Shown here: positions 1-53,684 of the stretch, in pieces
How the letters are laid out: each line of letters opens with the position of its first letter
How positions within the stretch are numbered: position 1 is the stretch's first letter
Virus record (IMG/VR): IMGVR_UViG_3300047172_000109
Coordinates: 1 to 53,684 of that record
Length of the DNA: 53,684 nucleotides
Source: a virus
Strand: one strand, 5' to 3'
The notes under the pieces: model-generated
Seen by the model: the letters and a program-made list of their open reading frames with translations, nothing else
Databases searched by the model: none
Told to the model about the DNA's origin: nothing
Position numbers and translations under genes: made by a program

Positions 1-127
1 AAAAAAAAAAAAAAAAAAAAAAATCCCCCTCTCTGGGCCTCAACTAACAGAGTCCCCATCCCATACTTGCACCAGGAATATGCCACTAATGCCAACTCCC
101 TGGAGGGCTCCAAGCGCAGCGGCAAGC
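1..127. repeat. 127-bp exact terminal direct repeat, left copy
   Basis: Bases 1-127, starting with 23 A residues, are identical to 53558-53684. The repeat starts and stops exactly at the contig ends. That is the signature of a contig assembled around a circle, and 127 is a common maximum k-mer of de Bruijn assemblers. I read it as redundancy of one locus, so the genome unit is about 53,557 bp. A true terminal repeat of a linear virion genome is the alternative, but it fits poorly with the P22-type headful packaging genes. Confidence 0.9.
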
Positions 128-493
128 CTCGCAGCAAGCCAGGGTTTGTCTGGGAGCGAGGCTCAAGGTTGGCTTGCTCGTCCCATTGTGGATTGTTTAA
201 GGTGGGACCAGATTGGCCTTCGGCCAAGGCAGTTTTGTTAGTGGCTTGGGCCAAACTTGTGGAGTGGGGATAACAAAACTCGTCCCATGCTAGGAATACA
301 TTCCCACGTCACACTTATCGCTCACTAACATTGTTAGAGACTCTGTACAATTTCGTCGCAAGATGTGGGGCATGAGTGCAAGATGCGGGGCATCGTCGAA
401 AGTTTTAGACAAGAGACTCAGCAAAAGGGGCGCAAGCGCCGGAGACTCCAGGGCCTTTGGTCCACTGGAGACTCATGCCGCGCGCGGCCCTGG
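128..493. other. Non-coding region without a convincing gene
   Basis: There is no credible gene between the terminal repeat and the terminator at 502-531; the plus-strand ORF at 67-273 has no ribosome site and starts inside the junction repeat. The region holds one 35-bp palindrome (177-211), a 6-bp stem hairpin TTGGCC-TTC-GGCCAA (214-228), a half-site CTCGTCCCA (279-287) and a 16-bp direct repeat with one mismatch and a period of 20 (358-373 and 378-393). Confidence 0.7.
177..211. repeat. 35-bp palindromic element, copy B
   Basis: Starts CTCGTCCCA and ends GTGGGACCAG; the core reads GGATTGTTTAA. Its reverse complement matches the copy at 28800-28834 at about 28 of 35 positions. Located in the non-coding region near the contig junction. 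Confidence 0.8.
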
Positions 494-531
494 GCAAAAA
501 GAAACCCCGCTGGGCGTACCATGCGGGGTTT
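494..531 (-). terminator. Rho-independent terminator of the gene at 559-1116
   Basis: AAACCCCGC (502-510) pairs perfectly with GCGGGGTTT (523-531). Read on the minus strand the hairpin is followed by TCTTTTTG, a U-tract. It lies 27 bp past the stop of the minus-strand gene. Confidence 0.85.
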
Positions 532-558
532 TGCCGGGGTTTCCCCCGGCCATGAGTG

Positions 559-1116
559 TCAAAAGAGATCGTCGATGTCGATTTCCGCCGCTTGCGGTGC
601 CATGTCGATTCGGCGCTGAGCTTCTGCCCGGACCGAGTCGCCATATTTGCCGATATAGGCGGTGATGAGGTTGACCAGGGCCTCGCCTTTGGGCATGGCG
701 ATACCCTTTTTGATGACGGCGGCTGTGACCATCTCTTTGGCAACAGCGTGCACCATCTTGTCAAATGTGGTGCCCTTGGGCACCCCGGCCTTACGGACAA
801 AAATTTGCCCGGTCAGCAAGTTTTCGACCTTTGCGGCGCGCCGGGCGGTTAGGGCCTCGGCAACTTCACCGGCGGTCATCTCAATACCTTTGCGTTCCGC
901 CCCGGCCCGGATTTGGGCGAGGGACATGTCTTGCAGGCATTGGGCGAAACCGTATTGGAGGAGATAGGCCAATGATGCCACCGGCAGGTTGCCGGTGGAA
1001 ACCGTATGACCGTCAAACTCCAATGTTTGCGATGGAACCGAGATGTTGCCGGTGTCAAAAATCCCCGTGGTGGGGGTTTCAACGGTGGCAACATTAGCGT
1101 CGTTTTTCTTAGCCAT
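559..1116 (-). CDS. Phage protein, paralogue of the protein at 39749-40315
   Basis: A 185-residue protein. The start was set at 1116 because GGAG lies 8-9 bases upstream; a longer reading from 1152 has no better site. I do not recognise a named family. Its C-terminal half aligns with the protein at 39749-40315: both have an A(V/I)AK.MVT helix, KKGI, a leucine-rich helix, then R.EA.RR(I/V) and an acidic-hydrophobic end. The last residues, DIDDLF, resemble the C-terminal motif of several other proteins here and the acidic tip of SSB proteins. It is the only minus-strand gene left of the divergent control region and has its own terminator. Confidence 0.8.
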   Translation of the reverse strand: MAKKNDANVATVETPTTGIFDTGNISVPSQTLEFDGHTVSTGNLPVASLAYLLQYGFAQCLQDMSLAQIRAGAERKGIEMTAGEVAEALTARRAAKVENLLTGQIFVRKAGVPKGTTFDKMVHAVAKEMVTAAVIKKGIAMPKGEALVNLITAYIGKYGDSVRAEAQRRIDMAPQAAEIDIDDLF

Positions 1117-1612
1117 TGTGTAGGGCTCCATGAAAAAAGCCCGCCACCCCACACGGCGGTATTGCCGGTGGTGGTGCGGGCGGATGAACTATGTGAAAGA
1201 ACGAACGGGCCGCATCACGCGGGCTCCAGTTTGGCCCATATGGGCCGGTGGGGTGGGGCGGTCATCGCCCCCGGAACGGGGACCAGCCCCGTTCCATGAA
1301 CAACATATGCACCATGCGAGCTCGCTCGGCAAGAAAAGATTTGTTAAAAAATTTTAATGTAAGATGGGCCTATAGGCCACGGCTCGCTAGCAAGTCTTGT
1401 GCCAATGCAACATGCGGCGCGCGCCCCTCTTGGGCGCAATGCCACCATGGCCACTCCCCCCGGTGGGGCCGCCACGGGCGCGCGAGAAAGGAATAGTTCT
1501 AGGTAGCACTAGAGTATTTTCCAAAAATCCCTCGTCCCACCTTTTTCCGCAGAGCACAAAACTCCCCATTTGCATCTTGACACCAGCGCGCAAGCGCCCT
1601 TACAATCCTCCA
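1117..1612. promoter_or_regulatory. Divergent control region with palindromes
   Basis: These 496 bp separate the minus-strand gene at 559-1116 from the plus-strand late unit and contain no gene I can support. Visible are GGCCCATATGGGCC (1233-1246, perfect 14-bp palindrome), GGCCTATAGGCC (1367-1378), a 9-bp stem hairpin GGAACGGGG/CCCCGTTCC (1273-1295), an AT-rich patch (1340-1365), a half-site CTCGTCCCA (1531-1539) and a sigma70-like promoter (1577-1606). The palindromes are plausible operators. Confidence 0.6.
1577..1606 (+). promoter_or_regulatory. Sigma70-like promoter of the late plus-strand unit
   Basis: TTGACA (1577-1582), an 18-bp spacer and TACAAT (1601-1606). Transcription would start near 1613, exactly at the ATG of the first gene, implying a leaderless mRNA. 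The spacer contains a small palindrome, GCGCGCAAGCGC. Confidence 0.75.
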
Positions 1613-2248
1613 ATGACCAGGGATTTTCTCGACCTCCAGGACATCGTCATCGGCTCCGCGCGCGGGCGGCGGCAAGCCGCAGGCTTCCAAGGCGTGGTCA
1701 TCAGGGAGCTCAACGAGGCAGACCTCGAGGTAATAAACAATCCGCCCGACTATGCCAGCAGCACAACGCCCCTGGTAAAGATCAGGCACACGCACCATTT
1801 GCTGGCAAGGCTTTTGGCGGAGGGTCGCAAGCCCGGCGAGTGTGGACTCATCACAGGCTACAGCCCCAGTAGGGTGAGCATCCTCCAGAGGGATCCGGCC
1901 TTCCAAGAATTAATTGAGTATTACAAAACTCAGGCCCAGGAAGTATTCATCAATGTTCATGAGCGCCTCTCGGCCCTTGGCCTCGCCGCGATCGACGAAC
2001 TGCAAGAGCGCCTCGAAAACGAGCCGGATAAGATAAGTGACAATATGTTGCTTGAAATCGGCAAGCAAATGCTGGATAGAACCGTGACCAAGCCAAACGC
2101 GCCCCCAGCCAGTGGCGGGGCCGGGCTTAATCTCAATGTGACGTTTGTGCAAAGCCCGCACCTTGAGAATGAGGCCCTCGCCCCAAAGTTGGGCGCCAAG
2201 GTCGGGGAAGTTATTGAGGGCTCCCTCACGCCAGAGGGCAAACTCTAG
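1613..2248 (+). CDS. Putative terminase small subunit (DNA-recognition protein)
   Basis: A 211-residue protein. Position at the head of the late unit and a helix-turn-helix-like segment around residues 55-85 (HTHHLLARLLAEGRK, then GYSPSRVSIL) suggest TerS, which recognises the pac site and feeds DNA to TerL. A helical middle and a Gly/Ala/Pro-rich tail follow. The ORF is open to 1397, but 1613 is preferred because a strong promoter ends six bases upstream; there is no Shine-Dalgarno sequence, so translation may be leaderless. TerL lies 8 kb downstream, an unusually wide gap. The call rests on context and the HTH pattern rather than clear family motifs. Confidence 0.6.
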   Translation: MTRDFLDLQDIVIGSARGRRQAAGFQGVVIRELNEADLEVINNPPDYASSTTPLVKIRHTHHLLARLLAEGRKPGECGLITGYSPSRVSILQRDPAFQELIEYYKTQAQEVFINVHERLSALGLAAIDELQERLENEPDKISDNMLLEIGKQMLDRTVTKPNAPPASGGAGLNLNVTFVQSPHLENEALAPKLGAKVGEVIEGSLTPEGKL

Positions 2249-2833
2249 GTGCTCCTATTACACCCCTCTCCCTGCCCGCCCGACGCCACCATCATCGTAA
2301 GTGGCGTCGGGCGCTCGGGCACAAGCCTTGTGGCGAGTCTCCTGGTCGAGTTGGGCCTATCTATGGGCGAGCAACTCACTGAGGGCATCTACGAAGACCT
2401 CGCATTGCGCCACGCCATTTATCATTTCTTCCCCTTGGACCTAAGCCACACACGCGAGCGCTACAACGCCATGTGGCCCAAATGGGGCTTCAAATTTCCC
2501 TCCCTCCACAACCATCTCTTTCCCCCACAACTGCAGATATTTCGCAGTCCGCGCCTGGTAGTGGTCTTTCGTGATGCCCTAGCGGTGGCAAAGAGTGCCA
2601 AGACAAGCCCTCATTTCATTGTCAGGGAGCAAACCCTGGCCCTCGAGCACATGGACAAGGCCAAACTTCCAACCTTGATGATCTCCTATGAAAAGGCCCT
2701 GGCCTGGCCTGGTAATTGCGTCCAAACCCTGGCGGCATTTTGCGGCCTAAAGGCAAGTGCAGAGCAAATGTCTGCTGCGGTTGCGAGGTTTGGGGTCAAA
2801 GGCCCCTATCTCGAGGCGCCCCATGAGGATTAA
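2249..2833 (+). CDS. Sulfotransferase-family protein
   Basis: A 194-residue P-loop protein. GVGRSGTS at residues 19-26 is the 5'-phosphosulfate-binding loop of PAPS sulfotransferases, and RDALAVAKS (about 108-116) fits the 3'-phosphate-binding strand-helix (family pattern RDP.A...S). The family moves a sulfuryl group from PAPS to sugars, lipids or peptides. The length is short for the family, so the acceptor region is small. GTG start immediately after the stop of the preceding gene, so translation is probably coupled. The target is unknown; modification of host surface glycans or of virion proteins are both possible. Confidence 0.75.
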   Translation: MLLLHPSPCPPDATIIVSGVGRSGTSLVASLLVELGLSMGEQLTEGIYEDLALRHAIYHFFPLDLSHTRERYNAMWPKWGFKFPSLHNHLFPPQLQIFRSPRLVVVFRDALAVAKSAKTSPHFIVREQTLALEHMDKAKLPTLMISYEKALAWPGNCVQTLAAFCGLKASAEQMSAAVARFGVKGPYLEAPHED

Positions 2834-3020
2834 AGCCAAACTTGGCGATGAAATGAACTTGCCCCATCTGGGCATCTCTGGCACCGTTGTGGATATTTGG
2901 CACTCTCAAACTACTGTTGCCTGGGCCGAATATGATGCTTTCACCGGAGAGCGCCTGGCGGTGAAGGAAATCATAGTTGAAAGGATCTTTGGCGGCTGGG
3001 TTGTGAAAAATGCCTCATAG
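2823..3020 (+). CDS. Small hypothetical protein
   Basis: A 65-residue protein starting at an ATG that overlaps the sulfotransferase 3' end by 11 bp. Alternating hydrophobic strands (GISGTVVDIW, TTVAWAEYD, KEIIVERIFGGWVV) suggest a compact SH3-like beta barrel. No family recognised. Confidence 0.6.
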   Translation: MRIKAKLGDEMNLPHLGISGTVVDIWHSQTTVAWAEYDAFTGERLAVKEIIVERIFGGWVVKNAS

Positions 3021-3525
3021 AGAAGTTTTTAGACTCAAATGGGCACGCTTGGCGTACAGCAACCCCTGGCCCAAGTCCCGCGCAACCGGGGCGAAGCGCG
3101 AAGGCCTCAAGTATGAAAAAGAGGTCGGCAAAGCCTTACCGCAGGCGCGAGCCAATGTTTGGGTTGAGTTTTGTGACGACAATGGCCCCGGTTTTTGCTG
3201 CCCTGACTATGTCCTCAAGGTCAACGGTGCCTTGGTAATAATCGAGTGCAAACTCACCGACTGCGCCGATGCCTACACTCAACTTTCCCATTTGTATTTG
3301 CCGGTGTTTGAGATGCTTACGGGGGCAAAGCCACACGGCATTGTGGTTTGCAGAAACCTCTCACGGCGCTCCGCGCTCCCTGTGCACTCCATCAGAGAAG
3401 CTCTAGAGTCTGATGTAAAACGCCCGCTGCATTGGATGGGGTGGGGGGATTTAATTGGCTGGGAATTTCCCACATATTCCTCGCTTATCACATTAAAAAG
3501 CCCTCCCTTCCAAGGAAGCCATTAA
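3010..3525 (+). CDS. PD-(D/E)XK-type nuclease
   Basis: A 171-residue protein with the core of restriction-endonuclease-like nucleases: an N-terminal helix with Glu (KREGLKYEKEVGKAL, E36), Asp in DYVLKV (D66), then IIECK (E79, K81), followed by an A.TQLSHLY helix. Such proteins cut DNA with Mg2+; phage versions act in junction resolution, recombination or packaging. It overlaps the preceding gene by 11 bp in the early part of the late unit. The start is uncertain because the ribosome site is weak. Confidence 0.7.
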   Translation: MPHREVFRLKWARLAYSNPWPKSRATGAKREGLKYEKEVGKALPQARANVWVEFCDDNGPGFCCPDYVLKVNGALVIIECKLTDCADAYTQLSHLYLPVFEMLTGAKPHGIVVCRNLSRRSALPVHSIREALESDVKRPLHWMGWGDLIGWEFPTYSSLITLKSPPFQGSH

Positions 3526-3605
3526 AGCCTTGCCTTGAGGGCCGGGCGGCGATAGAATACCTCGATGATATGGCCCATTTAATGGGCGCAGCATTGGAGA
3601 AAATC

Positions 3606-3779
3606 ATGGCCCTGCGTGAAGTTGAGGATACCAAAACTCCCTACAACACCAACAAATACAGCAAAACTCGGGATTTGAGTGTTGCCAAGACGATCCTTCG
3701 CCCCGTTGACCCCAACAAACCCCAGGGAAACAGCAACTCGCTGCGGGAAGCCATGAAAACCCTGGCGAAAATGAAATAA
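3606..3779 (+). CDS. Small hypothetical protein
   Basis: A 57-residue Lys/Asn-rich protein. ATG 3606 was chosen because GGAG lies 7 bases upstream; the frame is open from 3432 but overlaps the nuclease gene there. The C-terminus (SLREAMKTLAKMK) is a basic amphipathic helix. No family recognised. A GAGAGCC/GGCTCTC hairpin (3781-3797) follows the stop. Confidence 0.6.
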   Translation: MALREVEDTKTPYNTNKYSKTRDLSVAKTILRPVDPNKPQGNSNSLREAMKTLAKMK

Positions 3780-3822
3780 AGAGAGCCTCTGGCTCTCCCA
3801 ATCGCAAGAAAGGCCCTTCCAA

Positions 3823-3981
3823 ATGAAAGAGTCTCGCCTCTACAAAGCAGAAACCAAGCTCAAGAACGCCATGAAGGTCGATAAAAAGGCTGATAAGGGC
3901 GTCGCCGCAAACCTCAAGGATGCCATGAAGTATTGCAAAAGCCACATGGCCGAGTGCAAACACACTCCGACCAAGAGCTGA
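3823..3981 (+). CDS. Small lysine-rich protein
   Basis: A 52-residue protein, strongly basic and alanine-rich, with heptad-like repeats (AETKLKNAMK, ANLKDAMKY) and two Cys near the C-terminus. It could be a nucleic-acid-binding or minor head protein; no family recognised. Confidence 0.55.
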   Translation: MKESRLYKAETKLKNAMKVDKKADKGVAANLKDAMKYCKSHMAECKHTPTKS

Positions 3982-3992
3982 AGGCTAGGCCG

Positions 3993-4202
3993 GTGGCCAA
4001 ACTGTCATCTCGCGCGAGGAAGGCCCTCCCCAAGAGTGACTTTGCCGGGCCGGGACGTTCCTACCCCGTCGAGGACAAGGCCCATGCCCGGAACGCCAAG
4101 GCGCGTGCTAGCGAAATGGCCAACAAGGGGCGCCTGAGCGCCTCCACTGAGGCCAAAATCGACGCCAAGGCGAACAAGGTCCTCAAGAAAGGAAAAAAGT
4201 GA
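3993..4202 (+). CDS. DUF6582-like small phage protein
   Basis: A 69-residue basic protein. GTG 3993 is preferred over ATG 3933, which lies inside the upstream gene, because the product then begins MAKLSSRARKALPKSDFAGP, matching a family of short phage proteins with ARK.LP...FA.P....YP..D..HARNA. I associate this pattern with DUF6582 from memory. The family function is not established. It ends in a Lys-rich tail and overlaps the next ATG in TGATG. Confidence 0.65.
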   Translation: MAKLSSRARKALPKSDFAGPGRSYPVEDKAHARNAKARASEMANKGRLSASTEAKIDAKANKVLKKGKK

Positions 4203-4456
4203 TGGCAAAGACCCCGACCAGGGCCTATCCAGTACCTGAGACTCAAAATGAGACTCTACGTATCAGGAAAATCGACAATGGGTTTATTGTTTCTCGCTCT
4301 GGGGTGGATAAGAAGGGCAACTGGAAGGAAAGTGAGACCTTCTCCCCAGTCAAACCTGCGGTTGTGATTGGAACAGAGGCGCCTAAAAAGGCGCCGCGCC
4401 CCCCTAACGCGCTGGGCGTCGCTATGTCTCACGCCAAGGGCCCTGGCGGTAAATGA
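4202..4456 (+). CDS. Small hypothetical protein
   Basis: An 84-residue protein starting at the ATG overlapping the previous stop. The middle, ETLRIRKIDNGFIVSRSG, looks like a beta hairpin, and the C-terminus is Pro/Ala/Lys-rich. It overlaps the tail-fibre start by 4 bp. Its place between small basic proteins and the fibre suggests a minor virion component, but no function is known. Confidence 0.6.
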   Translation: MAKTPTRAYPVPETQNETLRIRKIDNGFIVSRSGVDKKGNWKESETFSPVKPAVVIGTEAPKKAPRPPNALGVAMSHAKGPGGK

Positions 4457-5520
4457 GCCTTCTTCTTCCTAACGCCCAGCAGCAATTTTGCGATGGGAAC
4501 GGTATCCCGTTGGCAGGGGGCCTTGTTTACACCTACGCTGTGGGAACCACCACGCCCGCGACGACCTACTCGGACTACCTTTTGACTCTTCCCAATACTA
4601 ATCCGATTGTGCTTGATGGCAATGGGAGGGCCCAAATTTGGGGAGTTGGGGCCTTTCAGCAGCTGGTCACCGACCAGTTTGGCAATGAAATTTGGAACGC
4701 CGTCACAACTGATGGGTCGATCGACCCGTCCACTTTGTTTGCTCCCATAAGCGGCTCCCCCTACTACGCCCCGGCCAGCGGCAGCCCAAACTACGCACCT
4801 GCAAGCGGCTCGGCCTTCTATGCTGCCATCGGCGGGTCAGCAACTCAGACCTTTTTGGTTGAGGCTGGAACCAACGCCAACAATGCTATGTCTGTGAGCC
4901 AGTACCAGATTGGCCTCCCAAACTTCGCATATGACACTGGCACGGCCAATGCCAAAGTGGCGATCCTCACCCCAGCCATCAGCGGAAGTTACACTTCAGG
5001 TCAGGAGATCAGAATTGCAAATGCTGCTGCAAATACCGGCCCGGCGACCCTTAATGTAAATGGGGTTGGCGCTGCGCCAGTTATCCTGGCAAACAATGTG
5101 CAGCTGACTGGCGGGGAAATGCCCGCCGATAATATCTCCGTTTTGGTTTGGAACCTCACATACAATTCCTGGCAGTTGCTTAATCCCTCGTCGTCAGGCA
5201 CAGGCTTTGCCGTTGGTCAAACCTGGCAAAATGTTACATCAAGCAGAGCCATTGGCGGAACCTACACCAATTCTGGCACTAAACCAATAATGGTGTCTGT
5301 CACGGTGAGCTTCACCAATGCTGGTGTGGGTCCTGAAGTTTCGGCCCTGACTGCCGTTTGCAACGGCGCTGCAGTTGGCGTCCAGGGCTCTGCCGTTTAC
5401 GGCACCACCCAAAACAACATAAGCTGGGTAGTGCCTATTGGCGCTAGCTACAGTGTCTCCGCATCAATTTCGGGGGGCGGCACAGTATCTGGCCTCTACA
5501 GCTGGAGTGAACTCAAATGA
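4453..5520 (+). CDS. Tail fibre / receptor-binding protein
   Basis: A 355-residue protein. Residues 4-85 carry the recurring N-terminal module of phage fibres and spikes: LPNAQQQFCDGNGIPLAGG, NPIVLDGNGRAQIWG, then a D.FGN.IWN strand that anchors the fibre to the particle. A linker of near-repeats (SGSPYYAPASGSPNYAPASG, about 98-117) leads to beta-rich, Gly/Ser/Thr-rich C-terminal domains that probably bind the receptor. Four-base overlaps on both sides place it in a coupled cassette with the endolysin. Two further adhesin-like proteins are encoded on the minus strand at 45779-49027. Confidence 0.8.
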   Translation: MSLLLPNAQQQFCDGNGIPLAGGLVYTYAVGTTTPATTYSDYLLTLPNTNPIVLDGNGRAQIWGVGAFQQLVTDQFGNEIWNAVTTDGSIDPSTLFAPISGSPYYAPASGSPNYAPASGSAFYAAIGGSATQTFLVEAGTNANNAMSVSQYQIGLPNFAYDTGTANAKVAILTPAISGSYTSGQEIRIANAAANTGPATLNVNGVGAAPVILANNVQLTGGEMPADNISVLVWNLTYNSWQLLNPSSSGTGFAVGQTWQNVTSSRAIGGTYTNSGTKPIMVSVTVSFTNAGVGPEVSALTAVCNGAAVGVQGSAVYGTTQNNISWVVPIGASYSVSASISGGGTVSGLYSWSELK

Positions 5521-5945
5521 TCCTTCTTGATTGCATTGCCCTTGTAGAGAGTTCCAATAACTCCGGCGCCTTGAGATTTGAGCAGGAGCTTTTTGAGAGT
5601 GATCCCTCGTGGGTCCAGGGGCAGGTCAGCAAAATCATGGGTGCTAACAAGTGCTCAGAGGCCACAGCCCTCATGATTGCCTCCACCTCCTGGGGCAAAT
5701 TTCAAATGCTTGGGGCAAACCTCTATTCGTTTGCCCAGGGCGATGTGCCCCTCCAAAGCATCTTCTCAAATGACGCCCTCCAGCAAGAGCTTTTTGGGTT
5801 GTTTATCAAACCTCGGGGGTATGATCCCAACGAGGCCATTGATGATTGGGAGGGTGAGCGATTTGGCGCCTTCGCCAAATTCTACAATGGGCCTGGGGCC
5901 ATTGGTAACTATGTCGCGGCCATGAAAGGGACACTTGTGAAATGA
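5517..5945 (+). CDS. Endolysin, N-acetylmuramidase family (DUF3380-like)
   Basis: A 142-residue protein. LRFEQELF (E22 the probable catalytic Glu) and SWGKFQMLG (58-66), followed later by FAKFYNGPG, match the single-domain muramidases of phages of Gram-negative bacteria, which cut the glycan strands of peptidoglycan. There is no signal peptide, so it should need a holin to reach the wall. It overlaps the fibre and the next gene by 4 bp each. Confidence 0.85.
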   Translation: MILLDCIALVESSNNSGALRFEQELFESDPSWVQGQVSKIMGANKCSEATALMIASTSWGKFQMLGANLYSFAQGDVPLQSIFSNDALQQELFGLFIKPRGYDPNEAIDDWEGERFGAFAKFYNGPGAIGNYVAAMKGTLVK

Positions 5946-6328
5946 AAAATTTATTCAAAGTCTCTTGTGTGCTTGGGGCCTGGCTGCTGGGACTTCAGGG
6001 GGCTGATGCCCAAACCCAGCAGCTGGTACTTGGGTATGGCACGCCGACGGAGGTAAATGTGCCCATTGGCACAGTCGCAACGAATGTGGGAAGCCCTGGC
6101 ACCTACCGAGTTATCATTATTGAGGATGAGGGAACCGCTGGGGTTTGTTTGACCTTTGGCACCGGGACGCTCGTTGCACCATCGAGCAGCACCTGCTCAG
6201 TTGGGGCATACTTAGGCCCCGGCGCGTTTCTTACTCTGGGTCAGGGCAACCTGATGCTCCCCAACACGCAACTTCGGGCTATCGCTGCATCGGCCGCCAC
6301 CGCTACGATTTGGGAAAGTGTGCAGTAA
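5942..6328 (+). CDS. Secreted beta-rich protein with signal peptide
   Basis: A 128-residue protein beginning with a Sec-type signal: MKNLFK, a hydrophobic run (VLGAWLLGL), then a probable cleavage site near ADAQT (about residue 24). The mature part is small-residue-rich beta sequence with two Cys (AGVCLTF and STCSVG) that could form a disulfide in the periplasm. An exported phage protein directly after the endolysin could act in lysis or change the envelope of the infected cell. No family recognised. Confidence 0.7.
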   Translation: MKNLFKVSCVLGAWLLGLQGADAQTQQLVLGYGTPTEVNVPIGTVATNVGSPGTYRVIIIEDEGTAGVCLTFGTGTLVAPSSSTCSVGAYLGPGAFLTLGQGNLMLPNTQLRAIAASAATATIWESVQ

Positions 6329-6365
6329 CTAAGGGCCGAGGCCCCCAGAGAAAAGGACAGCTAAG

Positions 6366-6704
6366 ATGCCCACATGGACAAAAGGTGCTTTAGACGACAG
6401 CGTTATTCCATCGGATTTGCAGTTGGTAGGGCTTGGTGTGGGCCTTACCGGCATTGCCAAGATTTTGCAAACCATCACCCCCGCCAGCGTCGCAGCAAAC
6501 ACAACTGTTGAGCAGACTTTTACCGTGCCGGGGTTGGTGCTTGTCGACAATGTCGATGTCTCGACACCAAGCCTAGTGGCCGGGATCTCGGTCACAAACT
6601 GTCGTGTCAGCGCTGCGAACACCCTGGCCATTCAGTTTGCCAACAACACCGCCGGAGCGCTCACACCACCGGTTGGCACTTACAACATCCTCGTGGTGAG
6701 GTAA
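6366..6704 (+). CDS. Decoration-like structural protein, copy 1
   Basis: A 112-residue beta-rich protein with AAGGACA-type ribosome site. It is paralogous to the next gene: both carry EQ(T/I)FTV.GL, D.VD(V/L)S.P, RVSAANTLA, then GALTPP.GTY and end LVVR. This compact sandwich occurs in phage head-decoration or minor structural proteins, so a virion location is likely but inferred. Confidence 0.65.
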   Translation: MPTWTKGALDDSVIPSDLQLVGLGVGLTGIAKILQTITPASVAANTTVEQTFTVPGLVLVDNVDVSTPSLVAGISVTNCRVSAANTLAIQFANNTAGALTPPVGTYNILVVR

Positions 6705-6708
6705 GACC

Positions 6709-7062
6709 ATGACTTATTGGCGTGACGGCTCATTCAACTTCGATGCCATCCCAAAGCACATGCAAATTGGCTACGCCACACAGGCGGCGCTCGGAAGTGT
6801 TCTCATTGGTTTGGGAAAAATCCCAGTGAGCCTCGCGCCCCTAAGCGTCGCTGGTGGTGCAACTGCAGAGCAAATCTTTACAGTGGCTGGTCTTGCCGTG
6901 GGGGACTTTGTTGACTTGAGTCCGCCTGCCGTTACGCCAGGGATTGGTCTTGGCGGCGCGCGAGTAAGTGCTGCCAACACGCTTGCCGTGACTTTTCAAA
7001 ACACCACCGGCGGGGCGTTGACTCCACCGGCTGGGACCTATATTGTTCTCGTTGTCAGATAA
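6709..7062 (+). CDS. Decoration-like structural protein, copy 2
   Basis: A 117-residue tandem paralogue of the protein at 6366-6704, sharing the C-terminal beta sandwich while the first 45 residues diverge. The gap is 4 bp, so the pair probably arose by tandem duplication and is co-translated. The two may form hetero-oligomers or decorate different positions. Confidence 0.65.
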   Translation: MTYWRDGSFNFDAIPKHMQIGYATQAALGSVLIGLGKIPVSLAPLSVAGGATAEQIFTVAGLAVGDFVDLSPPAVTPGIGLGGARVSAANTLAVTFQNTTGGALTPPAGTYIVLVVR

Positions 7063-7073
7063 GGAGTTTTGTG

Positions 7074-7364
7074 ATGAATTTTGGTTCTGTTCAAAAATGG
7101 TTGGATAGCCCCTCAAACCAAACGGCTGTTATGGCACTGGTGGCGACAGCCGCCGGAGCGATTTCGCAGTACACTGACCACTCGACAAGTCTCTCGACGG
7201 CTGTTGGGGCGATTGTTTTCGCGGTGGTCAAGGCCCTGGTCCCCGACAACATTGTCCTCCAAAAGGACCTTCAGGCCACCTCAGTTGACCTGGTTAACCA
7301 AGTCAATTCCAAAACCACTACCAGCACACCGCTGGTAGTACCAATTACAAAGGCAACACCATGA
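7074..7364 (+). CDS. Putative holin-like membrane protein
   Basis: A 96-residue protein; ATG 7074 is 7 bases from AAGGAG (7061-7066). Two hydrophobic segments, AVMALVATAAGAIS (about 19-32) and STAVGAIVFAVVKALV (about 42-57), are joined by a short polar turn and followed by a polar tail. Size, topology and position after the endolysin fit a holin, but there is no diagnostic motif. Confidence 0.5.
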   Translation: MNFGSVQKWLDSPSNQTAVMALVATAAGAISQYTDHSTSLSTAVGAIVFAVVKALVPDNIVLQKDLQATSVDLVNQVNSKTTTSTPLVVPITKATP

Positions 7365-7687
7365 AACGCTTTATCCCTCTCGCCGCCCTTGTCATGCTCG
7401 CCGGATGCGCCACGCCCGGCCCGTCCGCGCTCATCACCATTGAGTCCGCCGATGCCGCGGCGCTCGCCGGTCTGATTGCTTACGAAAAACTGCCCAACCC
7501 CAGCGCTGCGGTCATCGCCCAAGCCAAGGGGTATCAGGTGCAGGTGGACGCTGCCTTGGCACCGCTGGAAGCCGCCGCATCTGCCGGTGGCGACGTGACC
7601 AACGCCGCCGAACTTGAGGCCGCCAGCGTGGCTCTCACGGCGCTCACGACATACGAAACCGATCACAACATCAAACCAGGAGCCTGA
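7361..7687 (+). CDS. Small lipoprotein
   Basis: A 108-residue protein with a lipoprotein signal: MKRFIPLAALVMLAGCATPG has lipobox LAGC, so Cys16 should be lipidated and the protein anchored in the outer membrane. The mature part is alanine-rich and helical. Next to the endolysin and holin-like genes it could be an outer-membrane spanin partner, although the Pro-rich linker usual for o-spanins is absent. Confidence 0.65.
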   Translation: MKRFIPLAALVMLAGCATPGPSALITIESADAAALAGLIAYEKLPNPSAAVIAQAKGYQVQVDAALAPLEAAASAGGDVTNAAELEAASVALTALTTYETDHNIKPGA

Positions 7688-7689
7688 AT

Positions 7690-7914
7690 ATGAACATCAC
7701 CGCTAGAATGGTATGCGAGTCGGTAAAGCTTTTTCCGTCTTGCGAAACAGTAACCATGCGCGCAATTTGGTCTGGCCATCCAGAAGACAGCAACTATTCT
7801 TCGGCCACTCCAAATGGAACTTTTGAAATAACGGTTTCCAATGAAGCCATTTTCGGCGCGTTTAAGCCCGGATCGGTTTACAATTTCCTCATCACGCCAC
7901 ACGAAGGAGCCTGA
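7690..7914 (+). CDS. Small hypothetical protein
   Basis: A 74-residue protein three bases after the lipoprotein stop, apparently a small beta domain (TVTMRAIWSG, GTFEITVSN, VYNFLITPHEGA). Cytoplasmic by sequence. No family recognised. Confidence 0.55.
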   Translation: MNITARMVCESVKLFPSCETVTMRAIWSGHPEDSNYSSATPNGTFEITVSNEAIFGAFKPGSVYNFLITPHEGA

Positions 7915-7918
7915 CGCC

Positions 7919-8110
7919 ATGCCCGCACTCGCCGAAATCCTTGCGCTGCTACAGGTGGCGCAGACACTCTACCCGGTTCTCGCCGCCGCCGTGCCGGTCA
8001 TTGAAAAAGCCCTGCAAGGCCAGCCGCTCACCGATGAAGACGCCGTGACCGTGGCGACGGCGCGCCAAGCCCTTGAAGCCATCGCGTTTCCACCCTCCGA
8101 GGAGGCTTGA
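7919..8110 (+). CDS. Small helical protein
   Basis: A 63-residue protein; ATG 7919 follows GAAGGAGCC. The first half (LAEILALLQVAQTLYPVLAA) is strongly hydrophobic and helical, the second acidic. It could be a short membrane-associated protein of the lysis cassette or an oligomeric helical bundle. Confidence 0.5.
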   Translation: MPALAEILALLQVAQTLYPVLAAAVPVIEKALQGQPLTDEDAVTVATARQALEAIAFPPSEEA

Positions 8111-8111
8111 A

Positions 8112-8402
8112 ATGCCTCGAGCTGATAGCGTTGGCGGGGGAGGCGGGGGCAACTCCCCGCCTCTACCACCGTGGGAAAAGCGCCTAGAAGAGTTGCTTTT
8201 GGCCGAGGCGCTGCTGTTGGCCGATCTCATCTACATTCGCTACGCGATCAACAAACTTGCTGGCTTGTTTGAGAAGTCTCAAAACGACGGCTTGTTGCCG
8301 GGGCAACTGCAAGGCATTGCCGAGAGCCGCGCGTTGAAATTTTCTCATAAGAAGACTCTTTATGAGTTGGCGGAAAGGGTTAAAAATCATGGCAAGGGAT
8401 GA
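8112..8402 (+). CDS. Hypothetical helical protein with Gly/Pro-rich N-terminus
   Basis: A 96-residue protein with a strong ribosome site (GAGGAGG, 8098-8104). A GGGGGG...PPLPP linker leads to leucine-rich helices (RLEELLLAEALLLADLIYI) and a basic C-terminus. No family recognised. Confidence 0.55.
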   Translation: MPRADSVGGGGGGNSPPLPPWEKRLEELLLAEALLLADLIYIRYAINKLAGLFEKSQNDGLLPGQLQGIAESRALKFSHKKTLYELAERVKNHGKG

Positions 8403-8616
8403 AATCCAGGGACAATTACCGTTAGTGGAACGCGGGCACAACTTTAGGGAACCCCAGCCAGATCGACTAAGCTCGTTTGAGGAACGCCTGAACCTCTTCC
8501 TCCATGAATGCCAGCATGGGAACATTAGTTTTGTTGAAAAAATTAGGCATTTGGGGCGGCTGGCAGAAAGTTCCGAGGATATGGAAAAACTCATAGACAA
8601 GCTACGACGTTACTGA
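8389..8616 (+). CDS. Small hypothetical protein
   Basis: A 75-residue charged protein overlapping the preceding gene by 14 bp. It is helical throughout (SFEERLNLFLHECQHG, DMEKLIDKLRRY). No function can be assigned. Confidence 0.55.
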   Translation: MARDEIQGQLPLVERGHNFREPQPDRLSSFEERLNLFLHECQHGNISFVEKIRHLGRLAESSEDMEKLIDKLRRY

Positions 8617-8639
8617 GGTTTGTTTGACTGGAGAATAAA

Positions 8640-9095
8640 ATGGTTGAAGATGCTGGACATAGCCCAATCAACACCTCGCACGATTTTCAACTAGGCATTG
8701 TTTTTGCAAGACTCGACGGCGGCGATAAACGCATGGATGGGCTTGAACAGAAAATGAGCGATTTTGGGAGGGAATTGGAACAAGTCAACTCGACCATCAT
8801 AAAGGTCAAGGATGACATGGTGCATGAGGTTAAATTGGCTCTTGATTTGCAAACTCAGGAGCTGAAGCCAGTGCTTACCGAGAAGATGGTCCGCGATGCC
8901 AACGCCCTGGCCAAAAAGCAGCGCCAAGAAGAGGCCTCAAATTTCTGGTCGCGGGCCTTTGCCATAATTTCCATCTGCAGTGTGCTGGCCGGTGCGGCAT
9001 TCAGCCTCATGACGTATATTTACAAGGCCCCAACGATACAAAATCCTCTCCCTGTTCACAATGTAGGAGCCCATAAAGATGGCGGAAATAATTGA
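8640..9095 (+). CDS. Coiled-coil protein with C-terminal transmembrane helix (XhlA/holin-like)
   Basis: A 151-residue protein: a polar start, a heptad coiled coil (about 25-65), then one transmembrane helix (FAIISICSVLAGAAFSLM, about 107-124) near the C-terminus. This resembles haemolysin XhlA-type proteins and other membrane proteins that help holins. GGAG precedes the ATG. The role in lysis is inferred from topology and neighbours. Confidence 0.5.
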   Translation: MVEDAGHSPINTSHDFQLGIVFARLDGGDKRMDGLEQKMSDFGRELEQVNSTIIKVKDDMVHEVKLALDLQTQELKPVLTEKMVRDANALAKKQRQEEASNFWSRAFAIISICSVLAGAAFSLMTYIYKAPTIQNPLPVHNVGAHKDGGNN

Positions 9096-9363
9096 TCTGG
9101 GGTTTGGCTGCAAATATGAGGGCCAGGCCCCCAACGAGGAACTGGTGAAGGTGCTTGAGCAATACCTTGAGTTGGCTCGAAAGGGCGATATTCAGGCCAT
9201 TGCAGTGATAGGGCTAAGTGGCACCGAAGATCCCTTCATTAGTGCAGTGACGGGACCTTGTCGCTTTGGGCCGATGTTTGGAGCCCTCAAGGTTCTGGAG
9301 ATAGATTTGGTCGATAGGTTTAGGCTATGCTCTGATATGCAAGCACTTGAGCCTTCGGCATAG
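9079..9363 (+). CDS. Small hypothetical protein
   Basis: A 94-residue protein overlapping the preceding gene by 17 bp. It contains a helix (NEELVKVLEQYLELAR) and a hydrophobic strand (IQAIAVIGLSG). No family recognised. Confidence 0.55.
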   Translation: MAEIIDLGFGCKYEGQAPNEELVKVLEQYLELARKGDIQAIAVIGLSGTEDPFISAVTGPCRFGPMFGALKVLEIDLVDRFRLCSDMQALEPSA

Positions 9364-9401
9364 GTTTGCTCACAAGTTTTGCCGGAACCTTGTGGAGTGG
9401 C

Positions 9402-9439
9402 TTGACTACCTTCGGCAACCCTCGGTAGGCTGCGCCTAC
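9402..9439 (+). promoter_or_regulatory. Possible weak promoter with a hairpin
   Basis: In the 99-bp gap before 9463 lie TTGACT (9402-9407), an 18-bp spacer and TAGGCT (9426-9431), overlapped by the inverted repeat GTAGGC-TGC-GCCTAC. The match is modest; together with the paired hairpins after 9966 it suggests that the next gene may be a separately expressed unit. Confidence 0.35.
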
Positions 9440-9462
9440 TATCAACATAGGAGACTATCATC

Positions 9463-9966
9463 ATGGCGGGCGTAAATACTGATGGGATGACCCATCTTCC
9501 CCCGGCGAGCGCGACGGGTTTTGAGACTTTTCCGGCCGATACTAACCCCACCGTCGCAGCAGGGGCGGGCTCCTTTCCCCTCACCGCGGCGATCTCGTTG
9601 GCGGCTCTGGCTTTTATCCTCACGGCCACGCCGGGCGCGGCGGTTACTATCACGGCAGCTACAGCGACGACCGGAACGGTCACGAGCAACACGCAGAAGA
9701 CGACCCTGACCTCACCGACAGTGAGCATTCCGCCCGGTGGGACCTACACGCTGACTTGGACCAACTCACTCCAGATCGCCAACTCGCGGCTGCTGCTGGA
9801 ACTGCAGAATGGCACGGCCACGGCGGTCTTGCCGTTCAACCAGCAGCCATCGCTCCAGGTTACGAGCATTACGCTGAGTGTCGGCTCGGCGGTCATTGTG
9901 ATGACCAACAACTCGCCAACGGCGACGGTGAGCGGGACGTTTGTGCTCTACGGCGTGGTGCTCTAA
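9463..9966 (+). CDS. Structural / decoration-like protein
   Basis: A 167-residue Thr/Ala/Val-rich beta protein with no charged clusters (GTYTLTWTNS, NGTATAVLPF, TVSGTFVLYGVVL). AGGAG lies upstream. The composition is that of an immunoglobulin-like phage decoration or adhesion protein. Two consecutive hairpins follow, consistent with an abundant late product. Family not identified. Confidence 0.55.
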   Translation: MAGVNTDGMTHLPPASATGFETFPADTNPTVAAGAGSFPLTAAISLAALAFILTATPGAAVTITAATATTGTVTSNTQKTTLTSPTVSIPPGGTYTLTWTNSLQIANSRLLLELQNGTATAVLPFNQQPSLQVTSITLSVGSAVIVMTNNSPTATVSGTFVLYGVVL

Positions 9967-9967
9967 G

Positions 9968-10010
9968 ACCAGGGCATAGTGCCCTGGTTTAACTTGGGGC
10001 AAATGCCCCA
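9968..10010 (+). terminator. Two consecutive hairpins after the gene at 9463
   Basis: ACCAGGGCA (9968-9976) pairs with TGCCCTGGT (9980-9988), followed by TT. A second hairpin is TGGGGC-AAAT-GCCCCA (9995-10010). The U-tract is short, so this may attenuate transcription or stabilise the mRNA 3' end rather than fully terminate. Confidence 0.5.
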
Positions 10011-10028
10011 CATTTGAGGACAAAAGAG

Positions 10029-10244
10029 ATGGCTGAAAAAGGAACTCCCTTTGCGAAGATGCTGAAGGGGAAAAAGGGCTCAGTTGATAAGGAGATCGAG
10101 GATCGGCAGGGCAAGGTTGTGGGCAAGCCCAAGACCATGTCGGACGGCATGAAGGGCAAAGACCCCAAGGGCGCTCCGAAGTCGGAGACCAAAAAGCCCA
10201 AGGCTACAGGTTACATGGGCAAGGCTAAGGGGATTCGGATTTGA
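10029..10244 (+). CDS. Small lysine-rich protein
   Basis: A 71-residue protein, about a quarter Lys, with Gly/Lys/Pro repeats (KGKKGSV, KGKDPKGAPK, KAKGIRI). GAGG precedes the ATG. The composition is that of a disordered nucleic-acid-binding protein; a role in the head or in DNA condensation is only a guess. Confidence 0.6.
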   Translation: MAEKGTPFAKMLKGKKGSVDKEIEDRQGKVVGKPKTMSDGMKGKDPKGAPKSETKKPKATGYMGKAKGIRI

Positions 10245-10253
10245 GGCCCAGCC

Positions 10254-10288
10254 CTGGTCACATTTTAGACAATCTAAGGTGTGACCAG
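10254..10288. repeat. 35-bp palindromic element, copy C (upstream of terL)
   Basis: Best palindrome of the dispersed family. CTGGTCACA pairs with TGTGACCAG, TTAGA with TCTAA around loop CAA, with G-T pairs between. The stem extends outward (10250-10292), giving about 20 pairs in RNA, followed by CTTCCCTTTTCC. It separates the accessory cassette from the packaging genes and may terminate or process the late transcript. Other copies: 177-211, 28800-28834, 40450-40484, 49099-49133. Confidence 0.85.
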
Positions 10289-10308
10289 GGCTTCCCTTTT
10301 CCAACAGC

Positions 10309-11655
10309 ATGAATGAAATCATCTCTCCATCCGCACCGGCGGCCAATGCCTTCCCTGACAAGCTAGCAGGGCTTTTTAAGCCCTCTAGGTATAAGGTACT
10401 TTATGGCGGGCGTGGCGGGGCCAAGAGCTGGGGCATTGCTAGGGCGCTGCTGCTGCTGGGGGCGCAGAAGCCCCTGCGTATATTGTGCGCCCGCGAATTG
10501 CAAAACTCTATGGCCGACTCTGTACACAAGCTCTTGAGTGACCAAATTGTCGCAATGGGCCTTGAGTCATTTTACAATGTGCAGCAAAAATACATCCACG
10601 GCCAAAATGGGACGCAATTTTCGTTTGAGGGCCTTCGGCACAATGTCTCGAGGATCAAATCCTATGAAGGCGTTGATATCGCCTGGGTCGAGGAGGCCGA
10701 AAGCACCTCGGCAACCTCGTGGAACATCCTCATCCCCACCATTCGTAAGGAGGGATCGGAGATTTGGGTCTCCTTCAACCCTCGATTGGAAACCGATGCG
10801 ACTTATGACCTTTTCATAAAAAACACCCCGAAGGATTGCCAACTTATCCGCATGAATTGGCGGGACAATCCCTGGTTCACCGATGTGCTCCGCGCCGAGA
10901 TGTTGGCTCTCAAGGCCAAAAACTACGATCAATGGTTGAATGTTTGGGAAGGAGAGTGTGTCAGCAACCTCAATGGGGCTGTCTATGCCGCTGAGCTTCG
11001 CTTGGCGATGGAAGAAAAGCGCATTTGCTCGGTGCCCTATGAGCCCACTGTTAGCGTCAATGTGTTTTGGGACTTGGGGCATCAGGACTCAACGGCCCTC
11101 TGGTTTATGCAAAGGGTAGGTTTTGAATTTCATCTCATCGACTATTATGAAAACAACCTTCAGGCTCTAAGTCACTACCTCAAGTTTTGCCAAACCAAGC
11201 GCTACCTTTACGACACCATGTATATTCCTCATGATGGGCGGGCCAAGACTCTAGGCACGGGCATGTCCATTGAGGAACTCATGCGGAAGGCTGGGTTCAA
11301 GGTCCGTGTCGTGCCAAAGCTCACCGTCAAAGACGGCATCAACGCGGCGAGGACGATTTTTGAAAAGTGCTACTTTGATAAGGAGAAGTGCGCGGAGGGG
11401 CTTAATGCCCTGCGGCACTACCACTATGAGGTTGATACCGAGGGTTCCCAGGGGAAGAACAACTTGAGTCGCGAGCCTGTGCATGATTGGACTTCCCATT
11501 GCGCTGATGCCTTTAGGTACATGGCTGTAGCGGCCAAGCCGCCCAAGGGGCAAACAGGGCGTGACATAGAAAATGCTGAGGTTGGTGGTCTTTTGGGCAG
11601 GATCAAAAGGCAGGCTGGGGTCTTGGCCCGCGCTAACAATGGGTGGATGAGGTAA
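10309..11655 (+). CDS. terL: Terminase large subunit
   Basis: A 448-residue packaging motor of the Terminase_3/PBSX type. The Walker A motif is GGRGGAKSW (33-41) and Walker B is VDIAWVEEAES. The C-terminal RNase H-like nuclease shows WDLGHQDSTALW (first Asp) and a late DWTSHCADAFRYM. It cuts concatemers and pumps DNA through the portal; with P22-type head genes, headful packaging is expected. The Shine-Dalgarno sequence is weak and a strong hairpin lies just upstream, so expression may depend on readthrough. Confidence 0.95.
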   Translation: MNEIISPSAPAANAFPDKLAGLFKPSRYKVLYGGRGGAKSWGIARALLLLGAQKPLRILCARELQNSMADSVHKLLSDQIVAMGLESFYNVQQKYIHGQNGTQFSFEGLRHNVSRIKSYEGVDIAWVEEAESTSATSWNILIPTIRKEGSEIWVSFNPRLETDATYDLFIKNTPKDCQLIRMNWRDNPWFTDVLRAEMLALKAKNYDQWLNVWEGECVSNLNGAVYAAELRLAMEEKRICSVPYEPTVSVNVFWDLGHQDSTALWFMQRVGFEFHLIDYYENNLQALSHYLKFCQTKRYLYDTMYIPHDGRAKTLGTGMSIEELMRKAGFKVRVVPKLTVKDGINAARTIFEKCYFDKEKCAEGLNALRHYHYEVDTEGSQGKNNLSREPVHDWTSHCADAFRYMAVAAKPPKGQTGRDIENAEVGGLLGRIKRQAGVLARANNGWMR

Positions 11656-13896
11656 ATGGTAGATTTCACACTAGAGCCAGAGCACAACAATGACTCTCTG
11701 CTCAATCCCATTGTCTCTCAGGCCCAGGATGACTTTAAGCGCACTGATGATTGGGAAAGCTACGCCCGGAAGATGTTTCTTCTGGATGTAAAGTTCCACA
11801 ATGCTGATAGTGATAATGGTTTTCAGTGGCCTGATGATATTAGGAAGGATCGCGAGGTTGATGCGAAGCCTTGCCTCACCATCAACGACACGCGCCAGCA
11901 CAATCTCCAACTCATCAACGAGCTGACTGATAATTCCCCGGCCATCTCGATAAGGCCCACTGGAAATGGCGCCACCAAGGCAGCCGCTGATGTTTGGGAG
12001 GGCATTGTTCGGCGCATCCAATACCAGAGTCAATTCAAGGATGTGCAAGAAGTCGCTGTGAAGTTTATGATAACCGGCGGTATTGGTTATTGGAGGCTCA
12101 TCACGGACTATGAGGACCCAAGGTCCTTCAACCAAGACCTCTACATCGTGCCGATTAACGATCCGCTTTCGGTGATGATGGACCCCGACATTGAGCAAAA
12201 AGACGGCTCTGATGCGAAGTTTTGCTTTGTCTTCAAGAAAAGCCTCAAGGATGATGTCAGAAAGAAGTACCCAAAGCTTCATGGGTTGATTGGCTCGACT
12301 CCTTTGGGCTTTAATGATGCGTGGATTGACCAAAACTATTGCATCGAGGCGGAGTATTGGGTCAAAGAGGAAATCTCTGACACCTTGTACCAATACCTGG
12401 ACTCGGCAAGCAACGAGCCGATGACTATTTTGGCGAGTGAAATCCCTGAAGTCCTAAGAGAGAAAATTGAAAACGAGTCAACGACGCGCAAACGTAAGAC
12501 TCATAGAATTGTGGTTAAGCGTCACCTCATTGTTGGCGATCAGCTGGCTGAGACAAAAACCTGGCCTGGCGACCATATCCCCATTGTGAGGCTTCCTGGT
12601 GAGGAGTACGTCGTAGATGGAATAATGGACAGGCGCGGTCATACGCGGGCGATGAAAGACCCGCAGCGCATGTATAACTATTGGACCAGCAGCGCGGTCG
12701 AAAACGTCGCATTGCAGAGCAAGGTGCCGTGGATTGCCTCAAGCGCGGCGATTGAGGGCTATGAGTATATGTGGGATACGGCCAATACCGTCAACTACAG
12801 TGTCTTGGTGTATAATGGACTTCAGGATGATGGGGTGACGCCAATCCCGCCGCCCTCACGTCCGCCGCCGCCGGTGATGGCTCAGGCATATATTCAGGGC
12901 ATGGAAATTTCCCGGCAAGAACTTATGAGTGTGAGTGGCCAGGCTGAGAACTCGATGGGTCAGGCTGACAATGAGCGGACAGGTAGGGCTATACAAAGCC
13001 GCCAGATGAAGGGTGATACGGCAACGAGCCATTTTATGCGGAATTTGGGTATGGCGCTGAGGTTCACTGGAAAAATTATTCTCAATGTTGTGCCCAAGAT
13101 CTACGATGTTGAACGGGTAACAAGGATTTTGGCAGAGAATGGCACTGACTCGGAGGTTTTAATTGACCCTCAAGCCAAGGTCATGTTAGACCAGCAAATT
13201 GCAAGGGATCAGGATGGTTTGAGGCTCATTTTCAACCCTACAATGGGAAATTTCTCTGTTGAGGCGGACATCGGTCCCGGCTATGCCACCAAACGCCAGC
13301 AGGCGTTTGAGGCCTTCACGCAAATCCTTACACAGGCGCCTGATCTTACACACCTGATCGGTGATATTATGCTCCGCGAGGGTGACTTTCCGGGGGCTGA
13401 GGACGCCGCCCAGCGGTTGGAACGTATGGTGCCACCGCAAGCTCTGGGCCAAGGCCCAAGCCCCAACGAGCAAAAGCTCATGCAGGCGCTCCAGCAGGCC
13501 AATGCCTCGTTGCAGAAGCTCCATCAAGAGAACTCGATCCTCAAGCTCCGTGAGACCAATAAGGGCGAGCTTAGGGATGTTGAGGCCTACAATGCCGAAA
13601 CACAGCGCCTCAAGGTCCTCAAAGAGGATCTCAAGGAGGACCCAACCGGGTTGGCTGAGCTTGTGAGGCAGATGGTAAGGGAGACCCTTGCCACCACTCT
13701 GCTCAATCCCATCACTCAGAGCACCAATCCTGCACCGCCCCTCACACCGTGGGGCGGTGGCCAACCGCCTACGCCGCAGCCGTCAGGGCCACAGGCACCA
13801 GGGCCTCAGTCGGGGCCAATGCCGCCTCAAGGCCCCCCTGTGGGGACGCGACTGCCGCCACCAAAAGTCCCAATCCAAACCCTACCGAGGCTCTAA
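11656..13896 (+). CDS. Portal protein, P22-like
   Basis: A 746-residue protein directly after terL. The N-terminal half has features of the P22 gp1 family (NDTRQHNLQLINELTDN; MDPDIEQKDGSDAKFCFV; a QAENSMGQADNERTG segment near the tunnel loop). The last 60 residues are a Pro/Gln/Gly-rich tail. It forms the dodecameric DNA channel at one capsid vertex. Length is close to the 725 residues of P22 gp1. Confidence 0.92.
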   Translation: MVDFTLEPEHNNDSLLNPIVSQAQDDFKRTDDWESYARKMFLLDVKFHNADSDNGFQWPDDIRKDREVDAKPCLTINDTRQHNLQLINELTDNSPAISIRPTGNGATKAAADVWEGIVRRIQYQSQFKDVQEVAVKFMITGGIGYWRLITDYEDPRSFNQDLYIVPINDPLSVMMDPDIEQKDGSDAKFCFVFKKSLKDDVRKKYPKLHGLIGSTPLGFNDAWIDQNYCIEAEYWVKEEISDTLYQYLDSASNEPMTILASEIPEVLREKIENESTTRKRKTHRIVVKRHLIVGDQLAETKTWPGDHIPIVRLPGEEYVVDGIMDRRGHTRAMKDPQRMYNYWTSSAVENVALQSKVPWIASSAAIEGYEYMWDTANTVNYSVLVYNGLQDDGVTPIPPPSRPPPPVMAQAYIQGMEISRQELMSVSGQAENSMGQADNERTGRAIQSRQMKGDTATSHFMRNLGMALRFTGKIILNVVPKIYDVERVTRILAENGTDSEVLIDPQAKVMLDQQIARDQDGLRLIFNPTMGNFSVEADIGPGYATKRQQAFEAFTQILTQAPDLTHLIGDIMLREGDFPGAEDAAQRLERMVPPQALGQGPSPNEQKLMQALQQANASLQKLHQENSILKLRETNKGELRDVEAYNAETQRLKVLKEDLKEDPTGLAELVRQMVRETLATTLLNPITQSTNPAPPLTPWGGGQPPTPQPSGPQAPGPQSGPMPPQGPPVGTRLPPPKVPIQTLPRL

Positions 13897-15198
13897 GTGT
13901 CAGGATCAGGCAATCAACTTCAGACTTTGCCAGCGGGCGGTGCAATCACGCCAAACGGCCTGCTGGTTGGGGAAAGTGATAGCGGCCCGATTTATGCCAA
14001 CCCGGAACAAGTGGGAGATAGTCAAAACTCCCTTTTGGCAGGGGTAAGATCTTACTTTGCACCGCAGCAGGGCTATCAATATGGCAATGTCTTGCCGCTT
14101 AAAATGGGGCCGCAGGGAGGGGTGAGCCTGGCGGTGCCTAATATGGTAAGGGGCCTTGTTAATGGGGGGATTGACTTGTTGGAGGGGACCACAACAGGTC
14201 AGGTGACTCCCCAGGCGACAAATGCCCTCATAGCAAGCGCCGCTCCGGAATTGGCCAAAGACCCGGCTGATAGTGTGGGGCCCAATGTTTTTGCAGGGAT
14301 TGGGTCTAAGACCTTTGATAAGAGAAATCTTGATACTGCTCAGGCATTCCAGCAAGGCTACTCGCTTGTGAGTGGCCTAGGCAAAGGCCCCGCCTCGCGG
14401 AATGAGATTTGGAGTAAAACAGGGATGTTTCAAGACCCCATTGACAACAAGTGGAGATATGAAATCCCTGACGGCTCGGCCAATATCACGTCGCTGTTTG
14501 GGAAGGCTCAGGCAAGAATAAATGCTGGAGTGGCGGGGATGACTGATGAACAGAAGAGCGCCATGCAGACCTCGGTCAAAAATCCCCCAGGGATCTCTAC
14601 GACCTTGGAAACCGTGCTAAACCATCCAAAACTTTTTCAGGCCTACCCCGACTTGGCAAAGATGACAGTTGTCAGTGCCCCGCGCGGCACGGTCTATGAC
14701 TCTAGCATCTATGGGGGCTACACTCCAGGCACGATTGCTACGCCGGAGCACATTTATGTGGCGAGCGACCTCAATCCTGTTGAGACCAAGGAAACCTTGT
14801 TGCATGAAATTCAACATGCCATTCAAGAAAGAGAAGGCTTTGCCCCAGGTGGCAACACAGACACTGGGCTTGAGATGCACAATAAGCTCCAAATCATGAT
14901 GCACAACTTGCCGCCTGGGAGTGATCTCCCTGATTATGCTCTGACAAACCCTTGGGATGCTTACCAGTCCCTGGCAGGAGAGATTGAAAGCCGGAATATT
15001 GAAGAGCGTGCAGGGATGTCGCCACAGCAGGTAGCGACTGTGCCGCCCTGGTACACCGAACCCAAGACAGCAAATGCCAAAATCAATCCTGATGCTGTCC
15101 AAAAGGCATGGGAAAAGTATGTTGATAATTATCATGCTCAAAACCAATACAGTAATTTGGAGCCGTCACCGTGGCTCGCAGGAAAAGGAACTCGCTAG
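13897..15198 (+). CDS. Zincin metallopeptidase-domain protein (polyvalent-protein-like)
   Basis: A 433-residue protein with a GTG start at the end of the portal gene. HEIQHAIQ (H303, E304, H307) is a zincin HExxH site; YQSLAGEIESRNIEERAGM (about 356-374) supplies a conserved Glu and is typical of domains in large polyvalent proteins of phages and plasmids. The first 250 residues are Gly/Ala/Pro-rich and unrecognised. Position between portal and scaffold, where many phages keep a prohead protease, allows a role in head maturation; delivery into the host with the DNA is the alternative. Confidence 0.8.
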   Translation: MSGSGNQLQTLPAGGAITPNGLLVGESDSGPIYANPEQVGDSQNSLLAGVRSYFAPQQGYQYGNVLPLKMGPQGGVSLAVPNMVRGLVNGGIDLLEGTTTGQVTPQATNALIASAAPELAKDPADSVGPNVFAGIGSKTFDKRNLDTAQAFQQGYSLVSGLGKGPASRNEIWSKTGMFQDPIDNKWRYEIPDGSANITSLFGKAQARINAGVAGMTDEQKSAMQTSVKNPPGISTTLETVLNHPKLFQAYPDLAKMTVVSAPRGTVYDSSIYGGYTPGTIATPEHIYVASDLNPVETKETLLHEIQHAIQEREGFAPGGNTDTGLEMHNKLQIMMHNLPPGSDLPDYALTNPWDAYQSLAGEIESRNIEERAGMSPQQVATVPPWYTEPKTANAKINPDAVQKAWEKYVDNYHAQNQYSNLEPSPWLAGKGTR

Positions 15199-15513
15199 AT
15201 GCCCAAAGTAGTTCATGAACTCATCGCCGAGACAGCTAAAGATATGGCCAAAGCCCTCTTCGAGGAACTTTGCAAGGACAACCATTGGTACACCTCGCAG
15301 GTGAAAAGTGGCCTTGTGACCGAGGCCTCCTTCGTTGAGTTTACCTACGGCCAGCTCATTGAGCAGGCTCGTACCACGCTTGCGGGAATGCTCGGCGGTG
15401 GATTCCCAGAAGACTTGAAGGCAGTGATTTTTGATGCCTTAGTCAAGGACTCAGAATTACCTCGTAAGCGCAATTTCCACGAAGGAAAGTTGGGCTCCAA
15501 ACTGGTGCAATAG
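15199..15513 (+). CDS. Hypothetical protein of the head module
   Basis: A 104-residue helical protein (AETAKDMAKALFEEL; YGQLIEQARTTLAGML) ending in a basic tail. It follows the zincin gene without a gap. Position suggests an assembly factor; no family recognised. Confidence 0.7.
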   Translation: MPKVVHELIAETAKDMAKALFEELCKDNHWYTSQVKSGLVTEASFVEFTYGQLIEQARTTLAGMLGGGFPEDLKAVIFDALVKDSELPRKRNFHEGKLGSKLVQ

Positions 15514-15528
15514 GAAAGGCAAGTGGTG

Positions 15529-16269
15529 ATGAACTTGGTATGGTTTAAGGATAGGGTAAGTTGGTCGGAGAGCCAAGAGGGCTCAGGAGGGCAAGCCCAA
15601 GAGGGCACCGCGGCGCCAGCTGCTCCTACGACGACTGAGACCCCGACCGCCGGTGATGGTGCCTCTGGCACCGCCGCTGCCCCAAAGGACAAGCCCTGGT
15701 ATGAGGTAAGGATCTCCCAACTCACGGCTCGGAATAAGGCTCTCGAAGAGGAAGCTAAGGCCAAAGTCCAGCAGGTGCCTCCAGCAGGCGCGGCGGCGGC
15801 AGAAGCCCCACCTGTGATTGACGAGAAGACCCTGGAGAGTCGGGCGGCGCAAATTGCAGCGGAAAGGGAGTTCAACCGCACCTGCGATGAAATCGCCTTC
15901 AAGGGCAAAGAAACCTTTCCTGATTTCGACTCCAAGATTGCGAACTTTCAAAAGCTTGGGGGGTTGCCGCCAGCGCTAATTGAGGCGGCGATTGAGGCAG
16001 GGCCCAGCCATCAGATTTTGCACTATCTGGGCGAGCACATGGATGAGGCGGCGAAGGTTCTCGTCATGCCGCCCCTCAAGATGGCCGTTGCGGTCGCCAA
16101 GCTCGGCGACAAGTTGACGAAGGTCAAATCTACCTCGCAGGTTGATGAACCAATCCGGCCGCTGACCGGGCGCACGCCCAACGAGGCCACCACCGGCAAC
16201 CCTGATGACATGCCCCTGGATAAGTGGATGGCATGGCGTGAGAAGCAAGTGGAGGCTCGCCGCCGGTGA
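15529..16269 (+). CDS. Scaffolding protein
   Basis: A 246-residue acidic, Ala/Pro/Glu-rich, mostly helical protein with a coiled-coil stretch (QLTARNKALEEEAKAKVQ) and a basic C-terminus (WMAWREKQVEARRR) like the coat-binding helix of P22 gp8. It sits directly before the coat gene. GTG codons at 15523 and 15526 are alternative starts; ATG 15529 is preferred. Confidence 0.8.
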   Translation: MNLVWFKDRVSWSESQEGSGGQAQEGTAAPAAPTTTETPTAGDGASGTAAAPKDKPWYEVRISQLTARNKALEEEAKAKVQQVPPAGAAAAEAPPVIDEKTLESRAAQIAAEREFNRTCDEIAFKGKETFPDFDSKIANFQKLGGLPPALIEAAIEAGPSHQILHYLGEHMDEAAKVLVMPPLKMAVAVAKLGDKLTKVKSTSQVDEPIRPLTGRTPNEATTGNPDDMPLDKWMAWREKQVEARRR

Positions 16270-16514
16270 GAGAGATCCCTCCTGGGATACCTTCTGAGCA
16301 GGTATAAGCTCTGGGACTGCCGCGCGAGCGCGGCGAGGGGTTACTTCAAGCCCTGGGCCTTTGGCCCCAACTTGATGGGCGTGCCTGTGATAAGAGTCGG
16401 CTCCTGGCAACCGGCAGATCACCCAGCATGAGACTAGAGATTTATTCTTGCTGAGTGTTTACCCTTTGTTCAACTTAACCTTGGGCGTTGCCCAAAACCA
16501 GGAGTCTTCTCGAA
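16270..16514. other. 245-bp leader before the coat gene
   Basis: No gene seen. It contains GCCGCG-CGAG-CGCGGC (about 16319-16334) with no U-tract, and AGGAG 11 bases before the coat ATG. No convincing sigma70 promoter. The long leader may support high expression of the coat protein. Confidence 0.5.
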
Positions 16515-17747
16515 ATGGCAAACGTACTTCTCACCATTGGCATGATTACGCGGGAGGCTGTACGCCTTTGGCGTAATACCAATGCCTTCCTCCAGCACAT
16601 CGACACGCAATACGACGACTCGTTTGCTCAGGGTGGGGCCAAAATCGGCACCGCGCTGAGGATCAGGTTGCCGAATGACTACACTGTGCGACTTGGGCCA
16701 GCCGCTCAGGTTCAAGACACCAGCGAACCATCGACCACCTTGGTCCTAGCCACCCAGCGCGGCGTCGACGTGAGCTTCAGCTCGGCGGAACGGGCCCTGA
16801 GTTTGGACGATTATTCCAAGCGCATTCTTGCCCCGGCGGTCAACAACATCGCTGGTGCGGTGGCCTATGACATCATGACTGGCAGCGAGGGTGGTGTTTC
16901 CAACATCACCACGAACCTCAGCGGCACGACGCTGCTGAGTCCCAACGCCACCACATACCTGAACTCTGGGGCGGTCCTCGATAACAACTCGGCGCCGGTG
17001 GGCAATCGCAAGATCGTCAACTCGCCCCAGACGGAGGCCAACGCGCTGGCAAGCCTCGCAGGTTTGTTCAACCCCCAGCCAACGATCTCCAAACAGTACA
17101 CCACGGGCCGGATGCAAGAGGCCCTTGGGTTTGACTGGATGAAGGATCAGACGGTTCTCACGCATACCGCTGGCTCATCGGCTGTGGGCGCGGCCACGGT
17201 GAATGGTGCGGGGCAGACGGGCCTCAACTTGGTGGTCAATGCTTTGGCCGGGACGTTCAACCAGGGCGACATCATCAACATCGCTGGTGTTTATCAGGTC
17301 AACCGCATCACCAAGCAGTCCACCGGCCGCCTGCGGCAGTTCGCTGTCACGGCCAATGTGCTGGCAGGTGCCACGACCATCCCGATCTACCCGGCGATTG
17401 TTGGACCCTCCGCCAACGGCGCCCAGGCTCAATACCAGACGGTAGCAAGCTTGCCTGCCAACGGCTCCGCGGTGAACCTTGCCGGGTCGATCCAGCCCTC
17501 CTCGCAGTATGTGAAGAACTTCTGCTACGTGCCGGAGGCCATCACAATGGCGACGGCGGACCTGGAGCTGCCGCGCGGCGTGCATGAAGCAGCGCGCGAG
17601 CAGTACGATGGTATCTCGATGCGTATGGTCACAGCGTACAGCATCGCGACTGACCAGTTCATCACTCGTATGGATATTCTGTATGGGTATCTGTATGTCC
17701 GGCCGGAGTGGGCAGTGGTAATTGCTGATGTTGTGCCGACCAACTAG
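16515..17747 (+). CDS. Major capsid (coat) protein, P22-like
   Basis: A 410-residue protein. The N-terminus MANVLLTIGMITREAVRLWR and the segment IGTALRIRLPNDYTVRLG are characteristic of P22 gp5-type coat proteins. A variable Gly/Ala/Thr-rich insertion (about 225-300) corresponds to the inserted domain of the HK97 fold. ATG 16515 is chosen over 16488 because of AGGAG and the family N-terminus. A strong terminator follows. Confidence 0.93.
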   Translation: MANVLLTIGMITREAVRLWRNTNAFLQHIDTQYDDSFAQGGAKIGTALRIRLPNDYTVRLGPAAQVQDTSEPSTTLVLATQRGVDVSFSSAERALSLDDYSKRILAPAVNNIAGAVAYDIMTGSEGGVSNITTNLSGTTLLSPNATTYLNSGAVLDNNSAPVGNRKIVNSPQTEANALASLAGLFNPQPTISKQYTTGRMQEALGFDWMKDQTVLTHTAGSSAVGAATVNGAGQTGLNLVVNALAGTFNQGDIINIAGVYQVNRITKQSTGRLRQFAVTANVLAGATTIPIYPAIVGPSANGAQAQYQTVASLPANGSAVNLAGSIQPSSQYVKNFCYVPEAITMATADLELPRGVHEAAREQYDGISMRMVTAYSIATDQFITRMDILYGYLYVRPEWAVVIADVVPTN

Positions 17748-17767
17748 GCCGCTTGCGACCACACTTG

Positions 17768-17792
17768 AAAGGGGGCCTTGTGCCCCCTTTTT
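17768..17792 (+). terminator. Rho-independent terminator after the coat gene
   Basis: AAAGGGGGC (17768-17776), loop CTTGT, GCCCCCTTT (17782-17790) and a run of five T. A perfect 9-bp stem 20 bp past the coat stop. Partial termination here would raise coat expression relative to tail genes. Confidence 0.92.
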
Positions 17793-17836
17793 GGGTGAGG
17801 GTATACCTCGAATTGATCCAATAAAAGGAGTGTGTG

Positions 17837-18055
17837 ATGGCAAGTACTGCAGCGAAGCATACCATTTACGATGGTATGAAGTTTGATGACTATGAGTTTC
17901 AGGAGTTTCCCGTTGCGATGTATAAGGGCAAAAGTGGCTATCGCGAGGCGCTTACCAAGGAGGAGATCGAGACGAACAAGAAGCTCGGCTGGCACCTGAC
18001 ACCGCCGGATGCGGAAGGAAATATCCCTGGAGCGCCTGCGACGGCGATCAAGTAA
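17837..18055 (+). CDS. Small hypothetical protein of the head-tail module
   Basis: A 72-residue acidic protein with ribosome site AAAGGAG. EFQEFPVAMYKG is followed by REALTKEEIETNKKLGW. It lies between coat and tail-adaptor genes. No family recognised. Confidence 0.65.
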   Translation: MASTAAKHTIYDGMKFDDYEFQEFPVAMYKGKSGYREALTKEEIETNKKLGWHLTPPDAEGNIPGAPATAIK

Positions 18056-18067
18056 GGAACACACTTG

Positions 18068-18808
18068 ATGAGCGGCACCCTCAGCAGTACAATAACTCCT
18101 CTCAATATCATTCTGCTTGCGTTGAAGGATTGTGGTGCTGTGGGTGTTGGGCAAAGTCCCAGGGCCGAAGATGTCTCCGATGCGATGACCAAGCTGAACC
18201 AAATGCTGGCGGAGTGGTCACGCAAGCGCTGGTTGGTTTATGAGCTAATCGAAAGTTTTATTACTTCGACCGGGGCGGTGAGCTATACCATCGGGCCCAA
18301 TGCTATGATCCCCGTATCGCCGCGCCCGAACTCCATCTCAAGTGCGTTCTTCCGCCAAAATATTAATGGGGGCTTGCCCATTGACTATCCTCTGGAAATC
18401 ATCTTGGCGAGGGAAGACTATAATAAAATTGCGCTCAAAACGATGCCAGCGTTCTCGTCGTTTTTGTACTATGACTCGGGTTTTCCGGTAGGGGATCTCT
18501 ACACTTGGCCGGTCTTACCAGCGACGTTGTATGAGCTGCATGTCACCTATAAGAAGGACCTCGCGCAGTTTACCTCCCTAAACCAAACTATCTCCATGCC
18601 GCTCGAGTATGTCAATGCAATGCAGTGGAACCTTGCATTGCGCCTGGCGCCGACCTTCCAGCTTGATCCCAACCCTATTGTAGTGGGGATGGCGAAGGAC
18701 TCTCTCAATACCATTCGTGGAGCAAATCCCCAGGTGGGGCGCTTGTCGATGCCGAGTGATCTGGTACGTCGCGGAAATTACAACATCTACAGTGACCAAA
18801 ATAGATGA
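18068..18808 (+). CDS. Tail accessory factor, P22 gp4-like
   Basis: A 246-residue protein. The N-terminal DAMTKLNQMLAEWSRKRWLV helix and the following strands match the P22 gp4 family, which binds under the portal and forms the adaptor ring (some P22 gp4 proteins also have muramidase activity). It overlaps the next gene by 4 bp. Confidence 0.85.
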   Translation: MSGTLSSTITPLNIILLALKDCGAVGVGQSPRAEDVSDAMTKLNQMLAEWSRKRWLVYELIESFITSTGAVSYTIGPNAMIPVSPRPNSISSAFFRQNINGGLPIDYPLEIILAREDYNKIALKTMPAFSSFLYYDSGFPVGDLYTWPVLPATLYELHVTYKKDLAQFTSLNQTISMPLEYVNAMQWNLALRLAPTFQLDPNPIVVGMAKDSLNTIRGANPQVGRLSMPSDLVRRGNYNIYSDQNR

Positions 18809-20295
18809 CAAGGATTTCTCTCCAGCAGGGCTTCTATCAGAGCCGCAGCTTCATCGCTAACGCGCAGAGGTGCCTCAATCTCTATCCCGAAGGCGGGACG
18901 GATGATGCGCCATCACCAACGACTTGCTATCCTACGCCGGGCCTTACGCTGATTGGAACAAATACCCCTGACTTCCAAGTAAGGTGTTTGTACACCGCCT
19001 CGAATGGCGTGCTGTTTGGAGTTATTGGTGCCAATGTTGGGTATTTTAACTCGGTCTTTAAGTGGATACAATTTGGTACTTTGCCGACGAACAGCGGCCC
19101 CTGCTATATGAAGGATAATGGTATTGATGTAGTGCTCATTGATGAAAGCACCTTTGGTTATTCGTGGGCCTTAAATAACTACAGTACCTTTGCGCAGATA
19201 AACGATCCGACAGGATTGTTTGTCGGAAGTGTAAATGTGGAATTTTTGGACTCATACTTTTTGTTTAGTGTCCCAAACACGGCGCAATTTTATTGTTCCC
19301 TAAGCAACAGCTTGACCTTTGATCCGCTCTATATTGTCTCAAAAAACGGCTCGCCTGATTTTGTAGCGTTTCTGGCCGTTTGCCAGCGTTATATTTGGGT
19401 TTTAGGCACCAAAACAACTGAGCTGTGGTATGACGCCGGGGCGACACTTTTTCCCTTTGGGGAAGTTCAGGGAACATTCTTCCAGCATGGCTGTGCGGCC
19501 CCGGCAAGCGTGGCGGTGAGTGACACTCATGTATGGTGGTTGGGGCAAGATGCCCAAGGCCAGGGCGTTGTCTATAATGGCTCAAATGCTCAGGTCACGC
19601 GAATAAGCACCCATGCCATTGAGCAAGTGATTAGTGGATTTATTCAAATTTCTGATGCTATTGGCATGACCTACCAGCAGCAAGGGCATACTTTTTACTT
19701 ACTGACGTTTCCAGCGGCTGATAGGACTTTTGTTTGGGATGACTCGGAGCAACTTTGGCATGAGCGCTGCTGGATGGATGCCAACGGCTTTGAGCATAGG
19801 CACAGAGCCAACTGCATGGCGAATGCCTATGGCAAGGTTGTTTGTGGGGATTGGGAAAATGGGAACTTGTATGAACTTGATCTCAATAACTACACTGATA
19901 ATGGCGCGCCCATCAAACGAGTGCGGGGTTTTCCACACCTTCCTACCAGCTATGACCCTAAGACTGGCCTGAGCCATCTTGAGGGAAAACGCATCAGGTA
20001 TGACCAATTTATTGCTGACTTTGAGGCCGGAGGAACTCCAGAGACGGAGTTGTTTGCCCCTGTGGGCGCTCCAGTGGTTGTGGCAACGCCGACCCTGACG
20101 ATTGCGTTTGTAGGGCCTCCAACGACGGGAACATTTGGCGTGCCCTTGGCATTTGAGGGCACAGTTTTCTACCCCGAAGATGCGGTGCAAATTGCCTTAG
20201 GCACTAGTCCAACTGTCGCGCCGACAAGTGGTTGGGTTAATGCTACGGTGCCTGGTGATGGAACATGGAGCGGCGTTTTGACGCCGGGGAGTTAA
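18805..20295 (+). CDS. Tail hub protein, P22 gp10-like, N-terminal part
   Basis: A 496-residue protein. RCLNLYPEGGTDDAPSPTTC, repeated strands such as SGPCYMKDNGIDVVLIDEST, and RYIWVLGTKTTELWYDAG are typical of gp10-type packaged-DNA stabilisation proteins (beta-propeller tail hub). After RIRYDQFIADFEAG, where homologues run into a C-terminal ISLRWS domain, this protein instead has an Ig-like domain (VPLAFEGTVFYPEDAVQIAL...) and stops. The missing C-terminal cassette is encoded at 21526-21978. Probably one functional hub now made from separate chains. Confidence 0.8.
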   Translation: MTRISLQQGFYQSRSFIANAQRCLNLYPEGGTDDAPSPTTCYPTPGLTLIGTNTPDFQVRCLYTASNGVLFGVIGANVGYFNSVFKWIQFGTLPTNSGPCYMKDNGIDVVLIDESTFGYSWALNNYSTFAQINDPTGLFVGSVNVEFLDSYFLFSVPNTAQFYCSLSNSLTFDPLYIVSKNGSPDFVAFLAVCQRYIWVLGTKTTELWYDAGATLFPFGEVQGTFFQHGCAAPASVAVSDTHVWWLGQDAQGQGVVYNGSNAQVTRISTHAIEQVISGFIQISDAIGMTYQQQGHTFYLLTFPAADRTFVWDDSEQLWHERCWMDANGFEHRHRANCMANAYGKVVCGDWENGNLYELDLNNYTDNGAPIKRVRGFPHLPTSYDPKTGLSHLEGKRIRYDQFIADFEAGGTPETELFAPVGAPVVVATPTLTIAFVGPPTTGTFGVPLAFEGTVFYPEDAVQIALGTSPTVAPTSGWVNATVPGDGTWSGVLTPGS

Positions 20296-20297
20296 AA

Positions 20298-21284
20298 ATG
20301 ACGCTTTCGATACTCTGGGCAGATGGGTTTGATAACTACAATAACGCTGTGGACTTGGCTACGGAGTACGCGCAGATTGGGTATTACAATGGTTTTGGTA
20401 CGGGGAGAACTAACGGCAAGTGCATCGTCGGAAGAAACGGCTATCTGGTTTATCAGAACTTGCCCGCGGAGTCGGACCTTACGCTTGCTGTCGCGGTGCA
20501 GCCAACATCGACATCGGTTGGTTTTGTTTTCACTTTTAGGGATATTGTCTCTGGTGACATCTTGGCGACGTTTGACTTTTCCAATACAAACCTTGTAGTT
20601 TTTACCTGCGCCAGCGGTTCGTATCAAACAGCAATTCCACTTTTGCCACAAAATAACTGGTCGCACTTGCAATGTCGGGTCCAGTCTGGAGCCAGTGGCA
20701 GTTACACAATTATGCTCAATGGCACATCGACGATTGCTTCAGGCTCGGGGTTAAACATAACGGGTTCCAGCGGAACCATTACGACGATGAACGCGGTTTA
20801 CCTGACAGGCGGTGGTGGCGGTGGGGAGTTGGATGATTTGCTTATCTGTACCGGGGGGCTGCCTGGAGATTGTCGGGTACAGACGGATTTTCCAATCTCC
20901 AACGCGAGTGTGCAGTTTACTCCTCTGGCCAATACGAACTGGCAAGAGGTTAGCGAGACTTCGATGGATGGGGATACATCGTATAACTCAAGCTCTACGG
21001 TGGGGCAAACAGATACCTTTAATTTCACTCCACTGTCTGTGCCTGCCGGGAGTACCATTATTGCGCTTTTTGTGCGAACCGCGGCGGCAAAAACTGATGC
21101 GGGTTCACGCTCGTTGCAGAATAAGATAGTTTCGGGAAGTAACTCTGCCCTGGGCACTTCTGTAGGATTGAGCACGAGCTATGAATATCAACAGGATAAT
21201 TTTACCTCGTTTCTCTCAGGTTTGGGGTTGCTGACACAGAGCGGGATTAACAGCACCACCATTGGATATACGTTGTCAGCATGA
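20298..21284 (+). CDS. LamG-like beta protein inserted in the hub locus
   Basis: A 328-residue protein with GGGGAG before ATG 20298. LSILWADGFDNYN followed by a jelly-roll-like pattern (LTLAVAVQPTSTSVGFVFTF; SHLQCRVQ) and GGGGELDDLLICTG is typical of phage concanavalin A/LamG-like tail proteins that bind glycans. It lies between the two parts of the gp10-like protein and overlaps the next gene by 4 bp. Probably a tail-tip adhesion protein. Confidence 0.6.
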   Translation: MTLSILWADGFDNYNNAVDLATEYAQIGYYNGFGTGRTNGKCIVGRNGYLVYQNLPAESDLTLAVAVQPTSTSVGFVFTFRDIVSGDILATFDFSNTNLVVFTCASGSYQTAIPLLPQNNWSHLQCRVQSGASGSYTIMLNGTSTIASGSGLNITGSSGTITTMNAVYLTGGGGGGELDDLLICTGGLPGDCRVQTDFPISNASVQFTPLANTNWQEVSETSMDGDTSYNSSSTVGQTDTFNFTPLSVPAGSTIIALFVRTAAAKTDAGSRSLQNKIVSGSNSALGTSVGLSTSYEYQQDNFTSFLSGLGLLTQSGINSTTIGYTLSA

Positions 21285-21529
21285 CGACTTCGGCAAAAGC
21301 GAGTCAGGTAACTCGAGGGTCGGTAATCAATCCGAACCCTGTGATGAAGATTTCGCAGAGTGTACGGATGACAGTTGTCAATCCAAACATCCCTATTAAG
21401 GTAAGCCAAATTTGCCGCTTGACTATCGTCCAGGCGCCGCAACCGGAGACTCTCTATTGCTGGGCGCAGCAAACGAATTTTACTAGCGTGGTGGCCGTCA
21501 CACCTGCAATTTCAATCGGTGTGTCATGA
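21281..21529 (+). CDS. Small repeat protein inserted in the hub locus
   Basis: An 82-residue protein with internal repeats of the form (V/I)NPN.(V/I)..(K/V)(I/V)SQ..R, read about three times (SVINPNPVMKISQSVR; TVVNPNIPIKVSQICR). Four-base overlaps on both sides indicate coupled translation. No family recognised. Confidence 0.55.
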   Translation: MTTSAKASQVTRGSVINPNPVMKISQSVRMTVVNPNIPIKVSQICRLTIVQAPQPETLYCWAQQTNFTSVVAVTPAISIGVS

Positions 21530-21978
21530 CAGTTATGGTCAACGCCCCGCTGGCGCCGGCCCAGAATGGTGTGCCGCTGGCAGTTGGTGGAACGGTTTAT
21601 CCGGCCTCGGACCAGGTCAAGGTTGGGATTTCCTCCAGTGGCACTGTTGCGCCTACCTCGTATGTTCAAGTTGCTGCTGCGCCGGATGGGACTTGGGCGG
21701 CCATAGTGACCCCTAACTTCAGTGGCAATGCTTACATTTGGGCTCAACAATACACCAGGACCCAGGTGCTCATTTCGCTGAGATGGAGCCTGGACAAGGG
21801 AAAGACCTTTGGAAATAAGGTTTACCAGCCGGTCGGGGCGCAAGGAGATTTTTTGAGCGTGCCGTCATGGAGACGCCTTGGTCTGGGGCGGGACGTGGTT
21901 TTTGAATTGGAATGGAGCTTCAACGGCTCCTCTGCCCTGAATGGCGCGTTTTTAGACTTTGCTGTGATGAAGACCTAG
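21526..21978 (+). CDS. Detached C-terminal cassette of the gp10-like hub
   Basis: A 150-residue protein. Residues 1-75 are an Ig-like domain paralogous to the last domain of 18805-20295 (both have GVPLA..GTV(F/Y)YP, TVAPTS and DGTW). The second half (LISLRWSLDKGKTFGN; SWRRLGLGRDVVFELEWS; ALNGAFLDF) has the pattern of gp10-family C-termini. It must be translated separately and assemble with the N-terminal part, or duplicate its role. Confidence 0.7.
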   Translation: MTVMVNAPLAPAQNGVPLAVGGTVYPASDQVKVGISSSGTVAPTSYVQVAAAPDGTWAAIVTPNFSGNAYIWAQQYTRTQVLISLRWSLDKGKTFGNKVYQPVGAQGDFLSVPSWRRLGLGRDVVFELEWSFNGSSALNGAFLDFAVMKT

Positions 21979-22016
21979 CCAGCAGGCCGCTGGTGATTTG
22001 AAAAGGAAACTGTGTG

Positions 22017-22244
22017 ATGACCGTTGACTCTGAGACAAATAAGGCCCTCGATCTAGAAGAAAAGCTTGCCATTAAATTCGATGGCAGGCCCTATATTTAT
22101 GATATTACCATCGACCAGTATCGTTTGGTGACGCAAAAGGATGTTGATAAGTTGCAGGATTTCGTACAAACTTTTGGCTCTGTCATTTATGAAATGCAAA
22201 AAGCCCAGAAAAGGTGGGAAGCCATCCTAGCGGAGGCAAATTAA
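22017..22244 (+). CDS. Small hypothetical protein
   Basis: A 75-residue acidic helical protein with AAAAGGAAA upstream. LEEKLAIKFDGRPYIYDITI then a helix-rich half (VDKLQDFVQTFGSVIYEMQK). It overlaps the next start in TAATG. Unknown. Confidence 0.6.
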   Translation: MTVDSETNKALDLEEKLAIKFDGRPYIYDITIDQYRLVTQKDVDKLQDFVQTFGSVIYEMQKAQKRWEAILAEAN

Positions 22245-22813
22245 TGAGAAACTTTCACCGCCTCGCCGAGGGGATGAACTTCTCGGCGCTCTTGCACGCT
22301 GTTATGCGGCAGCCGGAGCTTTGGAACGCTCATGATATCAGAACGACCTTTCCAGGAAGCCCTCATTCCCAGGCCGATGACATTCTGGTGAGGTTTAATG
22401 ATCTCTCCCAACATCAACTTACTGGCGAGTACACCACAAGTGCTGGCGTGAGCTTGATGGACCAGCATGAAAGTATTTGGTTCCCCGCCGCGGCGAAGCT
22501 TCCGGTCAGGCCAATTCTTGCCGACTTGATGCGGAGTGTAGAGGGTGAGCGCTTGGGGCGGGCGATCATCACACGCCTTGCCCCAGGCTGCGCTATTGCA
22601 AAGCACTCGGACTCCGGGGCGCACGCAGAGTATTATACCAGGTATCAACTGATGCTTAGGTGCGCGCCGGGGGTGATCTTTACTTGTGAGGATGAGCAAG
22701 TGCAGATGCGCTCTGGGGAGGTTTGGTTTTTCCGCAATGAACTTGAGCATGAAGTTTTTAATGGTTCGGCTGAAGATCGAATTGTGATGATAGTAGATAT
22801 TAGACATGGCTGA
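22244..22813 (+). CDS. 2-oxoglutarate/Fe(II) oxygenase, aspartyl/asparaginyl beta-hydroxylase-like
   Basis: A 189-residue protein whose second half is the double-stranded beta helix: RLAPGCAIAKHSDSG (H121, D123 as Fe ligands), GEVWFFRNELEHEVFNGS (H169) and R179 for 2-oxoglutarate. Family members hydroxylate Asp, Asn or His residues or small molecules. It is co-translated with the following acetyltransferase in the tail/ejection block, so a virion or host protein may be the substrate. The substrate is unknown. Confidence 0.75.
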   Translation: MRNFHRLAEGMNFSALLHAVMRQPELWNAHDIRTTFPGSPHSQADDILVRFNDLSQHQLTGEYTTSAGVSLMDQHESIWFPAAAKLPVRPILADLMRSVEGERLGRAIITRLAPGCAIAKHSDSGAHAEYYTRYQLMLRCAPGVIFTCEDEQVQMRSGEVWFFRNELEHEVFNGSAEDRIVMIVDIRHG

Positions 22814-23279
22814 GCAAACACGCCAGGTGACCTTTGCGGTCGAAGACTACTTCAGTTGCATTGGAGAGATAGAGAAGTTGCTGGAAAGCCATTGGCTTGA
22901 GGTTGGCACTGATAGGGACAAAATCCCTATGGACGTTGATAAGATCCAATATGGCTATCTTGCCGCCAGCGGGCAACTGCATGTCGTGGTGGCCCGCTGT
23001 GCAGGGGCAGTTGTTGGCTACCACTCGAGTATAGTAAAGCCCCATCTCAGGTATAAGTCCACTCTCATGTCTTTTGTGGATGTTTACTTCTTGCATAAGG
23101 ACTTTCGCCGTGGTATGACGGGGATCAAATTGCTCAAGTTTACTGAAGAAAGTCTCAAGGCTCGAGGGGTTAAAAAGATAGTAACCTCGACCAAGTTGAG
23201 CCTTGATATGACGCCTCTGTGGAAACGCCTTGGCTACAAACCTGTTGAAACTGTTTTATCAAAGTGGATAGGAGACTAA
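22806..23279 (+). CDS. GNAT-family N-acetyltransferase
   Basis: A 157-residue protein. DVYFLHKDFRRGMTGIKLLK is the GNAT motif A (R/Q..G.(G/A), here RRGMTG), followed by LKARGVKKI and a C-terminal LWKRLGYKPVE, typical of acetyl-CoA-dependent acetyltransferases. It overlaps the oxygenase by 8 bp. The pair may modify the same target. Confidence 0.8.
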   Translation: MAEQTRQVTFAVEDYFSCIGEIEKLLESHWLEVGTDRDKIPMDVDKIQYGYLAASGQLHVVVARCAGAVVGYHSSIVKPHLRYKSTLMSFVDVYFLHKDFRRGMTGIKLLKFTEESLKARGVKKIVTSTKLSLDMTPLWKRLGYKPVETVLSKWIGD

Positions 23280-23283
23280 ACTC

Positions 23284-24132
23284 GTGGCCATTTCTTCTGC
23301 TGTAGTTGGGCTTGTTGGAACGGTTGGAAGTGGCTTGATACAAAGCAATGCCGCCGGGCAGGCAGGCAGGGCCGCATCTAACGCTGACCAAGAGGCGGCC
23401 CTTCTCCAAGAGCAGGCTGGGCAACAAGCCAATGCCCAGGATATAGCGCAGTATAATTACGAAAGAAGCAGCCTCGCGCCATACATCAACAATGGGCAGA
23501 ATGCCTCAAATGCTCTGGCGCGCCTCACTGGAAGCGGACCGGGAGGCAATGGGATTGGACAGCTCACCGCGCAGTTCACCGGGGCGAATTTGGCCTCAAC
23601 TCCAGGTTATCAATTTACCCTACAGCAGGGCCTTGAGTCCACCCAAAATGGGTTTGCAGCGCAGGGCTTGGCCTCAAGCGGCGCGGCTATTAAGGGCGCG
23701 GGCAACTATGCCACAGGTTTGGCCCAGAGTACCTATAACCAACAGCTACAAAACTATCTCTCGCAAAACCAGCAAATATACAACATGCTCAATGGTGAAG
23801 CCCAAAATGGCCTCAATGCCTCAAGCAACCTTGGCAACTCGGGGGCGCTCATCGCCGGGAGCAACGCGCTTACCGGGGCGGCTGCTGGGGCAGGGAGTGC
23901 CATCACCGCTGGTGGTGCTGCGCAGGCTGGAGGTATTACTGGCTCGGCCGCGCCATATGGCAATGCCTTGGGCACCATTGGCAACCTTGGCGGGGCATAT
24001 GCCCTTAACCAGCTTCAGGGACAATCTGGCTACACCAATACCGATCCGGCGCAATACCAGCCTGACCAATATGCGGTCCAAGCGGGTGCTGGGATTTCAC
24101 CGGCCTACGGGCAGAATGGAGCAGCAAACTAA
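23284..24132 (+). CDS. Internal virion / ejection protein, P22 gp7-like
   Basis: A 282-residue protein with GTG start after GGAG. Gly/Ala/Gln/Asn-rich; a hydrophobic glycine-rich N-terminus (VVGLVGTVGSGLIQ) and the segment TPGYQFTLQQGLESTQNGFA, then AAIKGAGNYATGLAQSTY, match P22 gp7-type DNA transfer proteins. These leave the virion with the genome and help build the trans-envelope channel. Confidence 0.8.
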   Translation: MAISSAVVGLVGTVGSGLIQSNAAGQAGRAASNADQEAALLQEQAGQQANAQDIAQYNYERSSLAPYINNGQNASNALARLTGSGPGGNGIGQLTAQFTGANLASTPGYQFTLQQGLESTQNGFAAQGLASSGAAIKGAGNYATGLAQSTYNQQLQNYLSQNQQIYNMLNGEAQNGLNASSNLGNSGALIAGSNALTGAAAGAGSAITAGGAAQAGGITGSAAPYGNALGTIGNLGGAYALNQLQGQSGYTNTDPAQYQPDQYAVQAGAGISPAYGQNGAAN

Positions 24133-25982
24133 TGAGCGGTTTTAACTCCAATAGTGAAGCGCAGGTCAATGCGATCACCGCAAATATGGCCCCGCCACAG
24201 GCGCCTGTCGGTATGAGTGCTCAGGGGATTTTGAGCCTTGCTCAGGGTCTCAACTCAAACCAAAATTCCATCTTGCAGAACATTGGCTTGAGCCGAGACT
24301 TGCGGGCAAAGCAGGCTCTGGGCCAGGCCCTTGCCAATGAGACCAATCCCGATGGCTCTGTCAATATCCAAAATGTCATCGCGGCAAGCAAAAATAACCC
24401 TGATTTGGCCTATGGCCTCTCCAGCCTCATTCCTGAGTCCCAGCAGGCCAACGTTACTGCGCAGAACTTTCACCAGCTGGTTTATGACAATGCTGAGAAA
24501 CGCGCGGCGACTTTTGCCTCCACATTGCAGAGCCTTGAAGAAAACCCCAACCCGACGCAAAAAGATGTCCAAGACTCAGTAAAAGCGATTTTGGATCAAT
24601 ACCCTGATGATGGCATGATGCAAGGAGATGCCTTGAGATTTCTGCAGGGGGTCCCGCAAGGCGCCAGCGGAGATGCTTTGAAATTGTATATCCGCCCTTA
24701 TGCTACACAGGCGATGGGAGCGCTGCAGCAGTTGCAGACGCAGCTGGGGAGTACGGGGTTTGTCAACACCGGAGCAACCCAGCAACAAATTGCGCCCAAT
24801 GGGGTTACTGGACAGGTTGCGCCGACTGGTGTGGCCTTGGGCAACTCGATGAGTCCAGAGGCAGCAGGTGGTCTGGTGCAGATTACGCTTCCCAATGGGC
24901 AAAAACAGATGGTTACACAGGCACAGGCGGATCAGATGGCTGGGCAAGGCGGAGTGGTTGCACCAAGCCAGATGACGCCGGGTGCGCCAGCAGTACCGCC
25001 CGCTGGTGGAGTGGCGCCGCAGCCGGGAGATTTGGCTCCGCTTGTGGGTCCGTTGCCGCCCGGCGACGTTGTGCCCCAGGGGACACCTGTACCGCAAGGG
25101 TTTAATGTGAACAATCCGGCAAGTGTTGCAGCGACAGTGGCAGGGCAAGCCGCTGGGGGGCAAGCACCTGGGGCGCAAGCCTCTGCTGGTGGGGGGTCTA
25201 TTGGCTTTCCCGCAGCGCCTGCGCCAAACGCCCAGGCTGCCATTGATGCAAATGCAGGATCGCTTGGGAAGACCCTCAAAACCCTTAACAATAGCATCCC
25301 CGTCCAGCAAAAGGTCATGGATACGCAGCAAGAGGTCATGGATCTCTTGTCCACGGTCAAAACTGGCGGTGGGGCCTCGACACGCGCGGCTATTGCCCAG
25401 GATTTGCAAAAGATCACTGGTGGGGCGGTGCCGCAGAGCACTGTTGATGCGATTGCTGGTGGCGGGCAGGCGGCGACTCAGACGCTCATTAAACTCCTCA
25501 ATGCCAATGTGGTCAATCAATTCCAGGCTGCTGGTCTAGGCCATAATGATGAGTTTACGGCATTGGCTGGGGCCAATCCTGACATTGATAAGGTCGCTGG
25601 GGTTTTTGAAAACCTCTACAATACCCAGGCCAATAACTTGGCTTATGACCAGGCACAGCAGGCTTTCTATCAGGCCCATGCCAATGACCCTGGCAATGTG
25701 CCAGAAGCCTGGGGCAAGTACGCAGAGGCCAATAACCTCACTCCTAAAAACGCCGGCTCCTGGGCGAGCGTTAACTCTCCCACGAGCAAAATTGGCGGGG
25801 CGACGAGACTCCTCCAGCTGGCGCAGCAGGGCAACACCGGAGCGCAGGCGCTGATCAATGCCCTCAAGGCGCACCCTGATGTGGCGATCACCGCTGGCAA
25901 CGGAGCGACCTACAAATATGATCCCTCGATTGACCAAATTGTGGTGACTCCAGCGCAGAGCGCCCCGACGGGAGGACAATAA
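24132..25982 (+). CDS. Internal virion / ejection protein
   Basis: A 616-residue protein between gp7-like and transglycosylase-bearing proteins, overlapping both by one base. Helical N- and C-terminal parts flank a long low-complexity Pro/Gly/Ala/Gln region (about 250-380). Order and composition match the second ejection protein (P22 gp20 position), though I see no specific motif. Confidence 0.7.
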   Translation: MSGFNSNSEAQVNAITANMAPPQAPVGMSAQGILSLAQGLNSNQNSILQNIGLSRDLRAKQALGQALANETNPDGSVNIQNVIAASKNNPDLAYGLSSLIPESQQANVTAQNFHQLVYDNAEKRAATFASTLQSLEENPNPTQKDVQDSVKAILDQYPDDGMMQGDALRFLQGVPQGASGDALKLYIRPYATQAMGALQQLQTQLGSTGFVNTGATQQQIAPNGVTGQVAPTGVALGNSMSPEAAGGLVQITLPNGQKQMVTQAQADQMAGQGGVVAPSQMTPGAPAVPPAGGVAPQPGDLAPLVGPLPPGDVVPQGTPVPQGFNVNNPASVAATVAGQAAGGQAPGAQASAGGGSIGFPAAPAPNAQAAIDANAGSLGKTLKTLNNSIPVQQKVMDTQQEVMDLLSTVKTGGGASTRAAIAQDLQKITGGAVPQSTVDAIAGGGQAATQTLIKLLNANVVNQFQAAGLGHNDEFTALAGANPDIDKVAGVFENLYNTQANNLAYDQAQQAFYQAHANDPGNVPEAWGKYAEANNLTPKNAGSWASVNSPTSKIGGATRLLQLAQQGNTGAQALINALKAHPDVAITAGNGATYKYDPSIDQIVVTPAQSAPTGGQ

Positions 25983-28450
25983 TGGCTGACCCTATGCAAA
26001 GCGCCCCGGCGCAGCTTCCGACACTGGTAGTGACGCCACAGGCGGCAAGTGCGCCTGATCCTAATGACTTTTCATTTACCCTTCCTAGTGGAGTGCCTAA
26101 CGGCTCACCGGCGGCCCAGGGTGCCCCCGCGGTGGCACTTTCTACCACAGCCAGTGGTGCGGCTCAGGCTCAGGCAAGTGGCGGGGCCGATGGCAATGAC
26201 TTCTCGTTTGAGCCTCCTGATCCGATTGATACCTCAAAGTGGGATGCTACCATCAAACCCTACGCGCCGATTATCCAGGCCGCGGCGGAGAAGTATGGCA
26301 TCCCTCCGCAGTTGGTGGCGGGCGTGATACGCACGGAGAGCAATGGCAATGCCAAGGCTGTTAGCCCTACCGGGGCGCAGGGGCTTATGCAAATTGAGCC
26401 TGATACGGGTAAAGGTTTGGGCTTGCAGAAGCCTTTTGATCCTGCTGATAATATCGACAAGGGTACGGCGTATCTGGCGCAGATGTACCAGAAGTTTGGG
26501 AACTGGAATGACGCGCTGCGGGCATATAATGAGGGACCGCATACAGTAGCAAGTGACTTGGCAAGTGACTTGGGAAACATCACTGGTTTCCATACCCCGG
26601 CATACACTGAGTACCCCACCCAGGTTCTTGCTCACTACCAGCAATATGGAGGGGACCTTAAAAACATCAAGGTTGATCCTGGGAGCTTGGCCGAGAGCTT
26701 TGCCAATGGTGCGACTCTTGGCTTCCTTCCGCAGATCAAGTCCGGGATTGATGCTGGGGTTGGGACTTTGTTTGGGCAGCCTTTTGGCCAGACCTATGCC
26801 AAGGACATGAACGAGCCGACTCTGGGTGGAGAGGTCACTGGTGAAAATCAGGAGCCGGGGATCTTCGATCAGGGGCTTAATGCCTTTGCCAAAAATCATC
26901 CAGTTGAGAATGCCCTGGGGCAGTTTGCTGGTAGCCTTATCCCCTCGAGCCTCGCTGGGGGGCTTGTTGGCTCGTTGGGGGCCAAGGCGGGACTTGGGGC
27001 TGTGACCGGCGGCCCTACCAGCGGGATTACAAACCCGTTGTTAAGATTTTTGGCGCGTTCTACTGGTGGGGCGGTGCAGGGTGGTACAGCGGCAGCGGTG
27101 ACTTCCCCACTTAATAACCAGGAAAGCCCCGGTACACAGGCGGAACTTGGTGCTGGCACAGGGGCGCTGATGTCGGGAGTCTTGGGCCCGGCTGCTGGGG
27201 GCGCCTATGGTGCCCTCAAAAACTCCATCTACCATGTGCCGAATATGGGCGGGGCGGTAGGCCCTGCCACCGCAGCCCTGGCCAAGATTGCTGAAGACAA
27301 ACATGGCATACCTTTAACTGCAGGAAACATTGCAGGCTACCAAGCCTCGAGTCCTGAACAAAATGAGGCTTTTACCGCGGCGCAACTTAAACTTCTTGGC
27401 TATAATAAAACTCAGCCAAACCTGCCTGTTGGAGAGCGTACTGCAATCCTCAATGATAAAGGGCAAGCGGTGGCCAAGGCTGCAGCAGCGGTTCCGATTG
27501 ATTATTCTGGGCCAAACGCAGTTCAACTAAAAACCGACTTGAGTGATATTTATTCAGGGTTTAAACATCTTGATGAGGCCGACCCTAACGATCAATCAGT
27601 ACCCGCGGTAAGGCGCTCTGTGGGTCGGGAGAGGGTCAAACAAGTCGAAGATCAACTCGATGCGGTTGCTGCCCACAACAAGCTAAACAATGGCTCCGCC
27701 TCGATCCCTGGAGGTATTATCAGTGATATGCTCGCAATGCCCTCCAAGGAGTCCTCTGGCGGTGTGGTTGGGAGGCTTTTGGCCTCAGCCAATCCAGAGG
27801 CTCGGCGTATGGGGCAACTTTTGCAAACGGCCCTCACCAACGCCCAGGTGCGGAGCGGGGCGGGCAGCGCGGCCTTGGATAATCTCACGAATGCTAAAGC
27901 GGAATATAAGATGGCTAATGTGGTGGCCAAAGCGGCAGCAGAAGATCCTCTCACTGGAACCATCTCACCCCAAGCGTTTCTCAAACACTACTATGACTCG
28001 ACGGGGGACGCTGATGTAAAATTTACACCCCGGCAGCAGGAACTCGCCACGATTGCTGAGACATTCCTGACGGGGAAGAAGAACCCCGCCCCGCAGAGCA
28101 TCCCAAGTCATCTTCGAGAGGACTCGTTGATTGGCGGCCCAGCTACTGCGTTGGCACACTATGCCGGTGGGGGGCCTATTTTGACCGGAGGGATTGGCTT
28201 GGCTGCTGCGGGAAAAGCTGCTTACGATACCTTGCTGCCTCAATTTGAGAAAACTCAAATGTATAAGCAAAATCTTTTGAGCAAGCTGGCGGGCGGGCCA
28301 ACCTCGTTGCGCCCTGGGGGCCTTAATCATCCCTTACCGGATATGAGAAATGCCTTGGCACAGGCGCTGGCCTCCGGCGTAAGCCAGGCTGCTGGCCCTA
28401 GTTCTCCAAATCTTCTGCAACAGTATTTTGCTGGTGGGGGCGGTTCTTGA
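25982..28450 (+). CDS. Internal virion protein with lytic transglycosylase domain
   Basis: An 822-residue protein, the last of the late unit. Residues 92-190 are an SLT domain: IIQAAAEKYGIPPQLVAGVI, catalytic Glu in RTESNG (E119), GAQGLMQIEP, then LRAYNEGP. It cuts peptidoglycan locally during DNA entry, like P22 gp16 or T7 gp16. A short motif NDFSF occurs twice before it (28-32 and 72-76). DNA at 26551-26574 holds two tandem 12-bp GCAAGTGACTTG repeats. The rest is Gly-rich and helical with possible membrane segments. Confidence 0.85.
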   Translation: MADPMQSAPAQLPTLVVTPQAASAPDPNDFSFTLPSGVPNGSPAAQGAPAVALSTTASGAAQAQASGGADGNDFSFEPPDPIDTSKWDATIKPYAPIIQAAAEKYGIPPQLVAGVIRTESNGNAKAVSPTGAQGLMQIEPDTGKGLGLQKPFDPADNIDKGTAYLAQMYQKFGNWNDALRAYNEGPHTVASDLASDLGNITGFHTPAYTEYPTQVLAHYQQYGGDLKNIKVDPGSLAESFANGATLGFLPQIKSGIDAGVGTLFGQPFGQTYAKDMNEPTLGGEVTGENQEPGIFDQGLNAFAKNHPVENALGQFAGSLIPSSLAGGLVGSLGAKAGLGAVTGGPTSGITNPLLRFLARSTGGAVQGGTAAAVTSPLNNQESPGTQAELGAGTGALMSGVLGPAAGGAYGALKNSIYHVPNMGGAVGPATAALAKIAEDKHGIPLTAGNIAGYQASSPEQNEAFTAAQLKLLGYNKTQPNLPVGERTAILNDKGQAVAKAAAAVPIDYSGPNAVQLKTDLSDIYSGFKHLDEADPNDQSVPAVRRSVGRERVKQVEDQLDAVAAHNKLNNGSASIPGGIISDMLAMPSKESSGGVVGRLLASANPEARRMGQLLQTALTNAQVRSGAGSAALDNLTNAKAEYKMANVVAKAAAEDPLTGTISPQAFLKHYYDSTGDADVKFTPRQQELATIAETFLTGKKNPAPQSIPSHLREDSLIGGPATALAHYAGGGPILTGGIGLAAAGKAAYDTLLPQFEKTQMYKQNLLSKLAGGPTSLRPGGLNHPLPDMRNALAQALASGVSQAAGPSSPNLLQQYFAGGGGS

Positions 28451-28556
28451 ACGTCTTCCTGGCCCATTTTTCCCGCTGGCGAGACTCGTAATCCTCGTTC
28501 CAACAGCCAGAAATGATAGAATAAAAGAACACGCAGGCGAAAAAGAATGCTAACAT
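28398..28556 (-). CDS. Small single-pass membrane protein (tentative)
   Basis: A 52-residue product starting MLAFFFACVFFYSIISGCW, one transmembrane helix, followed by a highly charged tail (NEDYESRQREKWARK). AAGGAG lies about 9 bases before the ATG, inside the hairpin that terminates the opposite strand, so the site would be occluded in longer transcripts. It overlaps the convergent gene by 53 bp. The protein-like composition and ribosome site support it; no homologue recognised. Confidence 0.4.
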   Translation of the reverse strand: MLAFFFACVFFYSIISGCWNEDYESRQREKWARKTFKNRPHQQNTVAEDLEN

Positions 28557-28558
28557 TG

Positions 28559-28597
28559 TGCCAAGCTCCTTGTTATTTAGGGAGCTTGGCATTTTTT
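28559..28597 (+). terminator. Rho-independent terminator of the late unit
   Basis: TGCCAAGCTCC (28559-28569), an 11-nt loop, GGAGCTTGGCA (28581-28591) and six T. A perfect 11-bp stem 109 bp beyond the last late gene. On the minus strand the same arm contains the ribosome site of the small gene at 28398-28556. Confidence 0.92.
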
Positions 28598-28852
28598 CGT
28601 GGCGTTGTCAAGTCTGGTGCTGGAATGCTGTTGTTTGCCGTTCGGCGGGCGGGAAATGACCGTGCGGCATGGGGGCAATATGACGGAAATCGTTGACGTG
28701 GCGGGGCGTGGCATGGGTGCCGGTGTGGGGTGGGGTGGCAATACCGCCGGATCGGGCGCGCCGTTGTGTGGCCATCCTATGCGCCGTTGCGTTTGCGTAA
28801 TGGTCACACCATAGACAATCTACAGTGGGACCAGGGGCGCAAGTGCGCCCTC
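28598..28852. other. Convergent intergenic region
   Basis: No credible gene. It is G-rich on the plus strand, and short ORFs in several frames have no ribosome sites. It holds the 35-bp palindrome at 28800-28834 and the GGGCGC-AAGT-GCGCCC hairpin, which probably end the minus-strand replication transcript. Confidence 0.6.
28800..28834. repeat. 35-bp palindromic element, copy D (end of the replication operon)
   Basis: Same orientation as the copy at 10254, core TAGACAATCTA, arm end GTGGGACCAG. It lies 19 bp beyond the stop of the last minus-strand gene (28853). A perfect hairpin GGGCGC-AAGT-GCGCCC follows at about 28836-28849. Confidence 0.85.
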
Positions 28853-30049
28853 TCATTCCACCCCATGCTCGTTGCTTGGCCGAGGTATCCAGGCGGTGCT
28901 CCCGGCGCTGCGCGTGATGATATTGGCCTTCTCGGCCATCTCAACAACTTTGCCGATCTTATCGGCGGGCAAGCGAGTGGAAAGAAAATGAATGACTCTA
29001 CTCTCGTGAATGGGCTGTTTGTCTTTGACCCAGAGCTTCCACATGAAGAAGTGCATTTCTTGCATGACCTGAGAGTCACTCTTTTGGGTCATATCGCGGA
29101 AGATGTCTGGCATGACCTCCTCAGCCTGGAGTAACCACGCTAGGGCTGTTCTTACATCCTCAACCTCGATTGTGGGTTTGCCTTGGCGACTCACCGCGGC
29201 GACCATTGAGAGCTTGAGAATGTGTAGGGTTCGCCTTGAGGCATAGTTGGTGAGTTTGGAGTGGTCGGGAACAGGCTCTTGGCCGGAGTCGATCCAGGCC
29301 TCGAGGAGGGCTTCGGCCTCTTTGGACCAAGTAGCCTGGCCAAACAAAGTGGAGAGGTGCGTGAGCTGGGAGATGAGTTTCTTGCGGAGGTCTAGCCTTG
29401 GATCCTTAGTGCCATCACCAAATAGCCTGACCCTGGGGGCGCTGCCAGCATAGATCATTATGAGCCGGGAGGTAAAGCCCTGGCTCCACGCCACCTCTGG
29501 CATAAAGGTTGATAAAAACCCTGGTTGGGTTCCGGCGATCATATTGAGCTGAGGGTTTACGATGTCAACCTGTTTGGCGAGGGAGCGGCGGTTCTCGCCA
29601 TAGCGAGGGGGATTATCGTAGATATAGGTAAGGACGGAGAGGAACTCCAGATCATGCTCTGGGATCATGACACCAAATTCACTTGCTACCGCTAGGAGCG
29701 AATGGTACTCGATAAGTTGGCCCTTTACGAGACGCTTTCCATCGGCGGCCTCGATGCAATCAATGAGGCTTGCCTTGGTTGCATTGCTGGGGGCGATGTG
29801 GAATTTTTTCGTTGAGTACCAAAGATCTTCGACGAAGGCTAGGGCCTGACTTTTGCCAACAGCAGGCGGGGCCACCAGCAATACATACAAGTTGGGATAA
29901 AGTACACTCCTGGCGGTCTCGGACCACACGCGGCGCTCAAGTGCTCCCGCTACCAATGAGATCCCTGCCCAGAGACGAAAGATTTCTGGAGAGGGTATCC
30001 CCTTAGTATAGGCCATGAAATTGTCGATAAGGTCAGTCCAGTCGTCCAC
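28853..30049 (-). CDS. DUF3987-like ATPase, putative replicative helicase
   Basis: A 398-residue protein. The Walker A motif is APPAVGKS (60-67), with LIEYHSLLAVASEFG as probable Walker B region and a conserved AGTQPGFLSTF segment. The C-terminal 100 residues look like winged-helix folds (MHFFMWKLWVKDKQ; IHFLSTRLPADKIGKV). DUF3987 proteins are phage primase-helicase type ATPases; no primase domain is visible here. GTG start with a weak ribosome site, just downstream of the polymerase gene. Confidence 0.75.
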   Translation of the reverse strand: MDDWTDLIDNFMAYTKGIPSPEIFRLWAGISLVAGALERRVWSETARSVLYPNLYVLLVAPPAVGKSQALAFVEDLWYSTKKFHIAPSNATKASLIDCIEAADGKRLVKGQLIEYHSLLAVASEFGVMIPEHDLEFLSVLTYIYDNPPRYGENRRSLAKQVDIVNPQLNMIAGTQPGFLSTFMPEVAWSQGFTSRLIMIYAGSAPRVRLFGDGTKDPRLDLRKKLISQLTHLSTLFGQATWSKEAEALLEAWIDSGQEPVPDHSKLTNYASRRTLHILKLSMVAAVSRQGKPTIEVEDVRTALAWLLQAEEVMPDIFRDMTQKSDSQVMQEMHFFMWKLWVKDKQPIHESRVIHFLSTRLPADKIGKVVEMAEKANIITRSAGSTAWIPRPSNEHGVE

Positions 30050-30076
30050 TCGAGCGCAGCCCTTATTTTGTCTTGG

Positions 30077-31564
30077 TTAGGAAAAAACTTTATTAAGGCC
30101 TGTGCGTCGTTCGCGATGGTCCTCTCCTTTCCATTTCATCAAACCATCGGGGTTTTTGTTGGGATCAAAGTTGGCCCAATTCCAGCCAACCTTGGCCTCG
30201 CCTGGGACTACGAGGGTGCGGCCCTTGGCAGATATGTCAACTCTCATGCACTCCAGGGCCTGAGCGATGATGGCCCCGGTCGGTTCGCTCTGGTGGAATT
30301 GGAAAGTCACCGAGTCATGAGTTTGGGCCAACAGTTGAACGGTTTTGCCAAGGGTTTTCCATATTTTCCAAAGTCCCAGGTTTGTCCTATCGGCTGTAGA
30401 ACTCTGGGGGGAGTAGGCTATTGCCTCGCGCAAAGTGGTGTCGTCATTGACACGGCCAAAGAAGTGCCTTTTGCGTTCAAAAGGCGTCACAAGGTAGCCT
30501 AGGGTTTGAATTTGCTGTGCGATCCATTTGTGCCAACGAGGGATGCCAGGGTAGGCTTTGAAATAGGCGCTTTGGAAATCTTCCATGAGCTTGACGGGGA
30601 CCTTGAGGTGACGCGCCATTGTGAAGGGTTTGCCGTAGTAGTTTGAACCGTGGCCTCCACGTTTGCTCATATCGCGCCGGGAGTATTCTCGGTAGAATTG
30701 GCTGTCGGCAAGGGCTCGGTCCCCTTTAGCATCACCGGGCCAGGGCAAGTTGGGCCAAATGAGTTTGGCCGTAGTGGTGTGCAAGTCCCCGGCATAGCAG
30801 GCATCAAGGTAGGTCCAATCGTCAAAAAGAGTCCCGCAGAGCCAACCAACCTCGCGGCTCTCAGCTTGCTCAAGATCAATGACGCAGAGCTTGTATTCCG
30901 GGTCGGCGATAAAAATGCGCCGAAGGCCCGGTGCTATGTTCTGGAGATTTGAGCCCGTGCCGTCGGCAGAGGCACTGCTGCTCCAGCGCCCGGTTTCAGT
31001 ACCAGCAATGTTATAGCTCGTTCGCATCCGGCCATCAGCCGAGACCTCAGTTTCAATGACCGAGAGTTGCTTAGCGAGATCCCTGTATGCAAGGACTGTC
31101 GAGATGATGGGCCTGGCATAATAATGGAGTTCGAGCTTCTCGAGGGCATCACGATTTGTTGAAAGCTTTCGTTCGCCTTTTGCCGAGGCATATTGCTTGG
31201 GCAAGCCCATAACCTCGTAGAGAAAGGTCTTCATTTGCTGGGGTGATCTGGGATTGAGGCCCTTGTCCCAGACAGCCTTGGCAAAACGATCGAGCAGAGC
31301 TAAGAGTTTCTCCATGTCCCCCTTGAGGCGCTGGGCAAACGCTCTTCGCTCGGTCTCGTCAATGGCAAAGCCCCTTTGCATGATTTCCAAAACCGGGGCC
31401 TGAAGGGCAAGAGCAAACCTATATGAGATAGGCTCTTGGTTGTATGTGCGTTTTAGCTCCTCATAAATCTCCAATGTAAGCATACAATCTAAGCCATTGT
31501 AGATTTGGTGGTTCTCGCGAAGGACCTGGTCCTGCACCAACTCATGGGTGAAGAAGTCAGTCAT
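30077..31564 (-). CDS. Family A DNA polymerase, polymerase chain
   Basis: A 495-residue protein. It has T.TGRWSSS and NLQNIAPGLRRIF (189-217), motif A VIDLEQAESREV (D230), motif B RRDMSKRGGHGSNYYGKP (297-313) and motif C THDSVTF (H416, D417, S418; most relatives have HDE). The first 35 residues contain YNGLDCMLT, which is exonuclease motif III, while motifs I and II are on the separate protein at 32222-33262. A good promoter (31598-31626) and AGGAG site show it is expressed as its own chain. It replicates the phage genome. Confidence 0.9.
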   Translation of the reverse strand: MTDFFTHELVQDQVLRENHQIYNGLDCMLTLEIYEELKRTYNQEPISYRFALALQAPVLEIMQRGFAIDETERRAFAQRLKGDMEKLLALLDRFAKAVWDKGLNPRSPQQMKTFLYEVMGLPKQYASAKGERKLSTNRDALEKLELHYYARPIISTVLAYRDLAKQLSVIETEVSADGRMRTSYNIAGTETGRWSSSASADGTGSNLQNIAPGLRRIFIADPEYKLCVIDLEQAESREVGWLCGTLFDDWTYLDACYAGDLHTTTAKLIWPNLPWPGDAKGDRALADSQFYREYSRRDMSKRGGHGSNYYGKPFTMARHLKVPVKLMEDFQSAYFKAYPGIPRWHKWIAQQIQTLGYLVTPFERKRHFFGRVNDDTTLREAIAYSPQSSTADRTNLGLWKIWKTLGKTVQLLAQTHDSVTFQFHQSEPTGAIIAQALECMRVDISAKGRTLVVPGEAKVGWNWANFDPNKNPDGLMKWKGEDHRERRTGLNKVFS

Positions 31565-31591
31565 GGAAATTGCTCCTGGAGGGGCTCTGAG

Positions 31592-31924
31592 TCAGCAATG
31601 ATACAACCTCCTAAAGACAATGTCAATACCCAAACTTTGAGCATGGTCCATCCCAAGTTTCATGCCGGGGCTTATCCCCAAATCAGTGTAAACTGCCAGG
31701 AGTTGGCACTTGGCACGAAAGGCCGAGGCGCACTTGAGCCCAAGCAGGCGTTGATCGTATTTTGTATCGTCGAGAACCTGGGTATAGAGAAGATGGCTTG
31801 CAAAGGGGGCTTCGCCTTTGACGATACTATCGAGGAGGGCCTCTAGCGCGTAACGGGAGTTTTTCTCAATGTCTCCTGCGTAAGGGGACTCGATGAATAC
31901 AAGTTTAGGTAACTCTTGGTCCAT
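31592..31924 (-). CDS. DUF7768-like protein (deoxyribosyltransferase-like fold)
   Basis: A 110-residue protein; ATG 31924 is chosen because GGGAG lies 7 bases upstream and the product begins MDQELPKLVFIESPYAGDIE. The pattern FIESPYAGD..KN..YA, APFASHLLYTQ and VYTDLGISPGM matches short phage proteins related to nucleoside 2-deoxyribosyltransferases. A role in nucleotide metabolism or modification is likely but unproven. It lies between the two polymerase-related chains. Confidence 0.75.
   Translation of the reverse strand: MDQELPKLVFIESPYAGDIEKNSRYALEALLDSIVKGEAPFASHLLYTQVLDDTKYDQRLLGLKCASAFRAKCQLLAVYTDLGISPGMKLGMDHAQSLGIDIVFRRLYHC
31598..31626 (-). promoter_or_regulatory. Sigma70-like promoter of the polymerase gene
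   Basis: On the minus strand TTGACA, a 17-bp spacer and TATCAT, lying in the last codons of the upstream gene and about 35-60 bp before the polymerase ATG. This is one of the best promoter matches in the window. Confidence 0.75.
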
Positions 31925-32207
31925 TTTTGGGCTCCCTTTTATGCTGGCCATGTTTGCGGAGATGATACCAGTAGTTGTAGCAGGACTTGCATAAGCCACG
32001 TACTTTGGCAGGGACTTTTTCATCTCCGTGGTTTGGGCATAGCTTGACCAATGCTTTTGGATTGGTCTCGGTGGAATAAATTCCTCTTAGGCGTTCGCGC
32101 TCGTAGTGATTTGTGCAGAGTCCTCGAACTCGAACAAACTTTGAGCAGCCCTCTACTGAGCAAAGATCCCCCTTGGTAACTTTGCGGGGTGGAAGTGGTT
32201 CATTCAT
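31905..32207 (-). CDS. Zinc-binding protein with duplicated Cys/His modules
   Basis: A 100-residue basic protein. CSVEGCSKFVRVRGLCTNHY and CPNHGDEKVPAKVRGLCKSC are two related four-ligand modules, each ending RGLC..(C/H)Y, like the zinc-binding part of phage HNH proteins. No HNH catalytic core is present, so I would not call it an endonuclease. GGAGG ribosome site 14 bp after the exonuclease gene. Confidence 0.7.
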   Translation of the reverse strand: MNEPLPPRKVTKGDLCSVEGCSKFVRVRGLCTNHYERERLRGIYSTETNPKALVKLCPNHGDEKVPAKVRGLCKSCYNYWYHLRKHGQHKREPKNGPRVT

Positions 32208-32221
32208 TGGTTTGAACCTCC

Positions 32222-33262
32222 TTATTCATCGGCTTTGACCGTGTCTTGCTTGGCGGTACGCATGAGCTTCCATGCAGGTTCATCGGTATAGATGCTCCCA
32301 AGAAAGCCAAGGCCCTTTTGAAGTTCTGGAAAAAGGGCGTGGTGCAAGAGCATAGTGTCGGCCGCACAGTTCCTGGGCCTAATGCCCATCTTGCAAATAT
32401 ATTGCAAATCATAAAGCCCATTTTGAAATAGCTTTAGCATAGGCTTCTCGAGCATCTCTTTGATGAGGGTCCAAACCTTGGCCTCGGTCTCCACGTTTGG
32501 CCAATAGCTTTCCCAAGAGTTACTAATTACCAGGGGCACAACCAAGCCATAGTTGCGCCGCGCGGCGAAGCCAATTTCAGTGATGGTCCCGCGTGCGGTT
32601 TCAATATCAACGCTCAAAATCGAATGGTCTTGGGAGCAAAAATTCCTAACCTCATCAAATGTTGGGTTGACCGTCACGGTGCGTTCTGGACGCCTTACAT
32701 CGGGAAAGGCTCGCTCTCGCGATGCTTTCATAAAATCCGCGATGACGATAGGGCGTAAGGCCCACTGGCGAAGCACAGCCGCCGGGTGATAGGTGGGGAG
32801 AACCTTGAAGCCCCTTGAGTCATACCTTACGGCACCGCGGAGAGACCCAATTTTGGCAGTACCCAAAACAGCCCAACAAGCAGTATTGCCCAGAGCAATG
32901 ATGAGATTAGGGCGAACAAGAGAAAGCAAAGAGCGAAGTCTTTCCAACTCGGGTAGATGGCATTCTTTGATATATTTTCCGAGTCGGAGTGGTGGCTCCG
33001 CCACTCCTCCCAATCCTGCGGCGGTTTTTGCATCAAAGTACTCCTCTATGTTGTTTCCCGGTGGTCGAGAGTTGAATACATTGCATAGGAGACAATCGCG
33101 CCGCAAGATACCTCCTTCGGAGAGCATTTGCGTTAGTTCTTGGCCGGAGGCGCCTTGGAAGGGCAGTCCGGTGAGTTCCTCCTGTTGGCCCCAGGCCTCG
33201 CCGACAATGACGACTCGAGCGTTGTGGGGGCCTTGGGTGTGGGCAAAGAGAGACTCATTCAT
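32222..33262 (-). CDS. Uracil-DNA glycosylase (family 4-like) fused to polymerase 3'-5' exonuclease domain
   Basis: A 346-residue fusion. Residues 15-185 resemble family 4/5 uracil-DNA glycosylases: VIVGEAWGQQEELTGLPFQG, Cys pairs (CLLCNVFNSRPPGN) fitting a 4Fe-4S cluster, and LPTYHPAAVLR. Residues 215-340 are the DnaQ-like domain of family A polymerases: SVDIETARGTITEIGF (D219, E221) and FQNGLYDLQYI (N281, D285), ending KGLGFLGSIYTDEPAWKLM. Exonuclease motif III is absent and lies on the polymerase chain. The fusion links uracil removal with proofreading. It overlaps the upstream gene by 4 bp. Confidence 0.85.
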   Translation of the reverse strand: MNESLFAHTQGPHNARVVIVGEAWGQQEELTGLPFQGASGQELTQMLSEGGILRRDCLLCNVFNSRPPGNNIEEYFDAKTAAGLGGVAEPPLRLGKYIKECHLPELERLRSLLSLVRPNLIIALGNTACWAVLGTAKIGSLRGAVRYDSRGFKVLPTYHPAAVLRQWALRPIVIADFMKASRERAFPDVRRPERTVTVNPTFDEVRNFCSQDHSILSVDIETARGTITEIGFAARRNYGLVVPLVISNSWESYWPNVETEAKVWTLIKEMLEKPMLKLFQNGLYDLQYICKMGIRPRNCAADTMLLHHALFPELQKGLGFLGSIYTDEPAWKLMRTAKQDTVKADE

Positions 33263-33648
33263 GGATGGCTGGGCTTTCTAGGTCGTTTGGTTGGTCGATT
33301 GGAAAGAACCTCGTCAAAGGCTTGCTGGGGAGTCATGTTCTTTTCGCGAATGCGAAAATAAACAGATTGCCATGATATCTTCAGCAAATAACAAATGTCT
33401 TTGATGAGATATTTGTGCCCTTGGTAGAGGACCTTAGTTGAGCGGCCGAGGTGTCTGAGACAACCGCAGCTTTCGCTTGCGCCATAGGCGAGCGAATGGA
33501 ATCTCACCCATTTGACCTTCCCACAAGCACATTTACACTCCACCTCGAAGTGGTTTTTGTTCTTGCGGGCCGGGCCGGTGAGGGTCCAATTTGAGTATTT
33601 GGGTTTTGCCTCGGGGATGAGAAAAACCCAATGCTCATTTTGGATCAT
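33259..33648 (-). CDS. Zinc-knuckle protein of homing-endonuclease/AP2 type
   Basis: A 129-residue basic protein. CKCACGKVKWVRFHSLAYG then ESCGCLRH is the C.C.CG...(S)CGC module common at the N-terminus of phage AP2/HNH proteins. The C-terminal half (DICYLLKISWQSVYFRIREK) looks like a helix-turn-helix DNA-binding domain. No nuclease residues seen. Four-base overlaps on both sides. Confidence 0.7.
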   Translation of the reverse strand: MIQNEHWVFLIPEAKPKYSNWTLTGPARKNKNHFEVECKCACGKVKWVRFHSLAYGASESCGCLRHLGRSTKVLYQGHKYLIKDICYLLKISWQSVYFRIREKNMTPQQAFDEVLSNRPTKRPRKPSHP

Positions 33649-34115
33649 TTGGAGGCAAGCTCACCGGCAATGGCGGCGTAGCCCGCCTCGTCGAGATAGT
33701 GGTCACGCGCGGGTTTGCCTTGAATGGAGCGGGCGATCTTGAGGAGAACCATCATTTGAGCCACATCGACGGGGCTTATTGAGCTATCAGTGCCATCGGG
33801 CAAAACTCGATTGCGGAGATAGGTGTTCCACAATTCGGAAATGGCAATGAAGGAGCGTTCCTTGGCACCGTGGGTTGTCTGGCGAACGCCGCCCACAATA
33901 CCAGCCGCCTCGGTGAGGATGTTTGTGGCGAGGTTGGGGTTTGCGATAGGAATTTCTTGCTGCATTTGAGTCAAGTCATAATCTTCTGCCTCGTTCATCC
34001 AAGTTGCCTTTTCGACTTGAGCGGCTATTTTCTTGTTCTGCCACCCCTTGAGCGCCGCGGCACGTCTCTTGAGTTTGGCTGCCTGGGCAGAGTATTTGTG
34101 GTTTACCTTGACCAT
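33645..34115 (-). CDS. DUF6378-like phage protein
   Basis: A 156-residue protein. The basic N-terminus (KYSAQAAKLKRRAAALKGW) is followed by a conserved region (TTHGAKERSFIAISELWNTY; SPVDVAQMMVLLKIARSIQG; DHYLDEAGYAAIAGEL). The pattern of VA.MM.LLKIAR...KP..D...D.AGYA matches a phage family I recall as DUF6378, of unknown role, usually near replication genes. AGGAG upstream. Confidence 0.75.
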   Translation of the reverse strand: MVKVNHKYSAQAAKLKRRAAALKGWQNKKIAAQVEKATWMNEAEDYDLTQMQQEIPIANPNLATNILTEAAGIVGGVRQTTHGAKERSFIAISELWNTYLRNRVLPDGTDSSISPVDVAQMMVLLKIARSIQGKPARDHYLDEAGYAAIAGELASK

Positions 34116-34130
34116 AGATTTTCTCCTAAG

Positions 34131-35507
34131 TTATGCGTTTCGCAGGATGCGAAACTTCCTGTAGGCACTCACGGCGTTGTCGAAATGCTCCTTTTCCCGC
34201 TCAAGGCCAACCATGCGCTGGGCGCCAAGGGCCTCAGCTGCGCGGAGAGCAGAGCCGCCGCCGCAAGTGGGATCAAGAATACTGGTGCCCGAGTCAACAA
34301 ACATCTCGAAGAAATACTTGAGAACCGGCTCGGGTTTGGTGGAGGGGTGATAGAGCTTGTCGGTCGGGGCGCTGTAGGCGTTGGACTTGGCCTTCACGAT
34401 CTGGCGATCCTCGCGCGAGGCGATAAGTGCCGTCTCATAAATTCGCCGAGGGCCGCGCTTAGGATCCGGCAAAAGCCCCATATTGTCGGACTTGAGCCAA
34501 ATGAGAGGAAATGGATTGAAAACCAGGCTCGGTGCGTTTTTGGCAAAAAAGTCCAGAGTCTCTTGGTGAAAGTGCATGGAGTACCAGAACATGAGGTGGG
34601 CGCTGTGGGCCATGAAATTATCAAGGTTCGTGCAGAAGACCTTGAGGAGAGCCCAATAAACTTCCTCGTCGTCTTTGTAGAGGGTCATAGAGTTTTTGCC
34701 CGTCTGACTACCACCTGAGTCAAGGCCGATGCCGTAGGGGAAATCGCAGTGGACGAAATTGAACTTAGGCCCCTTGTAAGAGGGTGCCCAAAGGGCAAAG
34801 TCCTCGAGGAAGATCGGCACAGCGTTGGGGGTTTTGAGGGCCGGTGCCTGCGGTGGTTTAGGATCTCCTTCTGGGCTTGGCGGTAATGCCAGATCTTCGA
34901 TGCTTAGCTCTAGGTCCCTTGCGGGGGCCTGTGGTTTAGGGGCGAAGAGGGCCGCGGTGTTTTCATGAATGTCGCTCATGGCGTCGCCGATGAGCCTCTC
35001 CTCGAACCTATTAATGATGTTGATGGCGCCTTGGAGGGAGGTCGCTTCGCGAATGCGCGGCTGGTCAAGTTTGCGCGAAACGCGCAAAATCTGGGCGACG
35101 TAGGCAGGGTGAATGGCGAGACTCTCAGCTGTTTGCTTTTGAGTCCACTTTTCTTCCCGCGCGGTGTAGAGGGAGTGGATTGCTGCCACCGCCTCGACGT
35201 TGTCACGCCAGGAGAGATCACTGCGTTTGAGGTTCTCCTCAAGCTCAATGATTTGGGCCTCCTCTGGGGAGAGACTCTCATAGAACCTCACCGGGATGTC
35301 CTCAATGCCGAGTTCTATGCTTGACATGAGCCTGCGCTCACCGGCGATGAGGTTGAGGTCCTTATCCACAATGATGGGGTTAAGAACCCCTCGCTGGGCG
35401 ATGCTGTCTTTGAGGTCCTTGGTGTCGATGATCTTGCGCTGGCGCTTCTCTCGGTCGATCTTTATGTCAACGCAGGGGACTCGTTTATAGCGGTTAGTAA
35501 TGGCCAT
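34131..35507 (-). CDS. ParB-like domain fused to DNA methyltransferase
   Basis: A 458-residue protein. Residues 10-150 are ParB/Spo0J-like: DSIAQRGVLNPIIV, LIAGERRL (53-60), then an HTH (KQTAESLAIHPAYVAQILRV). A Pro-rich linker (185-230), containing LSIEDLAL, leads to a methyltransferase: DFPYG (255-259) is the DPPY-type catalytic motif and DPTCGGGSALRAA (412-424) the SAM site. This order is the beta class, N6-adenine or N4-cytosine. Likely function is site-specific DNA methylation protecting phage DNA; the ParB part may guide it. GGAG before the ATG. Confidence 0.85.
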   Translation of the reverse strand: MAITNRYKRVPCVDIKIDREKRQRKIIDTKDLKDSIAQRGVLNPIIVDKDLNLIAGERRLMSSIELGIEDIPVRFYESLSPEEAQIIELEENLKRSDLSWRDNVEAVAAIHSLYTAREEKWTQKQTAESLAIHPAYVAQILRVSRKLDQPRIREATSLQGAINIINRFEERLIGDAMSDIHENTAALFAPKPQAPARDLELSIEDLALPPSPEGDPKPPQAPALKTPNAVPIFLEDFALWAPSYKGPKFNFVHCDFPYGIGLDSGGSQTGKNSMTLYKDDEEVYWALLKVFCTNLDNFMAHSAHLMFWYSMHFHQETLDFFAKNAPSLVFNPFPLIWLKSDNMGLLPDPKRGPRRIYETALIASREDRQIVKAKSNAYSAPTDKLYHPSTKPEPVLKYFFEMFVDSGTSILDPTCGGGSALRAAEALGAQRMVGLEREKEHFDNAVSAYRKFRILRNA

Positions 35508-35541
35508 ACTTGGACTCCAGATTTTAACTTACCCTGTAGGA

Positions 35542-35565
35542 GTAGAGGGCACATTGGCCCTCTAC
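35542..35565. terminator. Intercistronic hairpin
   Basis: GTAGAGGGC (35542-35550), loop ACATTG, GCCCTCTAC (35557-35565), a perfect 9-bp stem between the DUF669-like gene and the ParB-methyltransferase gene. The T-run (TTTT) is on the plus-strand side, opposite to the genes, so on the coding strand it is more likely a processing or attenuation hairpin. Confidence 0.45.
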
Positions 35566-35596
35566 TTTTAGGCTACAATAGGCTCCGCCGGGGCGC

Positions 35597-36028
35597 TTAT
35601 ACCCCCACCACATTCCCCACATCAGCGTAGATTTCCGTACCGTCCTGCGAGGAACGATGCGTGACGCTGATGAGGACCTGGGCGTTCTTGAGGTCGGGAA
35701 TGAACTCCCCAAGGGACCTTCCGCTGGTGGGGATACCGCACCCTTCTGCCAGCTCCTTGATGCGGTACTGAGAGTCTTCGGTAAGGTAGTAATCCTTACG
35801 GAGGGTTTTTTTGGAAATATCCCCCGCGTGAGCCAAGTCGTCCTGGTCCACATCATCGCTTGGGGATGTGACGCCGAGCGTCAACCTCACGTATGGGGTT
35901 TTGTTCTCGTTCTTGGCCTCCAGGTATTCATATTTTTGAACCACGCCGCTGTATGTGCCGACCGGGAGGGGTTTGGGTTTGGAAATTTCATCGGCACTCT
36001 TGGAGAGGAGTTTTGAAAAGTCAACCAT
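35597..36028 (-). CDS. DUF669-like single-strand DNA-binding protein
   Basis: A 143-residue protein. LPVGTYSGVVQKYEYLEAKN and PYVRLTLGV form an OB-fold-like start; KTLRKDYYLTEDSQYRIKEL then GRSLGEFIPDLKNAQVLISV match DUF669 phage proteins, thought to act as ssDNA-binding partners of the recombination machinery. It is directly downstream of the Sak4-like ATPase. It does not end in the acidic tip of typical SSBs. Confidence 0.7.
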   Translation of the reverse strand: MVDFSKLLSKSADEISKPKPLPVGTYSGVVQKYEYLEAKNENKTPYVRLTLGVTSPSDDVDQDDLAHAGDISKKTLRKDYYLTEDSQYRIKELAEGCGIPTSGRSLGEFIPDLKNAQVLISVTHRSSQDGTEIYADVGNVVGV

Positions 36029-36099
36029 CTGTTGTAGACCTCATAGTTTGGGTTAAATGTTAGGCACGCAAAGCGGGCGCAGAGCACCCTACCACAGGT

Positions 36100-36966
36100 T
36101 TACACCTGGGGTTCTGTTCCCCTGATGGCCTTGAAGTATTGGGCAAGGCCAAACTCGAGAGGGTATTCTTTTTCAACTCGGAGGGGTGCGGAGTTTTTTA
36201 ACTCGATGACCCCAACGGTTGATGTTTTGATGACGCGCTTTTGATTTGCGCCCTGGCCTGATGTTTGAGCCATCAAGCAGTTGTTGAAATAGCGGGCGAC
36301 CTTGGGAGCTAAGGCTTTGCCCAAGGTGTTAGGGTAGCCACGTACCGGGCCATTTTCCTCGCCGATGTAGGTGATATGGCAGGGAATGATGACGTGGCAC
36401 TTGATGTCGGTGGAATAGAGCATCCCTAAGAGGCCCTCGACGAGGTCCTGGGCAAGGCCCCAATCGCTCTGATGCGGGCGCTGGCCCAAACGGCCATTCA
36501 TAGCAAGGATGAGTTGCATGGCGGCGTTGGAGAGGAAGGTTAGGGAGTCGAGGACCAAGATGTCATTTTCGCCCCATGAAGCCACCGGGCCGAGGTCACA
36601 CAAAACCTTGCGCTGTGGCAGGGGAACTGCTGGGTCTGAGTCATCGGTTTCCTTCCAATGGCTGAGCATTTTGATGGCGTTCTGCCAGGACTCGGCCTTT
36701 GTTGGGACCAAGGTGCCGTTGGAGTTTTTGCGTTTGTCGGTGAAGGTCACGTATTGGACGCGCGATGCGGAGTCCTTCTGGTATGGACTTTTGGGATCAG
36801 TGAGCATGTTCTTGAGAACATCCAGGCCATTGTCCATGTCGATGATGCGGAGGTTGTAACCGGCCGAGGCCAAGCTCGCCAAAGAGCCCGTCTTGCCCGC
36901 ACCGGAGTCCCCAACGTAGAGGAGCTTTAATGAGTTGGTGGAGTGGTGGTCGATGAGGGATGGCAC
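36100..36966 (-). CDS. RecA-fold ATPase, Sak4-like
   Basis: A 288-residue protein. LLYVGDSGAGKTGSLASLAS holds Walker A (GDSGAGKT, 19-26); IIDMDNGLDVL and NDILVLDSLTFLSN (Walker B) follow. Sak4-type proteins are short RecA-like ATPases that support strand annealing with phage SSBs. Its neighbours, a Cas4/AddB-like nuclease and a DUF669-like protein, make a recombination module. GTG start 4 bp after the preceding gene. Confidence 0.8.
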   Translation of the reverse strand: MPSLIDHHSTNSLKLLYVGDSGAGKTGSLASLASAGYNLRIIDMDNGLDVLKNMLTDPKSPYQKDSASRVQYVTFTDKRKNSNGTLVPTKAESWQNAIKMLSHWKETDDSDPAVPLPQRKVLCDLGPVASWGENDILVLDSLTFLSNAAMQLILAMNGRLGQRPHQSDWGLAQDLVEGLLGMLYSTDIKCHVIIPCHITYIGEENGPVRGYPNTLGKALAPKVARYFNNCLMAQTSGQGANQKRVIKTSTVGVIELKNSAPLRVEKEYPLEFGLAQYFKAIRGTEPQV

Positions 36967-36969
36967 TGG

Positions 36970-37383
36970 CTAGGCCCCCATTATTTGAGAGAGGAGTTCT
37001 TTGATCTTTGGCTCCGGTTTCCAATAGTTGGGGCCTTTGAGAAACTTGCCGCGGGCGTCCTTTATGGGCTTGCCATCATCCCCAAGCTTGCTGGCGTTGG
37101 AGTCCATGATGATCTCGAGGACTGCCTCGATGGGTATGCCGTGCCGCGCGGCTTCGCCAAAGCAATAAACGACAATGTCGCCGAGCCAATCGGCCAAAGC
37201 TACGAGGCGATCAAGGTCGTCTGTGAAAGCACAAATATCTTCTGCCTCTTTGACTTCCTCTTGGAGGATATCTTGGAATTGCCAAATACGCTCCTCAAAG
37301 TCCTCCCCCGCCTCGGGGATGGCCTTGACTGGCAGGTCATACATCTTATTCATAGCCTCAATACGAAAAACAAAGTTATTCAT
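36970..37383 (-). CDS. MazG/PRA-PH-like nucleotide pyrophosphohydrolase
   Basis: A 137-residue all-helical protein. ERIWQFQDILQEEVKEAEDI and LVALADWLGDIVVYCFGEA carry the E..E and D metal-binding pattern of phage MazG-like NTP pyrophosphohydrolases, followed by MDSNASKLGDDGKPI, typical of phage members. These enzymes hydrolyse NTPs and may clear damaged nucleotides or lower alarmones. The start was set to ATG 37383, overlapping the previous gene by 8 bp. Confidence 0.8.
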   Translation of the reverse strand: MNNFVFRIEAMNKMYDLPVKAIPEAGEDFEERIWQFQDILQEEVKEAEDICAFTDDLDRLVALADWLGDIVVYCFGEAARHGIPIEAVLEIIMDSNASKLGDDGKPIKDARGKFLKGPNYWKPEPKIKELLSQIMGA

Positions 37384-37573
37384 CAGTTGGGGTGCTTTCA
37401 AAAATAAAGGTGAGGTTCTTGTCGCGAAGGGTCTTAGCCAATGTCAAAACATTGACGAACTTGCCGGGGCGTGGACCAAGAGAGAAGTTGGCGAGTTGGA
37501 TGGCGAGGAACTCCTCGAGCAATGCAAGATCGGTTTGTTGTTCGCCTTGTAAAGTGATTTTTATTTCGGGCAT
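37376..37573 (-). CDS. Small hypothetical protein
   Basis: A 65-residue protein: MPEIKITLQGEQQTDLALLE then a helix and NLTFIFEST. GAGG lies upstream. No family recognised. The 66-bp gap to the nuclease gene contains an overlapping ORF that I could not support. Confidence 0.6.
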   Translation of the reverse strand: MPEIKITLQGEQQTDLALLEEFLAIQLANFSLGPRPGKFVNVLTLAKTLRDKNLTFIFESTPTDE

Positions 37574-37639
37574 GATGGTCCTCTGGATCGTAGTCGATGA
37601 ATGGGTCGAGAAAAAGTGGAGGGAGCTGTGCGGGGTCCA

Positions 37640-38587
37640 CTAGATGTCTCCCCTTGTTTTCAAAGGATCCCACTGGCGGCTCTTCATCATCTTGGGGAGC
37701 CACTCCTGGCGGACCTCCGGGCTCTTCGAGCAGACCTCACGAAAGGCGCAGCCGCCGTACATGGCGCAGAATTTGTCGTTCATGGGCCAATAATCGGAGA
37801 GGGCAAAGTGCTCTGCCTGTTTGATCCAAAACTTGGTCGAGTCATACCACTCTCTGAGTTGTCCATCGGTGCGCGGCACAAACCCTCTCTGGAGACGAGA
37901 GAAGGTCACTCCTACTTGAGCACCGTCAATGATGACTCCCCGGATGGGCACCTCGTAGACGATCTTCCCGGCGAAGCTATAGAGGCTCATTTGGTTATCG
38001 GGGGAGAATTTGGAGAAGAAGTTGGCGTCGACTGGACCCTTGGAGGTTTTTTTGTCTACGATGAAATAATCATCGTTGAGCTTGCCGATGCGGTCAAGAT
38101 GACCGCAGAGAACGTATTCCTCGCCGGTTGAGGCGACAAAGTCATCCATGCCAAGGCGGAACGAAAGCTCTACGGCGGGCTTGCCATTTCGGAGGATGAC
38201 TGTTTCGATAGGGTCATCTGCGAATTGTTCGAGGAACCAAACTACCGTGCGGACCAGGGTAAACCTGGTTTTTTCCCGCATGTCGCTGATCCAGGGCCTG
38301 CCCATGCGCTTGTCCCAGGTTGCGTGAAGCATCCACTCAACGCATCGCAAGGTGGCCTTGTCGTGGGTGAGGCCCTGGGCCTTGTAGTGGTCGTAGCGTT
38401 CGAGGGCCTGGTGGTAGAGGATGCCAAAGGTGAGGTGGACGCTTTCCTCACGCGGGCCAAAGCCCTGAATGATGGAGTATTCGTAAAGTTTGGGGCAACT
38501 TTTCAAAAGCCCCAGGGAGGTAGAGTCCCACCCAAGCTGGAGTTTGGGAACTTGGAGGGAAAATGAGGAGTTGTTGAGATAGCTCAT
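37640..38587 (-). CDS. PD-(D/E)XK exonuclease, Cas4/AddB-like with Fe-S cysteines
   Basis: A 315-residue protein. GHLDRI (D164) and YFIVDKKTSKG (D178, K180) form the RecB-type nuclease core; QMSLYSF follows as motif QxxxY. C31 near the N-terminus plus CAMYGGCAFREVC near the C-terminus give the four Cys of a 4Fe-4S cluster, as in Cas4 and AddB. It probably resects DNA ends for the Sak4/DUF669 recombination system. It overlaps the next gene by 4 bp. Confidence 0.85.
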   Translation of the reverse strand: MSYLNNSSFSLQVPKLQLGWDSTSLGLLKSCPKLYEYSIIQGFGPREESVHLTFGILYHQALERYDHYKAQGLTHDKATLRCVEWMLHATWDKRMGRPWISDMREKTRFTLVRTVVWFLEQFADDPIETVILRNGKPAVELSFRLGMDDFVASTGEEYVLCGHLDRIGKLNDDYFIVDKKTSKGPVDANFFSKFSPDNQMSLYSFAGKIVYEVPIRGVIIDGAQVGVTFSRLQRGFVPRTDGQLREWYDSTKFWIKQAEHFALSDYWPMNDKFCAMYGGCAFREVCSKSPEVRQEWLPKMMKSRQWDPLKTRGDI

Positions 38588-38799
38588 ACCGCGGTCCTCA
38601 AAATGATAAGCGTGATTTCTTTAATCGCTTGCTCTGGACTGAGAAATGGTGGAAGACCTTCACCGGACTTTTTCATAACCCAACGGCAAGGCTCGCCGCA
38701 AGAATCTAAGATTTCACCATCCTCACGTAGGACAGCTGTGCAAGCATCTTCTCCGTTGTTTTTCCAACCTCTGCAGTGGCTTACGATGCGCTGGGTCAT
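38584..38799 (-). CDS. Small hypothetical protein with Cys residues
   Basis: A 71-residue protein with four Cys (SHCRGW, DACTAV, DSCGEPC) that could bind zinc, and a C-terminal helix (SPEQAIKEITLIILR). It starts 3 bp after the previous stop. No family recognised. Confidence 0.6.
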   Translation of the reverse strand: MTQRIVSHCRGWKNNGEDACTAVLREDGEILDSCGEPCRWVMKKSGEGLPPFLSPEQAIKEITLIILRTAV

Positions 38800-38802
38800 G
38801 GA

Positions 38803-39048
38803 TCAGAGCCCCAAATCGTCTAAATTAACTGCTTGGACCTGGGCCTTGTCCATTGGCGCGGCCTTGGGGGCGCGTTTACGCGCAGCCTTGGGTTCGTTGT
38901 CAGTGAGGAGGAAATTCTTTCTCATGCGCCGGAGTTCCTCCACGATTTTTATGATGTCCTGTTCGCCGAGCTTGAGGGGATCACGCGAAAAGAGTTCGTC
39001 GAGGGAGGTCGGGACGGCCTCTTCGAGGGGATTGGCTTGTTCGGACAT
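38803..39048 (-). CDS. Small phage protein ending in LDDLGL
   Basis: An 81-residue protein. LDELFSRDPLKLGEQDIIKI is followed by VEELRRMRKNFLL, a conserved helix seen in many phages beside replication genes. A basic Lys/Ala linker leads to the C-terminal VNLDDLGL, the clearest instance of a C-terminal motif shared with the proteins at 41947 and 42502. Confidence 0.75.
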   Translation of the reverse strand: MSEQANPLEEAVPTSLDELFSRDPLKLGEQDIIKIVEELRRMRKNFLLTDNEPKAARKRAPKAAPMDKAQVQAVNLDDLGL

Positions 39049-39117
39049 TTTTGGCTCCTGGGACTTAACCCTTGAAGGTGGGAGGACTTTGACGTTACTT
39101 GGGGCGTGGCTTAGCCC

Positions 39118-39363
39118 CTAGTTTTGGCCCTCACTAGGGTCAAACGAGGGGTCGATCTTGCCGAGGTCAGTGACAGGATCAAGCCTCTTTGCCTTTGCCG
39201 CCGCCGTGGCCTCACTCTGAATAAAGAATGCCCGCACGATTTTGCGAATGGCGTATGAGGCCCCGATCTTTCTCGGCAAGAAATAATGCTCGATCTTTTC
39301 CCAATCACTTTGGTACAAAATGACGTGCTTGCGGACGAGAGGTTCGCCTTCATGCTTGGGCAT
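39118..39363 (-). CDS. Putative ribbon-helix-helix DNA-binding protein
   Basis: An 81-residue protein starting at the ATG in TAATG. VRKHVILYQSDWEKIEHYFL then GASYAIRKIVRAFF has the strand-helix-helix pattern of RHH regulators; the C-terminus is acidic and disordered. It could regulate the early operon. Confidence 0.6.
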   Translation of the reverse strand: MPKHEGEPLVRKHVILYQSDWEKIEHYFLPRKIGASYAIRKIVRAFFIQSEATAAAKAKRLDPVTDLGKIDPSFDPSEGQN

Positions 39364-39533
39364 TATGATTGGCTCCACTGGTGCGCCCCGCTTGGGGGCT
39401 CGCCGTCGATCCACACCTCAACCTGAGTGCGAGGGGCGAAGCCCGCAAGGAGAGTTTGGATGACGTGAGAGAAATCACGGGTTGGGTGCTGAGCACGCTC
39501 TAACTGAGGCGCTTGCGCTTGCTGGTCGGTCAC
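39363..39533 (-). CDS. Small hypothetical protein
   Basis: A 56-residue protein; GTG 39533 follows AAAGGAG by 7 bases and overlaps the preceding stop (GTGA). FSHVIQTLLAGFAPRTQVEV resembles the PRKQLEVWLQEALP segment of the protein at 51348-51641, perhaps a distant relation. Unknown. Confidence 0.55.
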   Translation of the reverse strand: MTDQQAQAPQLERAQHPTRDFSHVIQTLLAGFAPRTQVEVWIDGEPPSGAHQWSQS

Positions 39534-39745
39534 TTCTTTGCTCCTTTCACTATCCAAAGTTCTTGTTCAGGGTTGTGTGGGCTTCGGCGGAATTGTAAAA
39601 CTTCGAGGTCAGGGTCTCCGCTCTTAGACCGAGCCTGGTAGAGTTTGGCTTGGTCTTTGACAAAGTCCCCTACCGCAATGACCAGCCCGATAGGGCTGGC
39701 CAAAGCCTGGTAGAGTATCTCCAGAGGTTCCTGACCCTTGGACAA
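39530..39745 (-). CDS. Conserved small phage protein
   Basis: A 71-residue protein with the recurrent phage pattern ALASPIGLVIAVGDFVKDQ, KLYQAR, DP.LE.LQFRRSP then ELWIVKG. Function unknown. The start is probably TTG 39745, three bases after the previous gene; no ATG is available. Confidence 0.65.
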   Translation of the reverse strand: MSKGQEPLEILYQALASPIGLVIAVGDFVKDQAKLYQARSKSGDPDLEVLQFRRSPHNPEQELWIVKGAKK

Positions 39746-39748
39746 GGT

Positions 39749-40315
39749 TTAGTCGAGGTCCAAGTTGTCGAAAAGGTCCCCGGTTGCCGCCTTGGTTGCC
39801 TCGACGCGGCGCTCTGCTTCCTCGCGGATGGCCGGGTTTTTCTCCAGCAGGCCGGTGATGAGGCTCTCGAGCTTCCCCTCGGGCAGGTCCTTGATCTTGA
39901 TGCCCTTTTTCTGAAGTGCCTCCGTAACCATCGACTTGGCGATCTTGTGGGCCTCTTTGCCCACCGGATCGACAGGTGTGGCGATGCTGCGGCGTTTGCC
40001 CTGGAACTCGTAGCTCTCAGCGTAGGCCGTGAGTTGTGCCTGAAGTTCCGAAACATCCACCTCGGCACCGGCCTCTTTGGCCTGCTTGACGCTCTTGGCG
40101 AAGTTGTTGCGGAGGTTCTCGGCGTAGGTCTGGTTCAAGGCCGCAGCCTCGGCCGCGTTGATGGTGTAGCCGTCGTGGTAGGGGGAAGGAATGCGGAAGA
40201 CGATGTCCTGGATTGTGATTTCCTGTTCCTTGACGCCAGAGGCGTTGACGGGGGCTTCGTCGGTAGGGGTCTCGGCGTTCATTTCAGTGTGTTCCTTGTG
40301 TTTGGCCTTAGCCAT
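39749..40315 (-). CDS. Phage protein, paralogue of the protein at 559-1116
   Basis: A 188-residue protein; ATG 40315 has GGAG upstream and a promoter about 45 bp away. ITIQDIVFRIPSPYHDGYTI is followed by a long helix (YAENLRNNFAKSVKQAKEAG), then the region shared with 559-1116 (AHKIAKSMVTEALQKKGIKI; IREEAERRV) and an acidic end (DLFDNLDLD). No family name known. Two copies in one genome suggest an oligomeric or DNA-associated protein with two expression programmes. Confidence 0.8.
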   Translation of the reverse strand: MAKAKHKEHTEMNAETPTDEAPVNASGVKEQEITIQDIVFRIPSPYHDGYTINAAEAAALNQTYAENLRNNFAKSVKQAKEAGAEVDVSELQAQLTAYAESYEFQGKRRSIATPVDPVGKEAHKIAKSMVTEALQKKGIKIKDLPEGKLESLITGLLEKNPAIREEAERRVEATKAATGDLFDNLDLD

Positions 40316-40361
40316 GATGGTGTTCTCCGGTTTGATGGCGCGGCATCGCGCCGCATGTATG

Positions 40362-40390
40362 GTATGACATGGCACCGCCGGGGTCGTCAA
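40362..40390 (-). promoter_or_regulatory. Sigma70-like promoter upstream of 40315
   Basis: On the minus strand TTGACG, 17 bp and TCATAC, followed by a second CATACA. It belongs to the group with CATAC(T)-type -10 boxes seen at 42786 and 53444, and lies just downstream of the palindrome at 40450-40484. Confidence 0.6.
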
Positions 40391-40449
40391 GCCCTATGTG
40401 TTGAGGATTGCCATTATTTTTGCGTGCCAATGGGCGGCGCGGCAGCTCT

Positions 40450-40484
40450 CTCGTCCCACCTTAGATTGATAAAGGTGGGACGAG
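40450..40484. repeat. 35-bp palindromic element, copy A (after the pilin gene)
   Basis: Near-perfect: TCTCGTCCCACCTT (40449-40462) pairs with AAGGTGGGACGAGA (40472-40485), a 14-bp stem. It lies 10 bp beyond the Flp pilin stop and upstream of the promoter at 40362-40390. No U-tract follows on either strand, so it does not look like a standard intrinsic terminator. Confidence 0.85.
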
Positions 40485-40494
40485 AAACCGCGAC

Positions 40495-40647
40495 CTAAAG
40501 CTCAGATGAAACCTTGGCAAAGGTATTGCTGACGCCGTGGCCCAGGCTCGTCACCGCGCCGATGATGACGACAGCGATGAGCGCAGCAATGAGCGCGTAT
40601 TCGATGGCAGTGACAGCGCGGCGAGACTTGATGAAAGATGTAAGCAT
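40495..40647 (-). CDS. Flp/Fap-type (type IVb) pilin
   Basis: A 50-residue protein. After a short basic leader (MLTSFIKSRRA) comes the class III prepilin signature VTAIEYALIAALIAVVIIGA: Glu at +5 of a predicted cut after Ala11, then a 20-residue hydrophobic helix and a short tail (SNTFAKVSSEL). Flp prepilins are cleaved by a dedicated peptidase (CpaA/TadV) and polymerised by the Tad machinery. AAGGA lies 8 bases before the ATG. It follows the GHKL-ATPase gene and is followed by a 14-bp-stem palindrome. No other tad gene is present, so it would act with host machinery. Predicted -1 residue is Ala instead of the usual Gly. Confidence 0.85.
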   Translation of the reverse strand: MLTSFIKSRRAVTAIEYALIAALIAVVIIGAVTSLGHGVSNTFAKVSSEL

Positions 40648-40692
40648 GAGATTGGTCCTTGGTTTGGGTTAAGATTTTGGCGCTATGCGTCC

Positions 40693-41931
40693 TCAGAGGG
40701 GCTCTCCGAGTATTTCCTCCTGCTGGGAGAAAATTTTGTTAAAGAGAAAGTTTTGCAAGTCCCTTGAGCCATCTGCCCAGCCGTGCTCGAGGTGCAGGTA
40801 TTCCTCGTAGAGGGTCGCGGCGAGGAATTTGGTTCCAAGGTCGAAGCATCCGCGGGCAATCCAGATCTTTTCATCCTTGGCCAAGCCGTAGATGTTTTTG
40901 CCCAGTTCTTCATAGAAGTCGATTGGGAAGGTGATCTTGACTCCCATGTTTTCGATAAACGCCTTGGCCTTCTCAAGCATCTTGAGCTCGAGTTTGCTTG
41001 GGCTGTAGGGTTTATACCTCATAGCCTTGTCAAACCTCTCCCGCCGGAGGTAGGCTTTCAAACCATCGGGGAGTTGGTCCATGCCCTTGCGCTTGAATGC
41101 CTTAAGGACCGCCCGGTCGAACTGGCCGTCCTCGGGGAGGTAGGATGATACGTTATTCCAGGGCAAGTCAAACTCTGCAAACAGCGGCGAGGTGAAGAGC
41201 TCGTAGAGAAAGTCCTCGGAGCAATTTTGGCTCAGCTGGTCGACGAGGCACTGGTTGACCCAATAACTATCAGCCGTGCGATCCTCGCTCAAGGTGAGTT
41301 TGGTCTTGGTGTTGTAGGTCCACTTGTAGGGTTTCTCCGTCCTTGAGTGTACTTTGATGTTTTGGTAAAAGAAGGCTTGGTTTTGCCCTGCGTGGATGTC
41401 AAACTTGGGGAAACTCATGTAGGGTTCGCTGTCGAGGAGGAACTTGCCTCGCGTTGCGTGAACCTCGGTGAAGGCCGCGCCCTCAACGTAGATGCGCGTG
41501 GAGTCAAGGTCAGGGATTTCATACTTCCCGCAGGAAAAAACCAGGCCATTTTCATCCTGAGCGTTGGACCAAAGCTCGCGATAGGCCATCCAGAGTTCCC
41601 AATTTTTGCCCAGCTCGGTGGTGAAGCCCAAGGGTTGGGAGATGCTTGGCACAACGCCTAGCTCGCGGTTGGGGCCTTGGCGTTTGAAGGTTTGCATGTG
41701 GATGACGGAGAAATTCTTGCCCCTCACGTCAGTATCGACGAGGGAGAACCTATAGCTCAGTTCGTCGGTTTCGATGGAAATACGCTGTTCGAGGCGCAGG
41801 CACACCGCGATGGCATATTTGAGCCCCGTGCCGAAGTGGCCAATGGGATTGGTTAAGCCGGGCTTGACGTTGACGCCCATGAGAGTGATGACGTTGGGAT
41901 TGATACGGCCAGGGTTGCTGAAGCAGATCAT
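40693..41931 (-). CDS. GHKL-type ATPase protein with zincin-like C-terminus
   Basis: A 412-residue protein. GRINPNVITLMGV and NPIGHFGTGLKYAIAVCLR (29-46) look like ATP-binding motifs of the GHKL fold (G.FG.GLK). The middle is mixed alpha/beta. The last 40 residues contain LYEEYLHLEHGWADGSRDLQ (EEYLH at 376-380), similar to a zincin helix in which the first His of HExxH is replaced by Tyr. I do not know a described function. ATP-dependent remodelling plus a degenerate protease site suggests a host-takeover or counter-defence protein. Confidence 0.65.
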   Translation of the reverse strand: MICFSNPGRINPNVITLMGVNVKPGLTNPIGHFGTGLKYAIAVCLRLEQRISIETDELSYRFSLVDTDVRGKNFSVIHMQTFKRQGPNRELGVVPSISQPLGFTTELGKNWELWMAYRELWSNAQDENGLVFSCGKYEIPDLDSTRIYVEGAAFTEVHATRGKFLLDSEPYMSFPKFDIHAGQNQAFFYQNIKVHSRTEKPYKWTYNTKTKLTLSEDRTADSYWVNQCLVDQLSQNCSEDFLYELFTSPLFAEFDLPWNNVSSYLPEDGQFDRAVLKAFKRKGMDQLPDGLKAYLRRERFDKAMRYKPYSPSKLELKMLEKAKAFIENMGVKITFPIDFYEELGKNIYGLAKDEKIWIARGCFDLGTKFLAATLYEEYLHLEHGWADGSRDLQNFLFNKIFSQQEEILGEPL

Positions 41932-41946
41932 TTATTTGTTCCTAAG

Positions 41947-42261
41947 TTAGAGACCAAGATCGTCGAGGGATAGGGTTTGTGCCTTGTTGATGGTGGGAAG
42001 GCGTTTTTGCGGCAGCGGCGGATTGAGGTAGTTTTCATAGGCGGCTACCAAGGCCGCCATTGGCGTTTGCGCCCTCCCGGCAGCGTAGACTTTGTTGCTG
42101 ACGTGGGGGCGCGGTGTTGAAAGTGAGCAATAGAATTTGGTTTCAGGAGTTGGTTGGATGTCAGGGTTCCAACGCCAAAAGCTGTGGATGTAGAGAGACT
42201 GCTCTTCGAGCCACAAAATTGCCTGCTCGAAGTCTTTTGGCATCTCACCTGGGTGGGGCAT
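41947..42261 (-). CDS. Small protein ending in LDDLGL
   Basis: A 104-residue protein (DFEQAILWLEEQSLYIHSFW; TPMAALVAAYENYLNPPLPQ) with C-terminus TLSLDDLGL. It overlaps the upstream gene by 17 bp. Family unknown; the C-terminal motif matches those at 38803 and 42502. Confidence 0.65.
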   Translation of the reverse strand: MPHPGEMPKDFEQAILWLEEQSLYIHSFWRWNPDIQPTPETKFYCSLSTPRPHVSNKVYAAGRAQTPMAALVAAYENYLNPPLPQKRLPTINKAQTLSLDDLGL

Positions 42262-42505
42262 TGCAACCTACTCCCTCGAGGCCTGCCTCGCGGATTTCCT
42301 TCCTGGTCGCGTAGCGCAACTCAATGCTCTTGTATTCTGTAAACGGGCCGTCTGGCCCAAATTGCACTACATAATACCAGTTGATGGCTGGGTCGCCCGG
42401 TTTGAGAATAAGCTCACCAGCGAGGCCGATGCTGCCGTCGGAGCAAACAACTATGTAATTGGTGAACATTCCAGAGATTTGGAAGTTGCTTGTCAAACGA
42501 GTCAT
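42245..42505 (-). CDS. Small hypothetical protein
   Basis: An 86-residue beta-rich protein (MFTNYIVVCSDGSIGLAGEL; WYYVVQFGPDGPF; a basic helix RYATRKEIREAGLE). It overlaps the upstream gene by 4 bp. No family recognised. Confidence 0.6.
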   Translation of the reverse strand: MTRLTSNFQISGMFTNYIVVCSDGSIGLAGELILKPGDPAINWYYVVQFGPDGPFTEYKSIELRYATRKEIREAGLEGVGCNAPPR

Positions 42506-42756
42506 AGCCCCAGGTCCTCCAAACCCAGGTGTTTGCCACCGAAAGGGAACCTCTTGTCGAGAAGACTAAACCCCGGCTCAGCCGTGTTTGCCAGGGCGCG
42601 TTTGAGCGCCCCCTCTGCGGTGTCGCTATCGGCCTGGAGGAACATGAGGTTTTCGCTGCGGAGCGATGCGCGCCATGAGTAGGCGTCGAGTTGGGAGAGG
42701 TTGTTGATGAACCATCCGGCGGAGTTGATCTCTTTTATTAACTTTTCTAATTCCAT
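42502..42756 (-). CDS. Small protein ending in LEDLGL
   Basis: An 84-residue protein; AGGAG precedes ATG 42756. LEKLIKEINSAGWFINNLSQ then WRASLRSENLMFLQADSDTA looks like a helix plus small beta sheet. The C-terminus LGLEDLGL belongs to the shared motif group. First gene behind the promoter at 42786-42814. Confidence 0.65.
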   Translation of the reverse strand: MELEKLIKEINSAGWFINNLSQLDAYSWRASLRSENLMFLQADSDTAEGALKRALANTAEPGFSLLDKRFPFGGKHLGLEDLGL

Positions 42757-42785
42757 TGAAAGGCTCCTGTTGAGTTGACGCGGCA

Positions 42786-42814
42786 AGTATGGCATGGTTG
42801 TTGTGGAATGTCAA
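42786..42814 (-). promoter_or_regulatory. Sigma70-like promoter
   Basis: On the minus strand TTGACA, 17 bp, CATACT. It overlaps the stop of the gene at 42811-43149 and drives 42502-42756 and genes beyond, probably to the pilin. Confidence 0.75.
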
Positions 42815-43149
42815 CCAACTTGGTTGGATAATAGGTCCCAGGCTTCTTTGATGCAAGTTTGGCAAACGGGTCTGGAGCTGTACCTTTCGCCCATTTCCAC
42901 AGCGCGCAGGGTATATGTTGAGCAAAATGTGCAGAAACTGTGTGTCCATGAATTATTGCCTATGGCCTTGGCGATTTGCTCGATGGTAGCATCATCAGGC
43001 AAAAGCATCAGTGCAAGATAGATGTTTTCCTTGCCGTGGTCATACCATTTTGGCTTAGGGATATCCTTGTAGTATTGCCTTTTCCATCTTTCAGCAATAG
43101 TAGAAGGTCGTGGGGAGTTACTAACGAGCCGTACATACTCACCTCTCAT
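42811..43149 (-). CDS. Hypothetical zinc-ribbon protein
   Basis: A 112-residue protein. CTFCSTYTLRAVEMGERYSS then CQTCIKEAWDLL gives two CxxC knuckles. The N-terminal half is basic (RWKRQYYKDIPKPKW). Function unknown. Starts in a 4-bp overlap. Confidence 0.6.
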   Translation of the reverse strand: MRGEYVRLVSNSPRPSTIAERWKRQYYKDIPKPKWYDHGKENIYLALMLLPDDATIEQIAKAIGNNSWTHSFCTFCSTYTLRAVEMGERYSSRPVCQTCIKEAWDLLSNQVG

Positions 43150-43340
43150 GACTTTGCTCCCTTGGTCTTGGCCAAAACCTTGAGGGCCTCTCCCTCAAGG
43201 CCATTGGCGATCTTGCGCTCGGCCTCTTCGAGGATTTGGCGTTTGGCGCGCGCGGCTGTGAACTCGCCCTTTTTGTAGAGGGCAATAAATTGCTGGCGGC
43301 TTTCGGCCAGGGCGTTGTGGAGGAGGGTGTTGTTTGTCAT
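43146..43340 (-). CDS. Small helical protein
   Basis: A 64-residue charged protein with long amphipathic helices (ESRQQFIALYKKGEFTAARA; ILEEAERKIANGLEGEALKV). AAGGAAA upstream. Unknown. Confidence 0.6.
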   Translation of the reverse strand: MTNNTLLHNALAESRQQFIALYKKGEFTAARAKRQILEEAERKIANGLEGEALKVLAKTKGAKS

Positions 43341-43341
43341 C

Positions 43342-43578
43342 TCAGTTTCCTTGCTTTTGAAAAATCAAGTCTTTGCCCCTCCGAGAGATGCCAATGCTCT
43401 TCCAGGCAAATCTCTTGCGTTGCGCGCGGTAGCACGCAAAGCGAAAGGCTTGCGCCTCGGCCTCGGAGTTACAATGGACGCACAAGGTGCCCTGGAGGGC
43501 GAGATCAAAGTAAACCTCACGGAGGTCGCGGCCCTGGCAAGGGAGGGTTTCCTCAAACTTAATTGGCAAATCAGGCAC
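43342..43578 (-). CDS. Small hypothetical protein
   Basis: A 78-residue protein; GTG 43578 follows TTGAGG. DLREVYFDLALQGTLCVHCN then EAEAQAFRFACYRAQRKRFA, basic at the end. It overlaps the helicase 3' end by 8 bp. Unknown. Confidence 0.55.
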   Translation of the reverse strand: MPDLPIKFEETLPCQGRDLREVYFDLALQGTLCVHCNSEAEAQAFRFACYRAQRKRFAWKSIGISRRGKDLIFQKQGN

Positions 43579-45139
43579 TGATGAAATCCTCAAGGTTAGC
43601 GTGCAAGAGTATGTTCTTGCTACGAGTTTCTATGACATACCTCAAATTGTGCTCCTGCTCGATTTGGGAAGGGCTCTTGGCGAATTTGCTGGGCACGCGC
43701 CAGGGGTCCAGGTGGAGAACCACGTCCCACTCAAGGCCCTTGGCCCTATGCCCCGTGGCCAGCGTTACTTTCCCATACTCATTGGTGAAGAGGGCCTCGA
43801 GCTTGGCCCTGATCTCCCCGGCATTTTTGGCCCCAGAGGAGTCACAAACGGCCAGGAGGCACTCCCCCTTGTCGCGGACCTGTTCGGCCTTGCTTTCGCG
43901 TTTGTTTGCCTGGGCAAGAGAGATTTCCGAGTCCATCCACTCCTGGGTGGCCTGGGCACAAGTTCCCAGGGGCGTGTCGTCGAGAGGGAAGAGCTTTTTG
44001 CTCAGGACAATGAGGCCCTTGCCGAGGTCGCGCCCCAGCATGACGCAGCCGACTTGCGCGCGGATGAGTTTGAAAGCCATGCTCAAGAGCGGCGCATTGT
44101 TGCGGCAGAGGATTGCCAAGGAGCATTTGTCATGAGGCAGAGCCGCCAAGAGGTCCTCCTTAGTCCATTCGGGCTGCTCCCAAGGTTTGAGGTGGCCAAA
44201 GTGGCCGACCTTGTTGGTGTGGTATGCCTCAAAGCCGGGGGCATGTGCGCGCGAACGCTCAACGATGACTTGGGGGCATCGGAAGGTGACGCTCAAGGGC
44301 AATTCGATCCATTGCTCACGGAGGTTTTTGATCTTGGACATCGAGGCGCTATCGGCGCCCCTGAATGAGTAGATGGCCTGTTTGGGGTCGCCGACGACGA
44401 TGAGACGATCGGCCGCGCTGCGCTTGAGCATGATGTGGTTAAGGGGACTGAGGTCCTGAGCCTCGTCCACGATGACCACAGGGAACCTGGGGAAAATTCC
44501 CCCATAGATGGCGCTCATGTAGATTTGGTCGTCGAAGGAGATAGTGCCCTCGAATGAGAGGGCGATGCTCTTTTTGAGGATCACTTTGGCCACGTCGAGG
44601 AGGGTCTCGCTGACGTCAACTCCAGCGTCGTCGGCGATTTTTTGCCAAGAGTCTTTGGTGTCCTCGATGAGGCCTTGGTGGGGGTAGGGTTTGGGCACAA
44701 GGCCGAGTTGCATCGCCAAGGTTACGATGGATTTTAGGTTTCCCCAGGTTTCCTGATCCGTCTCAAGTTTGAGTTCCTTGAGAGTTGAGGTGATGAGCCC
44801 GGCAAGTTTTTGGGCATCGAGGTTGAGTCTCTTGTTGATGGCGCGCGCCCAGGCAGCGTGGCCGAGGCCGTTCATGGTTTTGACCTCGAAGTGCGGCGGG
44901 AACCTCTCCTCCAGGTCCTTTTTGTTTTTGACGTTGAAGGCCAAAGCAAGAGTCGGCTTGCCCTGTGGTAAGGCCGCGGCGAGCATCTCGAGGGTCGAGG
45001 TTTTGGCACAGCCAGCGTAGGCCGTGACCATAATCGAGCGGCTGTCGTTGCGCGCAGCGTCGATGATGGCCTGCTGCTGGGGGCTCGGTGTGAGGGTCAC
45101 TTGTGGCCTAGTTTTGGGTTTGAGGTGGCCTTGGGGCAT
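43571..45139 (-). CDS. SF1 (UvrD/PcrA-type) DNA helicase
   Basis: A 522-residue protein. Motif I AYAGCAKTST (40-49), motif II DEAQD (225-229), motif III GDPKQAIYSFRGAD (250-263), motif V TGHRAKGLEWDVV and a final RYVIETRSK. GCAKT replaces the usual GSGKT. It unwinds duplex DNA 3'-5', probably for repair, recombination or origin opening. It is directly downstream of a HIRAN protein; HIRAN domains bind ssDNA 3' ends and often accompany SF1/SF2 helicases. GGAG before ATG 45139. Confidence 0.85.
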   Translation of the reverse strand: MPQGHLKPKTRPQVTLTPSPQQQAIIDAARNDSRSIMVTAYAGCAKTSTLEMLAAALPQGKPTLALAFNVKNKKDLEERFPPHFEVKTMNGLGHAAWARAINKRLNLDAQKLAGLITSTLKELKLETDQETWGNLKSIVTLAMQLGLVPKPYPHQGLIEDTKDSWQKIADDAGVDVSETLLDVAKVILKKSIALSFEGTISFDDQIYMSAIYGGIFPRFPVVIVDEAQDLSPLNHIMLKRSAADRLIVVGDPKQAIYSFRGADSASMSKIKNLREQWIELPLSVTFRCPQVIVERSRAHAPGFEAYHTNKVGHFGHLKPWEQPEWTKEDLLAALPHDKCSLAILCRNNAPLLSMAFKLIRAQVGCVMLGRDLGKGLIVLSKKLFPLDDTPLGTCAQATQEWMDSEISLAQANKRESKAEQVRDKGECLLAVCDSSGAKNAGEIRAKLEALFTNEYGKVTLATGHRAKGLEWDVVLHLDPWRVPSKFAKSPSQIEQEHNLRYVIETRSKNILLHANLEDFISA

Positions 45140-45207
45140 TTTCAGTGTCTCCTTGTCTTTGATGACGATGCTGAGTGGTGGGCAGGTGCCCACCACAGGG
45201 GTTGAGG

Positions 45208-45672
45208 TTATTCTTGATCGAGGCACTCTTCGCAGGCATCTCCTTCCAATTCGACCTCGTTCTCGCCGCACACGTCACACATTATGGGCTCGTCCCCCAG
45301 GTGCTCCGCATCGCGCAGGGGATCATCCAGCTCGCAGAGGGGTTTGCCGTCTCCGGCAAAGGCCAAAACTCCGCCGAGGATGCCCTGGCACTTGTGGGTC
45401 TCGGTGCGCGCGACGTAGCCGAGGTGGAGGTCTGTCTCTTTGAGAAGTTCCTCGGGGGTTCTGCCGTAGTCCTCGAGTTGGTCGGTGATCTCGGCGAGGT
45501 AGCCCTCAACCATGTCATTGGGATCGCAGAGGACCTTGATGGCATTTTCGTCGTAGGGATTGGAGGGCTCGGGCTCGAGGCGCAGGTGCGCCCCGGCGGG
45601 CAGTCCGGCGAGGACGAGTTTGGCTGGTGGGCGGAAGTGCATTCCGACAATGGGAACGAGTGTTGCAGGCAT
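45208..45672 (-). CDS. HIRAN-domain protein with C-terminal zinc knuckle
   Basis: A 154-residue protein. PIVGMHFRPPAKLVLAGLP, LRLEPEPSNPYDENAIKVL and GYLA form the HIRAN pattern (NPYDENAI). The C-terminus CDVCGENEVELEGDACEEC binds zinc. HIRAN domains recognise ssDNA ends at stalled forks. ATG 45672 is preferred because GGAG lies 7 bases upstream. It is the first gene after the promoter at 45724-45752 and the operator-like palindrome. Confidence 0.75.
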   Translation of the reverse strand: MPATLVPIVGMHFRPPAKLVLAGLPAGAHLRLEPEPSNPYDENAIKVLCDPNDMVEGYLAEITDQLEDYGRTPEELLKETDLHLGYVARTETHKCQGILGGVLAFAGDGKPLCELDDPLRDAEHLGDEPIMCDVCGENEVELEGDACEECLDQE

Positions 45673-45694
45673 GTTTTGCTCCATTTTGCATTGG

Positions 45695-45714
45695 CATAAG
45701 CGAGAGTGCTTATG
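45695..45714. promoter_or_regulatory. Operator-like inverted repeat
   Basis: CATAAGC (45695-45701), GAGAGT, GCTTATG (45708-45714): perfect 7-bp arms, just downstream of the -10 box and covering the probable transcription start and leader of the HIRAN/helicase unit. Confidence 0.55.
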
Positions 45715-45723
45715 TCAAATGGA

Positions 45724-45752
45724 ACATTAACATGGGCATTGCGATTTGTCAA
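45724..45752 (-). promoter_or_regulatory. Sigma70-like promoter of the HIRAN/helicase unit
   Basis: On the minus strand TTGACA, 17 bp, TAATGT. It lies in the gap after the adhesin gene at 45779, where a small AAAGG/CCTTT hairpin occurs. Confidence 0.8.
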
Positions 45753-45778
45753 CCACCTCAAAGGGGGCCTTTGGCCGC

Positions 45779-47464
45779 TTAGGTGTTGATAATCATTGGT
45801 GGGGGGTTAGTGCCAATGCTGGTCAAGGCGCCCGAAAAGGGCGCTGGGAGCGTTGAGCCGCTGCCGGTGGTGTAGAGCCCTGGCACAGGTATAGCGGCCG
45901 AGGTGAGGCCAAGGAGTAAGGAGTCGCCGCCAATGCTCAGGGATTTAACAGTGATGGCGGCGGAGGTGGCCAAGACCCGCCAATAGATGACGTTAGGCTG
46001 GAGGATGTAGGGGGTACCCACAGTACCTAAAATTGTGCCTGTGGTTGCGCCGGAGAGGCCGCTGGCGCTGGTGAGGGGCGAGCCGGTTGGTTGGTTGCCG
46101 CCGGAGCCTCCATTGTCGGCGTAGATGCCCACCGAAAAGGTGCTTGAGGCTACGGCGGTGCTGACATAAGCGCCGAGGTTGTTGATAGTGGTTGGCCTTG
46201 CCACCATGAAGGGATTGACATAAACCCTGTTGGCGACGAGTGCAAACGCGCTGCCGCTGAAGGTCGTGGTTGCGCCGAGGGCGTAGCAGCCGCCGATGGC
46301 TGATGCGAGCTGTACGGGGCCAGGGCCTATCGGCATGAAGCTGGTGTCGGCGAGGCCTAGGGTATTGGCCTGGATGATTTGGCCGGAGCTTACGGTGCCG
46401 GAGCTGATGGCTGTGGAGTTGGCGAGGATAGTGGCGATCGAGCCGCTGAGGCTCAAGGTCGCAGGGGCCAATGCGTTGAGGGTTCCGGCGCTGCCGATCG
46501 AGGTGCCCTGGTTCTCGATGACCAGAGCGCTTGAGCCGCCCCCGGCAGTAGCGCTGATGGTGAGGTTTGGGGACGTTCCGGAAAAGGTGATGTTGGTCCC
46601 GGAGTTGAGAGTTGAGGCTCCTTGGGTCGAGGCGCCGACAATGGCTTGAATGGTGCCGATGCCCTGAACATTGAGGGTTTGGCCACTCATGGCAAGGCTC
46701 TGCCCCAAAACAATCGCTCCCGAGTCACCACCAAAGCTAACGACGCCGCTGTTGGCGAGAGTTGGATTGGCGGTTCCGGTGAGGGTCAGCCCCGTTCCTA
46801 GGGTGACATTGCCGGTGCCGATGCTGGAGCCCGAGACTATCTCCACTAGGCCCTGGTTGACCGTTAGGGTTTGGCCCGACATGGTGAGGTTTGGGCCGAG
46901 AGTGATACTGCCGGTGTCGCCGCCGAAGGCCAACACGCCGGAGTTGCTCAAGGTGGGGTTGGTGGCCCCAGCTAAGGTTAGGCCCTGTCCCAAGGTTGCG
47001 TTGCCGGTGGCTGTAAGGGTGCCTTGAATGAACTCCTGGGCGCTGGCGCCCGCCGCGTTGAGGGTTTGGCCGCTCAAGCTGAGATTGGTCCCCAGGGTGA
47101 TGTGGCCGGTGGTGCCACTGAGATCGAGGAGGCCACTATTGGCCAGAGTTGGGTTTGTTGCCCCTGCCAAGCTGAGGCCCAAGCCTACGGTGGCGGTGCC
47201 GGTGGAGGCCAAGGTTCCCTGAAGCAACTCAACAATGCCTGACGAGCCACCGGAACCGCCTGTGGCGCTAATGGTGAGGTTTGGGCTTGTTCCTGACATA
47301 GTGATGTTGGTGCCAGGCACTAAGGTGGGAAACAGGGTTCCACTCTCAAAGACTCCGGTTGATCCACCGGAGCCGAAGGTGGATAATAGGGTCGCGAGGT
47401 TTTGCTCAATGGTCGTTCCGGCGACTACGATGCTTGCGCCGGTTATGTCGCCTTGTAGGGGCAT
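45779..47464 (-). CDS. Repeat-rich adhesin / tail appendage protein
   Basis: A 561-residue Gly/Ser/Thr/Leu-rich beta protein. Residues about 76-139, 142-204 and 205-268 are three repeats of one unit (LGL.LAGATNPTL.NSG, then G..G.I.LG.NL..SGQTLN). Before and after them are copies of a second unit (PGTNITMSGTSPNLTISATG; SGTNITFSGTSPNLTISATA) that also occurs in 47480-49027. The C-terminal 200 residues are non-repetitive and may bind the receptor. Encoded on the early strand, away from the late tail genes. AGGAA precedes the ATG. Confidence 0.65.
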   Translation of the reverse strand: MPLQGDITGASIVVAGTTIEQNLATLLSTFGSGGSTGVFESGTLFPTLVPGTNITMSGTSPNLTISATGGSGGSSGIVELLQGTLASTGTATVGLGLSLAGATNPTLANSGLLDLSGTTGHITLGTNLSLSGQTLNAAGASAQEFIQGTLTATGNATLGQGLTLAGATNPTLSNSGVLAFGGDTGSITLGPNLTMSGQTLTVNQGLVEIVSGSSIGTGNVTLGTGLTLTGTANPTLANSGVVSFGGDSGAIVLGQSLAMSGQTLNVQGIGTIQAIVGASTQGASTLNSGTNITFSGTSPNLTISATAGGGSSALVIENQGTSIGSAGTLNALAPATLSLSGSIATILANSTAISSGTVSSGQIIQANTLGLADTSFMPIGPGPVQLASAIGGCYALGATTTFSGSAFALVANRVYVNPFMVARPTTINNLGAYVSTAVASSTFSVGIYADNGGSGGNQPTGSPLTSASGLSGATTGTILGTVGTPYILQPNVIYWRVLATSAAITVKSLSIGGDSLLLGLTSAAIPVPGLYTTGSGSTLPAPFSGALTSIGTNPPPMIINT

Positions 47465-47479
47465 GGGAAATGGTTCCTT

Positions 47480-49027
47480 TTAGTCGTTGTAGTATACAAA
47501 AGAGGCTGATACGCCGGGGACTGCAGAGACGTTAATGCCCAGGAAAAGAGTTGAGTAATTTGCGAGATAGCCGCCCGAGATCGCCGCGCTGAACAGCGTG
47601 AAAAACACCTCGCCGTCGCCGGAATAGGAGAAAGTCACGGTGGTCGAGGTGACGTTGACCCTCAAAAACACCAGCCCGGCGGTAAAGACTCCGGTGTTAC
47701 CCGCGTTGACCACATTGCTGGAGAATGTTGTGTAGTTGGTCCACTCCTGGAGGAATAGCTGCACCGCGCCGGTCGGGCTGTTGACGACTTGAGCGGCGAT
47801 GATCTGCAATTTGCCTGCTGCGTCGATAAAGCCAAAACCGACTTCGTTGTAGTAGCTGGGGTTTGCGAAAATTACCCCGACGGTCGCCGTGAACGGCACT
47901 GACGGCGAGGGTTTGCTCTTAAAATTCCAATTCCCGCCTACCGTTGAGTTATACATCAAAACGCCCTGTAAACCATTCGCGAAGGTCGCACCGCCCTGAT
48001 TGGTCCAGGTGTTGAATGCCATAGAGGCTGTCGTCGGCGGATTTGTCGGCTGCGATGCCAGCACGCCTGAAAACAACCCGCCGCTTGAAGCGGTACTGCC
48101 GCCGCCCGATGCGCTGACGGTCAGGGTTGATCCACTTGGGGTGAGGGTGGTGTTGGCACCGGCGGCGAGGGTTGGATACAATGTTCCGGCGTACTCTACG
48201 CCGATTGAGCCACCAGAAGAACTAATTGTTAGATCGGGAGAGGTGCCTCCGAAGGTGATGTTCTGTCCGGCGTGGAGGGTTGGAAAAAGAGTGCCTCCCA
48301 CTTCGATGCCGATGGTGCCGCTTGCGGCACTGCCAGTGGCAAAACTCTGGTTGATGAACCATGTGGCACCTGGTTCAATGACGACTGTTGCGCCGCTGGC
48401 GATGGTCGGCGTGCCGAGGGTGTAGCCATTGCGATTGGATGGAATGGTAGCATTTTGGCTAAATGTACTGTCTTGGAGGATTATTTGTCCGGTGCTGAGG
48501 GTGAGGTCATCGACTGTAGTGGAAGAGAAAATAACACTCCCGTCATTGGACAAGGTGGTAAAGGTTGCTGGGGAGGTGGTGCCTTGCACCACTGCAGTGA
48601 TGCCGCCCGAGACACCGCTGCTGGAAAGATCTATGTTGCCGTCAGCGTTGAGCTGGAAACTCAGGTCCCCGGTGGCGTTGATGGTGCGGCTGTAGCCAAC
48701 GCCAGAACCAGCGTTTTCTGTGTAGATGCCTTCGAGGGCTAGGCTTGTGGCGGCCGAGGCGCTGGATTGGGCCTCATTGGCTGAGGTTTGGGCGGCGGTG
48801 GCTATGACGCCAATGGCAGAGATGGAGCCGGGGAGAGCCCCGAGGTTGAGGTTGGTGTTGGAGCCTACTTTTTGGTAGAGGGTTTGGAGGAAGGCCCACC
48901 AGACCGGGGTGATATTGCCGCTGGCACCCTGGGAGATAGGTGCTGTTGGAGAGGGCATCACGCTGACGCCCGGTTGGCTGCTCTGTGCGATGATCTGGCC
49001 CGCTGGAGATAGGGTGCTTGAGGACAC
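47480..49027 (-). CDS. Tail appendage / fibre-like protein
   Basis: A 515-residue protein with GTG start and GGAAAG site. The N-terminus includes GNITPVWWAFLQTLYQKVGS, a motif seen in phage tail proteins, followed by helices and Ser/Ala-rich beta repeats (GGTLFPTLHAGQNITFGGTS), related to the adjacent protein. The C-terminal 190 residues form a beta-rich domain (YNEVGFGFIDAAGKLQII). Together with 45779-47464 it looks like a host-range module. Confidence 0.65.
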   Translation of the reverse strand: MSSSTLSPAGQIIAQSSQPGVSVMPSPTAPISQGASGNITPVWWAFLQTLYQKVGSNTNLNLGALPGSISAIGVIATAAQTSANEAQSSASAATSLALEGIYTENAGSGVGYSRTINATGDLSFQLNADGNIDLSSSGVSGGITAVVQGTTSPATFTTLSNDGSVIFSSTTVDDLTLSTGQIILQDSTFSQNATIPSNRNGYTLGTPTIASGATVVIEPGATWFINQSFATGSAASGTIGIEVGGTLFPTLHAGQNITFGGTSPDLTISSSGGSIGVEYAGTLYPTLAAGANTTLTPSGSTLTVSASGGGSTASSGGLFSGVLASQPTNPPTTASMAFNTWTNQGGATFANGLQGVLMYNSTVGGNWNFKSKPSPSVPFTATVGVIFANPSYYNEVGFGFIDAAGKLQIIAAQVVNSPTGAVQLFLQEWTNYTTFSSNVVNAGNTGVFTAGLVFLRVNVTSTTVTFSYSGDGEVFFTLFSAAISGGYLANYSTLFLGINVSAVPGVSASFVYYND

Positions 49028-49083
49028 GGAGAGGCTTTCCTGGTATTTCTAGCGAGTATGTTAGGGCCAATGGACCTAAAAGG

Positions 49084-49422
49084 CTAGGGATTCTGAGGCT
49101 CGTCCCATAGTGGATTATTAAACATGGGCTCAGGTGTGCTTCCGCGCGGCCTCTTTTTATGCCATAGCTTGGCACGCAACAGTGCATTAGCATCAACGAC
49201 GGCATTGAGCTGGAGCAGCAACTGGTCAAAACGCTCTTTTTGCATAGCTTGCTTTTGCGCCTGGGCTTTGAGCTGGGCGTGCAATTCGGCGAGTTGCCAC
49301 TCGAGGCTGGAGATTATAGCATCGCGATCTCTGGCGGTTAAGAACTTTTCGAGTTTGAAGAGATTGAATGGGTCAGACTCAAGCTCTTGAGTTTTTGGTT
49401 TGGGGCTAAGTTTCCAAATCAT
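49084..49422 (-). CDS. Coiled-coil hypothetical protein
   Basis: A 112-residue protein with a long coiled coil (DAIISSLEWQLAELHAQLKA; QKQAMQKERFDQLLLQLNAV). The last codons overlap the 35-bp palindrome at 49099-49133. It overlaps the upstream gene by 17 bp. Unknown. Confidence 0.6.
   Translation of the reverse strand: MIWKLSPKPKTQELESDPFNLFKLEKFLTARDRDAIISSLEWQLAELHAQLKAQAQKQAMQKERFDQLLLQLNAVVDANALLRAKLWHKKRPRGSTPEPMFNNPLWDEPQNP
49099..49133. repeat. 35-bp palindromic element, copy E
   Basis: CTCGTCCCATAGTGGATTA at its left end is nearly identical to the copy at 177-211; the right arm is degenerate. It overlaps the last codons of the gene at 49084-49422, near the 3' end of the early gene block. 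Confidence 0.7.
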
Positions 49423-49675
49423 CTCGCGGTTCCTCCTGGAGGTTTGGGGTATTTGACTCGGCGGGCTTGGGCGCGGCTGCTAATAGGGCCTCCCACCTGA
49501 TGCGAAGTTTGACGTGCTCGGGGATGCGCCAGGAGCATCCGGGCATTCGCGGAAAGAACAAATCTTTCTCCTCTGTGGTTAGGGAGGCGAGGTATCGGTT
49601 GACTGCGCCGCTTGCAGCAAGTTCCATTTCCTTGGTGAGGGTTCGCGGGACTAGGATGAAGTTTGCAGGGGGCAT
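49406..49675 (-). CDS. Hypothetical protein
   Basis: An 89-residue protein (MPPANFILVPRTLTKEMELA; EHVKLRIRWEALLAAAPKPA). The start is uncertain because no ribosome site is clear at ATG 49675; the upstream gene ends 8 bp earlier. A tail of acidic residues ends RDDLET. Unknown. Confidence 0.5.
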   Translation of the reverse strand: MPPANFILVPRTLTKEMELAASGAVNRYLASLTTEEKDLFFPRMPGCSWRIPEHVKLRIRWEALLAAAPKPAESNTPNLQEEPRDDLET

Positions 49676-49682
49676 CAAGAGG

Positions 49683-49874
49683 CTAGACCATGGGATGGGC
49701 AGCCGCCTCGGCTTGCGCCTGCTGCATTTCAATCTCATTGTAAGCCGCCATCAGCCGGTCAGCACGGCGCCAAGCGGTGACAGTGCCAAACTCGCCTAGG
49801 TCATGGGCGGCGGCTTCCAGTGTCATGTCGCCTATGGCCGCGTAAAGGCGGATGCGGATTTCCTGCTGGGTCAT
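49683..49874 (-). CDS. Small helical protein
   Basis: A 63-residue protein starting in an ATGA overlap. TQQEIRIRLYAAIGDMTLEA then FGTVTAWRRADRLMAAYNEI looks like paired helices. Unknown. Confidence 0.6.
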   Translation of the reverse strand: MTQQEIRIRLYAAIGDMTLEAAAHDLGEFGTVTAWRRADRLMAAYNEIEMQQAQAEAAAHPMV

Positions 49875-50470
49875 TTGCCCGTCCCTTCCCATCCATTCTT
49901 GCGCGCCGCTATCATGACCGCGCCCACGTTGCCGCCCCACTCGCGTAAAGGACGCGCCTGCTTGGCCACATCAAGAAGCGCGTACTCCAAGACAGTCACG
50001 CGCTGGCGGAGTAATTCTACCCGGTCGTCAGCGCCTTTCGTGTCGGGCGGGGGATTTACAACAGCCGCGTCCTTACACGCCTGCCGCTCCGCCAGCACCG
50101 CCGCGTCGATGCGGGCTTGGGTATCGGCGATGGCGCGGTCATATCCGTATTGCCAGGATTTGTCGTCAATGCGATCCGCGCCATTCACCAGCTCGCTCGC
50201 CAGATCGCTCTGCGCAAAGCCGGATGCGGCGATGCGGGCGTTGATGGCGGATGCGATGGCTTCTGGAAAAAATGCTGGATTGTTAGCGCTGAGCATAATG
50301 TCTAGCACCCAATCCGCCGTAAACACGGGCAGAACGCGCTCCGGCGGGCGGGGAAGGGCGCGGATTTCCCCAGCGGTTTTGTGAAAGTCATTCCAAGCGG
50401 TTGCTCCAATCAAGCATCGGTCTGCAGCGCGTTCCGCAATCTGCGCCGCCGGTTCGTATGGGTGGGTCAT
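49871..50470 (-). CDS. Hypothetical protein
   Basis: A 199-residue protein; ATG 50470 follows AAGGAA. The N-terminal part (AAQIAERAADRCLIGATAWN) and later helices (VELLRQRVTVLEYALLDVAK) indicate a mainly helical protein with a short coiled coil; it ends EGTGK. No family recognised. Confidence 0.6.
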   Translation of the reverse strand: MTHPYEPAAQIAERAADRCLIGATAWNDFHKTAGEIRALPRPPERVLPVFTADWVLDIMLSANNPAFFPEAIASAINARIAASGFAQSDLASELVNGADRIDDKSWQYGYDRAIADTQARIDAAVLAERQACKDAAVVNPPPDTKGADDRVELLRQRVTVLEYALLDVAKQARPLREWGGNVGAVMIAARKNGWEGTGK

Positions 50471-50591
50471 TTCAAAATTCCTTGTTTTGTTGAGTGAGTT
50501 TGATAAAGGAGTCAAAAAACGCAGCTTGGGCTTTGGGCTTTGTGGCGAAGCCATCTTGGGTATCGGCGAGACTGTCATCTTCGCGGCGTGG

Positions 50592-50936
50592 TCATGGCCT
50601 TGTCGCCAGCCATGTGATTTTGCTGAGGACCTGCTCGTGGGTGAGTTTGCAACTTACGCCGCCGCGGCCGCCGACGAGAAGGCCCTTGCCGACAAGTTGC
50701 AGTGGATAGCCCTTAAAGAGCCAGGGATGGTTGAGGTGGTCGCCTGGGCGGATAAGGCCATCCTCCCACACGAAGAGGGAGTTGCGGCCGATGCCAAAGA
50801 CGGTCACAAACTCAATGTACCCTCCGACGAGCTTTTGCATGGATTCGAGGGTTCCGTCGCATTCTACTGTGAGGACGCTACGCTCGGAGGGGATGATTTG
50901 ATAGGCGATGTTTGCTTGAGCGGGTTTGGATGGCAT
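50592..50936 (-). CDS. DUF3846-like protein with possible UGA readthrough extension
   Basis: A 114-residue protein. RSVLTVECDGTLESMQKLVG GYIEFV and the final half resemble DUF3846 phage proteins (a small domain with MQ.LVGGYIE...). After its TGA stop (50592-50594) the same frame stays open for 39 codons (50475-50591), with a sensible composition (RREDDSLADTQDGFATKPKA; FFDSFIKLTQQNKEF), ending one base before the next ATG. No start codon exists inside this extension, so it can be made only by readthrough, unless the stop is a mutation or sequence error. Confidence 0.65.
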   Translation of the reverse strand: MPSKPAQANIAYQIIPSERSVLTVECDGTLESMQKLVGGYIEFVTVFGIGRNSLFVWEDGLIRPGDHLNHPWLFKGYPLQLVGKGLLVGGRGGVSCKLTHEQVLSKITWLATRP

Positions 50937-51018
50937 GAGTTAAAGCCCCCCAGCAAGGTATTTTGGCTGCTTGTTGGGCATTGGTTAGGTCCTTTGGTTG
51001 CTAGGGCTACCCATGAGG

Positions 51019-51351
51019 CTAAAGCTCAAGGTCGCTGAGGCTCACGTCGGGAGGGATTTCCCGGCCGCGCAGGGTGAATTTTCGTACCTGGGTGATGGCT
51101 TCGTACTCATATCTGGGGATGTATTGCGGGGCGCTGCTGGGCGCCTGGGCCTTGGCCCAACTTTGGCCGCGCAAGAGTCGCAAGATCACTTGCTCTGCAA
51201 AGCCTTCTCTGAGGGGACAGAGCCGCCCGTTGGCTTGGACCAGGGCAAGCTCGCCGTTGAAGCCCAAGGTGAGGGTGAGAGTTGGGACGTTAAGGTTCTC
51301 GTTGGCGCCGAGGGCGCCTTGGGCGCTTGCGCCTTCTGCTTGGTGGCTCAT
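51019..51351 (-). CDS. Hypothetical protein ending in LSDLEL
   Basis: A 110-residue protein. LTLTLGFNGELALVQANGRL then FAEQVILRLLRGQ; the end is DVSLSDLEL, a divergent form of the shared C-terminal motif. It overlaps the upstream gene by 4 bp. Unknown. Confidence 0.6.
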   Translation of the reverse strand: MSHQAEGASAQGALGANENLNVPTLTLTLGFNGELALVQANGRLCPLREGFAEQVILRLLRGQSWAKAQAPSSAPQYIPRYEYEAITQVRKFTLRGREIPPDVSLSDLEL

Positions 51352-51641
51352 ATGCCGGGTCCGATCTTGCTGGAGGTGAGGGGAATGATTGGCGCTAGCG
51401 CCCCGTCGTGGGAGCCGCCCTCGAGAGGTTTGGCCTCAGGCACCGTCGGTGAAGGGGGTTGACGCCGCGCTTGGGCCATCTCTTGTACCACTGGCAGAGC
51501 CTCCTGGAGCCACACCTCGAGCTGCTTGCGGGGCATGAGATGGTCGAGCTTGTAGAGGGCGTGGCTGGCCGCGGCGCTGGCCTCGAGGAAGGCGCTTTGC
51601 GCCTCGCGGAGGGTTCTATCGTTGGGGTGGAGGAGGCTCAT
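51348..51641 (-). CDS. Small helical protein
   Basis: A 97-residue protein starting in an ATGA overlap. REAQSAFLEASAAASHALYK then LDHLMPRKQLEVWLQEALPV forms two helices; Pro-rich tail. A similar PR.Q(L/V)EVW segment occurs at 39363-39533. Unknown. Confidence 0.6.
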   Translation of the reverse strand: MSLLHPNDRTLREAQSAFLEASAAASHALYKLDHLMPRKQLEVWLQEALPVVQEMAQARRQPPSPTVPEAKPLEGGSHDGALAPIIPLTSSKIGPGI

Positions 51642-51988
51642 GGTTGAGCCTCCTTGTCGAAAAGAACCTTGCTGAGGAGGTAGAGTTGAATGATGCCGGG
51701 CTTGTCGCACGCGAATGCGCCCTGGGCGATGCCGTCGGGAGCGCTGATGGTCACGAGGTCTCCGTGGGCGATGAGGTCAGTGGTGGGGGAGAAAAACCCT
51801 GTGGGAAGGACGCTGATGAGCGATGAGGGGGCCTCGACGCGGTAATGCCAGGAGGTGAAGCCATTGGCGTAGTTGAGGACGCTCAGGTTGCGGAGTTGAA
51901 AACCTGGCTTGGCGGAGCCGATGTTGGTCATGATGATGTCCTTGCTCTCGGGGCGGTGAAGGGTGAAGATTTGGGGTTGTTTGGGCAT
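51638..51988 (-). CDS. Hypothetical beta-rich protein
   Basis: A 116-residue protein (GFTSWHYRVEAPSSLISVLP; DLVTISAPDGIAQGAFACD; IIQLYLLSKVLFD). AGGAAC precedes the ATG. Family unknown. Confidence 0.6.
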   Translation of the reverse strand: MPKQPQIFTLHRPESKDIIMTNIGSAKPGFQLRNLSVLNYANGFTSWHYRVEAPSSLISVLPTGFFSPTTDLIAHGDLVTISAPDGIAQGAFACDKPGIIQLYLLSKVLFDKEAQP

Positions 51989-51997
51989 GAGAGGTTC

Positions 51998-52189
51998 CTA
52001 AATTGCCGTTGATTGCACATAGGGCTCGCCGTTAATTACGGCAAGATATACACTGACTTCATAGGATTTGCGCGCCTTAAACAAGGCTGCAGCTTTTGTT
52101 TGCGCGGCATAGGAAGACTCAGCATAGACTTCCAAACGCTTGCCGCGATAGAGGGCGATATACCCGTTGAGTGGCTTTGTGTCGCTCAT
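51998..52189 (-). CDS. Small hypothetical protein
   Basis: A 63-residue protein: GYIALYRGKRLEVYAESSYA, AQTKAAALFKARKSYEVSVY. The pattern is a small domain resembling proteins that fold around a strand-helix unit, common in phages. It overlaps the 25-residue membrane peptide gene by 4 bp. Confidence 0.6.
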   Translation of the reverse strand: MSDTKPLNGYIALYRGKRLEVYAESSYAAQTKAAALFKARKSYEVSVYLAVINGEPYVQSTAI

Positions 52190-52263
52190 GGCATGTTCAC
52201 TTTCCAGAAGAGGGCCCATAGAAGTGGAGAGATGATGAGGATGAAAAAAGTTAGCTTGAGCAT
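52186..52263 (-). CDS. 25-residue membrane peptide (tentative)
   Basis: The product, MLKLTFFILIISPLLWALFW then KVNMP, is a single hydrophobic helix. GGAG lies 8 bases before ATG 52263 and the stop overlaps the next ATG in ATGA, the same coupling used by its neighbours. Two promoters lie upstream. The size precludes homology. Confidence 0.45.
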   Translation of the reverse strand: MLKLTFFILIISPLLWALFWKVNMP

Positions 52264-52318
52264 GGTGTGGGCTCCGTGTTGGGGTTGAGGCTGAGGGCGG
52301 GATTGCGCTCACTGGAGT

Positions 52319-52348
52319 ATGGTAACATGGGACGTTGTGGATTGTCAA
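52319..52348 (-). promoter_or_regulatory. Sigma70-like promoter upstream of 52263
   Basis: On the minus strand TTGACA, 18 bp, TACCAT, with a nearby CATACT. It is in the 220-bp gap between 52263 and 52484. Confidence 0.65.
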
Positions 52349-52397
52349 TGGGATTGACGGGGCAATGTGGCGGTCGTGTGGTGGCGCGGGGCGTGTA

Positions 52398-52427
52398 TAT
52401 ATACGGTATGGCCGGGGCATCCCGCAA
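52398..52427 (-). promoter_or_regulatory. Possible second promoter upstream of 52263
   Basis: On the minus strand TTGCGG, 18 bp, TATATA. The -35 is imperfect; the AT-rich -10 stands out in a GC-rich region. Confidence 0.4.
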
Positions 52428-52483
52428 CGCCGCCCATGGCCCGGAAAATGGCGCGTTGGCGGCGGTTTTAGACCATCGCCCGG

Positions 52484-52768
52484 TTATTCATCCCCAAACA
52501 CTTGAGCCTGCATTTCCGGCCATGACTCTGGCAATTCGATGGGCCAATCTGGGAGATTTGGTTTTGAGGTGTCTTTCCAAAGTTTGCGTTTCATTGCCTC
52601 GCGTCGAACGACTTTGATTATGTCGATGGATAGGGCCAAGGCTGACTCGTAGCCTTTGAGGGTGATAATGACCTTTGTGACCTGGTAGATCATATCTTCG
52701 TCTATATCCGGTCCCATATCCATGGATTTGAGTTTTTCTTTGAGTTTGGTGCGGGTGAGGCTTTTCAT
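52484..52768 (-). CDS. Hypothetical protein
   Basis: A 94-residue protein with a basic N-terminus (MKSLTRTKLKEKLKSMDMGP), a helix rich in Ile/Val (MIYQVTKVIITLKGYESALA) and an acidic tail ending VFGDE. It overlaps the upstream gene by 4 bp. Unknown. Confidence 0.6.
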   Translation of the reverse strand: MKSLTRTKLKEKLKSMDMGPDIDEDMIYQVTKVIITLKGYESALALSIDIIKVVRREAMKRKLWKDTSKPNLPDWPIELPESWPEMQAQVFGDE

Positions 52769-53403
52769 GATTTTTTCTTTCCAAATATCGAGCCGTCATC
52801 GGCGAAAATTGATGGCTCAGGTGCTGGTGGTGTGTAGCGTCGTTTAGCGTATGCTTCGTCTATTGCGAGGCTCAGTTGGGTGTCTTCAGGCATGTCTGGA
52901 TGTACCTTGGCTATGATGGCGCGGTTTTCCTCAATAAGGGCGTCTTTTTCTTCCAGGCTCCAGTTGGAGACTTTGTCCTTGAGGTAGGAGACGGCCTCGT
53001 CGATGCGCTGAGCGTGGGGGATGGGATTGCGGCCGAGCTTTGGCGATGATGGAAGAGCGTTGACTGGTGGGTTAAAGCGCTCTGGTGAGACTCGGTCGGT
53101 CCGATAGGTTTGCCCTGGCATCCTTAAACCTTGCTGCTCGAGGGCCGCGTCCTCTCCCGCGCGCATTGCGCGTTTGCGGAGCATCTGCCGGTGGTTTTGC
53201 TTTGCCACTACGCGGAAGTGCGCGCGCTCGGTGTCGTAGGCGGCGATGCGGGGGATTTGGAGGCGCTTGGCCCAACTGAGGTGCAGGGCATTGCCGTCCT
53301 CGCTGTAGGATTGCATTAGCTCGCGTTGGATTTCGGTGATGAGGTTGATTAGGGTTTCGCAGTCCTCTAGTACGTCGAGCATTCGGTCTTGGGTTATCGC
53401 CAT
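52765..53403 (-). CDS. Hypothetical helical protein
   Basis: A 212-residue protein; ATG 53403 follows CAGGAG. Predicted long helices (MLDVLEDCETLINLITEIQR; HRQMLRKRAMRAGEDAALEQ; EKDALIEENRAIIAKVHPDM) with basic stretches. The C-terminal SIFADDGSIFGKKKS resembles an acidic-hydrophobic linear motif. First gene of the minus-strand unit after the A23 region. Unknown. Confidence 0.65.
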   Translation of the reverse strand: MAITQDRMLDVLEDCETLINLITEIQRELMQSYSEDGNALHLSWAKRLQIPRIAAYDTERAHFRVVAKQNHRQMLRKRAMRAGEDAALEQQGLRMPGQTYRTDRVSPERFNPPVNALPSSPKLGRNPIPHAQRIDEAVSYLKDKVSNWSLEEKDALIEENRAIIAKVHPDMPEDTQLSLAIDEAYAKRRYTPPAPEPSIFADDGSIFGKKKS

Positions 53404-53443
53404 GGTGGGGCTCCTGGTATGGCATGGGGTGGGGCGCGGTGGT

Positions 53444-53472
53444 AATATGGCATGCGGGGACGGGTGCGCCAA
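53444..53472 (-). promoter_or_regulatory. Probable promoter of the first minus-strand unit
   Basis: On the minus strand TTGGCG, 17 bp, CATATT. It abuts the left arm of the inverted repeat (53474-53490), with a half-site TGGGACGAG at 53511-53519. Confidence 0.5.
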
Positions 53473-53473
53473 T

Positions 53474-53657
53474 GGGAGTTGGCATTAGTGATATGTTTAT
53501 GGTGGTATGGTGGGACGAGTATGGGAAGGGAAGGGCTGGCCCTTCGGGGGGTAGGAGAAAAAAAAAAAAAAAAAAAAAAATCCCCCTCTCTGGGCCTCAA
53601 CTAACAGAGTCCCCATCCCATACTTGCACCAGGAATATGCCACTAATGCCAACTCCC
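53474..53657. repeat. Inverted repeat centred on an A23 tract
   Basis: GGGAGTTGGCATTAGTG (53474-53490) is the exact reverse complement of CACTAATGCCAACTCCC (53641-53657, also 84-100). An inner pair, AGTATGGG (53518-53525) and CCCATACT (53617-53624), repeats the symmetry. The arms are centred near 53566-53571, on the homopolymer at 53558-53580. Non-coding symmetry around an A/T tract is seen at replication origins and divergent control regions; which applies here is unknown. Confidence 0.75.
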
Positions 53658-53684
53658 TGGAGGGCTCCAAGCGCAGCGGCAAGC
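53558..53684. repeat. 127-bp exact terminal direct repeat, right copy
   Basis: This copy is identical to bases 1-127. Joining the two at the A23 tract gives a continuous non-coding region running from the start of the minus-strand gene at 53403, through the tract, to the terminator at 502-531. Confidence 0.9.

Follow-up and report, generated by a model that had tools for sequence, protein, structure and literature searches.

A lone Flp-type pilin gene carried as accessory cargo by a podovirus of probable Acetobacteraceae hosts

The window analyzed here is the complete 53,684-nucleotide stretch of IMG/VR virus record IMGVR_UViG_3300047172_000109, from a podovirus with a P22-like portal. On its minus strand lies a 50-codon gene, with its ATG at 40647 and its stop at 40495, whose translation is MLTSFIKSRRAVTAIEYALIAALIAVVIIGAVTSLGHGVSNTFAKVSSEL. 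A preliminary description had placed a gene for an Flp prepilin at 40495-40647. The coordinates are right and the strand is corrected to minus; the plus-strand frame over the same positions is interrupted by a stop. The protein assignment holds as well. The translation matches Pfam Flp_Fap (PF04964) at 61.4 bits, against a curated cut-off of 32.2 bits (E 6.8e-17, positions 1-44 of the 46-position profile), and a PF04964 search of the whole record returns the pilin at E 1.2e-17. Using phmmer, the solved Caulobacter Tad pilins 8u1k and 8u2b are matched with E values of 2e-6 and 5e-6, respectively. A PHROGs search with the pilin gave no convincing match. Judged by these profile and sequence matches, the product is an Flp (type IVb/IVc) prepilin.

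The leader, as read in the sequence, is short and basic with a prepilin cleavage site, and the protein has a single strongly hydrophobic helix. The predicted mature pilin comprises 39 residues, from V12 to L50. It has the glutamate at +5 announced in the preliminary description, next to a tyrosine at +6. The ribosome site that had been reported corresponds to an AAGGA motif (40656..40660, minus strand), 8 nt 5' of the pilin ATG. A search for a sigma-70-like promoter for the pilin gene found none. Directly 3' of the stop, a strong hairpin (CTCGTCCCACCTT...AAGGTGGGACGAG) occupies 40441..40490 on the minus strand, with a free energy of -33.9 kcal/mol and a z score of -7.0 relative to shuffled sequences. 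It has no T tract and is terminator-like by position only. Copies of the CTCGTCCCACC arm of this hairpin also lie towards the two ends of the record, at 168-211 (minus), 1531 (plus) and 53509 (minus). Including 40441-40490, 5 matches are observed at a maximum of one mismatch, versus 0.9 expected.

The upstream neighbor (40693..41931, minus strand, thus the same strand as the pilin) is located 45 bp from the pilin ATG and encodes a 412-residue protein of phrog_8203. This protein carries conserved GxFGTGLKYA, REL..N..DExG and TLxEExxHL motifs that resemble those of GHKL-type ATPases in altered order. The downstream neighbor (39749..40390, minus strand), kept in collinear relatives, is listed as 213 residues long and likely starts at an ATG near 40315. 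An accessory block of about 3 kb (40391..43570, minus strand), with the pilin gene at one end, separates this conserved gene from that of a UvrD-like helicase (43571-45271). In this part of the genome, otherwise dissimilar small proteins encoded on the minus strand at 38803-39048, 41947-42261 and 42502-42795 have in common a C-terminal tail, [NSG]L[DE]DLG[LI]. The same tail is found in proteins of a relative, G268, ending at 35731 and 32561, and LDDLL-type tails occur in other relatives. Docking to a replication protein is perhaps the shared role of this tail.

Five relatives (G268, G287, G259, G286 and G264) have kept the 213-residue and helicase genes. In the four whose block is continuous, variable genes fill the 2 to 3.4 kb between them. 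G268 is collinear with the window on both flanks of the pilin. Its counterparts of the 213- and 412-residue proteins, 46% and 36% identical, are also encoded side by side. The interval contains another, different small gene (MTEINNGGWAFPGVGQGVYWEGMTLRDYF...), after which, at the position of the window hairpin, comes a hairpin whose tail is rich in T. Because both flanks are collinear, contig chimerism at the pilin, a concern raised in the preliminary description, is rejected. An obligate functional link between the pilin and its 412-residue neighbor is rejected too, as homologs of the latter occur in other viral records without a pilin. The 37 viral records in which a related portal was identified contain no Flp pilin. 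Since the slot of G268 differs and none of these portal relatives carries a pilin, gene order and content indicate that the pilin is an accessory (moron-type) cargo gene in a variable slot. Its absence from the closest phage relatives means that it is not essential.

The phage itself encodes a terminase, a P22-like portal, a major head protein, a head closure protein and a lytic transglycosylase-type virion protein, as well as a primase, a split DNA polymerase, the UvrD-like helicase and exonucleases. The polymerase (30077-33262, minus strand) is divided over two ORFs, between which lies one resembling a nucleoside 2-deoxyribosyltransferase. No integrase domain was found in the window, which may be an incomplete record. 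In this possibly incomplete record, PF00437 (TadA-type ATPase), PF01478 (prepilin peptidase) and PF00482 (TadB/C) are absent, in agreement with the earlier statement that no other tad gene is present. Therefore, any processing of the pilin must use the host. Relatives of the window portal were detected in 8 of 200 genomes of Acetobacteraceae and in Acetobacter phage phiAX1. This distribution is compatible with a host in that group, and the sequences suggest that the phage probably infects acid-loving Acetobacteraceae.

The search for a bacterial donor, proposed in the preliminary description, points to the same group: the best bacterial matches to the window pilin are Acetobacteraceae/Acidocella pilins. 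Several of these adjoin tad genes. Others are chromosomal orphans, for instance between leuS and hopanoid-type genes (names read from the sequence), and six such Acidocella-type genomes have 2 to 6 Flp pilins each. The view that Flp pilins come from tad loci must thus be widened to include orphan pilins in the likely host group. One bacterial lone pilin (L013, about 7641-9089) has apparent tRNA-like repeats on one side and an integrase-like gene on the other, as read from the sequence, a setting that resembles a genomic island. The window pilin has an alanine at -1. Alanine occupies this position in 35/37 bacterial pilins from Acetobacteraceae-type loci versus 3/78 elsewhere, where glycine is usual (75/78). 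To judge from this distribution, the donor family is the most likely origin of the alanine. Acquisition of the pilin from an Acetobacteraceae-type bacterium belongs to our best explanation, to which, taken as a whole, we give an even chance.

The closest viral homologs of the window pilin are found in two phages, G001 (78% identity) and G002 (77%). Genome-wide, the three phages have only a few weakly similar proteins in common. A sulfotransferase-like protein of the window (2249-2833, plus strand) has counterparts (34% and 31%) in both of the other phages. Fibre-like or tail-associated proteins (45779-47464, minus strand, and 20265-21284, plus strand) are similar to ones of G002 and G001; such likeness in otherwise different phages may reflect a shared host group. 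Between the mature pilins of the three phages, identity is 85-92% at the protein level and 71-74% at the DNA level, with 92% and 74%, respectively, for the window and G001. Pairwise dN values of 0.10-0.15 versus dS values of 1.4-2.3 argue for strong protein conservation. This contrast sums over host and phage history, and the two contributions do not separate with confidence. In a DNA tree, the window and G001 pilins pair (94/85) and G002 lies outside this pair, so that one or more captures are possible. The position of the pilin in the genome differs among phages. In G001, genes for small membrane-type products and possibly for lysis lie downstream of the pilin gene, as read from the sequence; Pfam gave no support for them. 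No integrase was found in G001 or G002. The pilins of the window, G001 and G002 share a histidine at +26 (LGHGVS) that is lacking in the bacterial pilins closest to them. The phage pilin keeps the core, and its differences from bacterial pilins lie mostly in the C-terminal portion, the end that faces outward in Caulobacter pili.

With a general Flp alignment as query, 43 viral loci were retrieved, giving 44 records with the window, some of which are short or prophage-edge contigs that may include host flanks. PF00437 and PF01478 are found in 0/44 of these records and PF00482 in 0/24. Within 8 kb of the viral pilins no tad core gene was seen, the only exceptions being single antisense ORFs that overlap the pilin. 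A large terminase was detected by one profile in 19/44 records and a tyrosine recombinase in 9/44. In a group of contigs (L123-L131, L133), the pilin is in opposite orientation between terminase/portal genes and an antiterminator; L135 and L137 are similarly arranged, though their terminase is a different one. Only 2 of the 60 assessable terminase relatives of the L123-L131/L133 group carry the pilin. Being sporadic, repeated and devoid of machinery, the lone viral pilin behaves as a recurrent accessory ("moron") gene, apparently acquired by phages time and again. Host contamination as a general source of the viral pilins is unlikely, as no record has the tested tad genes, whereas single short or pilin-ended contigs such as G003 may be host flanks. 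Searching cultured phages with the pilin by tblastn gave nothing and is uninformative, since plasmids likewise gave nothing, probably because of low-complexity masking. Distant blastn comparisons with cultured phages gave short chance-like matches only, and control matches were found in plasmids.

The window pilin resembles Caulobacter PilA (8u1k, 8u2b) and the pilins of Acidocella tad loci in its leader, processing site, TAIEY core and length, and in having a variable C-terminal part. It differs from them in that its gene belongs to a phage in which none of the tested tad genes was found, and in its histidine at +26. In the Caulobacter Tad pilus, the Glu/Tyr pair at +5/+6 holds the core together and is required for assembly (PMC11067988). 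A Caulobacter strain that is not a host of phage PhiCb5 does not adsorb it; the PilA of this strain has four differences, two of them at positions in contact with the PhiCb5 maturation protein (PMC11067988). Phages that block type IV pili for superinfection exclusion are also known, for instance by means of Aqs1 of DMS3 or the Pf phage inhibitor (PMC11436027). Like the window pilin, these are phage genes acting, or here proposed to act, on host pili. They target pilus assembly, for example by inactivation of the PilB ATPase, whereas the window product would act as a pilin.

We propose, with roughly equal weight for and against, that the window carries an accessory phage gene for an apparently assembly-competent, Acetobacteraceae-derived Flp/Tad pilin that would alter host pili or the cell surface. 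The pilin would be made together with early genes, enter the inner membrane and be cleaved by a CpaA-type peptidase of the host. It would then join or compete with the host pilin in the host Tad machine. Most likely, processing and assembly by this machine would change or disturb host pili, either through an altered exposed face of the pilin or because pilus assembly and retraction are upset. The adsorption of pilus-dependent competitors would thereby be reduced (superinfection exclusion), or the surface of the infected cell otherwise changed. The benefit perhaps lies in the exclusion of pilus-dependent rival phages. We saw no sign that the window phage or its rivals use Tad pili, which counts against this explanation.

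The pilin could also serve the infected cell, by raising or altering attachment, biofilm formation or surface sensing and so aiding phage spread without any role against rivals. We consider this distinctly less probable. It would suit those Flp-bearing contigs that are temperate, as suggested by the tyrosine recombinases, and the L127-type and L135-type pilins, whose opposite orientation near terminase genes is a typical moron position; a study of V. harveyi prophages classes their Flp pilin as an adhesion factor (PMC12482185). However, no integrase was found in the window, G001 or G002, and a benefit to the host counts less for a purely lytic phage. A recently captured bacterial gene without function for the phage would account for the sporadic presence among portal relatives and in the terminase relatives of another phage family, for the abundance of lone pilin genes in bacterial donors and for the lack of a firm clade of the three phage pilins. 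Yet the frame is intact, a ribosome-site motif and a hairpin accompany it, the gene recurs in dissimilar phages that invariably lack the tested machinery, and the window and G001 pilins are far closer in protein than in DNA. Such a passenger gene therefore seems rather improbable to us.

Two further readings appear weaker. The hydrophobic helix, of fitting size, might act as a lysis aid or metabolic inhibitor with the pilin fold as a mere scaffold, and the gene order in G001 would accord with this. Nevertheless, Glu +5, Tyr +6 and the leader, which matter for processing the pilin and assembling the pilus, are kept and the genome position varies among phages, which makes a membrane-active role very unlikely. 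The alanine at -1, correctly noted in the preliminary description, had been taken there as the mark of a slowly cleaved peptidase decoy. Such a substitution would stand out among Flp pilins outside the Acetobacteraceae group, but as the norm in the bacterial source family it is no sign of a decoy, and we find this reading scarcely credible.

Flp pilins borne by prophages are already known as annotations. They are carried by prophages phi345 and phiGANI1709 of Vibrio harveyi (annotation only, 2025; PMC12482185) and by phiLM21-like prophages of Sinorhizobium (S. meliloti; annotation only, 2025; PMC12429752). In both cases the pilin belongs to a tailed (pro)phage, as here, in another host; it is treated as a virulence factor in the former and listed as cargo in a table in the latter. 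No further report of a phage-encoded pilin was found in the literature searched, which included few subscription papers and no bioRxiv preprints. As far as this literature goes, the new elements are an Flp pilin in an Acetobacteraceae-type podovirus, the recurrence of machinery-free pilins across many viral contigs, the evidence from the slot and the explanation of the alanine at -1. More tentatively, and with less confidence than for the window gene itself, lone Flp pilins might represent a widespread, repeatedly acquired strategy in which the host Tad machine is used to replace or poison the receptor pilus of rivals.

Known phage inhibitors of type IV pili target the assembly machinery. If our proposal is true, a phage-supplied pilin would be a different route to receptor change. 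The recurrence of the gene in dissimilar viral contigs makes the idea directly testable in Tad-positive strains. Even as a passenger, the Flp pilin would still mark a gene frequently involved in exchange between phages and their hosts.
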